Assembly (NCBI GenBank): GCA_017543335.1
Contig: JAFYGE010000058.1
Coordinates: 1 to 42,369, forward strand
From: Ruminococcus sp.
GTDB taxonomy: Bacteria > Bacillota > Clostridia > Oscillospirales > Ruminococcaceae
Length of the DNA stretch: 42,369 nucleotides
Direction of reading: 5' to 3'
How positions within the stretch are numbered: the first letter of the stretch is position 1; each line of letters begins with the position of its first letter. This document shows positions 1 to 42,369 of the stretch, piece by piece. The notes under the pieces are model-generated. The model ran no database searches. It was not told where the DNA came from and worked only from the letters and a program-made list of their open reading frames with translations. A program made the position numbers and the translations under genes.

Positions 1-100
1 CCCAATCTCTTGGGTCAAAAAGGAATCTCAAGGGTCGTTACTTTTTTCTTGCATTGTTTGGTTTTCAAGATGCTGTGTTTGCTCTCTCTTGTGAGACAGC
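1..100 (-). promoter_or_regulatory. Probable rRNA operon leader (minus strand, runs off the left edge)
   Basis: Downstream of the four tandem promoters, the minus strand reads GCATCTTGAAAACC at about 61-74, which resembles the boxA-like antitermination motif (CTTTGAAAAC) found in Firmicute rRNA leaders. No start codon with a ribosome site follows before the edge. With the promoter array this suggests a 16S rRNA gene just left of position 1. The rRNA itself is not visible, so this is inference. Confidence 0.5.
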
Positions 101-106
101 TTTAAT

Positions 107-135
107 ATTATATCACATCTTTTTGAATTTGTCAA
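107..135 (-). promoter_or_regulatory. Sigma-A promoter, tandem copy 1 (nearest the left edge)
   Basis: Minus strand TTGACA at 130-135, a 17-base spacer, and TATAAT at 107-112 with an extended -10 (TGA before TATAAT). A-rich tracts resembling an UP element lie upstream. The stretch after the -10 contains AAAGCTG, as in the other three copies. Confidence 0.85.
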
Positions 136-205
136 GTACTTTTTTCAAGTTTTTTCAAATTCTTTTTTATGTGACCGCCGCTCCTTTTTGCTGAGCAGCT
201 TTTCT

Positions 206-234
206 ATTATATCACATTTTCTTTTGTTTGTCAA
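206..234 (-). promoter_or_regulatory. Sigma-A promoter, tandem copy 2
   Basis: Minus strand TTGACA at 229-234, 17-base spacer, TATAAT at 206-211 with extended -10 TGA. Followed by AAAGCTG as in the other copies. Confidence 0.85.
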
Positions 235-300
235 GTGCTTTTTTAACTTTTTTCAAACAATTTTTTCTGTGATACCCGCTCCTCTCAGAGCAGCTTTAAC

Positions 301-329
301 ATTATATCACTTATCTCAGGTTTTGTCAA
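301..329 (-). promoter_or_regulatory. Sigma-A promoter, tandem copy 3
   Basis: Minus strand TTGACA at 324-329, 17-base spacer, TATAAT at 301-306 with extended -10 TGA. Followed by AAAGCTG. Confidence 0.85.
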
Positions 330-411
330 GTACTTTTTTCCAAATTCTTTTTACTTTTCCCAAAGTCTCATCTGGTTCTCTTTACTCGACCTCTCCGTCG
401 ACAGCTTTTAT

Positions 412-440
412 ATTATAGCACTTTTATGTGCTCTTGTCAA
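412..440 (-). promoter_or_regulatory. Sigma-A promoter, tandem copy 4 (most upstream)
   Basis: Minus strand TTGACA at 435-440, 17-base spacer, TATAAT at 412-417 with extended -10 TGC. The -10 boxes of the four copies are 95-111 bases apart. Confidence 0.85.
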
Positions 441-512
441 CTACAAACTTTTCAACTTTCTATACATAAAACTGTTGAAAACTTCTTTGTATGATTTACT
501 ATATAAAAACAA

Positions 513-548
513 AAGATAAAAAACAAAAGTCCCTGCCGAAGCAGGGAC
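513..548 (-). terminator. Intrinsic terminator after the coiled-coil prepilin gene
   Basis: Perfect 8-bp stem (529-536 with 541-548) closed by a UUCG tetraloop on the minus strand, followed by a T-rich run at 513-528. It lies about a dozen bases past the stop codon at 561 and insulates the pilus locus from the promoter array on its left. Confidence 0.9.
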
Positions 549-560
549 AGTAATTCAAAT

Positions 561-1370
561 TTAGTTTTCAGCGTCAGAGAAATCGAAGTGTACAATATCA
601 CTATTACTTCTCTCATTCTGCTGCTTTGGATATGCACCGATGTTTCTATCGTTGGAATTCTTTGCACAAACAACAGAAACCACGTTGTAGTCCTTGATAT
701 GAAGTTTATACGCAACATTCTCAGGAGTCTCGATACCCTTTGTTATTGCATCAGCAAAAGCCTTATCAAGAGCTGGATCTCTATTCAATGTATTAAGATC
801 CTCGTCACAGCTGATACCAGTTGATCCGTCCCAATAGAAATAGAAATCTTTAAAGACATCCTCATTAGTTACATCGTCTTTACCATTATAGTTTTTGAGA
901 TAATACTGACTTTTCGCATTAGCTATCTGATCAGGAAGATTTACAAGAGTTTCTTCCATTTTTCTTATATTATCCCAGTCATTGAATTCATTGATCTTAT
1001 CTGTTGACCAAGTATCTTTCTTAGTCGGATCAGTAAGTGCATCATTAAATTCTGCATTTGTAGAACTATAATTCACACCATAATCAACTAAATACTGGCT
1101 TTTGTTCGTATTGATCTGGCTCTGCTTTGAAGCGAGCTGCTTTTCAAGCGACTCAATTTCAGCTTTCAGATTACGGATCTGGAATTTTTGTTTTATGCAC
1201 TCCGTCTGAGCGGCATTAAAAATAACTCGTGAATTCTTATTCTGAGTGCTGATCTTGCTCTGTGTTATAAAATAATTCCAAGTAGGAATAAGTATCGTAA
1301 GAAGTACGCCCATTATAATGAGAACGATCATCATTTCGATGAGGGTAAAACCCTTTTTGCTCCTCTTCAT
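561..1370 (-). CDS. Type IV prepilin-like protein with a coiled-coil segment
   Basis: This 269-residue protein starts with a class III prepilin signal: a short basic leader MKRSKKG, then FTLIE with the conserved Glu at mature position 5, and about 20 hydrophobic residues. PilD should cut after Gly7 and methylate Phe8. The hydrophobic helix is followed by a Lys/Glu/Gln-rich stretch (about residues 50-85, KAEIESLEKQLASKQSQ) with coiled-coil character, which is not typical of a major pilin. The C-terminal half is acidic and polar with two cysteines (in SCDEDLN and VVCAKN) that could form a disulfide. The start is supported by GGAGG at about 1381-1386. The gene has its own promoter and terminator, so it is a one-gene transcript. 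It may be a second pilin, a minor pilin or an adhesive tip subunit; which of these cannot be told from sequence. Confidence 0.85.
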   Translation of the reverse strand: MKRSKKGFTLIEMMIVLIIMGVLLTILIPTWNYFITQSKISTQNKNSRVIFNAAQTECIKQKFQIRNLKAEIESLEKQLASKQSQINTNKSQYLVDYGVNYSSTNAEFNDALTDPTKKDTWSTDKINEFNDWDNIRKMEETLVNLPDQIANAKSQYYLKNYNGKDDVTNEDVFKDFYFYWDGSTGISCDEDLNTLNRDPALDKAFADAITKGIETPENVAYKLHIKDYNVVSVVCAKNSNDRNIGAYPKQQNERSNSDIVHFDFSDAEN

Positions 1371-1403
1371 AATATATCCACCTCCAAAATAATGTTCATA
1401 TAT

Positions 1404-1432
1404 ATTATACCAAACAATTCATAATTTGTCAA
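1404..1432 (-). promoter_or_regulatory. Promoter of the coiled-coil prepilin gene
   Basis: Minus strand TTGACA at 1427-1432, 17-base spacer, TATAAT at 1404-1409 with extended -10 TGG. It sits between the S41 peptidase stop (1483) and the prepilin start (1370). Confidence 0.85.
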
Positions 1433-1482
1433 TAATAATCAAGATGTCATTTGCACCAAATTTCGCCGTTTTAATTGTGCAT

Positions 1483-2379
1483 TCAGCCGAGTATCTCTAA
1501 CGCTCTTTTGAGCTGAGTATCCCCAAAAGTTCCTATCAAAGATTTATCCATTTCAATAGTTTCATCCGGTTCGATACCTATGTCCTGATAGCACTCCCAG
1601 TCGCCGACTGTATAATAGCCATTAGTGTATCTGAGTGTTCCTCCGTTACTCAGAACTTTTTCATCCTGAAATATACCTTTTCCATATGTTTTCTCGCCAA
1701 TAACAGTCAAGTTTTCATAGTTCTGCATCATAAGTGCAGTAAACTCCTCAGCTGCACTTGCAGTTCCGTCATTGACAAGCAAAACTACAGGTATGTCATA
1801 TTCTTTACCGTTATCCGTCATTCTCGACTCCTCGGTTTCACCATTTTTGAGATGATCTGTACAATAACCTTTTTTCAGGAACTTATCTGCAATACTTTCT
1901 GCCGTACCGTCTGAGCCTCCGCCGTTATCTCTGAGATCCAAAATAAACCCTTTTGCTTTTTTTATATCAGAATCTACAAGATCGTTCCAGACAATTTCTG
2001 TATCAACGTCAAACATGTGCAAGCGAGTATAGAGAATATTTCCGTTCTTAAATTCTGTTGTCATATTGTCAACATACTTTACTTCTCCGTTTTCATCAGC
2101 AGCTTCCGTTACTAACTCAACATCTTCATCCTTATAATAATAAGTGTATTTATCATCATATAAAGATAAATACCCATTTACAACCGCTTTTTCAGTATCA
2201 CTGCCGTCCGGAACATTTATCCCCTCGTCATCAAGGACTTTAATCACTTCTGGTAGGACTGAATATTCCTTTGCAAATTTTATATTTTTATGCTGTATGC
2301 CATACATAGCTCCGGCACCAATTACAGCTCCCGCCACTAATGAAACAGCACAAAAAGCCAATATTTTCTTGTTATTCAT
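1483..2379 (-). CDS. S41-family C-terminal processing serine peptidase, membrane anchored, no obvious PDZ domain
   Basis: The 298-residue protein has an N-terminal membrane helix (about residues 5-27), so its catalytic part should lie outside the cell. The S41 core is clear: LDLRDNGGG (about 147-155), NDGTASAAEEF with the likely nucleophile Ser208, and TYGKGIFQ with the base Lys234 and the accompanying Gln238. This is the Ser/Lys(/Gln) arrangement of CtpA/CtpB proteases. It is shorter than typical Ctp proteases, and I see no PDZ segment between the N-terminal part and the core. The start is placed at ATG 2379 because GGAGG (2385-2389) is ideally spaced; the in-frame TTG at 2391 overlaps that ribosome site. 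The gene lies between two prepilin genes, and its ribosome site abuts the terminator of the upstream pilin gene, so expression probably depends on readthrough. A role in trimming or turnover of surface proteins or pilins is a guess. Confidence 0.85.
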   Translation of the reverse strand: MNNKKILAFCAVSLVAGAVIGAGAMYGIQHKNIKFAKEYSVLPEVIKVLDDEGINVPDGSDTEKAVVNGYLSLYDDKYTYYYKDEDVELVTEAADENGEVKYVDNMTTEFKNGNILYTRLHMFDVDTEIVWNDLVDSDIKKAKGFILDLRDNGGGSDGTAESIADKFLKKGYCTDHLKNGETEESRMTDNGKEYDIPVVLLVNDGTASAAEEFTALMMQNYENLTVIGEKTYGKGIFQDEKVLSNGGTLRYTNGYYTVGDWECYQDIGIEPDETIEMDKSLIGTFGDTQLKRALEILG

Positions 2380-2393
2380 TATTTCCTCCAATA

Positions 2394-2423
2394 AAAAGCC
2401 TCTCTCCGAAGAGAGAGGCTTTA
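2394..2423 (-). terminator. Terminator of the major pilin gene, abutting the S41 ribosome site
   Basis: Perfect 9-bp stem (2398-2406 with 2411-2419) with a UUCG loop on the minus strand, followed by TTTTTATT. The T tail runs directly into the GGAGG of the S41 gene, leaving no room for a promoter between them. Confidence 0.9.
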
Positions 2424-2466
2424 TTATCAGTTTTTAATTCAGATCTTAAAATTAACTCAAATCTGA

Positions 2467-3015
2467 TCAAGTATTGCCTTCGAGCTTATCGCAAACCCAG
2501 CTCTTAGCTGTTGTAGCGTTTGGCTTGTTACCATTACCGATCTTATAATCATCAGCTGTGATAAGTCCACCTGGGTATGTACCATAGTATGTACCATCAG
2601 TTGTAACATATGCACCAATGCAAGCACCGCCATCGAGGTAAACGCCTAAGTGCTTAGTCTTATTGATATCAGAGAAATAATTCTTTACATACTTCTTAAG
2701 ATTTGAAGCCGACAAAAGAGCTGTCTGACCAGTGGCAACTGAGCTCTGTGAGAATGCTGAGTTAGTAACACCCTTGAGATTAGCGTCTTCAATCCAACCG
2801 AAACCAGAGATATCAACGTTATCCTTATTCTCAAGATCTGTAAGTGCAGAAGTCATACCCTTCTGGAGTGATGAAGCAGCAGCATCAGCTGACTGGATCT
2901 TGGACTTCTTTACATAACCGAGAAGCGCTGGAACGAGGATAGCTGCGAGAACACCGATGATAGCGATAACAACGATGAGCTCAATAAGTGTAAAACCTTT
3001 CTTTGTAGTTTTCAT
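2467..3015 (-). CDS. pilA: Type IV major pilin (PilA-like)
   Basis: The 182-residue protein has a textbook prepilin N-terminus: leader MKTTKKG, cleavage before Phe8, FTLIE with Glu at mature position 5, and a hydrophobic helix containing VVIAIIGVLAAILVPALLGY. The remainder is Gly/Ser/Thr/Ala-rich with few charges, as in clostridial major pilins. Two cysteines (in GGACIGAY and SWVCDKL) may form the C-terminal disulfide loop. The ribosome site AAGGAGGG lies just upstream of the ATG. A strong promoter, a leader of about 170 bases and a strong terminator make it a separate, probably abundant transcript. Being flanked by pilT-pilB and by another prepilin gene supports the major pilin role. In R. 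albus a type IV pilin-like protein (CbpC) mediates cellulose adhesion, so a similar role here is plausible. The gene symbol is by function. Confidence 0.85.
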   Translation of the reverse strand: MKTTKKGFTLIELIVVIAIIGVLAAILVPALLGYVKKSKIQSADAAASSLQKGMTSALTDLENKDNVDISGFGWIEDANLKGVTNSAFSQSSVATGQTALLSASNLKKYVKNYFSDINKTKHLGVYLDGGACIGAYVTTDGTYYGTYPGGLITADDYKIGNGNKPNATTAKSWVCDKLEGNT

Positions 3016-3192
3016 AAGAAAACCCTCCTTATAATAAATATTTGTGTGGCTCTTCGCCTACACACGTTATTTTGGTTCGGGGATGATATATACCCTTTGT
3101 AGATTTTAGTTTTCGTTCTCCGGACGCCTTGACCTTTGAACTCAACCGTTTTTTCTCTACTTGGTGTCTCCCTTTCCCTTCCCTGTGATTAT
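3016..3192 (-). promoter_or_regulatory. Long 5' leader of the pilin mRNA
   Basis: The promoter at 3193-3221 lies about 170 bases before the pilin start. The leader is purine-rich at its 5' end and contains a hairpin at 3044-3065 (GUGU/ACAC and GGC/GCC pairs) just upstream of the ribosome site. I looked for c-di-GMP-I and -II riboswitch cores, because clostridial pilins can carry them, and did not see one. It may be an mRNA-stabilising leader. Confidence 0.4.
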
Positions 3193-3221
3193 AGTATATC
3201 ACTTCATTCATAAAATGTCAA
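3193..3221 (-). promoter_or_regulatory. Promoter of the major pilin gene
   Basis: Minus strand TTGACA at 3216-3221, 17-base spacer, TATACT at 3193-3198 with extended -10 TGA. Confidence 0.8.
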
Positions 3222-3536
3222 CAGTTTTTTGAAAAAAAATAGGGCAAAAATGCTTTTTTTACATCCAAACGGTAAATAGGCAAGTTTTTTTTCATGTTTT
3301 CGTTAAATTGCACAATATTCTGTGAATAAGTAATTATGTTTAACTTATCTCAAACTTTTTAATATTTCGTTTGGTATATCGTCATATTTATATTACCTTT
3401 TGTATAGTCGTATTACTTCAATTCTTTAGTCAAATTTTGCTCTGGAACTAATATTTTTTTGCTTTATTTTCATTGTACTATTACTTTACATTTGTCCGTG
3501 GACAAAAAAATTGTCGTTCAACTCTTGATACAATAT
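3222..3536. other. AT-rich intergenic stretch with no visible gene
   Basis: About 315 very AT-rich bases between the pilin promoter and the pilT terminator. I see no ORF with a ribosome site and no structured RNA that I recognise. Confidence 0.5.
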
Positions 3537-3567
3537 AAAAAAGAGACGGTTAAGCCATCGTCTCTTT
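3537..3567 (-). terminator. Terminator of the pilB-pilT transcript
   Basis: Stem AAAGAGACG (3540-3548) pairs with CGTCTCTTT, followed on the minus strand by a T run. It begins about 20 bases after the pilT stop. Confidence 0.85.
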
Positions 3568-3584
3568 AATATTAATATGTATTA

Positions 3585-4694
3585 TCAGCCCTGTACATTC
3601 ATACCACCTGTTGGGTTGCCACCGAGCTGGCTGAGGAATCGATAGAACTCCTGCTTATCCTGACACTTATCAAGAGCGTCAACTTCGCTGATAACTCCCT
3701 TTGCTACGAAACGAGCAAGCTCCATATCGAGGGACATCATGCCCTGCTGCTTACCGGTCTGGATCGCAGACTGGATGAGGTGGATCTTGTTATCACGGAT
3801 CATAGCAGAGATAGCGTCTGTAACGTTAAGAATCTCCATTACAGCAACTCGTCCGGTGTTATCCTTCTTAGGGATAAGAGTCTGAGAGATAACGCCGACA
3901 AGGTTGTTAGCGAGCTGAGTTCTGATCTGCTGCTGCTGATGTTCCGGATAAACGTCGATAATACGGTTGATAGTATCAGCTGCGGAAGTTGTATGAAGTG
4001 TTGACATAACGAGGTGTCCGGTCTCGGCAGCGGTTACGGCAGCCTGAATGGTCTCGAAGTCACGCATTTCTCCAACGAGGATTACATCCGGGTCCTCACG
4101 AAGAGCAGCACGGAGTGCGAGAGCGAATGACGGAACGTCGTCGCCTATCTCACGCTGGTTTACCATACATCTTTTATGTTCATGAACGTACTCGATAGGG
4201 TCCTCAACAGTGATAACGTGAGCACTTCTGTTGAGGTTAACGAAGTCGATCATACCTGCGAGTGTTGTTGATTTACCTGAACCGGTAGGACCTGTTACGA
4301 GAACGAGTCCACGAGGACGCATTGAGAAATCTGCGAGTATCGGCGGAAGTCCGAGGTCTTCAAGAGTCGGGATATCGTTTCTGAGAAGACGGATAGCGAT
4401 AGCAGGCTTTCCCTTCTGGAAGTATACGTTTACACGGTGACGGTAGCCGCTTCTTGTAGTAAAGGAGAAGTCGGTGTCTTTATGCTGGTTAACGCTTGTC
4501 TGCTGAGCATCATTTGTCATCTGATGAATGATATCGAGTATTTCCTCTTCGTCCATTTCAGGGTACTGTGAACGCATTGTTCTGAGAGTACCGTTAAGAC
4601 GTACAACAGGAGCTATCCTGTCGGTGAAATGAAGGTCAGAGCAGCCAAGAAGTCTTACCTCGTCAAGAATTCTGTTTATTTCAATAATAGCCAT
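3585..4694 (-). CDS. pilT: Twitching motility ATPase PilT (pilus retraction)
   Basis: This 369-residue cytoplasmic AAA-type hexameric ATPase depolymerises pili from the platform. It shows a Walker A GPTGSGKST in the first half, an Asp-box region ITVEDPIEYVHEHK, Walker B DPDVILVGEMRD and the His box HLVMSTLHTTSAAD. A C-terminal helix region (AISAMIRDNKIHLIQSAI) corresponds to the PilT AIRNLIRE motif that is important for retraction. It has no zinc tetracysteine site, unlike the assembly ATPase beside it, which supports PilT over PilB. Length is normal for the family. It lies 29 bases after pilB and has a GGGAGG ribosome site, so the two are co-transcribed. Retraction would allow twitching or force on fibre-bound pili. 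Confidence 0.95.
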   Translation of the reverse strand: MAIIEINRILDEVRLLGCSDLHFTDRIAPVVRLNGTLRTMRSQYPEMDEEEILDIIHQMTNDAQQTSVNQHKDTDFSFTTRSGYRHRVNVYFQKGKPAIAIRLLRNDIPTLEDLGLPPILADFSMRPRGLVLVTGPTGSGKSTTLAGMIDFVNLNRSAHVITVEDPIEYVHEHKRCMVNQREIGDDVPSFALALRAALREDPDVILVGEMRDFETIQAAVTAAETGHLVMSTLHTTSAADTINRIIDVYPEHQQQQIRTQLANNLVGVISQTLIPKKDNTGRVAVMEILNVTDAISAMIRDNKIHLIQSAIQTGKQQGMMSLDMELARFVAKGVISEVDALDKCQDKQEFYRFLSQLGGNPTGGMNVQG

Positions 4695-4723
4695 AGTATT
4701 ATCCTCCCTTAGCGTCGTATCAA

Positions 4724-6406
4724 TTATACAGAGAATGTAGCTCTTACAAGTTCATCTATAGAAGTCTGTCCAGCCTGTACGAGCTCTGAAGCGTTGTCAC
4801 GAAGGAGCTTTGTACCGTTAGCCTTAGCAGCAGCCTCTATTTCTTCCTTTGTACCGCCGGCAGCGATAATGGAAGATACCTTTGAATTACAGTGAATGAT
4901 CTCATGGATAGCAGTTCTTCCTCTGTAGCCTGTGTTGTTGCATGAAGCACATCCACATGGTTCAAAAATCTGAATTGACTGTGGGATACCCATAAGTTCA
5001 TTTTCTTCCTCTGTAGAAAGTCTTGGTTTCTTACACTCAGGACAAAGAACCTTGATAAGTCGCTGAGCGATAACGCCGATAAGTGAAGTAGCAACCATGT
5101 ATGGAGCAACACCCATATCAACGAGACGGACAACTGTTGAAGCAGCGTCATTAGTATGGAGTGTGGAAAGAACCAAGTGTCCGGTGATAGCGGCACGGAT
5201 ACCGATATCGGCAGTCTCCGAGTCACGCATCTCTCCGACCATGACTATGTCAGGGTCCTGACGGAGGATAGAACGAAGGGCAGCGGCGAATGTCATACCT
5301 GCCTTAGCGTTAACCTGACACTGGTTGATACCGTCGATAGCTTTTTCGACTGGGTCCTCAACTGTTATAACGTTTACATTTGGCTTTGCGAGCTCACCGA
5401 GAGCAGCGTAAAGAGTTGTAGTTTTACCGGAACCGGTAGGTCCTGTAACGAGGATAACTCCGTGAGGAACTCTGAGCATATGCTCAAAGAGCTGGTAGTT
5501 ATAGTCTGACATACCGAGGTCTGTGATCTTACGAAGAGCGATCTGACCGGTTGAAAGAATTCGGATAACTATTTTTTCACCGTGTACTGTTGGAAGTGAA
5601 GATACACGGACATCAAGAGTAGTTCCGTCAACGACCTGAGTGAAACGGCCGTCCTGTGGGATTCTCTTTTCAGCGATGTTCATACCGCTTATAAGTTTAA
5701 GACGTGTAGTAAGTGCACTATGTACAGCACTTGAAATATTCATAAGTTCAACAAGGTCGCCGTTAACACGGATACGTATTCTTGTATAGGTCTTGAACGG
5801 CTCTATATGAATATCGGTTGCGTCAGCTCTGTATGAGTTTTCGATGATAGTAGTAGCAAGCTTAACGATAGGAGCACTTTCAACTCTGTCTTTGGACTCT
5901 GCGTCCTCCTGATTCATTTCACCAAGATCGCCGCCCATTGCGTTAACGCTGTCGAGCACGCTGTCAACGTTCTGCATTGAGTAGCACTTACCTATCTGCT
6001 TGTTGATAGCAGATGTAGTAGCCAATACAGGAACAGTATCCATACCTGTAGAAACCTTGATGTCTTCGAGAACTATAAAGTTTACAGGGTCATTTGTAGC
6101 AACGGTTAGACGCTTACCCTGAACATTGATAGCGATTACCGTATGCTTTCTTGCCAGAGCTTCTGGTACTAACTGTACTGCCTCGGTATTGATCTCGATG
6201 CTGTCGAGGTCAACGTACTGTACTCTCAGGTTACCAGCAAGTGCCTTAGCGAAGTTGACTTCTGACATAAAGCCGAGTTCAACTACAACGTCACCGAACT
6301 TTTTGGTACCATTTGAATCCTTCTGTGCGGCAAGTACCTGCTGGAGCTGTTCTTGTGTAATAAGCCCCTGATTGACTAAGTAGTCACCAATTCTCTCATT
6401 TCTCAT
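4724..6406 (-). CDS. pilB: Type IV pilus assembly ATPase PilB (GspE family) with MshEN-like N-terminus
   Basis: The 560-residue hexameric ATPase powers pilus extension. The N-terminal region has two tandem MshEN-like motifs, the first fitting well (RIGDYLVNQGLITQEQL then LAAQ) and the second lacking the leading Arg (FGDVVVELGFMSEVNF). In MshE-type ATPases this domain can bind c-di-GMP. The core has Walker A GPTGSGKTT, Walker B DPDIVMVGEMRD and the His box HLVLSTLHTNDAAS. A zinc-binding tetracysteine follows (CPEC about 34 residues before CASC), typical of GspE/PilB and absent from PilT. The start at 6406 has GGAGG at about eight bases. It is the first gene of pilB-pilT, divergent from pilD. 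Confidence 0.95.
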   Translation of the reverse strand: MRNERIGDYLVNQGLITQEQLQQVLAAQKDSNGTKKFGDVVVELGFMSEVNFAKALAGNLRVQYVDLDSIEINTEAVQLVPEALARKHTVIAINVQGKRLTVATNDPVNFIVLEDIKVSTGMDTVPVLATTSAINKQIGKCYSMQNVDSVLDSVNAMGGDLGEMNQEDAESKDRVESAPIVKLATTIIENSYRADATDIHIEPFKTYTRIRIRVNGDLVELMNISSAVHSALTTRLKLISGMNIAEKRIPQDGRFTQVVDGTTLDVRVSSLPTVHGEKIVIRILSTGQIALRKITDLGMSDYNYQLFEHMLRVPHGVILVTGPTGSGKTTTLYAALGELAKPNVNVITVEDPVEKAIDGINQCQVNAKAGMTFAAALRSILRQDPDIVMVGEMRDSETADIGIRAAITGHLVLSTLHTNDAASTVVRLVDMGVAPYMVATSLIGVIAQRLIKVLCPECKKPRLSTEEENELMGIPQSIQIFEPCGCASCNNTGYRGRTAIHEIIHCNSKVSSIIAAGGTKEEIEAAAKANGTKLLRDNASELVQAGQTSIDELVRATFSV

Positions 6407-6446
6407 AACAAACCTCCGCTTAATAAAATTTACTTGTTAAAGTTAC

Positions 6447-6474
6447 TTGAAATTTTTGGCATATATGGTATAAT
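6447..6474 (+). promoter_or_regulatory. Promoter of pilD (divergent pilB/pilD intergenic region)
   Basis: TTGAAA at 6447-6452, a 16-base spacer, and TATAAT at 6469-6474 with extended -10 TGG. On the other strand a TATAAT at 6478-6483 may be the -10 of pilB-pilT, but its -35 is poor. Confidence 0.6.
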
Positions 6475-6517
6475 AACATTATACATAATATTCTTATTTT
6501 AAAGGAGGGTAATACTC

Positions 6518-7348
6518 ATGCTGGATTTTAAAGATATGCTCCATAATGAATATACCACAATGTCCTTCAAACTCATTTTTCTCGGGATAGTCTTTTTGTT
6601 CGGAATTGCAATAGGCAGCTTCCTGAACGTAGTTATCCTGAGAGTACCTAAGGGGGAATCGCTCATCAAGCGATCATCTCACTGCATGACCTGTGGTGCA
6701 AAGATCAGACCTATTGATCTGATACCTGTTTTCAGCTGGCTCATGCTGAGGGGAAAATGTCACAACTGCGGAGAAAAGATATCCGCAAGGTACCCTATCG
6801 TAGAAAGTCTCAATGGATTTCTCTACATACTTTCATTCTGGGTACTTGACATCAATGCTAAAGCCATAATAACCTGTCTGCTCATGTCGCTTCTCATCGT
6901 AGTCGGATTCATGGACTGGGACACAATGGAGATAAATGAGATCGTTCTTGCGATGATACTCATTCTCGCTGTACCGCTCCACCTTGCCGGTGACTGTATC
7001 TCTATAAAGGAGCACATCATCGGAGCACTCGTGATAAGCGTACCGTTCTTCATCATAGGAGAGGTCAGCAGACCGATCATCAAGAAGAAGTACGGTGAGG
7101 ACTTCCGTGCAATCGAACTCGGAGATACTCTCCTGATGATCGCAGCCGGAGCTGTCCTTGGAACTCGTGTTATTATCGTTTCAACATTGATAGGCATTGT
7201 AGCCGCTGCTATCGGCGGCATCATCAACAAGATGATAACTAAGGAATCAAAATTTGCTTTCGGACCTTTCCTTTCAATAGGCATCGCAATCGGAGCTTTA
7301 TGGGGAGAAAGGATAGCCGATTGGTATCTCGGACTTCTCAAATTCTGA
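6518..7348 (+). CDS. pilD: Prepilin peptidase and N-methyltransferase PilD
   Basis: The 276-residue polytopic membrane protein cleaves prepilin leaders after Gly and methylates the new N-terminus. It has the family order: a first membrane helix with GIAIGSFLNVVILRVPKG, the two CxxC pairs of the cytoplasmic zinc domain (CMTCGAK and CHNCGEK), then six or so membrane helices. The aspartyl protease residues are likely Asp in GFMDWDTMEI and Asp in LGDTLLM, equivalent to the GxGD motif in which the first Gly is replaced. Length fits PilD. The ribosome site is AAAGGAGGG before ATG 6518. It is transcribed alone and divergently from pilB, with its own terminator. Substrates nearby would be the prepilins at 561, 2467, 7404 and 8535. 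Confidence 0.95.
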   Translation: MLDFKDMLHNEYTTMSFKLIFLGIVFLFGIAIGSFLNVVILRVPKGESLIKRSSHCMTCGAKIRPIDLIPVFSWLMLRGKCHNCGEKISARYPIVESLNGFLYILSFWVLDINAKAIITCLLMSLLIVVGFMDWDTMEINEIVLAMILILAVPLHLAGDCISIKEHIIGALVISVPFFIIGEVSRPIIKKKYGEDFRAIELGDTLLMIAAGAVLGTRVIIVSTLIGIVAAAIGGIINKMITKESKFAFGPFLSIGIAIGALWGERIADWYLGLLKF

Positions 7349-7366
7349 AAAATCGCTAAAATAATT

Positions 7367-7402
7367 ACAGGCAGCAGCATTGAAACTGCTGCCTGTTTTT
7401 TT
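7367..7402 (+). terminator. Terminator of pilD
   Basis: 11-bp perfect stem (7367-7377 with 7386-7396), 8-base loop and a T run. It lies between convergent genes and its tail overlaps the stop codon region of the leftward gene at 7404. Confidence 0.9.
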
Positions 7403-7403
7403 A

Positions 7404-8516
7404 TTACTTCATATCCGGAAGTGTATAGATAAAGTAGATGCAATCGCCGTCTACAGCAGTGTGCTCGAAGTAACGGTTATTGATCTTGTAAGCCTGAAGG
7501 AGAGTAATTCTCTCATAAGTGAAATCATCTGTTTTATCCTCAGGTGAATGAGAAACCATAGTTCCTTCCTTTTTACCGGAGTATCTTACAAGTCCCCACT
7601 TATCGCCTTCTTTATCAGCACTGAAACTGGAGTTGATATTTACCAGTGACATATTGATATTAGAAAGTGCGAAAGGTGACTTGAATACAGGCTTTCCAGC
7701 ATCTGTCTTACCGAAGTGTTTTCCGTCGTTCATATAAGTCATAACGCTTAAAGAGAACATTGACGGAGTGAAGCTTGCGTAAGTATGACCGTCCTGTGTT
7801 TCAACAGGCTCGATAGTTGTGTAATAATCCTCTGTCTGGTCATTGCTTGTATTGAAGACATTCTCATCAGGTTCACTTATCTTCTTAACAGCATTGATGA
7901 CAGAATCATCATGTATATTGGACTTATCATTGAATCCCGGCTGGAAATAGAACGAATACTTATCCATATATACAGGGTTTATTACCTTATCGTTGATTAT
8001 TGGTGAAGAAGACAACTCAGGAGCTTTTCTGCCATAATCTTTTTCTCCGCTTGGTTTCAGCAGGATATGACCGTCAGCGTCATACTTTTCCCAAGTATAA
8101 CCTGCTTTGAAATCCCACTCATACTCTGTTATTTTTCCTTTGTCAGCATTGTCTATCTTTATCATTCTTACTTTACCAGAGAGCGGATCATAGGTTCCGG
8201 GATTAACTCTGTCAGTATAATGATTTTCGATAAAATTGCTAACCGCTGTTGCCTCGTCAGTAATGACAAGACCATCATTATTTGTAAGCTGTCCCTGACA
8301 TATTTCTATGCAGTCAGCATATCTCAGAGATCCTTCGAGATATCTCTTGATATTGTCAACAGTAGCGGAGTTAGCCTCCTGAAGGTTGGCACTCTTCACT
8401 ATCTTATTCAGAGGATTGAGCATTCTCATCGCACCAACGAGGAGTATTGAAAATACTGCCATAACGATGATAAGCTCAATAAGGGTGAAACCCTTTAAAT
8501 TTTTCTTGCTTTTCAT
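7404..8516 (-). CDS. Minor prepilin (GspJ/PilW-like position), last gene of the pilus assembly operon
   Basis: The 370-residue protein has leader MKSKKNLKG, cleavage before Phe10, FTLIE with Glu at mature position 5, and the hydrophobic helix LIIVMAVFSILLVGAM. The long C-terminal region has many Tyr, Asp and Lys residues and is larger than a usual pilin head, which suits a minor pilin that initiates assembly or caps the tip. Its place after a PilV-like and a PilX/GspK-like gene mirrors the GspI-GspJ-GspK tip complex of type II secretion and clostridial pilU/pilV/pilK sets. The GGGAGG ribosome site lies 18 bases after the previous gene. The exact role is inferred from order and length only. 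Confidence 0.8.
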   Translation of the reverse strand: MKSKKNLKGFTLIELIIVMAVFSILLVGAMRMLNPLNKIVKSANLQEANSATVDNIKRYLEGSLRYADCIEICQGQLTNNDGLVITDEATAVSNFIENHYTDRVNPGTYDPLSGKVRMIKIDNADKGKITEYEWDFKAGYTWEKYDADGHILLKPSGEKDYGRKAPELSSSPIINDKVINPVYMDKYSFYFQPGFNDKSNIHDDSVINAVKKISEPDENVFNTSNDQTEDYYTTIEPVETQDGHTYASFTPSMFSLSVMTYMNDGKHFGKTDAGKPVFKSPFALSNINMSLVNINSSFSADKEGDKWGLVRYSGKKEGTMVSHSPEDKTDDFTYERITLLQAYKINNRYFEHTAVDGDCIYFIYTLPDMK

Positions 8517-8534
8517 CCTAATACCTCCCTGCCA

Positions 8535-8939
8535 TTACGGATTCGGTGCAGGAGAAGCTGCAACAGGTTTCTGGATATCAATGAATTTAAGGTTATCAGG
8601 ATCATTATTTGGATCAGGAACAGTAGAACCGTTTTCGTCAACGGTGTATCTTTCTACGCTGTAGAGTTTACCCTTGACTTCAACACCGGAAGCTGCTCCC
8701 TCTGCCTTAACTTCAATCGTATAATCATCATTGAGCAGCAGAGCGTCATTTTTATTCTGAGCCTCTGCCACAGGTCCTTCAACTGCGACTTTGTCCGTTG
8801 TCTTTCTTGCTGCCCTCTGGTGGGCGTCGATAGCATTACCGACGCCTACGAGAACAACTCCGAGGAGTGCAAATACAAGGAGTGAGATCACGATTTCAAC
8901 AAGAGTCATGCCACGAAGCTTTTTCTTCTTCTTTTTCAT
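8535..8939 (-). CDS. Minor prepilin (PilV/GspI-like)
   Basis: The 134-residue protein has a very basic leader MKKKKKKLRG followed by MTLVE, so it should be cut before Met11 with Glu at mature position 5. The hydrophobic helix is IVISLLVFALLGVVLVGVG. The small head region is Asp/Glu-rich and ends in a Pro/Ala-rich tail (KPVAASPAPNP). A Met at mature position 1 and short length are common in GspI/PilV-type minor pilins. It sits between the large PilX/GspK-like gene and the GspJ-like gene, and its GGAGG ribosome site overlaps the end of the upstream gene. Co-transcription is nearly certain. Confidence 0.8.
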   Translation of the reverse strand: MKKKKKKLRGMTLVEIVISLLVFALLGVVLVGVGNAIDAHQRAARKTTDKVAVEGPVAEAQNKNDALLLNDDYTIEVKAEGAASGVEVKGKLYSVERYTVDENGSTVPDPNNDPDNLKFIDIQKPVAASPAPNP

Positions 8940-8952
8940 GTCTCAGACCTCC

Positions 8953-11900
8953 TTAATAATCGAGATAATCAACAGCAGCATAGAGATGCTCGCCGTTTGC
9001 ATCTGTTACAGGTGCACTGCCGTCACTTGGCTTCTGATAGAGAAGCAGCCACGGCTCACCGCAGGTCATGCTCTTAACGTTAAGGCATCCTACAACAGCA
9101 GCAGCCCAGTCGCCATGTGTATTTTGAATGTCCTTGAGCTGAACGCCGTCATAATAGAGTCTGTTCTTTATCTGTCCGAAAACAGCTCTTGAAAGAGTTG
9201 ATAATGTTACGTCAAGATACGGTGCACGGATAAATGCAGTAAACATAGCACCGTTAGTACCTGAAAGTGTTGATGGGATATATTTGCTTGAATAGATGTT
9301 TACATTGATCGGATCAATGTCCGGTATCGGACTATTTTCTGTCTTTCCGGAAGGAGGTGTCATACCAGCTTTTCCGTAAGTTGTATTTATTGACGCATCT
9401 GTAAGGTCGCTTCTGATCTGTCTTGTCTCTGTACCATCGATAAAGTTCCAGAATTTCTGAGTACAGATACCAGGACCGCCCCAATAGCCAATGGAATCAG
9501 ATCCACCACAAGTAAGGTAAGTATCAATAAAGAAGTTTACAATACCAGTTCCTGCTGTATCATCAACGATGATCTTTGCACCATTCTGAAGAGTAACTTT
9601 ATCGATGATTACCCAGTTTGACTGATTAGAAGGAATGATCTTTATTACCTTCTTATCGATCGTACCCTTGATAATTCCGATACCATTCTTACCATTAGCT
9701 GTCATTCTTGCATCTGTAAAATCAAGAACATTATTTTCTGGTTCAACAGCTTCTTCCTTCATTTTAATATATGCCTGCATTTGACTCTCATCACTGAGAT
9801 CGAGATCACCAGGGGTCTTGATATTCTGCTCAATGCCCCAAGTGGTCATAACCTCCTGAACTGTACTGATGAGCTTTGTGCTGTCAAGCTCTGCCTGATT
9901 GAAGTAGTTAGTTTCAATTTCGCCTTCAAAAGCAAAGTAAACATGATAGTTCTCATATTCCTTGACAGTTATCTTTGGAAGTGTAGGATTTGTTTCATTT
10001 TTGAAATTTACATCTTTTAAAAGGACGTAAACATCGTGGTCGACAGCCTCTATTTTTACTTCCTTATCAACTACGCCTGTAATACAGCAGGTATCTGTAA
10101 TTGTTCCAACGATAGGGCCGCCTCCATGATATGTATTGCTTACCATTTCTGAGTAGTGCTCAGTTTTTAAAGCATCTGTCATGAAATGGCCTTCTGTTCC
10201 CTTTATAGGACCTTTAATTCCAAGAAGAACTTCTTTTTCAGCAAATTTAGGGAATATACATCCGTCATGAGCTGTTCTGTACTCATTGATAGAAGGCAAA
10301 CCGAAAGCTTCTGCTTCTTCGATCTTAACGCCATTACGATAGTATTCCTTATATTTCGGAGGTGCTTCATCACGATTTCCGTTCCATTTAACGATATACT
10401 TATTATTTCTTGTATCATCTACATTCTGTGTAATAAGTGTATAGTCATTAAGAGCTGGACCTGTACCTTCAAAATCGTAGTATTCTTTTCCATTTTCAGA
10501 TTTCTTAGTACATGGAACAGCACTTATACAATCTTGCGTGATCCAAGCCCATTCCTGAGTCTGAATATTATTCTGATCTGGCTGCTGATAGTAGCGGATA
10601 CGTCTTGCCAGCAAAGCATCCTTTTCCTGTACAGTTACATCAGAATTAATAGTTGAGCTTCTGAAAAGATTTGCACCGTCACCGGTAACGCTTCCTGCAT
10701 AGATATTACCTTTTACCTCAACTTTTTTAAGGTCACAGTGAAGCTCGCCGCCGACAACAAGATCTCCGTCAATTACAAGTTTTTTATTTTTTGCCGTTTC
10801 GGTATCAAGAGCACCATTATCCATCCTTGATGTCAGTGTAACATTACCTTCAGCAATGACATTTCCTGCGATTTCCATATCATTACCATTTTGTAATGAT
10901 ATTTCGATATTTCCCTTTGAATATAGGCTTCCGCCCATTGTTTCATAGGCATTTCCACCTGATTTAATAGATCCTGCCCACTTATATAATGCACTTCCCT
11001 TTACGGAATATGTAGAAGTATCATTCTTATCAAGTGCATAGAAATCACAGTGGAAGTCAGGTGTACCAGATGTTTTTATTGTGAATTTATCACAGAAGAA
11101 ATTGAGTGGGAATGAACCGTCACCGACGTGAAGATTCTGTGCGTTACTATAAAATTCACCGTCAACAAAAATATAAGGTGTTTCAATGAATGTCAGTGCT
11201 CTCTGTAACTCAGGAGCTGCATCCATAGCGAGTTTACACTGATCTCCGTCAAATTTAAGGTCGCCCCAAATATCAATACCCTTACCTTTTTTGGTAAAAT
11301 AGTAATGTGACGGGTTGCTTATTGTAAAGTTTCCGTTAATAGCTACAGGAGCTTCATTTGACTGTTCATTCTGTGTGTGGAAATTATAGCCTGAACGATA
11401 TTTCTTATCATCCAAAGTTACAAGTTCACCAGTATCACCAGGGTTAAATGGTGGTATCCAGTCAATATACTGATATGTCTGGTAGTTAGCACCTACGCCG
11501 CCGTCGGACCAGTTCATGCCAACGTATGAACCACCGAATACAGAGGAGTGGTTATCAACGTCTGCACCGCCCATTGTAAGGAATCCAGGACCGTCTTCAT
11601 TCTTTGTGACTGGATCCTGAATGATATGGGAGGTAACTGTTGAAGTCTCACCGCCGAGTGTAACCTCAGCAGTGATCTTTAATATGTTTTTCTCGATCCA
11701 TTTCTTAGAGACCGGATCGAATACAGCTTTTGTACCTGCATGAGAAATGGTCGCACTTTCGATACGTCCAAGTCTCGCATCGTTAATGCCTACTTCTACA
11801 TTGAGAGTTCCGCCGGCAGACAGATTTGAAACTGCTGTAGCGAAATTGCCGTCTGTACCAACTGCTGCAAGGATACTGTCTATGGCAGCTCTTGCAGTAT

Positions 11901-12057
11901 ATGTAGTCTGAGAAGAAGCATACGATTTACGGGCTCTCTTATTAGCAGCTGACGCCAGAGCCAGAGCACTCGTCATAAAAACTATCATGAGTGCCAGCAC
12001 TGAGACTACTGTAAACAGTACCGAGCCCTTCAGGGTTCTTTTTTTCTCAGTTTTCAT
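8953..12057 (-). CDS. Giant PilX/GspK-like minor pilin-type protein with beta-helix-like repeats
   Basis: The 1034-residue protein begins with a basic stretch and KGSVLFTVVSVLALMIVFMT, resembling the PilX/GspK N-terminus: Gly before the hydrophobic helix but no Glu at mature position 5. A missing Glu5 is characteristic of the GspK tip protein. Beyond about residue 60 comes a very long extracellular part. Its middle (about 240-470) is rich in short strand-turn units such as GNFTI, GDLKF, GNVIAEGNVTL and GDLVVGGELH, suggesting a beta-helix or bactofilin-like fold. The C-terminal part has Asn/Gly/Thr-rich strands. It is far longer than usual PilX (about 200) or GspK (about 320). The operon position between pilO and the PilV-like gene supports a tip or adhesin role. 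C. difficile has a GspK-like PilK in its pilus cluster, so the slot is known but the size is unusual. Binding function is not determined. Confidence 0.75.
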   Translation of the reverse strand: MKTEKKRTLKGSVLFTVVSVLALMIVFMTSALALASAANKRARKSYASSQTTYTARAAIDSILAAVGTDGNFATAVSNLSAGGTLNVEVGINDARLGRIESATISHAGTKAVFDPVSKKWIEKNILKITAEVTLGGETSTVTSHIIQDPVTKNEDGPGFLTMGGADVDNHSSVFGGSYVGMNWSDGGVGANYQTYQYIDWIPPFNPGDTGELVTLDDKKYRSGYNFHTQNEQSNEAPVAINGNFTISNPSHYYFTKKGKGIDIWGDLKFDGDQCKLAMDAAPELQRALTFIETPYIFVDGEFYSNAQNLHVGDGSFPLNFFCDKFTIKTSGTPDFHCDFYALDKNDTSTYSVKGSALYKWAGSIKSGGNAYETMGGSLYSKGNIEISLQNGNDMEIAGNVIAEGNVTLTSRMDNGALDTETAKNKKLVIDGDLVVGGELHCDLKKVEVKGNIYAGSVTGDGANLFRSSTINSDVTVQEKDALLARRIRYYQQPDQNNIQTQEWAWITQDCISAVPCTKKSENGKEYYDFEGTGPALNDYTLITQNVDDTRNNKYIVKWNGNRDEAPPKYKEYYRNGVKIEEAEAFGLPSINEYRTAHDGCIFPKFAEKEVLLGIKGPIKGTEGHFMTDALKTEHYSEMVSNTYHGGGPIVGTITDTCCITGVVDKEVKIEAVDHDVYVLLKDVNFKNETNPTLPKITVKEYENYHVYFAFEGEIETNYFNQAELDSTKLISTVQEVMTTWGIEQNIKTPGDLDLSDESQMQAYIKMKEEAVEPENNVLDFTDARMTANGKNGIGIIKGTIDKKVIKIIPSNQSNWVIIDKVTLQNGAKIIVDDTAGTGIVNFFIDTYLTCGGSDSIGYWGGPGICTQKFWNFIDGTETRQIRSDLTDASINTTYGKAGMTPPSGKTENSPIPDIDPINVNIYSSKYIPSTLSGTNGAMFTAFIRAPYLDVTLSTLSRAVFGQIKNRLYYDGVQLKDIQNTHGDWAAAVVGCLNVKSMTCGEPWLLLYQKPSDGSAPVTDANGEHLYAAVDYLDY

Positions 12058-12114
12058 TTCTTTTACCGCCTTTCTGTTATTTGACTTTCAATAACCTATA
12101 CGGATAGTGCGGAA

Positions 12115-12891
12115 TTAGTCAGTGATCGGCTTTGGCATTTTGTAGATCGAATAAACTTCTATTGTTATAGTACCTTTAACTGTTGAATCCTTTGAAACTA
12201 CTTTCTTAAGTCTTTCATTCTCCTTGTCTGAGAGTGCCGGATTATCTGGCTTCTCCTCTTCAGAACCATCTTCATAGAGTTCCTCAGAGAATGCTGTTAC
12301 TAAAACAGCACCGTCAATATCCTTGATATTTCTGAGGTATGCATAAACATCAGCTTCCTTACCAACAACTGTAAGACCATATCTTGTTGAAAGAACAGTT
12401 TCAGCAGTTCTGCCTGAGATTATTGCAGTTGACTCATTATTCTTATCATACTCTGCCTGAAGCTGATCATTTATATCAGATGACTGAAGAAGAGTTGTAG
12501 ATACTTCTGAATATGGTTTGAAGTAATAGTTGAGTGTAGCTGTAGCAGTATCATCAACTTTAAGGTCAACAACCTGAACCTTGTTTTTGTTTGCATAGTC
12601 ACACATGAACTTATCGAGAAGTACAGGAGTATCGACCAGTGACTTTTCTACAAAAAGCTTAGATTCCTTATCAGCATTTGCATAGCTTGTATCGATCTTC
12701 TTTATAAGACCGTCTGTAAGACCTATCTTCTGATTGATCTCTGCTTCCTTATCTTCAAGATCAGAAAGTTTTTCCTCATTGTCTTTTATAGCAGCTCTCT
12801 TTGGTTTTATAAGACTTAAGAATCCGGCTACCATTATAGCAAGAGCAAGTACGATAGCAAGTATAACTTTATCTCTGTAATTAAGTTTCAT
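12115..12891 (-). CDS. pilO: Pilus alignment complex protein PilO
   Basis: The 258-residue bitopic protein has a short cytoplasmic start, one membrane helix (about residues 9-27, VILAIVLALAIMVAGFLSLI), then a coiled-coil-prone segment (NEEKLSDLEDKEAEINQKIG) and an alpha/beta extracellular domain. This is the PilO/GspM layout. The distal part has a Glu/Asp-rich loop (about 205-230). PilO pairs with PilN and links the PilM ring to the pilus in the envelope. It follows the fused pilMN gene by 15 bases with a GGAGG site, as expected for the pilM-pilN-pilO order. Sequence alone is weakly conserved, so context carries much of this call. Confidence 0.8.
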   Translation of the reverse strand: MKLNYRDKVILAIVLALAIMVAGFLSLIKPKRAAIKDNEEKLSDLEDKEAEINQKIGLTDGLIKKIDTSYANADKESKLFVEKSLVDTPVLLDKFMCDYANKNKVQVVDLKVDDTATATLNYYFKPYSEVSTTLLQSSDINDQLQAEYDKNNESTAIISGRTAETVLSTRYGLTVVGKEADVYAYLRNIKDIDGAVLVTAFSEELYEDGSEEEKPDNPALSDKENERLKKVVSKDSTVKGTITIEVYSIYKMPKPITD

Positions 12892-12906
12892 TTTCGCTCA
12901 TCCTCC

Positions 12907-14589
12907 TTATTCCTGAGTTTCTGATTCTTCAGAATTTTCAGTTTCTTCCTCAGGTGTTTCATCTACAGCACTCTTATTGTGATTGAGTTCTATGGTAAAT
13001 GAATATTTAAGGTTATCCTTCTCTTTTTTCTCAGGATGCTCCTTATCAACTGTAGCTTTATCAACAGTATATCCATTATACACTACTGTTCTGAAAACCT
13101 TCTGATCAGGATTTTCGAATTTGAGTGATGCTTCACGATCATTTACTTCTTTATTTGTTATACTAAGAATGATGTCAACGAATTCACGAGGCATTGACTG
13201 TGCATACTCAGTTTCACCTTCAGCAGCATCAACATCTATCTCAACGTTGAAAGTGCCCTCAGAATAAGGTTGATACTTGATAACGCCGGACTCGATGCCC
13301 TTCTTTTTTTGGAGTTCTCCAAATTTTGTAGTTATTACATCCCACTTCTCGCCGACGAATACAGGTCTTGACCAATAAGCTGTGCAGGCATTGTTTATAC
13401 GTGTTTCGTATGCTTCTACCTGACCCTTCATAGCATCAAGTCTGTCAACTCTTTCGAGCTTAGCCTTTGTATCAGGGCTATCGATGAAGTCCTGAGTTTC
13501 TTTTATGTCCTTTTCAAGGCCTTTATTCTTCAAGTGGAAAAATCCGAACACACCGCCGGTGATAACGATAGCAGCAGCAAGTGCACCGAGAAGAACGATA
13601 TTTCCGGCATCTTCGCCTTTAACCTTGCTCTTTACTATAGCACCGAGGTCTGTTTCAAGAAGGTTGATCTTCTCGAAGTCCTTATTTCTCTTGAACATAG
13701 CACCGATAGCGTTAGCATAGAGTGAGAATTCAAGATTTTCATGACCGTGGATCTGCGGAGGAACATTGATAAGGCTGGTCTTGAGGTCGAGCTTTTCAAG
13801 TTCGTCTGTAAGTCTTACATACTCATGAGTATCTCCATAGAAGATAACGTTTTCGATATTTTCACCTGTGTTACGGCTTCTGTGGAACTGTAACATACGG
13901 AAGATGTTCTCGTTAACTGCTTCAAATACGTAGTCATCGGAGTAACCGTAGTCAGCAGCGTCGATAGAAGCGAAACGTGAGAATGAAAGTGATCCCTGCT
14001 CATAGAGGTTGAGAGAGATGAAGTTGTTATCGATCTGTACAGCAAGGAGAGGCATCTTGGACTTGATCTTTGTATCAGCAAGAAGAACCTTTGTGATACA
14101 GTTGCATCCGATCATAACTGATCTGAGGGAGATGCCGAGGAGCTTGAACACTTCTCTGTAGCTGTTTACGATCTCATAAGGACAAGCGGTAGCGAGGATC
14201 CTGTAAGCAGGCTCTCCGCCCTCTGTATTTTCTGCGTCACCAACAATGATGTAAGATACGCTGTATGAATCGTCGAGGTTGAGCTCAGCCTGCATCTGCT
14301 GCTTAACAACTTTCTGCATATCCTGAGTTCTTACCTTTGCAACGTTCATTTCTTTGAATATTGTGAGGTTTGAAGAAATTGAAACGATAGCCTCTTTATC
14401 AGGCATCTTATTCTTCTTGAGAACGCCATTGATAAGTGTAGCCACATTGGGGACATCCTTTACATGACCGTTTACTATGAGGTTCTCTTCTACATTAAGA
14501 GTAGCAGCGGAGCTGATCTTGATCTTTCCGTTACTTTCTGTTCCCTTAACAACTCGTATATTTCTATCGGTAATATCAAATGAAAGCAT
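12907..14589 (-). CDS. pilMN: Fused PilM-PilN pilus assembly protein
   Basis: The 560-residue protein joins two normally separate proteins. Residues 1 to about 295 are an actin-like PilM fold, beginning MLSFDITDRNIRVVKG, the usual phosphate-1-like opening of PilM. At about residue 305 is KINLLETDLG, matching the INLLP motif that starts PilN and normally binds PilM. One membrane helix follows at about 326-350 (NIVLLGALAAAIVITGG), then an extracytoplasmic coiled coil and alpha/beta domain, ending in an acidic tail. The fusion tethers the cytoplasmic ring to the membrane partner in one chain. A pilMN fusion is also known in the Clostridioides difficile pilus cluster, so it is a clade-specific arrangement. 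It lies between pilC and pilO with gaps of about 20 bases. Confidence 0.9.
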   Translation of the reverse strand: MLSFDITDRNIRVVKGTESNGKIKISSAATLNVEENLIVNGHVKDVPNVATLINGVLKKNKMPDKEAIVSISSNLTIFKEMNVAKVRTQDMQKVVKQQMQAELNLDDSYSVSYIIVGDAENTEGGEPAYRILATACPYEIVNSYREVFKLLGISLRSVMIGCNCITKVLLADTKIKSKMPLLAVQIDNNFISLNLYEQGSLSFSRFASIDAADYGYSDDYVFEAVNENIFRMLQFHRSRNTGENIENVIFYGDTHEYVRLTDELEKLDLKTSLINVPPQIHGHENLEFSLYANAIGAMFKRNKDFEKINLLETDLGAIVKSKVKGEDAGNIVLLGALAAAIVITGGVFGFFHLKNKGLEKDIKETQDFIDSPDTKAKLERVDRLDAMKGQVEAYETRINNACTAYWSRPVFVGEKWDVITTKFGELQKKKGIESGVIKYQPYSEGTFNVEIDVDAAEGETEYAQSMPREFVDIILSITNKEVNDREASLKFENPDQKVFRTVVYNGYTVDKATVDKEHPEKKEKDNLKYSFTIELNHNKSAVDETPEEETENSEESETQE

Positions 14590-14610
14590 TTATCTTTCCA
14601 CCTTTCCGTT

Positions 14611-15810
14611 TTATTCGTTCTCGATACTCTCGAATGAGCCGTAGAGTGCCGGGTAGATTCCGACAACGACCATACCTATGATAAGACCCATGAAGATAAG
14701 CAGCACAGGTTCGATTATACCAACAAGTCGCTGAACAGCAGCTTCTGATTCATCTTCATAGTAGTCAGCAGTTTTCTCAAGGATAGAGTCAAGAGCACCG
14801 GCTTCCTCACCAACGTAGATAACTGAAGTAAACATAGGCTCAAAAAGCTCTGTTCTTGTGATAGCACCTGAAAGTGTTTCACCCTGTTTAACCTCGTCAA
14901 CAACATCGATGAATCTTTCGTCAACGTATCTGTTACCGAGAATGGATGAAGCTTTTTCAAGACACTCTACCATTGGGATACCACTTGAGTAAAGTGAAGA
15001 GAGTGTACGAGCAAAACGACCGGTGTAGATCTTCATTATGAGCGGACCCCAGCCCGGACCCTTTACAAGAAGTCTGTCGAACTTATATCTGACATTCGGC
15101 ATCTTGAGTGCATATCTGATGCCAAAGAAAAGGCCAACAACAATAATGACGAGAAGATACCATTTCGTTTTAAGGAAGTCACTGATAGCAGCCATACACT
15201 TTGTAAGGAATGGCATCGTTGAAGGGTCCTCGTACATACCGATGAACGTAGGCATGATGAACGTAAAGAGGAAGATTACGATAACAACACAAAGTACAAG
15301 AAGAATGATCGGGTAGATCATCGCACTCTTAACAGTGTTTTTCAGTTTATTTTCTTTTGTGTAGTGATCGGACATACGCTGCATGATGATATCCAATGAA
15401 CCACTGCTTTCTCCAGCACCTACCATGGAGATCATGAATTCAGGGAATGATCCAGCGTGCATTTCGAGGGTGTTCGAGAAAGATTCACCTTTCTGAACGT
15501 TTTCGTAGATGTCCAACCAGATAGCTCTCTGCTTCTCACCTTCCTGCTCTTTACACAGGATGTCTATCGCTTTAACGAGCGTAAGACCGGATGTGAGCAT
15601 CGCACTGAGCTGACGACAGCAGAATGCCAGTTCCTTGGTGTTGAACTTGTACAATGATTTTGACTCGGATGAATCGCTTTCCTTGTAATCTTTCAGAAAC
15701 AAGCCTTTTTCCTTTATTTTCTTTAAGAAATCCTGCTCGTCTTCCGCATTGATCTTACCCTTGACCTGATTATTTCTTGCGTCCTGGGCTACATAGGAAA
15801 AACTCTTCAT
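14611..15810 (-). CDS. pilC: Pilus inner-membrane platform protein PilC (GspF family)
   Basis: The 399-residue protein has two repeated GspF-type domains, each with a cytoplasmic helical part and membrane helices. Motifs include ELAFCCRQLSAMLTSGLTLVKAI in domain 1 and FARTLSSLYSSGIPMVECL in domain 2, with membrane segments near ILLVLCVVIVIFLFTFIMP and at the C-terminus (LLIFMGLIIGMVVVGIYPAL). It is the rotating platform that couples PilB/PilT to pilin insertion. The start is set at ATG 15810 because GGAGGTGG (15815-15822) is well placed; the in-frame ATG at 15849 has no ribosome site. It is the first gene of the assembly operon. Confidence 0.95.
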   Translation of the reverse strand: MKSFSYVAQDARNNQVKGKINAEDEQDFLKKIKEKGLFLKDYKESDSSESKSLYKFNTKELAFCCRQLSAMLTSGLTLVKAIDILCKEQEGEKQRAIWLDIYENVQKGESFSNTLEMHAGSFPEFMISMVGAGESSGSLDIIMQRMSDHYTKENKLKNTVKSAMIYPIILLVLCVVIVIFLFTFIMPTFIGMYEDPSTMPFLTKCMAAISDFLKTKWYLLVIIVVGLFFGIRYALKMPNVRYKFDRLLVKGPGWGPLIMKIYTGRFARTLSSLYSSGIPMVECLEKASSILGNRYVDERFIDVVDEVKQGETLSGAITRTELFEPMFTSVIYVGEEAGALDSILEKTADYYEDESEAAVQRLVGIIEPVLLIFMGLIIGMVVVGIYPALYGSFESIENE

Positions 15811-15867
15811 GAAACCACCTCCATAAATAATTCTTTGCAGTTCGTTCATACTGTCTTAATAATATCA

Positions 15868-15896
15868 ATTATAACATTTTAACAGTTACATTTCAA
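15868..15896 (-). promoter_or_regulatory. Proximal promoter of the pilC operon
   Basis: Minus strand TTGAAA at 15891-15896, 17-base spacer, TATAAT at 15868-15873 with extended -10 TGT. Confidence 0.75.
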
Positions 15897-16067
15897 TCGT
15901 TTTTTTGACATAAATAATCACACGTTTTTTATCAATATTAACCAAGTTTTATACTAATTGTAATATCAACGAATATCCGCATATATTATTCTACAGAAGT
16001 CAAAATCAAGACAGCACAATAGCAGCATTGATGTCCCAATGCTACTCATTGTTAAACTTATACAAAT

Positions 16068-16096
16068 ATTATATCACACCAAACTGAAAATTGCAA
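16068..16096 (-). promoter_or_regulatory. Possible distal promoter of the pilC operon
   Basis: Minus strand TTGCAA at 16091-16096, 17-base spacer, TATAAT at 16068-16073 with extended -10 TGA. It would give a leader of about 250 bases with a 7-bp hairpin at 16024-16043. The rest of 15850-16282 is AT-rich with no gene visible. Confidence 0.5.
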
Positions 16097-16282
16097 CATT
16101 TAAGTGCAAATTTCTCTGTTTTTTTGATATAATTGTTAAGTACTGCAAATCGGGTAATTTGATTTTAGGCATTTTGACATGAGTAACAAAAATGATGCAT
16201 CTTATAAGTGCATATTTTTAGCATATGACCATATAGATTTTTACCAGATCAGAGCATTTTTTTACACATCCGCCAATAGGAT

Positions 16283-16314
16283 AAAAAAATCAGCCGCTTT
16301 TTCAAACGGCTGAT
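16283..16314 (-). terminator. Terminator after the phage-tail-like gene trio
   Basis: 8-bp stem (16289-16296 with 16307-16314), 10-base loop, then a run of seven T on the minus strand. Confidence 0.9.
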
Positions 16315-16340
16315 ATAAATATACTCATCTGAACTCTGTT

Positions 16341-16742
16341 TTATGACTCGCAGCTTCTTCTTTTTAAATAGTATATTCTGAACACAACATTTTCTCCGCA
16401 ATAAGCTTTCCGGACCTCTTTTTCATCAAAAAACAAGCTTTTTGCCAATTTTTCATGTATAAATAGCTTGCTATTTGTCACCTTTATCATTGCGGGCAAG
16501 TTGACGTTGAATGGATATCCGTTATTAAAACGTTCATCGCACCGCAAAAGTGCGTCAGGATAAGGGAGCGAAAAAAGCTCCGGAGCAACATCCGGAAGCA
16601 TCTTTAAGGTAGGATAATTACCATTTTCCACCCTCATCATCATATCACAGAACGGCGAGCAGCTGCCGGTCTCATACTGCTCTGAAAGCTCAGGTATACA
16701 CGGGTAACCACCGTTTCTGCCGACTATAATGAAGAAGCTCAT
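16341..16742 (-). CDS. Unknown protein with NGxYP repeats, last gene of a phage-tail-like trio
   Basis: The 133-residue protein has three copies of a short motif resembling NGGYPxxxxL: GGYPCIPELSE near the start, NGNYPTLKMLPDV in the middle and NNGYPFNVNLP later. There is no signal peptide or membrane helix. It overlaps the preceding gene by four bases (ATGA), which indicates translational coupling. I do not recognise the family. The repeats and linkage suggest a tail-fibre or receptor-binding part, but that is inference from neighbours. Confidence 0.65.
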   Translation of the reverse strand: MSFFIIVGRNGGYPCIPELSEQYETGSCSPFCDMMMRVENGNYPTLKMLPDVAPELFSLPYPDALLRCDERFNNGYPFNVNLPAMIKVTNSKLFIHEKLAKSLFFDEKEVRKAYCGENVVFRIYYLKRRSCES

Positions 16743-17674
16743 TCTTCCCCACCTCCGCAGGTAAAGCCTATCGAACGCAGATATTCAGCATCCTTGCACT
16801 GAGCTGTTGTGAGTCCGTAAAGATTCGGCGTTACGTTTCTTGTGCTGGTCATCTCACTTCCTCCGAGCAGTTCTTTGTCATAAAAACAAGGCGTGAGCAT
16901 CGTTCCGCTCCAATAAACCGACCTGAGTCCGGTAAAACCAACCGCCTCATAGCAGTTTACAAACTTCGACGAACGGTCTGAAATGTGGAAATGACGCACT
17001 CCGGCTAAAATATCAAGGAAATCAAGCGTACCGCATATCCACGTATCCTCAGCATCTGACTCATAGAACACAGCTCCCTGCTCCTGATCGATATTCGGCG
17101 AGCGATGAAGCCTCATATCGAGAAGCACTTGCGTTCTCCGCACCGTATCTCCCTTGAAAAAAGAGTACGGGTAGGAAAAATCGCACTTTAATGCAAACGA
17201 GCAAAGCTCAATATCCATTTGAATGCCCGAGCCGTGAAGCAAGCAGTTAAGGTCCGGGAGCAAAGTACCTCCGGCTGTCCTGTTTATCTCCGCAGAAAAA
17301 ACGCAGTCATACAGCTTTATATCGCAGCTTTCTCCGGACTCTACAGCAAACAGGTTCACCGCCGTACCGGTCAGCATCACGTTGTAAAACAATACATTCT
17401 CCACACGCAGTGCCGCATTATTTTTGACCGTGAACATAACCGCAATATCGTTCACAGAAGTATGGTAAATATTTGATATACTGTGACCTGCTCCGTCAAA
17501 ACCGGCACAATTCAGCGGTATAGGTTGAAAATGCTCCGCCCACTGAGTACCGTTCAGGTCTATGTCAGCACCAAGACGGAAGAAAACTCCGCTTCCGCCG
17601 ACAGTCTCCATGCTGTAAAGCTCCGCCGCAGTTGTAATGATATACGGCGAAGCCTGTGTACCATTTCCTCTCAT
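16739..17674 (-). CDS. Phage-tail-like protein with GLUG-type beta-helix segment
   Basis: The 311-residue protein opens with GNGTQASPYIITTAAELYSM, then LGADIDLNG and GAGHSISNIY, the pattern of GLUG or pectin-lyase-like right-handed beta-helix surface proteins. The middle has regular short strands. The C-terminus (GLTTAQCKDAEYLRSIGF) matches the conserved tail seen after such repeats. No signal peptide is present, which fits a phage virion protein better than a secreted adhesin. It overlaps both neighbours by four bases, so the three genes form one translation-coupled unit. Confidence 0.65.
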   Translation of the reverse strand: MRGNGTQASPYIITTAAELYSMETVGGSGVFFRLGADIDLNGTQWAEHFQPIPLNCAGFDGAGHSISNIYHTSVNDIAVMFTVKNNAALRVENVLFYNVMLTGTAVNLFAVESGESCDIKLYDCVFSAEINRTAGGTLLPDLNCLLHGSGIQMDIELCSFALKCDFSYPYSFFKGDTVRRTQVLLDMRLHRSPNIDQEQGAVFYESDAEDTWICGTLDFLDILAGVRHFHISDRSSKFVNCYEAVGFTGLRSVYWSGTMLTPCFYDKELLGGSEMTSTRNVTPNLYGLTTAQCKDAEYLRSIGFTCGGGEE

Positions 17675-18294
17675 TCCTCATCCTCCTCCACGATAACGTA
17701 AAGTGCATTCTGCTTGTGTACTGAATGGTCGTATTCTGCCTGAGTTACCGGAATGACCTCCGGTCTTGCAAGATATATCGCAGTATCAGCCTCTATATTG
17801 TCCAGACGCTCTTCAACTGATTCAAGGTCAAAAGCCTCTATTTCGGACTGTATCTCCTGCAATCCCGCAGCCGCAGCTCCATTTATCTGACTTATAAGCT
17901 GCTCACCTGTTTCCGGCAGAGGCCCATTTCTGCCGTTGACCGTCGGGATGACCTCCACTGACGGCATATTGAATTTCAGAATACGCTCCACGCCGTTATA
18001 TGTGCCGGACGCTCTTAGTTCAAGGTCGAGTTTTCCGCTATTCAGCGTAAAATCCGACGATACGTCCCAGTCAAGCACGATTTTGTCATTACGCACTATC
18101 ACTACAAGAGCCTGAACAGCTTCCCAGCCTTCAGAGGTGATTCCGTGGACAGCAAAGCTGAATCCAGCCAAATCTACCCCTTCATAGATACGGTTGAGGT
18201 TGATTTTTACTGTGTCGCCGAACTTTTCTCCCTGAATGAAAAGCCTTCCTATCGGATGTGTAAGGATATTTTTTCCTTTAGCATATAGCTCCAT
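17671..18294 (-). CDS. BppU-like phage baseplate upper or tail-fibre protein
   Basis: The 207-residue protein has an N-terminal beta-sandwich resembling BppU-type baseplate proteins: a GRLFIQGEKFGDTVKINLNR segment, then VDLAGFSFAVHG and SGKLDLELRASG. A helical stretch follows (about 145-175, IQSEIEAFDLESVEERLDNI), like a trimer coiled coil. It ends in an Ile/Val-rich motif (HKQNALYVIVEEDEE) common at the end of phage tail proteins of gut clostridia. The start has GGAGGA at about 18301-18306. No promoter is clear between it and the terminator of the upstream lyase. A short hairpin (18310-18315 with 18326-18331) lies just before the ribosome site. No capsid, portal, tape-measure, lysis or integrase gene is nearby. 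Confidence 0.7.
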   Translation of the reverse strand: MELYAKGKNILTHPIGRLFIQGEKFGDTVKINLNRIYEGVDLAGFSFAVHGITSEGWEAVQALVVIVRNDKIVLDWDVSSDFTLNSGKLDLELRASGTYNGVERILKFNMPSVEVIPTVNGRNGPLPETGEQLISQINGAAAAGLQEIQSEIEAFDLESVEERLDNIEADTAIYLARPEVIPVTQAEYDHSVHKQNALYVIVEEDEE

Positions 18295-18341
18295 GATTCC
18301 TCCTTTTCCGGAGAGCTCCGCAGTACTCTCCTGTAAGAGGG

Positions 18342-18383
18342 CAAAAAATATGGCTTATTCAACGCAAAACCATTGAATAAGCC
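18342..18383 (-). terminator. Terminator of the PL11 lyase gene
   Basis: 11-bp stem (18352-18362 with 18373-18383), 10-base loop, then ATATTTTTT on the minus strand. It separates the lyase gene from the phage-tail-like trio. Confidence 0.85.
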
Positions 18384-18445
18384 GAAAAAATATCAAATAA
18401 CACTAAAGAAGAAATTATATGAAAAAAACTATGGGGTTGGCAAAA

Positions 18446-21400
18446 TTATTTAATAGTCCATACATCAGGCTCTTCCGGTCTTACATAGTCGGTCGAGTCG
18501 ATGTAGTAATCAGTATGCGGAGGCTGGTTGTAGCCGTTATTCTGAGCTGCTACCTGCACTCTGTACTGTGGATTATGCATTAATGTATAATGATTATACT
18601 TTGAAGTATATGTAGTTGCGAACACTCTTATCTTATCTGTACCGCATGGGAAGAGCATTTCTTCTCTCCAGTCACCGATAAGGTCGCAGGTGATACAAGC
18701 GTTGGACTTTGTATAGTTGTTATAGCTTACGCCGTCACCGCTGAATACTCTGCCCTTGCCGTACTGGTCAGCCATAGTTCTGTCGAGGACTGCTCTTTCG
18801 CAGACATCTGTCCAGTAAACTACGGAATTCTGTCCCCACTTGGTTATATCGGACCAGTTGCAGACCTTAGCGTGATTTCCGGTTGCCGAGTAAACAACGC
18901 TGTTGTGTGAGCCGACCATTTCTCCGCCGCCGTTGCCGGTAACGAGGTTATCAGCTACACATCTTCCTGTATCGCCGCCGGCTTCTTCTCTGAAGAGGAC
19001 CTTTCCGGTCTTGCCGTCACGGAGAACTGTGCCGAAGCCTATCCAGTGACCGTCACTCATAGGTGATTTTTCATCTTCAAGGCACTGGAATATCTCGATA
19101 CCCGGATTAGCAGGGTCGAGGTCGCCGATATGTATAGCGTCACCGTGAGCCATTCCGGATGTATAGAGGAGTTTGCCGTTATCGTCGATAACTGCTGAAC
19201 CGACAACGACCTCATCCTTGCCGTCCTGATCGACGTCAGCACCCATTATATGGTGGTTACCGTCGCCGTATCCGGCAGAAGCCTTGTTATTTCCTGTATC
19301 ATAGAACCACTTTTCGTAGAGCTTGCCGTTAGCAACTCCGTAAGCTGCGACAGTGGAACGTGTATAGTATCCTCTTCCGAAGCAAGCGAACGGATTTACT
19401 CCGTCAAGGTAAGCAACGCAGGCTGTGAAACGGTCAACACGGTTGCCGTAGGTATCGCCCCAGTCGCCGACATTTCCTCTGCCCGGCTTATAGTTCTGAG
19501 TATCCAGAGCCTTTCCGGTAGCTCCGTCGAAGAGAGTGATATATTCGTTGCCTTTAAGTATATAGCCGTTTGAAGCACGGTAGTCCTTAGAGCCGTCGCC
19601 TATCACCTTTCCTGTACCGTCAACAGTACCGTCTGAGGTCTTGCAAATCATCTCGCACTTGCCGTCGCCGTCGAAGTCATAAACCATGAACTGAGTATAG
19701 TGAGCACCGGCACGGATATTCTTGCCGAGGTCAACACGCCATACGAACTTGCCGTCAAGGCGGTAGCAGTCGATATACACATTTCCGGTATATCCTGCCT
19801 TGGAGTTATCCTGCGAGTTTGAAGGGTCCCACTTAACGAATATCTCATACTGACCGTCGCCGTCAATATCTCCGACTGAGCAGTCATTAGGAGAATATGT
19901 GCAGGTCGAGCCGTCCGGCATAGTAAGTCCGGCAGGCTGTCTGAGCTGAATATCGAAGTATGCACCGCTCTGACCGCTGTTTGTATTCGGGAAGTTTACA
20001 GAACCCTGAGCAAATTCAGTGCTCTCGCCGTTTACAGACACATCGATAGTGTATGTATCAGTTGCAGTACCCTCGCTGTCGAAATAGTTAGCAGCGTCCT
20101 TAGTTGTGAAAGTGCCGAGCTTGACATTTCCGCTGCTTCTTATTCTCCAGAGGTCGAAGGTAGTGTTCTCGTTATCTGTAGCAAGTAGTCGCCAGCTTAC
20201 GAGGTTTCCGTTCTTTGCATGAGCCATGGAAACGCCTCTGTTGAGAGCCTCGACACGCTTACCGTTAGTTGCCTTTTTATTCGGAGCGGACGCACCTGTC
20301 TGGGATACTTCTATGTACTCCATATTAGGTCCGCCGCTTGAAGTAGTTGCGTAAGCTTTAAGGGTATTCTTTCCGGCTTTAAGGTGAACAACAGCAGTAT
20401 TGTTGCCCCATGTAGTCCACGAGCCTGTGCCCTTGAAGTCAACATACTGACCGTGAGTCTTATCGCCGTTGGTTATAAGTTTTACCTGACGGTTATCCTC
20501 AGTACCGTTTGCATAGCGGAAGTCCACGAGGTAATTGCCCTCTGCCGGAGCATTAACATTCCACTCAATAAAGCTTCCGATAGCGTTATCGTAATTCACA
20601 TAAGGTTTCTCCTCAGAAGCCTGATTCGTGCTTTCCTCCCAGCCCTTGTGGATATTAGCGGAAACAGCGTAATAACGCTCTTTTTCAGCCGGCTTTACAG
20701 GTTCTTTGTCAGTCTTCTTCAGGTCGATATAATCGATATTAGGACCGCCGTTTTCTGTGGACGAAACAGCCTTTATAGTATTTTTTCCTGCTTTAAGCGG
20801 AAGAACTACGGTCTGATCTTTCCATGTAGTCCATGCGTCAGTGCCGTCGAAGCTTATGTAGTACTGGATATTCTCGCCGTTTACAAATATCTGCATAGAA
20901 CGGTCGTCATTCTTGCCGTTGGAATAGCGGAAGTCCGCCTCATAATTACCTGTCTCCGGAACATTTACAGTCCACTCTATATAGCTTCCGACCTCGTTAT
21001 TGAGGTTAGCATAGCCGTTCGGATATTCATATCCGGAGTTTACAGTTTCAGTGATACCGCCGGATATTTCAGCCTCAGCAGCATAATATTTGCTTGCTGT
21101 GGTAGTAGTTGTGGTGGTAGTTGTTGTGGAATCTGTAGTAGTTGTAACAGTTGTTGTGGTAGTAGTAGTCTCTGATTTCTCGATAGGAGTCATATCATCG
21201 CAGACTACGGATGTACGGTTCACAACAGAATCCTCAGAGATAATGTTCACAGCGGAACCTGCATCAAACTCTAATGATACAAGGCTGTGACCTGCCGGAA
21301 GCGGTACAACGACTACGCTTTCGCCATTACCGGACGGAAATTCAGCAGTAACATAGAACTCATCGTTAACAATAAACTTTGCAGTTGTATCGCTGCCTGA

Positions 21401-21844
21401 ATTTTCGTATTTCAGACGGAATTTATAATCGCCTTTCTGCTCTGCTTCAACACTGAACAAATTATGAGTATAAGAGCCTGTGCCTCTGAGTATGACATTT
21501 TTAGTTCCGTCGATTCTCACATAGTCGCCGACATGAGAGGTCTTTTCAAAGTTTATCATCCAGAGCATGATATTTACAGCGTCATTCATCTTTATCTGAC
21601 CGCTGAGGTCAGTATCCGCTGCAAGCGACTCGGTATCATTGAAGGTATGAGTCTTAATGAGATACTTCTGTATCTGAAGAGCGTCCATATTTGTGACGCC
21701 GTCGTTCATGTAGCAGTCGCCTACGAGGTAGTATTCGCTGCTCTCAGCAGCAACAGTATTCTGAGCTGCGGTAACGGAAAAAGATGACAGAGCCATTGCA
21801 GCACTTGCTGCAAATGCTGCTGCCCTGTGTTTTTTCGACTTCAT
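18446..21844 (-). CDS. Secreted rhamnogalacturonan lyase (PL11) with N-terminal dockerin and two CBM35-like modules
   Basis: The 1132-residue protein has a signal peptide (about 1-33). An N-terminal type I dockerin follows at about 40-100, with Ca-binding repeats in DCYMNDGVTNMD (degenerate) and DTDLSGQIKMND. Next is a beta-rich segment of unknown class (about 105-215), a poly-Thr linker (226-249) and two CBM35-like modules (about 253-376 and 390-515), each with FRYxNGxxDxR and an LKAGKNT motif. The catalytic part (about 528-1130) matches PL11 enzymes such as B. subtilis YesW/YesX, with repeated Ca-binding DxDGDGxxE motifs (GDIDGDGQYE, YDFDGDGKCE). PL11 cleaves the rhamnogalacturonan I backbone of pectin by beta-elimination. 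The dockerin implies cellulosome assembly through scaffoldin cohesins. The start has AAGGGGG. The gene has its own promoter and terminator. Confidence 0.93.
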   Translation of the reverse strand: MKSKKHRAAAFAASAAMALSSFSVTAAQNTVAAESSEYYLVGDCYMNDGVTNMDALQIQKYLIKTHTFNDTESLAADTDLSGQIKMNDAVNIMLWMINFEKTSHVGDYVRIDGTKNVILRGTGSYTHNLFSVEAEQKGDYKFRLKYENSGSDTTAKFIVNDEFYVTAEFPSGNGESVVVVPLPAGHSLVSLEFDAGSAVNIISEDSVVNRTSVVCDDMTPIEKSETTTTTTTVTTTTDSTTTTTTTTTTASKYYAAEAEISGGITETVNSGYEYPNGYANLNNEVGSYIEWTVNVPETGNYEADFRYSNGKNDDRSMQIFVNGENIQYYISFDGTDAWTTWKDQTVVLPLKAGKNTIKAVSSTENGGPNIDYIDLKKTDKEPVKPAEKERYYAVSANIHKGWEESTNQASEEKPYVNYDNAIGSFIEWNVNAPAEGNYLVDFRYANGTEDNRQVKLITNGDKTHGQYVDFKGTGSWTTWGNNTAVVHLKAGKNTLKAYATTSSGGPNMEYIEVSQTGASAPNKKATNGKRVEALNRGVSMAHAKNGNLVSWRLLATDNENTTFDLWRIRSSGNVKLGTFTTKDAANYFDSEGTATDTYTIDVSVNGESTEFAQGSVNFPNTNSGQSGAYFDIQLRQPAGLTMPDGSTCTYSPNDCSVGDIDGDGQYEIFVKWDPSNSQDNSKAGYTGNVYIDCYRLDGKFVWRVDLGKNIRAGAHYTQFMVYDFDGDGKCEMICKTSDGTVDGTGKVIGDGSKDYRASNGYILKGNEYITLFDGATGKALDTQNYKPGRGNVGDWGDTYGNRVDRFTACVAYLDGVNPFACFGRGYYTRSTVAAYGVANGKLYEKWFYDTGNNKASAGYGDGNHHIMGADVDQDGKDEVVVGSAVIDDNGKLLYTSGMAHGDAIHIGDLDPANPGIEIFQCLEDEKSPMSDGHWIGFGTVLRDGKTGKVLFREEAGGDTGRCVADNLVTGNGGGEMVGSHNSVVYSATGNHAKVCNWSDITKWGQNSVVYWTDVCERAVLDRTMADQYGKGRVFSGDGVSYNNYTKSNACITCDLIGDWREEMLFPCGTDKIRVFATTYTSKYNHYTLMHNPQYRVQVAAQNNGYNQPPHTDYYIDSTDYVRPEEPDVWTIK

Positions 21845-21924
21845 TTTAATTTCCCCCTTAAAAATAAGTGAATTTAACGATCCATGTACATATGCCTATT
21901 ATGTAACACTTCTTAACAAATAAT

Positions 21925-21953
21925 ATTATATCAAAAAAAAGTCCATGTGTCAA
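21925..21953 (-). promoter_or_regulatory. Promoter of the PL11 lyase gene
   Basis: Minus strand TTGACA at 21948-21953, 17-base spacer, TATAAT at 21925-21930 with extended -10 TGA. The remaining 21954-22128 holds no gene. Confidence 0.85.
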
Positions 21954-22128
21954 GCATTATCGGGAAAAAGTCGCAAAAAGCACGAATAGTCATATATAGC
22001 GTGTTATATATCAGTTTTTAATAAGTTATATATATTAATGATAGTCAGAGCTATCATCAGCAAAAAATTCCGAGCAATTTTATTCAACATTTTATCATCG
22101 TTCCAACTTCTTTTTTTCATTTTTTTGA

Positions 22129-22157
22129 TAGACTTTTATTTATCATTATGTTATAAT
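22129..22157 (+). promoter_or_regulatory. Promoter of the ABC exporter operon
   Basis: TAGACT at 22129-22134, 17-base spacer, TATAAT at 22152-22157 with extended -10 TGT. It is divergent from the lyase promoter. Confidence 0.65.
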
Positions 22158-22191
22158 ATTATGGTATATAAATAATAAAGGAGTAGTGCTT

Positions 22192-23916
22192 ATGTATAAA
22201 ACCATATTCTCCAAGGTGGGAGAGTATAAAAAACAAGCGATATTGGCTCCGCTATCGATAATCGGAGAAGTCGCAATGGAAGTCACGATACCTTTCGTGA
22301 CGGCAAAAATGATAGATAACGGCATAAAAACAGGTGACCTGAGCTATGTAGCAAAAATGGGAGTCCTCATGGTGTTCATGGCTCTTTTTTCTCTCTTTTT
22401 CGGAGCAGTATCCGGAAGATTCGCTGCTGTGGCAGCAATGGGATTTGCAAAAAATCTAAGGAAATCCCTATTCCGCAAGGTTCAGGACTTCTCTTTCTCT
22501 AACGTGGATAAGTTCTCAACCGCTTCACTGACTACTCGTCTGACTACAGATGTAACAAATATCCAGAACGCATTTATGATGTTTATAAGAATGGCATTCC
22601 GTTCACCCATAATGCTCATAAGTGCGACCTGTATGGCAGTCTACGCCAGCCCCGGTCTTTCAAAAGTCTTTATCTTCTCTATCCCCGTACTCGGAATTTC
22701 GGTATTGATGATAATAATGAAGGCTCATCCGAGATTCGAGAAGATGCTCAAAAAGTATGACGAAATGAACGGAAGAATACAGGAAAACCTCATAGGCATC
22801 AGAGTTGTAAAAGCTTTCGCCCGTGAGGACTATGAGAAAAAACGCTTCAAGGAAAGTACTGACAGTGTAAGAAGAGCTCAGGTATTCGCTGAAAAAATAA
22901 TCATAATGGGTATGCCTATAATGCAGCTCGTTATGTATGCAACTATTGTAATGATATTCTGGTTCGGCGGAAATATGGCTGCAAACGGTGATATACAAAC
23001 AGGTCAGCTTTCAAGCTTCGTAATGTATGTTTCACAGATACTCATGTCACTCATGATGCTCTCGATGCTGTTCATCATGTTCGTTATTTCAAGAGCTTCC
23101 ATGCAGCGTATATATGAAGTTCTCGTTGAAGAGCCTGCAATAAAAGGCAGCAGCACAGAGATTTCTGCTGAGGACGGTTCTATAAGCTTCCGCAATGTCA
23201 GCTTCAGCTATTTCAACGACATGAACAACCTCGCTCTTGAACATATCGACCTCGATATAAAGTCCGGAGAGACTATCGGAATAATCGGCGGTACAGGTTC
23301 TTCAAAGAGCTCGCTCGTACAGCTTATCCCCCGTCTTTATGACGCTACAGAGGGACAGGTCGTAGTCGGCGGACACGATGTAAAGGACTATGCACTCGAT
23401 ACTCTCAGAGATCAGGTAGCAATGGTGCTCCAGAAAAATGTGCTGTTTTCCGGTACTATAAAAGACAATCTCCGCTGGGGTGACGAAAATGCTTCAGATG
23501 AGGAAATTATAGAAGCCTGTAAGGCTGCTTGTGCTCACGATTTCATTATGGACTTCCCGAACGGCTATGATACCGACCTCGGACAGGGCGGTGTCAACGT
23601 ATCAGGCGGTCAGAAGCAGAGAATATGTATAGCAAGAGCACTCCTCAAAAAGCCTAAGATCATAATTCTTGACGACTCCACAAGTGCTGTTGATACAGCT
23701 ACAGACAGCAGCATCCGTAAGGCTTTCCGTGAGAATTTATCCGAAACCACAACTATCATTATCGCTCAGCGTATTTCTTCAGTTCAGGACGCTGACAGAA
23801 TAATCGTTATGGACGCAGGTAAAATAACCGATATAGGAACTCACGAAGAGCTTCTTGCTTCAAGCAAGATATACCGTGAGGTATATGACTCACAGCAGAA
23901 AGGAGCTGATGAATAA
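22192..23916 (+). CDS. ABC exporter half-transporter, degenerate-site subunit
   Basis: The 574-residue protein has an N-terminal six-helix exporter domain and a C-terminal nucleotide-binding domain. Walker A is GGTGSSKSS, with Ser in place of the usual third Gly. The signature is VSGGQKQR. Walker B ends in ILDDSTSAVD, where Asp replaces the catalytic Glu, and the H-loop His is Gln (IIIAQRIS). These changes mark the non-catalytic subunit of heterodimeric exporters of the TM287/288, BmrCD and LmrCD type. The start is ATG 22192 with AAAGGAG at eight bases; an in-frame GTG at 22186 is too close to that site. The stop overlaps the next gene (TAATG). Substrate is unknown; multidrug or peptide export is typical. 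Confidence 0.93.
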   Translation: MYKTIFSKVGEYKKQAILAPLSIIGEVAMEVTIPFVTAKMIDNGIKTGDLSYVAKMGVLMVFMALFSLFFGAVSGRFAAVAAMGFAKNLRKSLFRKVQDFSFSNVDKFSTASLTTRLTTDVTNIQNAFMMFIRMAFRSPIMLISATCMAVYASPGLSKVFIFSIPVLGISVLMIIMKAHPRFEKMLKKYDEMNGRIQENLIGIRVVKAFAREDYEKKRFKESTDSVRRAQVFAEKIIIMGMPIMQLVMYATIVMIFWFGGNMAANGDIQTGQLSSFVMYVSQILMSLMMLSMLFIMFVISRASMQRIYEVLVEEPAIKGSSTEISAEDGSISFRNVSFSYFNDMNNLALEHIDLDIKSGETIGIIGGTGSSKSSLVQLIPRLYDATEGQVVVGGHDVKDYALDTLRDQVAMVLQKNVLFSGTIKDNLRWGDENASDEEIIEACKAACAHDFIMDFPNGYDTDLGQGGVNVSGGQKQRICIARALLKKPKIIILDDSTSAVDTATDSSIRKAFRENLSETTTIIIAQRISSVQDADRIIVMDAGKITDIGTHEELLASSKIYREVYDSQQKGADE

Positions 23917-25808
23917 TGCCGCCAAGAAATAAAACCGCAGTCCCTGCAAAGCCGAAAAACACCTTTGCGACTATGAAGCGTATTTTTAGCTATATGCACG
24001 GATTCCGCCTACAGCTCGTATTTGTCGTAATCGGAATAATCGCCAGTTCATCAGCCGGCATCGTCGGAAACTCTCTTATAAAGCCGCTCATCGATAACCT
24101 CGAGGACGGTCTTAAAAAAGGCGACTGGGATAAATCAGGATTCATTAATATCCTGCTGTTTATGGGAATTGTCTATACGATCGGTGCTATTTCTTCATTC
24201 GTTTATTCAAGAATAATGATGAAAGTGTCGACCACAACTCTCATGAGAATAAGAAATGACCTCTTTGAAAAAATGGAGTCCCTGCCGATACGCTATTTCG
24301 ATAAGCATACACACGGCGAACTCATGAGCCTCTATACAAACGATACCGACGCTATTCGTGAAATGCTCAGCAACAGCGTTGCTCAGTTTATAGGCTCGGC
24401 TATCACTATAGTCGGAGTGTTCACAGCTATGCTCATATACAGCTGGCAGCTAACGATCATTGTTATCGCAGTACTTGTAGTAGTGGTCATGATAATCGGT
24501 GCGATAGGCTCACGCAGCGGAAAGGGATTCATCGCTCAGCAGAAAGCTCTCGGAGCTGTCAACGGCTACATCGAGGAAATGATAGACGGACAGAAAGTAG
24601 TAAAGGTATTCACCCACGAGGACGAAGCCTGCGAGGAATTCGATAAGCTCAACGAACAGCTCTGCGAAGCCTCTACAAGAGCTCATACCTTTGCAAATAT
24701 CCTCATGCCGATAATGAATAACCTCTCCTACCTCCACTACGCTATAACCGCTATCGCAGGCGGTATAATGGTAGCTAAGGGCATCGGCAGCATGACTGTA
24801 GGTACGGTAATATCATACCTCCAGTTTACAAGACAGTTCTCGCAGCCGATAACTCAGGTATCACAGCAGTTCAATTCCGTACTCACCGCACTCGCCGGTG
24901 CAGAAAGAATATTCCGTGTCATAGACGAAGAACCCGAAGAGGATAACGGATATGTTACCCTTGTAAATGCCGATATATCTGAGGACGGAACTATTACAGA
25001 GTCCACAAAGCGTACCGGCAGATGGGCTTGGAGACACCCTCATAAGGCTGACGGCACTGTTACCTATACCGAGGTAAGAGGAAATGTCGAGTTTGACGAT
25101 GTTTACTTCGGCTATGAACCTGAAAAAACAGTCCTCAACGGCATAACGCTCTACGCAAAACCGGGACAGAAAATCGCTTTCGTTGGTTCTACAGGTGCAG
25201 GAAAAACTACGATAACTAACCTCATAAACCGATTCTACGACGTGCCGGACGGTAAGATACGCTACGACGGCATAAATATCAACAAGATAAAGAAGTCCGA
25301 CCTACGCCGCTCGCAGTCCATTGTTCTTCAGGATACTCACCTGTTTACGGGTACTGTAATGGAGAATATCCGCTACGGAAAGCTCGACGCTACAGATGAG
25401 GAAGTCTACGCTGCTGCCGAGCTCGCTAATGCCGACGGCTTCATACGTCACCTTGAAAACGGCTATGATACTATGCTCACCGCTGACGGTGCTAATCTCT
25501 CTCAGGGACAGCGTCAGCTCCTCGCAATTGCAAGAGCCGCTGTTGCTGACCCTCCGGTACTGATACTCGATGAAGCTACAAGCTCCATAGATACCAGAAC
25601 AGAGGCTATGATAGAAAAAGGTATGGACTCCCTCATGAAAGGACGTACCGTATTCGTTATCGCTCACAGACTTTCTACTGTCCGCAACTCCCATGCAATA
25701 ATGGTGCTCGAACACGGAAAGATAATCGAGCGTGGCAACCATAACGACCTTATCTCCGCTCACGGCAAGTACTACCAGTTATATACAGGTATGTTTGAGT
25801 TGTCGTGA
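23916..25808 (+). CDS. ABC exporter half-transporter, catalytic subunit
   Basis: The 630-residue partner of the preceding gene has an N-terminal extension, a six-helix exporter domain and a complete nucleotide-binding domain: Walker A GSTGAGKTT, signature LSQGQRQ, Walker B LILDEATSSID with the catalytic Glu, and His in VIAHRLSTV. A loop of about 40 residues (around 350-385, with GRWAWRHPHKADG) precedes the NBD, as is common in this clostridial subfamily. Its ATG overlaps the upstream stop by one base, so the two should be made in equal amounts. Only the site completed by this subunit's catalytic Glu should hydrolyse ATP efficiently, as in other asymmetric exporters. Confidence 0.95.
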   Translation: MPPRNKTAVPAKPKNTFATMKRIFSYMHGFRLQLVFVVIGIIASSSAGIVGNSLIKPLIDNLEDGLKKGDWDKSGFINILLFMGIVYTIGAISSFVYSRIMMKVSTTTLMRIRNDLFEKMESLPIRYFDKHTHGELMSLYTNDTDAIREMLSNSVAQFIGSAITIVGVFTAMLIYSWQLTIIVIAVLVVVVMIIGAIGSRSGKGFIAQQKALGAVNGYIEEMIDGQKVVKVFTHEDEACEEFDKLNEQLCEASTRAHTFANILMPIMNNLSYLHYAITAIAGGIMVAKGIGSMTVGTVISYLQFTRQFSQPITQVSQQFNSVLTALAGAERIFRVIDEEPEEDNGYVTLVNADISEDGTITESTKRTGRWAWRHPHKADGTVTYTEVRGNVEFDDVYFGYEPEKTVLNGITLYAKPGQKIAFVGSTGAGKTTITNLINRFYDVPDGKIRYDGININKIKKSDLRRSQSIVLQDTHLFTGTVMENIRYGKLDATDEEVYAAAELANADGFIRHLENGYDTMLTADGANLSQGQRQLLAIARAAVADPPVLILDEATSSIDTRTEAMIEKGMDSLMKGRTVFVIAHRLSTVRNSHAIMVLEHGKIIERGNHNDLISAHGKYYQLYTGMFELS

Positions 25809-25843
25809 TGAATATTATTCAGGCAATTAAATATCTATAAACT

Positions 25844-26205
25844 AAACCGGCGAAGCCGGGCAATAACGGGATTCCAAAGGGTTCCCAACCCTTTGGCGGA
25901 GAGGTGTACGAGGGGAGGCAGAGCCTCCCCTAAAAAGTAGTAAAAACAGCGTAGCGAGTTTTTACGGACCGTCTGCATTGCTTCCCTCGGCTTGACCGAC
26001 AAAAAAAGGCGAACCTGTAATATGGTTCGCCTTTAATTATTATGCCAGTCAAGCTGGGGCAAGTGCTGCGAGCCGTCCGCCCAGCGTAGCTTTGCTCGCT
26101 GGACTGCTTCTCAGGAAGGGCTCTGCCCTTCCTCGCACACCTTCCCGCTCAAGGGTTGAAAACCCTTGAGAATCCCGTTATTGCCCGGCTTCGCCGGTTT
26201 TTTTA
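25844..26205. repeat. Palindromic modular intergenic element 1
   Basis: A 360-bp non-coding element with a perfect 31-bp terminal inverted repeat (25844-25874 and 26170-26200). Its two arms are divergent inverted copies of each other around a central hairpin at about 26006-26034 (GGCGAACC/GGTTCGCC). Each arm has ordered hairpins: a terminal CCGGC-TTC-GCCGG stem, an AAGGGTT/AACCCTT stem, a GAGGC/GCCTC stem and an AGCG stem. Both outer ends read outward as terminators; the right one has a long T run (26198-26204) that would stop the ABC operon. The left arm is nearly identical, inverted, to 30520-30716. I see no ORF with a ribosome site inside. Confidence 0.9.
26185..26205 (+). terminator. Outward terminator at the right end of element 1
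   Basis: CCGGC-TTC-GCCGG stem-loop (26185-26197) followed by TTTTTTT. It serves rightward transcripts from the ABC exporter operon. Confidence 0.75.
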
Positions 26206-26228
26206 TTATTTTATTATTACCGCAAATT

Positions 26229-26270
26229 GGTGCAGGGTGGTTTCACCCTGCTGCCGACTTCGTCGGTTTT
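26229..26270 (+). repeat. Truncated remnant of the modular intergenic element
   Basis: GGTGCAGGGTGGTTTCACCC at 26229-26248, then a CCGAC-TTC-GTCGG hairpin and a T run. The same pair of hairpins, in the same order, closes element 2 (inverted, about 30281-30316). The terminal stem has a compensatory G-C to A-T change relative to element 1. It can act as a second terminator. Confidence 0.7.
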
Positions 26271-26345
26271 TGTTCCATTATTGTCAATATTACCGATTAT
26301 AATGCACCTGTTTTGTGCATATTTGCCTATCTTTTTGAAAAAATA

Positions 26346-26374
26346 TAGACAAATAAATAAAAATCGGTTATAAT
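26346..26374 (+). promoter_or_regulatory. Promoter of the rsmD-coaD operon
   Basis: TAGACA at 26346-26351, 17-base spacer, TATAAT at 26369-26374. Confidence 0.75.
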
Positions 26375-26426
26375 TATTTTTATATACCGGAAGCTTTATA
26401 TAGCTTCATACAGGAGTACATTTTAA

Positions 26427-26981
26427 ATGAGAGTAATTACAGGCATTGCAAGAGGACGCAGACTCGTTGCTCCGGAAGGACTTGACGTGCGTCCAACTAC
26501 AGATAAAGTTAAAGAAGGCATCTTTTCTGCCATCCAGTTCCAGATACAGGACGCTTATGTCCTCGACCTCTTTGCCGGCAGCGGTCAGATGGGTATCGAA
26601 GCCCTCAGCCGTGGTGCTAAAAGAGCCGTTTTCGTCGACAATTCCCAGCGTTCTATAAAATGCGTGAACGAGAATCTCCGCAATACTAAACTCGAACGTC
26701 AGGCAGAAGTTATAAACCGTGACAGCTATGATTTTATCAAGCTCACACGACTTGCATTCGATATAATAATCCTTGACCCACCTTACCGCCACGACCATAT
26801 CGCTACACTGCTCCCTATCGCAGCTAAAAAGGTCAGCGAGGGAGGATGCATAATATGCGAATACGAGGCGGAAGCTCAGGAGCCAACTGCTCCGGAAGGT
26901 CTTACCCTCAGAAAAACTTACCGCTACGGAAAAATAAACGTCACCATTTTCGACAGACCCGAAAGTGAGGCTGAGGAATAA
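26427..26981 (+). CDS. rsmD: 16S rRNA (guanine966-N2)-methyltransferase RsmD
   Basis: This 184-residue S-adenosylmethionine enzyme methylates G966 of 16S rRNA in the assembled small subunit. It shows the RsmD opening MRVITGIARGRRL, then RPTTDKVKEGIFS, the SAM-binding DLFAGSGQMGIEALSRGA (about 47-64) and the catalytic ILDPPY typical of N2-guanine methyltransferases. Length is typical. The start has GGAG about 12 bases upstream. Its stop overlaps the coaD start by one base; rsmD-coaD is a common conserved pair in Firmicutes. Confidence 0.95.
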   Translation: MRVITGIARGRRLVAPEGLDVRPTTDKVKEGIFSAIQFQIQDAYVLDLFAGSGQMGIEALSRGAKRAVFVDNSQRSIKCVNENLRNTKLERQAEVINRDSYDFIKLTRLAFDIIILDPPYRHDHIATLLPIAAKKVSEGGCIICEYEAEAQEPTAPEGLTLRKTYRYGKINVTIFDRPESEAEE

Positions 26982-27472
26982 TGAGAAGGATCGCTGTCTG
27001 CCCGGGAAGTTTCGATCCCGTGACCCTCGGGCATCTGGATATAATCACCAGAGCTTCTAAGCTCTTCGATAAAGTTATAGTTCTGATTTCACGAAATGCC
27101 GGCAAAAGTCAGCCGAGTTTCACCGCTACCGAGCGTATGCTCATGATCGAGACTGTTACCCGTGACCTCGATAACGTCGTGATCGATATACTCGACGGTC
27201 TTCTTGCAGACTACGTCCGCACTGTCGGTGCGATCGCCATTGTAAAGGGACTTCGTGCGGTTAGTGACTTTGAATATGAGTTCCAGATGGCTCTTGCTAA
27301 TAAGAAACTTTATGCCGGTGCGGAAACTGTATTCCTGACTACCGCCGCTGAGAATATGTACCTCAGTTCAAGCGTGGTCAAGCAGATAGCATATTTTGGC
27401 GGAGATATAAGCCATTTTGTCCCCGAAGCGATACTTGATGATATAAAACAAAGATTAGTTAAAGAGAGGTAA
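26981..27472 (+). CDS. coaD: Phosphopantetheine adenylyltransferase CoaD
   Basis: The 163-residue enzyme makes dephospho-CoA from 4'-phosphopantetheine and ATP, the penultimate step of coenzyme A synthesis. It has the nucleotidyltransferase motif GSFDPVTLGHLDII near the start (the HxGH equivalent is TLGH), then NAGKSQPSFTATERMLMI, KGLRAVSDFEYEFQMALANK, and the C-terminal YLSSSVVKQIAYFGGDISHFVP. All match bacterial CoaD, and the length is normal. It is translationally coupled to rsmD. Confidence 0.97.
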   Translation: MRRIAVCPGSFDPVTLGHLDIITRASKLFDKVIVLISRNAGKSQPSFTATERMLMIETVTRDLDNVVIDILDGLLADYVRTVGAIAIVKGLRAVSDFEYEFQMALANKKLYAGAETVFLTTAAENMYLSSSVVKQIAYFGGDISHFVPEAILDDIKQRLVKER

Positions 27473-27478
27473 AATGCT

Positions 27479-28000
27479 ATGAGTATTGATGAGATCTTAG
27501 AAGAAATGGACGAGCTTCTTGATAAAGCGTCCTCTATGCCATTTGTTGCACATAAAAAGGTTATCGACGGAGAGCGTATGCGTGAACTTATCAACGACGT
27601 AAGACTCAATATGCCTCACGAGCTCAAAGAAGCTAAAAAGATCGAGTTCGACTGCCAGCGTATCCTCAATGAGGCTAAGCTCAACGCTGAGGGTATAATC
27701 CGCAAAGCTGAAGAAAGAGCTGCTCAGATAGTTTCCCGTGAAGCTATCGTTACAGAGGCTAAGAAAAAGGCTGTGGATATGCTCACAAAGGCTCAGGCTG
27801 CCGCAAAGAACCTCCAGCAGAACGCTACTGCTTCTGTTACAAAGATGCTCAACGATACAGAGAATTACTACGCTCGCAATCTCCAGAGCATAAAGGCTGT
27901 AAAGAGTAAGATAACTGCTCAGACAAGCGGTTCAACTCCTGCAAGCCGTGCTATGATGAGCAATAACAACCTTATGAATAATAAAAACAATATCGGTTGA
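27479..28000 (+). CDS. Coiled-coil protein resembling ATP synthase subunit b or DivIVA, function unknown
   Basis: The 173-residue protein is Ala/Lys/Glu-rich and mostly helical, with a long coiled coil from about residue 50 to 140 (LKEAKKIEFDCQRILNEAKL, then AEERAAQIVSREAIVTEAKK). It has no membrane helix. The tail is Asn/Met-rich and low complexity. It resembles the cytoplasmic part of F-type ATP synthase b or the coiled coil of DivIVA, likely through composition rather than descent. It lies six bases after coaD, and similar small proteins follow coaD in related clostridia. Function is unknown. Confidence 0.75.
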   Translation: MSIDEILEEMDELLDKASSMPFVAHKKVIDGERMRELINDVRLNMPHELKEAKKIEFDCQRILNEAKLNAEGIIRKAEERAAQIVSREAIVTEAKKKAVDMLTKAQAAAKNLQQNATASVTKMLNDTENYYARNLQSIKAVKSKITAQTSGSTPASRAMMSNNNLMNNKNNIG

Positions 28001-28060
28001 TAACAGCTGATAAAGAAACAGCCCGAAAGCATATGAGCGATGCTGATATAGAAGTTTTAT

Positions 28061-28099
28061 GCCATAGTATTTCTGATATGTGGTCAGAAGTACTATGGC
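28061..28099. terminator. Near-perfect 16-bp inverted repeat after the coiled-coil gene
   Basis: 16-base arms at 28061-28076 and 28084-28099 pair with one mismatch around a 7-base loop. The following GTTTCTATT is only weakly T-rich. It ends a few bases before the -35 of the next promoter. It may be a terminator of the rsmD operon or a protein-binding palindrome for the acetyltransferase gene. Confidence 0.5.
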
Positions 28100-28106
28100 G
28101 TTTCTA

Positions 28107-28135
28107 TTGACAACGCAGCGATGTTATGCTATAAT
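28107..28135 (+). promoter_or_regulatory. Promoter of the acetyltransferase gene
   Basis: TTGACA at 28107-28112, 17-base spacer, TATAAT at 28130-28135 with extended -10 TGC. This is a full consensus promoter. Confidence 0.85.
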
Positions 28136-28175
28136 TGTTGCTAACATAAATCGGAATTTATGGAGAGTCACCGTT

Positions 28176-28601
28176 ATGATTAGAGAATTTCAAAGGGATG
28201 ATATAAATAAAGTTGCAGATATATGGTTGGATACAAATATAAAGGCACATAATTTTATCCCCGCCGAATACTGGAAAAGCAATTTCAAATCAGTAAAAGA
28301 CGCGTTGTTACTAGCAGAGGTTTATGTGTATGAGTATGATACAGAAATACAGGGTTTTATAGGGCTAAATGATGAATATGTTGAGGGCATTTTTGTTTCT
28401 GGTGAAATGCAATCGCAGGGTATAGGTAAAAAACTGCTGAATTATGTAAAGGATAAAAGGAATAAGTTGCACTTGAACGTATACCAAAAGAACGCACGGG
28501 CAATATCTTTTTATAAGAGAGAAGGATTTGAGATTCAGCATAGTGGCTTAGATGAGGCTACCGGAGAAAAAGATTATGTAATGACATGGCAACACAAATA
28601 G
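28176..28601 (+). CDS. GNAT-family N-acetyltransferase (YjaB-like)
   Basis: The 141-residue protein has the GNAT order: N-terminal MIREFQRDDINKVADIW, a beta-strand core EIQGFIGLND, the acetyl-CoA motif FVSGEMQSQGIGKKLLNYVK (Q/RxxGxG/A), and C-terminal LNVYQKNARAISFYKREGFE. This pattern is typical of YjaB/YiaC-type enzymes acting on small molecules or protein N-termini; the substrate is unknown. The start is ATG 28176 with GGAGAG upstream; the longer in-frame reading from 28080 runs through the promoter. It has its own consensus promoter and terminator, and its AT-rich codons differ from the genes to its left, so lateral acquisition is possible. Confidence 0.9.
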   Translation: MIREFQRDDINKVADIWLDTNIKAHNFIPAEYWKSNFKSVKDALLLAEVYVYEYDTEIQGFIGLNDEYVEGIFVSGEMQSQGIGKKLLNYVKDKRNKLHLNVYQKNARAISFYKREGFEIQHSGLDEATGEKDYVMTWQHK

Positions 28602-28638
28602 AAATTCTGATTTATCTTAGCAACATAAATAAACACAA

Positions 28639-28670
28639 TGCCCCGAAGCGTATTGAAACGCTTCGGGGCA
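28639..28670. terminator. Bidirectional terminator between convergent genes
   Basis: 13-bp perfect stem (28639-28651 with 28658-28670) and a 6-base loop. The leftward reading has the better T-rich tail. It serves the acetyltransferase gene and the leftward membrane protein gene. Confidence 0.8.
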
Positions 28671-28714
28671 AAACTTCTATATTGGTATCCGCATTAAGCT
28701 TTCGGGCTTTTTTG

Positions 28715-29023
28715 TCAGAACTTAGAATCAAGCGATACACACATAAAGAGATATACCGCTGCGATGATCAGTGAACATACTGCACTTGCTGCAAATCCGG
28801 ATGTAACCATTGATACTGTATAAATAACAAGGATTATTGATGCAAGTTTCTTACAAAGGGCGTAATCGCCTTTGAATCCGGAATATGCCATTACCAGTGA
28901 AAATAACGTACTAGCTATAGTGAAGAAAGCTCCTATACTAAAGCCATCTTTCAGTGAGCTAAGTATCGAAAGAACTGCAAATACAAGGATAAGAATGTTC
29001 CATACTTTGAATGCTGTTTTCAT
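28715..29023 (-). CDS. Small multi-pass membrane protein, unknown function
   Basis: The 102-residue protein is almost entirely hydrophobic, with about four membrane helices (VWNILILVFAVLSIL; FFTIASTLFSLVMAYSG; LASIILVIYTVSMVTSG; CSLIIAAVYLFMCV) joined by short loops. It has no motif I recognise. The AGGAG ribosome site is about eight bases before ATG 29023. It lies 38 bases after prfB on the same strand with no promoter evident, so it may be carried on the prfB transcript. Confidence 0.75.
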   Translation of the reverse strand: MKTAFKVWNILILVFAVLSILSSLKDGFSIGAFFTIASTLFSLVMAYSGFKGDYALCKKLASIILVIYTVSMVTSGFAASAVCSLIIAAVYLFMCVSLDSKF

Positions 29024-29060
29024 TTTTTTCTCCTATATCATAAATTTATTTTATCAGAGA

Positions 29061-30179
29061 TCACTTCTGGAGAGTTCCGTGTGAAAGTGATTTCAGATAA
29101 GCGTTGATAAAGCCATCGATGTCGCCGTCCATAACAGCCTGAATGTTACCGTTTTCAAAGCCGGTGCGATGGTCTTTAGCGAGAGTGTAAGGCATAAATA
29201 CATATGACCTGATCTGCGAACCCCATGCGATCTGGTTCTGTACGCCCTTTATGTCCTCTATCTTTTCGAGGTGCTCTCTCTCCTTTATCTCAATGAGTTT
29301 TGAGCGGAGCATCTTCATAGCGTAGTCCTTGTTCTGGTACTGGCTTCGCTGAGTCTGACAAGAAACAACGATTCCTGTAGGCTTATGGATAAGACGTACA
29401 GCAGAGCTGGTCTTGTTTACCTTCTGACCGCCTGCACCGCTTGAACGGTAAACTTCCATTTCAATATCCTCAGGACGGATATCAACTTCGATAGAATCAT
29501 CGATTTCCGGCATAACTTCAAGAGCCGCAAAGGAAGTATGTCTTCTTCCGGAAGCGTCAAACGGAGATATACGCACAAGGCGGTGAACTCCGGATTCTGA
29601 TTTCATATAGCCGTAAGCGTTATCGCCCTCGATGAGTATTGAAGCGGACTTCATACCTGCGTCGTCGCCGTCGAGGTAATCAAGGAGAGTGACCTTGTAC
29701 TTATGACGCTCAGCCCAGTGATTGTACATTCTATAGAGCATTTCTGCCCAGTCCTGAGCCTCTGTACCGCCTGCACCGGCATGGAAAGTGAGGATAGCGT
29801 TAGAGCTGTCGTACTCACCGGTGAGGAGTGTAGAGAGCTTTTCGTCTTCAAGCTTTCTCTTGAAGCTCTCTGCTTCCTGAGTTATTTCGTCAACGGAGCT
29901 GTCGTCATCCTCCTCGATAGAGAGTTCTATGAGGGTGATGAGGTCTTCGAGGGACTCGTTGAGTTTATTGTATTTTTCGATTTTCTTTTCGAGAGTTTTC
30001 TGCTCTTTGAGGACTTTCTGAGAATTTTCGAGGTCGTCCCAGAAGCCTTCTTTAGCAGTTTCTTCTGCGAGTTCAGCAACTCTTTCTTTAGCAGCTTTTA
30101 TATTCAGAACGTCGGCAAGCTCGGTCATTTCCTTGCGATAGCCGGTCATTTCGACTCTGAAGTCGTCTAAAATGATCAT
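29061..30179 (-). CDS. prfB: Peptide chain release factor 2 (no programmed frameshift)
   Basis: The 372-residue factor reads UAA/UGA stop codons and releases the peptide. The UGA-specific SPF tripeptide is at about 205-207 (VRISPFDAS) and the catalytic GGQ at about 250-252 (SSGAGGQKVNK). Length is normal. Most bacteria interrupt prfB near codon 25 with a UGA and a +1 shift that gives autoregulation; here the frame is continuous through ELADVLNIKAAKERV with no such signal. The start is ATG 30179 with AAAGGAT upstream; the reading frame extends to 30311 but that part crosses the promoter. Confidence 0.96.
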   Translation of the reverse strand: MIILDDFRVEMTGYRKEMTELADVLNIKAAKERVAELAEETAKEGFWDDLENSQKVLKEQKTLEKKIEKYNKLNESLEDLITLIELSIEEDDDSSVDEITQEAESFKRKLEDEKLSTLLTGEYDSSNAILTFHAGAGGTEAQDWAEMLYRMYNHWAERHKYKVTLLDYLDGDDAGMKSASILIEGDNAYGYMKSESGVHRLVRISPFDASGRRHTSFAALEVMPEIDDSIEVDIRPEDIEMEVYRSSGAGGQKVNKTSSAVRLIHKPTGIVVSCQTQRSQYQNKDYAMKMLRSKLIEIKEREHLEKIEDIKGVQNQIAWGSQIRSYVFMPYTLAKDHRTGFENGNIQAVMDGDIDGFINAYLKSLSHGTLQK

Positions 30180-30213
30180 ATGTCCATATCCTTTCATAGC
30201 GTTATACGAATAT

Positions 30214-30242
30214 ATTATAGCATATTTTTTCAGATACTGCAA
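30214..30242 (-). promoter_or_regulatory. Probable promoter of prfB
   Basis: Minus strand TTGCAG at 30237-30242, 17-base spacer, TATAAT at 30214-30219 with extended -10 TGC. Confidence 0.65.
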
Positions 30243-30274
30243 TAGAATGAGAAAAATTAAAATAAAAAACAAAT

Positions 30275-30720
30275 AAAAAACCGGCGAAGCCGGACAGCAG
30301 GGTGAACCCACCCTGCACCCATTTCACGCTTCGCTCGTAAACTCGCTTACTCTCTGCGAGACTTTTACTCTGCTTTCGCATACATCAGTAATGCGTAAAG
30401 GTAATTACCGGATACGGACTTATCTTCGTATGCGAAAGCAGACTTCCCTACTCGTACAGAGTAACGAGCAAAGCGAGTGAGAGCGTGAGACGGGTGCAGC
30501 GTCACGCTGCCGGCTTGAATGGCATAATAATTAAAGGCGAACCATATTACAGGTTCGCCTTTTTTGTCGGTCAAGCCGAGGCAAGCAATGCGGACGGTTC
30601 GTAAAAACTCGCTACGCTGTTTTTACTGCTCTTTAGGGGAGGCTCTGCCTCCCCTCGTACACCTCTCCGCCAAAGGGTTGGGAACCCTTTGGAATCCCGT
30701 TATGCCCGCCTTCGGCGTTT
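30275..30720. repeat. Modular intergenic element 2 (composite of modules A and B)
   Basis: A 445-bp non-coding composite between two leftward genes. Module A (about 30520-30716) is an inverted, nearly identical copy of the left arm of element 1; by eye I count about six substitutions and two one-base gaps. The other arm is module B (30296-30510), which matches 37877-38091 in inverse orientation, ungapped, with eight mismatches in 215 bases. The outer ends are CCGGC-TTC-GCCGG (30281-30293) with an outward T run and CGCC-TTC-GGCG (about 30706-30716) with an outward T run. Inside B are a 15-bp inverted repeat (30369-30383 and 30428-30442) and the palindrome GGTAATTACC (30400-30409). Confidence 0.9.
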
Positions 30721-30735
30721 TTATTTTTCTTTTAT

Positions 30736-31824
30736 TTATTTTTCCGGACTTTCGTTAACTGTCTGAGTTATATCAGGAGCTTCACCCTGCTGCTCCGGAG
30801 CCGGAACTATCATCTTAGCATTCGGGTCATATTTCAGAATAAGCTCCTTGATCTTATCATCAAGTGTGAGATTATAAGTAAGTTTAAGAGCCTGAAGAGC
30901 ATTAGGTATATCCTTACGAGCAAGGAACACAGAAGCAAGCTGTCCGGCTACGTTTACAACGTCATTATCAGGACCAAATGTAATATCGTACTTTTCCATA
31001 GTTTCCATTATCTTTTCCTTACCCGGATAAGATACAGGCTTGCCTGTAACGTCAGCGATATGCTGAAGCTCACGAGGAATAGCAGGATTAGGTGACATCA
31101 TAGCACTTGCACTGTAGAAAGCGACAGCATCATCAAATTCATTGAAAGCTGTGAGGATATATCCCACATTTGCGTAGCATCTTGCGATAGCTATAGGAGA
31201 TGAAGCTACCTTCATAGTCTCTCTTGTAATTTCCAGCAAGCGTGACTTGTTGTGGAGTATCTTATAGACTTCAGCAAGTTCAAATTTAGGTGAAACGTCG
31301 ATCGGGTTGTACTCCTGAGCTTTTTCGAGTATCGGAATAGCGTCCAGAGGAGAGCCTGTCTCAGTGAGTATATAGGCGTAAACTGTAATAAATTTACAGA
31401 AATCGAAAGGAGTACGGTTCAGAGCTTTCTCCGGCTTATAGAGGAAGTGGTACATATTGTCCTCGAAAGGGTTGCGGAGCGAAACGAACTTTGATTTTTC
31501 AGTCTCCTTGAATTCCAGAATGATCTTTTTATAGAGCTTTTCAGCGAGAGGTTTAGCTTCTACAGCCTTGCTCTCGTTGAGAAGAGCGTCGATCTCGTCA
31601 TAAATTTCGTCGAGTCTTTTGCCGTCGATATAGGTAAGACACTTAATTTCCTCACGCTGCTCCTCCGGCATATTCTCCATGAGAAGAGCACCGGCAGCAT
31701 TCACACCTTCCTGATCGCCGTTTTTTATGAACTGCTCTACCTCTTTTTTCAGCATAGCCTCATTAGCAGCCTTATCGTCGGTCATTGCAGCTTTCAGTCT
31801 GTTATATATTTCATTATATGCCAT
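30736..31824 (-). CDS. TPR-like helical repeat protein, function unknown
   Basis: The 362-residue cytoplasmic protein is mostly helical. Its middle (about 140-270) has tetratricopeptide-like pairs: SPLDAIPILEKAQEYNPIDV, then SPKFELAEVYKILHN, and CYANVGYILTAFNEFDDAVA. A second possible pair is near 310-340 (IPNALQALKLTYNL). The C-terminus is a Pro/Glu/Gln-rich tail. No signal peptide is seen. It follows the 925-residue protein with a 77-base gap holding a hairpin that lacks a T run, so the two may be co-transcribed and act together as a scaffold. I do not recognise the family. Confidence 0.75.
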   Translation of the reverse strand: MAYNEIYNRLKAAMTDDKAANEAMLKKEVEQFIKNGDQEGVNAAGALLMENMPEEQREEIKCLTYIDGKRLDEIYDEIDALLNESKAVEAKPLAEKLYKKIILEFKETEKSKFVSLRNPFEDNMYHFLYKPEKALNRTPFDFCKFITVYAYILTETGSPLDAIPILEKAQEYNPIDVSPKFELAEVYKILHNKSRLLEITRETMKVASSPIAIARCYANVGYILTAFNEFDDAVAFYSASAMMSPNPAIPRELQHIADVTGKPVSYPGKEKIMETMEKYDITFGPDNDVVNVAGQLASVFLARKDIPNALQALKLTYNLTLDDKIKELILKYDPNAKMIVPAPEQQGEAPDITQTVNESPEK

Positions 31825-31850
31825 GTAATTTTTCCTCGTTTCTCTAAGTT

Positions 31851-31884
31851 AATGCACTGACACCCCGGAGGCTGCCAGTGCATT
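31851..31884 (-). other. Hairpin between the repeat-protein and TPR-like genes
   Basis: 9-bp stem (31851-31859 with 31876-31884) with a GC-rich loop. No T run follows on the minus strand, so it is more likely a processing or attenuating structure than a terminator. Confidence 0.5.
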
Positions 31885-31901
31885 TATTGATTTTCTGTTT
31901 A

Positions 31902-34679
31902 TTAAAGGCCTCTCTTAGCCATATCCTTTCTGAATTTGGCATCGATCTTATCCTGCTTCTTCTTAGCTTTAAGTTCAGCTTTAGTCATGAAGCGGATGTC
32001 CTTTTCCTCCGGAGCAGAAGGCATACTGCTTCCGCCTGACGGACGGACAGGAGAGCTTGTTACAGGACCTTTATACTCTTTGAATCCTGAAACTGTTGTC
32101 TGAGCATTTTTCTGCTGTTCTCTGAGCTTCTTCTCCTTTGCGGAGTTATCGCCCATAGTAGAGAGAACGTCCTCAACAGATGTAAGGATAGGACTGTTAG
32201 CGTGAAGTCCCTGAGTTTCGATAAGGTTCTTATTAGCGTAGTCCTTAGAGCTTGCGATAGCATTGATAAAGGACTGTGATGTAGACTTTGAATGTGGATT
32301 TACTGCTATCTTTGAGATATTTGCAGTAGGAGTTGTATATGGAGCATTCGGGTCCTGAGGACCGAATTTCGGCTTCTTTGGAACAGGTGAATTTACAGGA
32401 GCTGCTTGTGGAGCTGCTGCCTGAGGTGCAGGAGCAGGGATTTTCTGTCCCGGAAGCGGAGCAAATATCGGCTGACCATTCTGGTCGAGGCCTGTCATCT
32501 GCATCTGAACGTAATTGTAAACAGGCTGACCGTTCTGGTCGTATCCTGCGAACTGCGGAACACTTATCACCTGTGGCTTTGGCATCTGAGGAGCAACATT
32601 CTGCTGCGGAGCCTGAGCTGGTCTTGCCTGTGCAGGAGCTGCCTGCTGCGGTGCCGGCTGAGCCTGAACAGGACGTGCCTGAGGCTGTACCGGAGCTGCC
32701 TGCTGCGGAACCGGCTGAGCCTGAACAGGACGTACCTGAGGCTGTACCGGAGCTGCCTGCTGTGGTACAGGCTGAGCCTGAGCCGGTCTTGCCTGTGCCT
32801 GTACAGCAGCTGATGCCGGAGCAAAAGTTTGCTGTCTTATCTCGTCTGCGAAAACTGGTGTACTATATCTATACTTATTCATATCATCTTCAACGCCCTC
32901 AACGGTAGATTCATTCAAAACTGTAGTTTCTTCGTAATCGTCATCCATAGACTCATCTGTGCCTATCAGAGAAGCTTCAGGAGATGAAATATCTTCAAGT
33001 ACCGGAGCTGCCGGTGCTTCATTTACAGGAGCAATGTCCTCCAAGACTGGTGCTGCCTGATTCTCATATGCAGGAGCAATTTCCTCTAAGACTGGTGCTG
33101 CCTGATTTTCGTATGCAGGAGCAATATCCTCCAAGACTGGTGCTGCCTGATTTTCGTATGCAGGAGCAATATCCTCCAAGACTGGTGCTGCCTGATTCTC
33201 ATATGCAGGAGCAATGTCCTCCAAGACCGGTGCTGCCTGATTTTCGTATGCAGGAGCAATGTCCTCTAAAACTGGTGGTACCGGTGCTATATCTTCTAAG
33301 ACTGGAGCCGCCTGAACTCCCTGCTGTCCGAAGACCTGCGAAGCAACGTTTTCCCACTCGTTTTCATTCTGTGCATTTGGCTGTTCATAAACCGGCTGAC
33401 CGTACTGTGGCTGTGCCGGCTGTTCATAAACCGGCTGACCATACTGCGGCTGTACCGGCTGTTCGTAAGCTGGCTGACCATACTGCGGCTGTACCGGCTG
33501 TTCGTAAGCTGGCTGACCATACTGCGGCTGTACCGGCTGTTCGTAAGCTGGCTGACCGTACTGTGGCTGTACCGGCTGTTCGTAAGCCGGCTGACCGTAC
33601 TGCGGCTGTGCTGCCTGTTCATTGATATAAGGATTGTTAGCGGCATAGTATGGATTCTGTGCCGGAGCAAGCTCGTTTTCTTCAACGTCGATAACGCTTG
33701 TATCGTTAGCGTACTGACTTACAGGCTCTGTCTCATAGCCGCTGTATGCAGGCTCGGCAGGCTGATTGTTGAGAGAGAACATTTTGAGAAGATCTTCCTC
33801 TGTTCTTATATCCTGGACCGGTGGCTGCTCGTAGGTATTATTTGCGTAATTCTGCTCGTATGGAGCTGCCTGCTGCTGATTTCCGCCGAGTGAAATGTCA
33901 GCCATTTCCTCTGGTTCATCGTAAGCAGGCTGAGGAGTTTCAAAAATGTTCTGCTGTTCTGGTGAAGGAATAGCGAACTGAGCGAGGAAATCATCGCTCT
34001 GCGGAGCATTCTGCTTTACAGGTGCTTCTTCCTCAACAGTTTCTTCCGGCTTCTGCACAGCGAACTGAGCAAGGAAATCGTCCTGAGCTTCCGGCTCCGG
34101 TTCCGGTTCTTCCTTTGGAACATTTATAGCAAAAGCGGCAAGGCTGTCATCCATAGGAACGCCTGTTCCGGGAATAGTTCTCTGTGCAGGCACAGGTTCC
34201 GGGACAGGTGCCGGCTGAGAGAGCACTTCTGTTTCGGCAGTTTCCTGATTAGCAGCTTCAGCGGCTTTGCGTGCTTCCTCAGCCTCTCTTGCAGCTCTTT
34301 CAGCTTCTGCTCTTCTTCTCTCTTCAGCTTCCCTTGCAGCTTCTTCCTCACGTCTTTTTTCTTCAGGCGACTTCGTTATCTTAGCCTGAGTATTTCCAAG
34401 CGGAACGATACCCTCATCTTCAAGACCTCTTTTAGCTCTTGCTTTTTCCTCCTTGAGGATACGTGCCATTTCTTTTTTATCCGCCTTGATTATCATTTTA
34501 GCGAGCTTTTCTTTACATTTTTCGCAGGTGATCTCCTTCAAGTCGGTCATAGTGCTTCCACGGCGGTATTTAGTAACGTTTTCCGGTTTAAGGAGGTTTA
34601 TGCCGCAGCCGGTCTTTCTATCGTCACTTGTACCATGGACTTCATCGTTGAACGAAGATGTTACGAGTGTAATATCCAT
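31902..34679 (-). CDS. Large Pro/Gln/Ala repeat protein with an N-terminal Cys motif
   Basis: The 925-residue protein has a globular start (MDITLVTSSFNDEVHG) with Cys in KTGCGINLL and a CEKC pair at about 50-53, which could bind zinc. A charged, Ala/Glu/Arg-rich helix follows (about 95-150). Then come long low-complexity stretches with three tandem repeat families: a 13-residue unit (QPAYEQPVQPQYG), a 15-residue unit (APVLEDIAPAYENQA) and a 19-residue unit (RPxQAQPxPQQAAPV). The C-terminus is Lys-rich (TKAELKAKKKQDK). There is no signal peptide or membrane helix. It may be a flexible cytoplasmic scaffold. The start is ATG 34679 with GGAGAG at about six bases; the in-frame ATG at 34691 overlaps that site. 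It is followed by the TPR-like gene. Confidence 0.8.
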   Translation of the reverse strand: MDITLVTSSFNDEVHGTSDDRKTGCGINLLKPENVTKYRRGSTMTDLKEITCEKCKEKLAKMIIKADKKEMARILKEEKARAKRGLEDEGIVPLGNTQAKITKSPEEKRREEEAAREAEERRRAEAERAAREAEEARKAAEAANQETAETEVLSQPAPVPEPVPAQRTIPGTGVPMDDSLAAFAINVPKEEPEPEPEAQDDFLAQFAVQKPEETVEEEAPVKQNAPQSDDFLAQFAIPSPEQQNIFETPQPAYDEPEEMADISLGGNQQQAAPYEQNYANNTYEQPPVQDIRTEEDLLKMFSLNNQPAEPAYSGYETEPVSQYANDTSVIDVEENELAPAQNPYYAANNPYINEQAAQPQYGQPAYEQPVQPQYGQPAYEQPVQPQYGQPAYEQPVQPQYGQPAYEQPVQPQYGQPVYEQPAQPQYGQPVYEQPNAQNENEWENVASQVFGQQGVQAAPVLEDIAPVPPVLEDIAPAYENQAAPVLEDIAPAYENQAAPVLEDIAPAYENQAAPVLEDIAPAYENQAAPVLEEIAPAYENQAAPVLEDIAPVNEAPAAPVLEDISSPEASLIGTDESMDDDYEETTVLNESTVEGVEDDMNKYRYSTPVFADEIRQQTFAPASAAVQAQARPAQAQPVPQQAAPVQPQVRPVQAQPVPQQAAPVQPQARPVQAQPAPQQAAPAQARPAQAPQQNVAPQMPKPQVISVPQFAGYDQNGQPVYNYVQMQMTGLDQNGQPIFAPLPGQKIPAPAPQAAAPQAAPVNSPVPKKPKFGPQDPNAPYTTPTANISKIAVNPHSKSTSQSFINAIASSKDYANKNLIETQGLHANSPILTSVEDVLSTMGDNSAKEKKLREQQKNAQTTVSGFKEYKGPVTSSPVRPSGGSSMPSAPEEKDIRFMTKAELKAKKKQDKIDAKFRKDMAKRGL
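32611..32800 (-). repeat. 57-base coding tandem repeats (Gln/Ala/Pro unit)
   Basis: About three in-frame copies of a 19-residue unit containing RPVQAQPVPQQAAP inside the 925-residue protein. Confidence 0.7.
32993..33315 (-). repeat. 45-base coding tandem repeats (VLEDIAPAYENQAAP unit)
   Basis: About seven in-frame copies of a 15-residue unit inside the 925-residue protein. The central copies are nearly identical at the DNA level, so copy number may vary. Confidence 0.85.
33381..33620 (-). repeat. 39-base coding tandem repeats (QPAYEQPVQPQYG unit)
   Basis: About six in-frame copies of a 13-residue Tyr/Gln/Pro unit inside the 925-residue protein. Confidence 0.85.
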
Positions 34680-34836
34680 AATGCTCTCCATCTCTCTCTC
34701 CGTATATCGGTGAGTGCCGCTTTACGGCAGCGGCAGCCGATTTCCCAAAGACCCGCACACAGAAATGAGAAGTCTGAAAGTGAGTATAAATTAAGGTCGC
34801 AGACTAAAAATGTACGGATCGTATCAATACACTTAT

Positions 34837-34865
34837 ATTATACCTTATGCGGAAGTAAAAATCAA
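34837..34865 (-). promoter_or_regulatory. Possible promoter of the repeat-protein gene
   Basis: Minus strand TTGATT at 34860-34865, 17-base spacer, TATAAT at 34837-34842. It gives a leader of about 150 bases. Confidence 0.55.
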
Positions 34866-35042
34866 CACTTTATTTGAAATTTCCATGAAAAATTATACGA
34901 TTTTCAATTTTTTTGGAGAAAATAACAAATCGTTATCTGGTTTTTTGTCCATATTTTTCACTGTTGACCCGGTATAAAATTATGCACTTTTTAGCTAAAA
35001 ACACAAATCGTGACTATATATTGCTATATTATGGGCAATCGG

Positions 35043-35071
35043 TTGACAAAAATATGTGTAAATGTTATACT
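35043..35071 (+). promoter_or_regulatory. Promoter of the dockerin-CotH gene
   Basis: TTGACA at 35043-35048, 17-base spacer, TATACT at 35066-35071 with extended -10 TGT. The rest of the divergent intergenic region (34700-35145) is AT-rich with no gene visible. Confidence 0.85.
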
Positions 35072-35160
35072 ATGACTGATTATCGGTGAAAAAGACAGAT
35101 ACAGAAGGGGTCGCCGGTACATAAGATCACTGCAATTGGTCATAAATGGAGGTAATGATC

Positions 35161-37848
35161 ATGAGAAAATTTTACAGATGCACTGCGGCCGGCATCATGA
35201 GCCTTGCACTCGCTCTGAACGCCGCAGGCTACACACCAGCACCAAAGGCAGATGCCGCAGGCAACGGCATCACTATTAACGAAGTATGCCCGAAAAATAC
35301 CGTTACTCCGGCTCCGGACGGCGGTCTTTATGACTGGGTAGAGCTCTACAACAGTTCGTCTTCGTCAATGGACATCAGCGGCTGGGGTCTGACCGATAAA
35401 GCTTCTAAGCCTTATCGCTACACATTCCCGTCAGGCACAGTTATAGGTGCAGGTCAGAGATTAACTGTTTTCTGCGATGCTGATGCCGGAGCTGCTAATG
35501 CTTCTATAGTGCCTTTCGGACTTTCAACTTCCGGAGAGACCCTCACCCTCACAGATGCTTCCGGTACAGCAGTCAGCACCGTAACTTTTGAAGCTATGGC
35601 TTCCGATACTTCTTACGGACAATACCCTGACGGAAGCGGAGATTATTTCGTTTTAAGCTGCACTCCTAATAGTGCAAATACCGCTCCTGAAGGTTCAAAC
35701 GCTGTTAAGACTCCTGAATTTTCAGCTGAAAGCGGATTCTACGATAACGAATTCCAGCTAAATATCTCAGCTCCTTCAGGTACTACTGTTTATTATACTA
35801 TCGACGGAAGTGACCCGACTTCCGCTTCCGAACGCTATACAAGCGGTATCCGTATATACGACCGCACAAATGAACCTAATGTTTACAGTGCAAACACTGA
35901 TATAAGTGCAAGCAAGGTCGCTGCACCTACAAAGCCTGTCGATAAAGCTATGGTAGTTCGTGCAGTAGCTGTTGACAGTCAGGGCAGAACAAGTGATATA
36001 GTCACAAAAACATATTTTGTCGGAACTACTAACGGCTCTTACTATAAAGATATGAAGGTGGTTTCTCTTGTTACTGACCCGGATAACCTCTTTGATTACG
36101 AAAAAGGTATCTACGTAAAAGGTAAGATTTTCGACGAAAAGAATCAGACTCAGCAGAATCCGGGCGGTCCCGGAGGTCAGGGCGGTCCCGGAGGCTGGGG
36201 CGGCATCGGCGGCTGGGGCGACTTCGGCGGCTTCGGCTGGGGAATGGTAAATCCTTGGGAAATGGAAGCAAACTATACTCAGCACGGCAAGGAATGGGAA
36301 AGACCTGCTTCATTCGAGCTCTTTGAAAACGGCAAGAGTATTCTTTCTCAGGGCGTAGGAATCCGCATAAAAGGTGCAGCTTCAAGGTCTTCCGCTCAGA
36401 AGAGTTTCAATGTATACGCTCGTGCAGATTACGGTAAGGCTGAGCTTGAATACGATTTCTTCGACGGCACTTCCACTAAGAAGAAAAACGGCAAGACCGT
36501 TAAGAAATACGAGGGCATCACTATCAGAAACGGCGGTAACGATTGCAGCTACGCTTTCTTCCGTGACTCAATAAACCAGAACCTCGTTGCTGACAGAAAT
36601 ATGGCTGTTGAAGCTACAAACCAGTGCATGGTATTCATCGACGGCGAATTCTGGGGTATCTATCAGATAATCGAACGTGTAAGCGATGACTACATAAGCA
36701 GTCACTACGATATAAAGAAGAGCGATGTCGCTATCATCAAAAACTTTGAACTTGAAGAAGGTTCGGATCAGGACCTCAATGACTGGAACAACCTCGTAAA
36801 GAGCTGCTATGAGACTGATATGACCAATGAGCAGAATTATCGTCAGCTCTGCGAAAAGCTCGATATACAGAGCTATATCGACTACTTTGCAGCTCAGATA
36901 TACTGGAACAATACCGACTGGCCGCAGAATAACTTCGCTTCATGGAGATCAAATGCTATCGATGAATCCAACCCTTACGCTGACGGCAAATGGAGAATGT
37001 TCCTGTTCGATACAGAGTACTCAACAGGTCTTTACGGCAACGGCACTACTGCTGATGCAAACACCTTCCAGAGAGTACTTTCCTCTCAGGCTAATGAGGG
37101 AAAAATGTTCGCTGCTCTTATGAAAAATAACGAGTTCAAAGCTCAGTTCGAGCGTACTATGATGGACTTGTATAACTACAATTTCACTAAGGAAAAAACT
37201 GAAAAAGTAATAAAATACTACAGCGAGAATTTCCGTCAGCAGATACTCGATACATTCGAGAGATTCTACTCTGATTCATATTCAGGTCAGAAAGGCGTTC
37301 AGCAGCTCGAAAAGGAGTACAGGGCTGTTACCGACTTCTATCAGTCCCGTGGAAGCTATATACAGCGTCAGATGAAGAACGCTCTTTCTCTCACAGGCGA
37401 ACTCAAAACTGTCAATATTTCTCAGGATACCAATAAGGGTAAGGTGCGTGTGAACACTATCACTCTTGGTAAAGATTATTCAACTTGGAGCGGTCAGTAT
37501 TACAGCGACTACGATATAACCGTTTCTGCATTGCCTGAAAACGGCTATACATTTGACCACTGGGAAGTAAGCGGAGCTGATCTCTCCGGTCAGCAGCTAA
37601 AGAGCAAGGAACTGACTGTAAAGCTCAATTCCGATGTTACTCTCACTCCTGTATATACGGCTGAAAGCAGTACCGATAAGGGTGATTATAACAACGACGG
37701 CAGCATCAATATCGCTGACGCTGTTGTGCTCCAGCAGTATCTTTTAGGCAAGAAAGTCCAGATAAATTTTGCCGACATGAATAACGACGGCTGCTTGGAT
37801 TCATATGATTTGGTACTGCTCAGAAGAGCTTTGATAAAGAATAAATAA
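35161..37848 (+). CDS. Secreted CotH-kinase-like protein with lamin-tail, chitobiase-like and dockerin domains
   Basis: The 895-residue protein has a signal peptide (about 1-33). Next is a lamin-tail domain (about 37-170; ITINEVCPKN, YDWVELYN, DISGWGLTD), then a CHB/HEX C-terminal-type domain (about 185-290; GTTVYYTIDGSDPTS). A CotH kinase-like core follows (about 298-680), with KGIYVKGK, RIKGAASRSSAQKSF, GIYQIIERV and GKWRMFLFDTEYS, whose Asp would bind metal. A Gly/Trp-rich insert at about 332-362 lies within the core. An InlB-like repeat (about 760-830) and a C-terminal type I dockerin (about 839-895; DYNNDGSINIAD and DMNNDGCLDSYD) complete it. Dockerin-CotH proteins occur in R. flavefaciens cellulosomes; CotH proteins of Bacillus spores phosphorylate coat proteins. 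The start is ATG 35161, eight bases after GGAGG (35148-35152); an in-frame ATG at 35146 overlaps that site. Confidence 0.92.
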   Translation: MRKFYRCTAAGIMSLALALNAAGYTPAPKADAAGNGITINEVCPKNTVTPAPDGGLYDWVELYNSSSSSMDISGWGLTDKASKPYRYTFPSGTVIGAGQRLTVFCDADAGAANASIVPFGLSTSGETLTLTDASGTAVSTVTFEAMASDTSYGQYPDGSGDYFVLSCTPNSANTAPEGSNAVKTPEFSAESGFYDNEFQLNISAPSGTTVYYTIDGSDPTSASERYTSGIRIYDRTNEPNVYSANTDISASKVAAPTKPVDKAMVVRAVAVDSQGRTSDIVTKTYFVGTTNGSYYKDMKVVSLVTDPDNLFDYEKGIYVKGKIFDEKNQTQQNPGGPGGQGGPGGWGGIGGWGDFGGFGWGMVNPWEMEANYTQHGKEWERPASFELFENGKSILSQGVGIRIKGAASRSSAQKSFNVYARADYGKAELEYDFFDGTSTKKKNGKTVKKYEGITIRNGGNDCSYAFFRDSINQNLVADRNMAVEATNQCMVFIDGEFWGIYQIIERVSDDYISSHYDIKKSDVAIIKNFELEEGSDQDLNDWNNLVKSCYETDMTNEQNYRQLCEKLDIQSYIDYFAAQIYWNNTDWPQNNFASWRSNAIDESNPYADGKWRMFLFDTEYSTGLYGNGTTADANTFQRVLSSQANEGKMFAALMKNNEFKAQFERTMMDLYNYNFTKEKTEKVIKYYSENFRQQILDTFERFYSDSYSGQKGVQQLEKEYRAVTDFYQSRGSYIQRQMKNALSLTGELKTVNISQDTNKGKVRVNTITLGKDYSTWSGQYYSDYDITVSALPENGYTFDHWEVSGADLSGQQLKSKELTVKLNSDVTLTPVYTAESSTDKGDYNNDGSINIADAVVLQQYLLGKKVQINFADMNNDGCLDSYDLVLLRRALIKNK

Positions 37849-37865
37849 AAAATAATAAAAACAGT

Positions 37866-38097
37866 CGAAGGCGGGTGCAGCGTGACGCTGCACCCGTCTC
37901 ACGTTCTCACTTGCTTTGCTCGTTACTCTGTACGATCAGGGAAGTCTGCTTTCGCATACAAAGATAAGTACGTATCCAGTAATTACCTTTACGCATTACT
38001 GATGTATGCGAAAGCAGAGTAAAAGTCTCGCAGAGAGTAAGCGAGTTTACGAGCGAAGCGTGAAATGGGTGCAGGGTGGTTTCACCCTGCTATTTTT
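37866..38097. repeat. Modular intergenic element 3 (module B alone)
   Basis: Module B (37877-38091) matches 30296-30510 inverted, without gaps. The left end is a strong hairpin (about 37873-37895, CGGGTGCAGCGTGACGCTGC and onward). The right end is GCAGGGTG-GTTT-CACCCTGC (38071-38090) followed by a T run, a terminator for the CotH gene. The 15-bp inverted repeat is intact, but the GGTAATTACC palindrome is broken by one base. Module A and the CCGGC ends are absent. 38098-38247 has no gene; a weak TTGCAT-17-TATTAT (38173-38201) may be the promoter of the next gene. Confidence 0.88.
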
Positions 38098-38260
38098 TCT
38101 TTTTAATATTTTACAATATTCCACACAACATTCAGTAATATTTTATGCAGCCATAAAAATTTCAAATATCTCTTGCATTATGTTCAGTTTTGTAGTATTA
38201 TTAATAGTGTATTGGTAGTTTTATTTCTGCCAGATCATTACTTCTTAAAGGAGGCTTTTT

Positions 38261-39259
38261 GTGAAACTTCTTTCTATTGTCGTTCCCTGCTATAACGAGC
38301 AGGAGGTGCTTCCTATGTTCTACGACGAAATAACTAAGGTCACAGACAATATGGCTAAGACCTATCCAGAACTTGAATTCGAGTACCTCTTTATCAACGA
38401 CGGCTCTAAAGATAATACACTCAATATTCTCCGTACCCTTTCGGAAAGAGATAAAAGAGTAAGATATATTTCATTTTCAAGAAACTTCGGCAAGGAATCC
38501 GGTATGTATGCCGGTCTTCAGAACGCTAAGGGCGATTTCATCGTCGTTATGGATGCCGACCTTCAGCATCCGCCGGCTTTCCTCCCCGAAATGTACAGCT
38601 ATGTGCGTGACGGCGAGTACGATTGTGCTACCACAAGAAGAGTGAGCCGTAAGGGTGAATCCAAGATACGCTCTTGGTTCGCAAGAAAATTCTATAAAAT
38701 AATGAACAAGATATCTCAGACCGAAATCGTCGACGGTGCTCAGGATTTCCGATTCATGTCAAGACAAATGGTGGACGCTATCCTCGATATGAGCGAGTAT
38801 AACCGTTTCTCAAAGGGCATTTTCAGCTGGGTAGGCTTCAATACAAGATATATCGAATACGAAAATGTCGAGCGTCCTGCCGGTACAAGCTCATGGTCTT
38901 TCTGGGGACTTTTCAAATACTCCCTCGAAGGTATCATGGCATTCTCGACTGCTCCGCTCGCTATAAGCTCCCTGCTCGGTATCGTGAGCTGTATCATAGC
39001 TTTCATTCTTATGATAATAACCGTCATCAAAACTCTCGCTTTCGGAGAGGACGTTGCAGGATATCCGACCATTATCTGCGTTATATTCCTGCTCAGCGGT
39101 CTTCAGCTCTTCTGCACAGGTATCCTCGGACAGTATCTCTCTAAAACTTATCTCGAAACTAAGAACCGTCCGATATATATTACTAAAGAAACAGAAGAAA
39201 TATACCGCAGCCGTAAAAATAATAAGGCTGAAAACAATAATTCAGAAACTGAAAAATAA
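38261..39259 (+). CDS. Family 2 glycosyltransferase with C-terminal membrane helices (GtrB/DPM1-like)
   Basis: The 332-residue enzyme transfers a sugar from a nucleotide donor, probably to undecaprenyl phosphate. The N-terminal GT-A domain has VVPCYNEQEVLP, FINDGSKDNT, DADLQHPP (the metal-binding DxD) and the acceptor region around SRNFGKESGMYAGL. Two membrane helices near the C-terminus (about 228-295) are typical of GtrB/ArnC/YkcC-type enzymes. The GTG start has AAAGGAGG at about six bases. It opens a rightward run of closely spaced genes. Its place suggests wall teichoic, glycan or protein glycosylation, but the target is unknown. Confidence 0.92.
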   Translation: MKLLSIVVPCYNEQEVLPMFYDEITKVTDNMAKTYPELEFEYLFINDGSKDNTLNILRTLSERDKRVRYISFSRNFGKESGMYAGLQNAKGDFIVVMDADLQHPPAFLPEMYSYVRDGEYDCATTRRVSRKGESKIRSWFARKFYKIMNKISQTEIVDGAQDFRFMSRQMVDAILDMSEYNRFSKGIFSWVGFNTRYIEYENVERPAGTSSWSFWGLFKYSLEGIMAFSTAPLAISSLLGIVSCIIAFILMIITVIKTLAFGEDVAGYPTIICVIFLLSGLQLFCTGILGQYLSKTYLETKNRPIYITKETEEIYRSRKNNKAENNNSETEK

Positions 39260-39277
39260 TTTGGGAGGTGCTGAGAT

Positions 39278-40384
39278 TTGTCAAAACGTATGGGATTTGT
39301 AGTCTCAGTACTATTCATTGTTGTCATAGTGCTTGCTCTGGCTATAACAAGATTTCAGTCAAATACTTCTAAGTCTACCGGCTCAAAAAGTACAAGGACT
39401 GACATCGAAAGACGACTCGGCAGCGACAGCAGCGGAAATACTATTTTCGAGGACAAAAGCGGTCTTTACGGAATCGCCGACAGCTCCGACAGAATAATAA
39501 TCGCTCCGGAATGGCTTGAACTGAACTTCGCCGGAAAAGACCACTGTATCGCCTCAAAACGTATAAGCGGCAAACTGCTCTCCGGCTGTCTGGACTATGA
39601 GGGAAATCTCGTAGTTCCGCTTATCTACAGAAATATAACTCCACATTCCTTCGGAAATTTCCTTTTCTTCTCAGCTGAACCGTATTCAGATGAATCATGT
39701 GTTCTCTATGATGAGGACATGAAACCTCTGTTCAACCGCTCATGGGAAAAAATGTCGATAAACGGTGACGAGCTCATCCTGCACAGCTCATCGGGAACTT
39801 ATTTCTATCAGGTCAGCAATTCAGGCCTTGAACTAAGAAATGCTGTTATATCCGGAAATATCCTCGATTGCTCATATACTATGGATATGGACAGCAGACA
39901 TCTGCTCGAAAACCTCGACCCTAATATGCTCGAAGAAATGTGCAGTATGGCTGAAAGATACATTTCCTTCGCCTTCACCGGCAGCGGTGAGTATCTCTCG
40001 GATATGAAGACCGTCAGCAAGCCTTCCTTTTCAACACTATTCCCGGATGAAAAAAACATCCTTTCAAAAAAAATTACGGATATATCAAATATATACCTTT
40101 ACCCGATGCTCTCGGATAACGGTACTCCAAGATATGCGGCAGCTATAACCGTCAAAACCGAGCTCGTCTATACAGATGATGAGGACAAGCCGCTCACGCT
40201 CACAGATAACTATAAGGCTATTGTGGAGTTTTCAGGCGGTTCGGTAAACGACCTCGCTGCTGTATCAGGTTCATTCCTCAGCAAAGTCCCTGATTATCCT
40301 CAGCCGGAAGTAAAAGAAGAACCTACAACTCAACCTGAAACTTATGACGATACAAACTACGATAATTACGGTATCTTTGCCTGA
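39278..40384 (+). CDS. Membrane-anchored protein with WG-like repeats, unknown function
   Basis: The 368-residue protein has an N-terminal membrane helix (about 6-24), so most of it lies outside the cell. The region from about 55 to 150 has WG-like units: SGLYGIADSSDRIIIAPEW, CLDYEGNLVVPLIYRNI and VLYDEDMKPLF. The end is Pro/Thr-rich and acidic (EEPTTQPETYDDTNYDNY). The TTG start at 39278 is chosen because GGGAGG is nine bases away; the next ATG at 39290 is too far. It is 18 bases after the glycosyltransferase gene, so the two are probably co-transcribed. Confidence 0.75.
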   Translation: MSKRMGFVVSVLFIVVIVLALAITRFQSNTSKSTGSKSTRTDIERRLGSDSSGNTIFEDKSGLYGIADSSDRIIIAPEWLELNFAGKDHCIASKRISGKLLSGCLDYEGNLVVPLIYRNITPHSFGNFLFFSAEPYSDESCVLYDEDMKPLFNRSWEKMSINGDELILHSSSGTYFYQVSNSGLELRNAVISGNILDCSYTMDMDSRHLLENLDPNMLEEMCSMAERYISFAFTGSGEYLSDMKTVSKPSFSTLFPDEKNILSKKITDISNIYLYPMLSDNGTPRYAAAITVKTELVYTDDEDKPLTLTDNYKAIVEFSGGSVNDLAAVSGSFLSKVPDYPQPEVKEEPTTQPETYDDTNYDNYGIFA

Positions 40385-40404
40385 CTAATGACGGAGGGTA
40401 CATA

Positions 40405-41211
40405 ATGCAATATAAAAAATTCGCAATTATAGCAGCTGTCTCACTTATGCTGACAGGCTGCGGAAAAGATGACCCTGCTGATGATGTCAGCAAGTCAAGT
40501 GACGTTGTTGTTACTGCCGCTGAAGAAGTGACAGAAGCTTCCTCTGTTCCGGAGGAAACTGCTGAAACCGTAACAACTGAGGCTCTGACTACGGAAGAGG
40601 TCACTACTGAGATGTTAACGACTGAGCCGGTCACTGAGGCTGAAACTGCTGCGTCTGAAAGCAATAGCAATGTTATGACCGATAATTCCGGTGACGAAAA
40701 TGAAGGCTCATCCCTGTGTTACCTCGACGGTCTTGAACTTGGTATGACTAAGGAGGAAGTCTTTAGCATACTCGGTGATGACTATGATAACATGGTTGAA
40801 AAATCCACCAGACCTTCGGTGGAATATGAATATAAAACCAAAACAGATACCGATTTCGGCACCGACCTTCCCGGTTACATCTTCGCTGAATTCGATACAG
40901 AAAATAAACTCATCTGCTTCGGATGTCACCTTGGTCTTACAGGTGATCTTAACGAGCCTGTTTATCCATACACTGAGGACGATCTTGAAAGAGCTTATAA
41001 CAGGCTTTTGCAGGAAATAGAGCTTCGTTTCGGTGCCCCTTCCAGCTCCGAGAACCAGTATTCCGACAGCGGCGTGAAAGCTCAGAATATTTGGGATACC
41101 GATAAATGTCAGGTATGGGCGATATACGGTACAAATCTGTGGGCAGCATATGCTCCGGATAAATACGAAAAAGGTGTTAATGAGGTAGTAGTTTCATACT
41201 CTATCAAATAA
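40405..41211 (+). CDS. Lipoprotein with a Thr/Glu-rich linker and a SmpA-like segment
   Basis: The 268-residue protein has a lipobox LTGC, so mature Cys19 should carry a lipid. Residues about 22-110 are a Thr/Glu/Val-rich, low-complexity linker. The C-terminal domain (about 105-268) begins YLDGLELGMTKEEVFSILGD, which resembles the start of SmpA/OmlA-type domains, and contains three Cys (SLCYLD, LICFGCH, DKCQVW). Signal-peptide type and linker point to an extracellular surface lipoprotein. The GGAGGG ribosome site is clear. It is 20 bases after the previous gene. Function is unknown. Confidence 0.8.
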   Translation: MQYKKFAIIAAVSLMLTGCGKDDPADDVSKSSDVVVTAAEEVTEASSVPEETAETVTTEALTTEEVTTEMLTTEPVTEAETAASESNSNVMTDNSGDENEGSSLCYLDGLELGMTKEEVFSILGDDYDNMVEKSTRPSVEYEYKTKTDTDFGTDLPGYIFAEFDTENKLICFGCHLGLTGDLNEPVYPYTEDDLERAYNRLLQEIELRFGAPSSSENQYSDSGVKAQNIWDTDKCQVWAIYGTNLWAAYAPDKYEKGVNEVVVSYSIK

Positions 41212-41236
41212 AATAAATATATAGGAGAATAGAATA

Positions 41237-41737
41237 ATGGCTAAGAAAGTTGCAGTTATCATGGGAAGCGACAGCGATTTCCCTGTTGTAAAGTCAGCTC
41301 TTACAGAGCTTAAAAAGTACGGCGTTGAATTTGAATGCCGTGTTATGAGTGCTCACCGCACTCCTGCTGAAGCCTGCGAATTTGCTTCAAATGCAAGAGC
41401 AAACGGCTTCGGTGCTATCATTTGTGCCGCAGGTATGGCTGCTCACCTCGCTGGTGTTGTTGCCGGTCATACCACACTTCCTGTTATCGGGATACCGATG
41501 AAATCCAAGGCTCTTGAGGGCGTTGACGCTCTCCTCGCTACTGTTATGATGCCTCCGGGAGTGCCTGTTGCTACTGTCGGTATCGACGGTGCTAAGAATG
41601 CTGCTGTACTCGCTGTACAGATGCTCTCTCTGGCTGACGACGAGCTCGCTGCTAAGCTTGCCGACGAAAAGAAGAAAATGGCTGAGGGCGTTATCGCTAA
41701 GGATAAGGCTCTACAGGAGCAGATAGCTGCTCTTTGA
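41237..41737 (+). CDS. purE: N5-carboxyaminoimidazole ribonucleotide mutase PurE
   Basis: This 166-residue enzyme converts N5-CAIR to CAIR in purine synthesis. It shows the family motifs MGSDSDFPVV (phosphate binding), VMSAHRTPA (with the catalytic His), and ICAAGMAAHLAGVVAG. Length is typical of class I PurE. The AGGAG ribosome site is close. It is 25 bases after the lipoprotein gene with no terminator or promoter visible between them. purC lies about 390 bases downstream, so purine genes are clustered here. No purine riboswitch is visible upstream. Confidence 0.97.
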   Translation: MAKKVAVIMGSDSDFPVVKSALTELKKYGVEFECRVMSAHRTPAEACEFASNARANGFGAIICAAGMAAHLAGVVAGHTTLPVIGIPMKSKALEGVDALLATVMMPPGVPVATVGIDGAKNAAVLAVQMLSLADDELAAKLADEKKKMAEGVIAKDKALQEQIAAL

Positions 41738-41839
41738 TGAACAGCTGAAACTGCTTTAAATCTGACCTCGATGGCAGCTTTGCCGCTTGAATCAGCAGAT
41801 ATACTGCTGTCCAAAAAATATATACAGGAGAGAAATAAT

Positions 41840-42049
41840 ATGTTAAACAATATACCACAGCTTCCGCCTCGTTTTGACCTTCTGTCAGCACAGCGTATCT
41901 GTAATTCGACTTATATTACTCTGGTGGACAAAATAACCGGTGTAACATACGTCAGCGTCACACACAACGTGGATTCTTCTACTATCATGCAGCCACTCCT
42001 CGACAGGGACGGCAAACCATATGTTGATCCACGATATGTCAGAAACTAA
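41840..42049 (+). CDS. Small protein of unknown function (possibly DUF6440-like) between purE and purC
   Basis: The 69-residue protein has strand-forming segments ITLVDKITGVTYVSV and a C-terminal MQPLLDRDGKPYVDPRY. This pattern (a VDKxTGVxY strand and a PLLDxDGKP end) resembles the DUF6440 group of small clostridial proteins. The start is ATG 41840 with AGGAG upstream; the in-frame ATG at 41771 lacks a ribosome site. It lies within a purE-purC interval, suggesting co-expression with purine synthesis. Function is unknown. Confidence 0.7.
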   Translation: MLNNIPQLPPRFDLLSAQRICNSTYITLVDKITGVTYVSVTHNVDSSTIMQPLLDRDGKPYVDPRYVRN

Positions 42050-42130
42050 TTAAATCATACCTACAATTTCCGTAATGATGCGGAATTGCATATATAATCA
42101 TTTACATAATTCTCAAGGAGGAATTTTAAA

Positions 42131-42369
42131 ATGGCAAACATTGAAAAGAAGGAACAGCTCTATGAAGGAAAGGCTAAGAAGGTCTTCGCTACTAACGATC
42201 CGAACCTCGTTATCGTTGACTACAAGGATGACGCTACAGCTTTCAACGGCGAAAAGAAGGGAACTATCGCAGGTAAGGGCGTTATCAATAACAAGATGAC
42301 AAACTTCATGTTCAAGATGCTCGAAAAGGAAGGCGTTCCTACTCATCTCGTAGAGGAGATCAGCGACCG
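42131..42369 (+). CDS. purC: Phosphoribosylaminoimidazole-succinocarboxamide synthase PurC, 5' part (cut by the window edge)
   Basis: The reading frame starts at ATG 42131 with AAGGAGG upstream and stays open to the edge. The 79 visible residues match the SAICAR synthetase N-terminus: [13 protein letters not shown], then [16 protein letters not shown], and [20 protein letters not shown]. The enzyme joins aspartate to CAIR, the step after PurE. Only the first part, about a third of the protein, is visible. Confidence 0.95.

What the first reader, a model, noticed from the sequence alone, without database searches (positions are those of the whole stretch)
25844..38097. A family of modular, hairpin-rich intergenic elements with exchangeable arms
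Three non-coding elements (25844-26205, 30275-30720, 37866-38097) share blocks in a mosaic. Element 1 and element 2 share one arm (module A), the central GGCGAACC/GGTTCGCC hairpin and the bases just beyond it, and one CCGGCTTCGCCGG end. After that junction, element 1 continues with a divergent copy of A, while element 2 switches to module B. Element 3 is B alone. Copies are in opposite orientations, and all lie between genes. I recognise no transposase, no CRISPR and no known RNA class. They could be non-autonomous mobile elements, portable terminators or structured RNAs.
Basis: seen in the sequence. Interest (0 to 1): 0.85.

Follow-up and report, generated by a model that had tools for sequence, protein, structure and literature searches.

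The report
Reshuffling hairpin repeats behind Ruminococcus genes
The window holds three members of a large family of repeated DNA elements built from strings of hairpins, for which no earlier description was found; they sit just behind genes in Ruminococcus, are rearranged in place between close relatives, and carry matching tracts that suggest three-stranded DNA.

Summary
In detail: three intergenic elements share modules A and B as described. They belong to a repeat family: 53 clusters in the fetched parts of this Ruminococcus genome, model matches in 61 of 125 genus genomes (strong in 23), no Rfam match. The A unit (about 155 nt) is a string of five hairpins, strongly supported by compensatory change (97% of cells paired; repeated in 44 further units). 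New here: beside hairpins 3 and 4 lies a tract that follows the hairpin's own purine arm in parallel (mirror) orientation across types (permutation 0 of 10,000, repeated in further units). Copying cannot make mirror repeats, so this points to selection for an intramolecular triplex. In a sister genome all 18 sites that could be placed are occupied, but seven differ in arms, and in 5 of 7 two-unit sites the inner hairpin block has changed sides. A TIR-bearing copy in the sister meets an empty site in this window (about 41,206). Elements lie a median of 19 nt behind stop codons. Most likely: a MITE-derived, BIME/BOX-like mosaic repeat whose non-B DNA drives local template switching and recombination. 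New variant of a known kind; the triplex reading is the boldest part.

The parts
25812..25834 (+). relic of the terminal inverted repeat (TIR) of the single-unit form, left of element 1
   Evidence: pattern match, 2 mismatches
25846..26001 (-). element 1, left A unit (P type, hairpins 1-5; hairpin 5 at 25847-25859)
   Evidence: (178.9 bits)
26005..26034 (.). central GGCGAACC/GGTTCGCC hairpin of element 1
26043..26198 (+). element 1, right A unit (Q type); hairpin 5 at 26185-26197 with T run
   Evidence: (168.4 bits)
26125..26147 (.). perfect 8-nt pyrimidine-rich mirror repeat GCCCTTCC-7-CCTTCCCG: 3' arm of hairpin 3 and its candidate third strand
   Evidence: one of 2 such repeats in the window
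26224..26252 (-). 29-nt end of a B module
30281..30293 (.). left end hairpin of element 2 (terminator-like on the - strand)
30296..30510 (+). element 2, module B (two facing half units)
30533..30562 (.). central hairpin of element 2
30565..30719 (+). element 2, A unit (P type)
   Evidence: 170.6 bits
37877..38091 (-). element 3, module B alone
41206..41216 (.). empty site: the sister genome G001 (C52, about 10830-11115) carries a TIR-bearing single A unit here

Best explanation
These are non-coding, MITE-derived interspersed mosaic repeats. The basic unit is a string of five hairpins separated by short conserved linkers. It occurs singly (often with TIRs, inferred to be the form that inserts), or as two facing units (types P and Q) around a short centre, or with module B in place of one arm. 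Hairpins 3 and 4 each carry a following tract that is the parallel complement of part or all of their purine arm, so each could fold as hairpin plus third strand (pyrimidine motif on one strand, purine motif on the other). Inferred mechanism: after insertion behind a gene, the element extrudes non-B structures when the DNA is single-stranded or supercoiled; stalled or foldback synthesis and strand exchange at the repeated linkers then flip inner blocks and swap hairpin blocks between arms and between copies, while hairpin and triplex folds are kept by selection. Shown: copy number, fold with compensatory change, mirror covariation, turnover at occupied sites, side-swapped inner blocks, one empty site, position behind stop codons. 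Inferred: triplex formation, the replication or recombination mechanism, the transposition enzyme, and any benefit to the host.
For: Copies: A 61, B 28 matches in own genome; 53 clusters; 61 of 125 genus genomes at E<=1e-5, 23 of them at 1e-20 or better. Fold: 97.0% of cells paired, 401 cells changed on both sides against 132 shuffled; 44 further units 95.5%, 234 against 77. Mirror, hairpin 3: 14 types, 84 of 98 against 62.8, 0 of 10,000; further units, 14 types, 83 of 98 against 64.8, 0 of 10,000; hairpin 4: 10 types, 39 of 60 against 30.7, 0 of 10,000. Turnover: 18 of 18 placed sites occupied in G001, 7 with different arms; hairpin-2 block on the other side at 5 of 7 two-unit sites; at G000 C23:44770 two tagged blocks occur once per fetched genome set, at this site, on opposite strands. 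Mobility: TIR 18 against 0, one empty site. Position: median 19 nt behind stops (n=49) against 97 nt before starts (n=51), P=1.2e-6.
Against: No transposase was tied to the TIRs. Eleven of 18 placed sites keep their arm architecture (7 two-unit, 2 single, 2 B). The commonest hairpin-3 type has imperfect third strands (GGGAGGC: CTCTCCG 11, CTCTCTG 1, CCTACCG 9); 26 of 117 units match at fewer than 6 of 7 positions, and one new type fits worse than nearly all other linkers. The antiparallel control is flat in the first set but weakly raised in the further units (187 of 10,000). Types share ancestry, so the permutation is not a phylogenetic test. Third strands rich in C need protonation (established knowledge); the E. 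coli triplex motif was not seen folded in vivo (PMC4666352, section 20 part 1 read). Blocks that differ could also come from copies that were not fetched.
Confidence: 0.6

Rival explanations
1. The elements are portable bidirectional terminators or mRNA 3'-end structures, kept for that job; the fold is an RNA fold.
For: Elements lie a median of 19 nt behind stops; hairpin 5 followed by a run of 4 or more T within 12 nt in 60 of 70 units against 6.5% of + strand window 12-mers; 44 of 50 sites lie behind at least one gene.
Against: Single A units in tandem contexts face against the gene in 16 of 24 cases (two related genomes, so some sites are orthologous), though 13 of 30 located hairpin-1 ends also have a T run on that strand. 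Six of 50 sites are divergent; under-representation against 15 of 62 plain gaps is not significant (P=0.14). Does not explain mirror tracts or side-swapped blocks.
Confidence: 0.25
2. A structured RNA is transcribed from each unit and acts as such.
For: Strong, repeated compensatory change.
Against: On the modelled strand A.C mismatches outnumber G.T pairs (55 to 26, two to three loop-side columns left out), opposite to what an RNA on that strand would give; the other strand is not excluded. No Rfam match. Orientation to genes varies.
Confidence: 0.12
3. REP/BIME-type repeats spread by a Y1 (RAYT) transposase.
For: Facing palindromic units of two types, intergenic, mosaic, as described for BIMEs (PMC2817692, passages read).
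Against: No Y1_Tnp in this genome (86% complete). Over the genus, Y1 occurs in 9 of 25 genomes rich in the repeat (9 or more R1 matches; one of the 9 is a weak hit in G001) and in 32 of the other 100 (my tally).
Confidence: 0.05
4. The mirror relation is a by-product: hairpin 3 and its linker travel as one block and resemble each other only by composition and descent.
For: Blocks are exchanged whole; tracts are pyrimidine-rich; types are related.
Against: Type-level permutation keeps composition and counts each type once, still 0 of 10,000 in two sets; 4 of 7 types new in the second set fit their own linker better than all 25 others, 1 ties its best rival, 2 do not (two of the four share a linker).
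Confidence: 0.2

Closest known systems
Intrastrand triplex motifs of bacteria (TM_ECO / PIT; PMC4666352)
   Same: Intergenic repeats with hairpin plus third strand; some in facing pairs of two types; many copies; linked there to local instability.
   Different: TM_ECO is one nearly uniform 37-nt motif, reported there from proteobacteria, with loops of 3-6 and 3 nt; here two such motifs sit in a five-hairpin unit, vary in sequence and covary. The published TM_ECO pattern has 0 matches in 434 loci.
BIME / REP elements (PMC2817692)
   Same: Intergenic, palindromic, facing units, mosaic.
   Different: Unit is about 155 nt with five hairpins; REPs are 20-40 bp (PMC3733652, search listing only). No Y1 transposase found in this genome.
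BOX, RUP and SPRITE of Streptococcus (PMC3049150)
   Same: Modular composite repeats in a Firmicute, MITE traits, insertion into one another, SPRITE enriched behind genes and terminator-like (passages read).
   Different: Sequence relation was not looked for; exchange here reaches single hairpins, in place.
Small inversions at hairpins in chloroplast DNA (PMC12371153)
   Same: A short segment at a hairpin flips in place (passages read).
   Different: Here several nested levels are affected within a repeat family.

Membership tests
MITE | terminal inverted repeats | tested here: met
   single-unit form only: 18 matches against 0 reversed control, flanks listed; element 1 keeps a relic on one side
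MITE | short, non-coding, multicopy | tested here: met
   (3 clusters overlap an ORF call by more than 60 nt)
MITE | empty sites in relatives | tested here: met
   one case; gain or loss not decided
MITE | target-site duplication | tested here: inconclusive
   A/T-rich ends allow several readings
MITE | parent transposase with the same ends | not tested
   580 nt around 12 of the 18 TIR matches were looked at without an ORF or family search; genome is 86% complete
REP/BIME with RAYT | Y1 transposase (PF01797) in genome | tested here: not met
   no association in the genus
REP/BIME with RAYT | facing palindromic units | tested here: met
TM_ECO / PIT triplex repeat | published sequence pattern | tested here: not met
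   0 of 434 loci
TM_ECO / PIT triplex repeat | hairpin plus third strand with triplex-compatible sequence | tested here: met
   sequence level only; 91 of 117 units at 6 or 7 of 7 positions
TM_ECO / PIT triplex repeat | triplex forms in vitro | not testable with these tools
   needs CD, NMR or footprinting
Rfam RNA family | match at gathering score | tested here: not met
   (0 of 4227 families); only sub-threshold matches
BOX element | boxA-boxB-boxC sequence modules | not tested
   comparison with PMC3049150 is by description only

The most novel reading that the evidence does not exclude
The A units are the first bacterial repeats in which a third DNA strand shows covariation: stem and third strand have changed together through a dozen or more sequence types across a genus, so selection has kept intramolecular triplexes, and these structures drive in-place inversion and hairpin exchange behind genes.
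Probability: 0.4. Interest if true: 0.87.

Novelty: new variant of a known kind. Interest (0 to 1): 0.72.

Why it matters
Whether intrastrand triplexes matter in bacterial chromosomes is open: the copies of the E. coli motif are too alike to show selection on the third strand. This family varies, so stems and third strands can be matched or mismatched, in a genus with the sequenced strain R. flavefaciens FD-1. It also offers a natural record of inversion and block exchange at candidate non-B DNA, and a warning that such sites can break metagenome assemblies and be mistaken for new RNAs.

Tried and rejected
Rfam: nothing at gathering score. Y1 transposase as driver: not supported. Antiparallel (Watson-Crick) pairing of the linker with hairpin 3: no signal in A1, weak in A3 (187 of 10,000 at type level), far below the parallel one. 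RNA strand preference by G.U pairs: against the modelled strand. Published TM_ECO pattern: absent from the loci held. Depletion at divergent genes: not significant. One search printed 0 of 28 T runs at the hairpin-1 end; that was my error (the slice cut hairpin 1 off), redone: 13 of 30 located, 31 singles. One search did not place 35 of 53 clusters in G001; I take this to be mostly because the matching stretch was not fetched, but did not check; they are not counted as empty. Stretches of G024, G031, G035, G040, G045, G296 and G306 fetched for empty sites were not examined for that. The source of exchanged blocks was not resolved. Papers: no report of this family was seen in searches (open-access full texts only). 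PMC4666352: abstract, sections 15, 16, 18 and part 1 of 20 read, passages of others; PMC2817692, PMC3049150, PMC12371153, PMC11109978, PMC8632094: passages only; PMC3733652: search listing.
Full report
WHAT IS THERE. The three elements and their shared modules are real. The window is contig 42 of a 2.45-Mb draft genome (G000, 95 contigs, 86% complete). Module A has 61 and module B 28 matches in G000. In the G000 stretches that I fetched, these merge to 53 clusters.

THE UNIT. Ninety-four near-complete A units were collected from G000 (47), G001 (28) and others (19). Eighteen carry a nested insert and two were dropped for length; of the other 74 one was a duplicate record, and 73 were aligned. 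Each is a string of five hairpins: hp1 TCGG-TCAAG-CCGA; hp2, an 8-bp stem of many sequences round a TTGCTTCGCT-like loop; hp3, a purine arm, a 3-nt loop, a pyrimidine arm; hp4 such as CCAAAGGG...CCCTTTGG; hp5 such as CCGGC-TTC-GCCGG, mostly followed by T. With this structure 97.0% of 2331 cells pair, 401 cells differ on both sides (132 in shuffles), 21 of 32 pairs have a change on both sides, and sliding the partner by one base drops pairing to 50-56%. A covariance model of this alignment has matches at E<=1e-5 in 61 of 125 genus genomes, at 1e-20 or better in 23 of them (at most 24 candidates scored per genome; the listed best matches are all full-length, the weaker ones were not listed). In 197 genomes drawn from the family, own included, 7 others have weak matches of 41.4 bits or less. 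Forty-four units not in the first alignment, from 12 other genomes (six of which had given other units to it), repeat the result: 95.5% paired, 234 against 77. They were chosen with the model, so they lean towards its fold.

THE MIRROR TRACTS. The linker after hp3 (spacer TCG[CT]ACA, then for example CCTTCCCG) reads as the parallel complement of the purine arm of the same hp3 (GGAAGGGC). It is therefore a mirror image of the hp3 pyrimidine arm. Over the last seven bases, exact fits are GAAGGGC with CTTCCCG (8 of 13 units), GGGGGAC with CCCCCTG (4 of 6), GAGAGGC with CTCTCCG (3 of 4), GGGGAAC with CCCCTTG (2 of 7, the other 5 one base off) and, only in the further units, GAGGGAC with CTCCCTG (3 of 5) and GGGAGAC with CCCTCTG (1 of 1). 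Counting each hp3 type once with its commonest linker, 84 of 98 positions agree against 62.8 on re-dealing linkers (0 of 10,000); in the further units 83 of 98 against 64.8 (0 of 10,000). The antiparallel comparison gives 35 against 36.8, and 47 against 39.5 (187 of 10,000). Over all units, 57 of 73 and 34 of 44 agree at 6 or 7 of 7 positions. hp4 shows the same with its linker: CCCT with TCCC, CTCTC with CTCTC, CCCTC with CTCCC; 10 types, 39 of 60 against 30.7, 0 of 10,000, while the direct-repeat control is flat (27 against 25.3) (A1 and A3 pooled, hp4 located by a simple hairpin search). In the window, the right unit of element 1 has the perfect repeat GCCCTTCC-7-CCTTCCCG at 26125-26147; the P units of elements 1 and 2 match at 6 of 7. 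Template copying, gene conversion and inversion all work through antiparallel strands and so cannot create a mirror relation; this is established knowledge, and it is why selection for a parallel third strand (T.A-T and C+.G-C on this strand, or A.A-T and G.G-C on the other) is my reading. Against it: the commonest type, GGGAGGC, has imperfect linkers (11 CTCTCCG, 1 CTCTCTG, 9 CCTACCG); one new type, GGAGGAC, fits worse than nearly all other linkers; and types are related by descent.

TURNOVER IN PLACE. G001 is colinear with G000 over long parts of the window and of two other contigs. Of 53 clusters 18 could be placed between both flanks in G001 (aligned flanks of 458-503 nt, 88.7-99.0% identical, 32 of 36 at 93% or more), and all 18 hold element sequence there, one of them only a remnant. 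Some G001 stretches had been fetched because they match A; on the two stretches mapped by synteny (C77, and C23 from 37500) 14 of 18 clusters were placed and 14 of 14 are occupied. Seven of the 18 have two facing A units in both genomes, two have one in both, two have B in both, and seven differ in arms. At element 1, G001 has B-centre-A where G000 has A-centre-A'; at element 3, G001 has an A unit with insert, a centre and a further hairpin string where G000 has B. Element 2 is a nineteenth case seen by eye, A'-centre-A in G001 at a contig end. In the seven two-unit pairs, hp5 matches better on the same side in six and is undecided in one, but the hp2 block matches across sides in five, hp1 in four of these five. 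At G000 C23:44770 hp2 crosses at 96 and 100% identity (linker 1 at 76 and 100%), and 24-nt and 40-nt strings that tag the two blocks occur once in the fetched G000 set and once in the G001 set, at this site, on opposite strands: an exchange of sides in place is likelier than an import. At C77:6766 the sequences match except for a nested insert, a few bases and the right-hand hp4, where both stem strands and the mirror linker changed together (CCAAAGGG..AATCCC to CCAGAGAG..ACTCTC); the new hp4 string occurs nowhere else in the fetched G000 and G001 sets.

MOBILITY. Single units often lie between imperfect TIRs. The pattern TTATTANTNCGGCAATNAAATAT with up to 3 mismatches has 18 matches in G000 and none when reversed. 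At G000 C49:15654-15724 the two TIRs meet with no unit between them. In G001 (C52) a TIR-bearing single unit stands between the genes that in this window are 25 bases apart (41211 and 41237); the sequence aligns on both sides. The direction, gain in G001 or loss in G000, is not known. No transposase was tied to the TIRs. Y1 transposases were not found in G000 and are not associated with the repeat in the genus.

POSITION. By simple ORF calling, 50 of 53 clusters have genes on both sides within the fetched stretch: 39 tandem, 5 convergent, 6 divergent; 3 clusters overlap an ORF call. Measured from the edge of the A or B match, the distance from a stop codon has a median of 19 nt (n=49; 31 at 30 nt or less) and to a start codon 97 nt (n=51; 8 at 30 nt or less), Mann-Whitney P=1.2e-6. 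hp5 is followed by a T run in 60 of the 70 G000 and G001 units where the script found hp5; it missed 5. So transcription from the gene before a two-unit element would meet a terminator-like end at its far side. This is compatible with a terminator role, with insertion into terminator regions, or with tolerance there; the data do not separate these.

HOW IT MOST LIKELY WORKS. Shown: family, fold, mirror covariation, in-place turnover, one empty site, position. Inferred: single TIR copies arrive behind genes through an unknown transposase; a second arm is added; hairpins and triplexes then stall synthesis, and foldback or strand exchange at the shared linkers flips inner blocks and swaps hairpins, as small inversions do at hairpins elsewhere (PMC12371153, passages read). 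Selection keeps stems and third strands matched. Whether the host gains is open.

KNOWN KINDS. Intrastrand triplex repeats are known in bacteria: a 37-nt motif, always intergenic in E. coli MG1655, sometimes in facing pairs of two types, with raised local variability (PMC4666352). That paper's main text holds no word beginning with covaria and does not name Ruminococcus. The present family shares the principle but not the sequence, and varies enough to test the third strand. It resembles BIMEs and BOX elements in being modular (PMC2817692, PMC3049150, passages), but fails the Y1 test for RAYT-driven REPs. I therefore file it as a new variant of a known kind.

Noticed in passing
L103:15289-15365, L104:11827-11901, L117:2128-2202 and others: A nested 67-78-nt hairpin module (GGTTACCCCTACC...GGACCCGATTAGGGT) is inserted at about one spot in hairpin 3 in 13 places of the fetched G000 set and 6 of G001; the 17 copies printed are nearly identical.
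   Followed up: partly
about L103:15385-15445, L111:8177-8231, L106:1855-1920: A second nested module of similar build (GGCTAACCGCCCC...GGGGCGTCACC) sits in the loop of hairpin 4.
   Followed up: no
L228 (G000:C49:15654-15724): A TIR pair with no hairpin unit between the ends, with a CGTCG that also borders the filled form.
   Followed up: partly
L083:1499-1584, L084:1424-1509, L088:1639-1686, L122:1700-1779; L157 about 684-1241: Another family of hairpin strings shares hairpin 4 and its mirror linker with the A unit; hairpin-4 matches of about 35 nt recur in many genomes of the genus.
   Followed up: no
L106:13003-13160 (G000:C23 about 50502-50659) against G001:C47: At least 17 kb is inverted in G001; one end lies in the middle of a two-unit element, and G001 contigs C47, C52 and C55 end in or beside such elements.
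   Followed up: partly
L103-L107: Element density is uneven: contigs 23 and 77 of G000 carry 20 of the 53 clusters.
   Followed up: no
window 32943-33651: 45-nt and 39-nt tandem repeats in the ORF 31902..34691.
   Followed up: no
window 97-361: Three copies of a 71-nt AT-rich repeat with starts 99 and 95 nt apart.
   Followed up: no
window 18446-21844 and 35146-37848: Two large secreted proteins with dockerin-like stretches (by eye, no family search), the second being the gene just before element 3.
   Followed up: no
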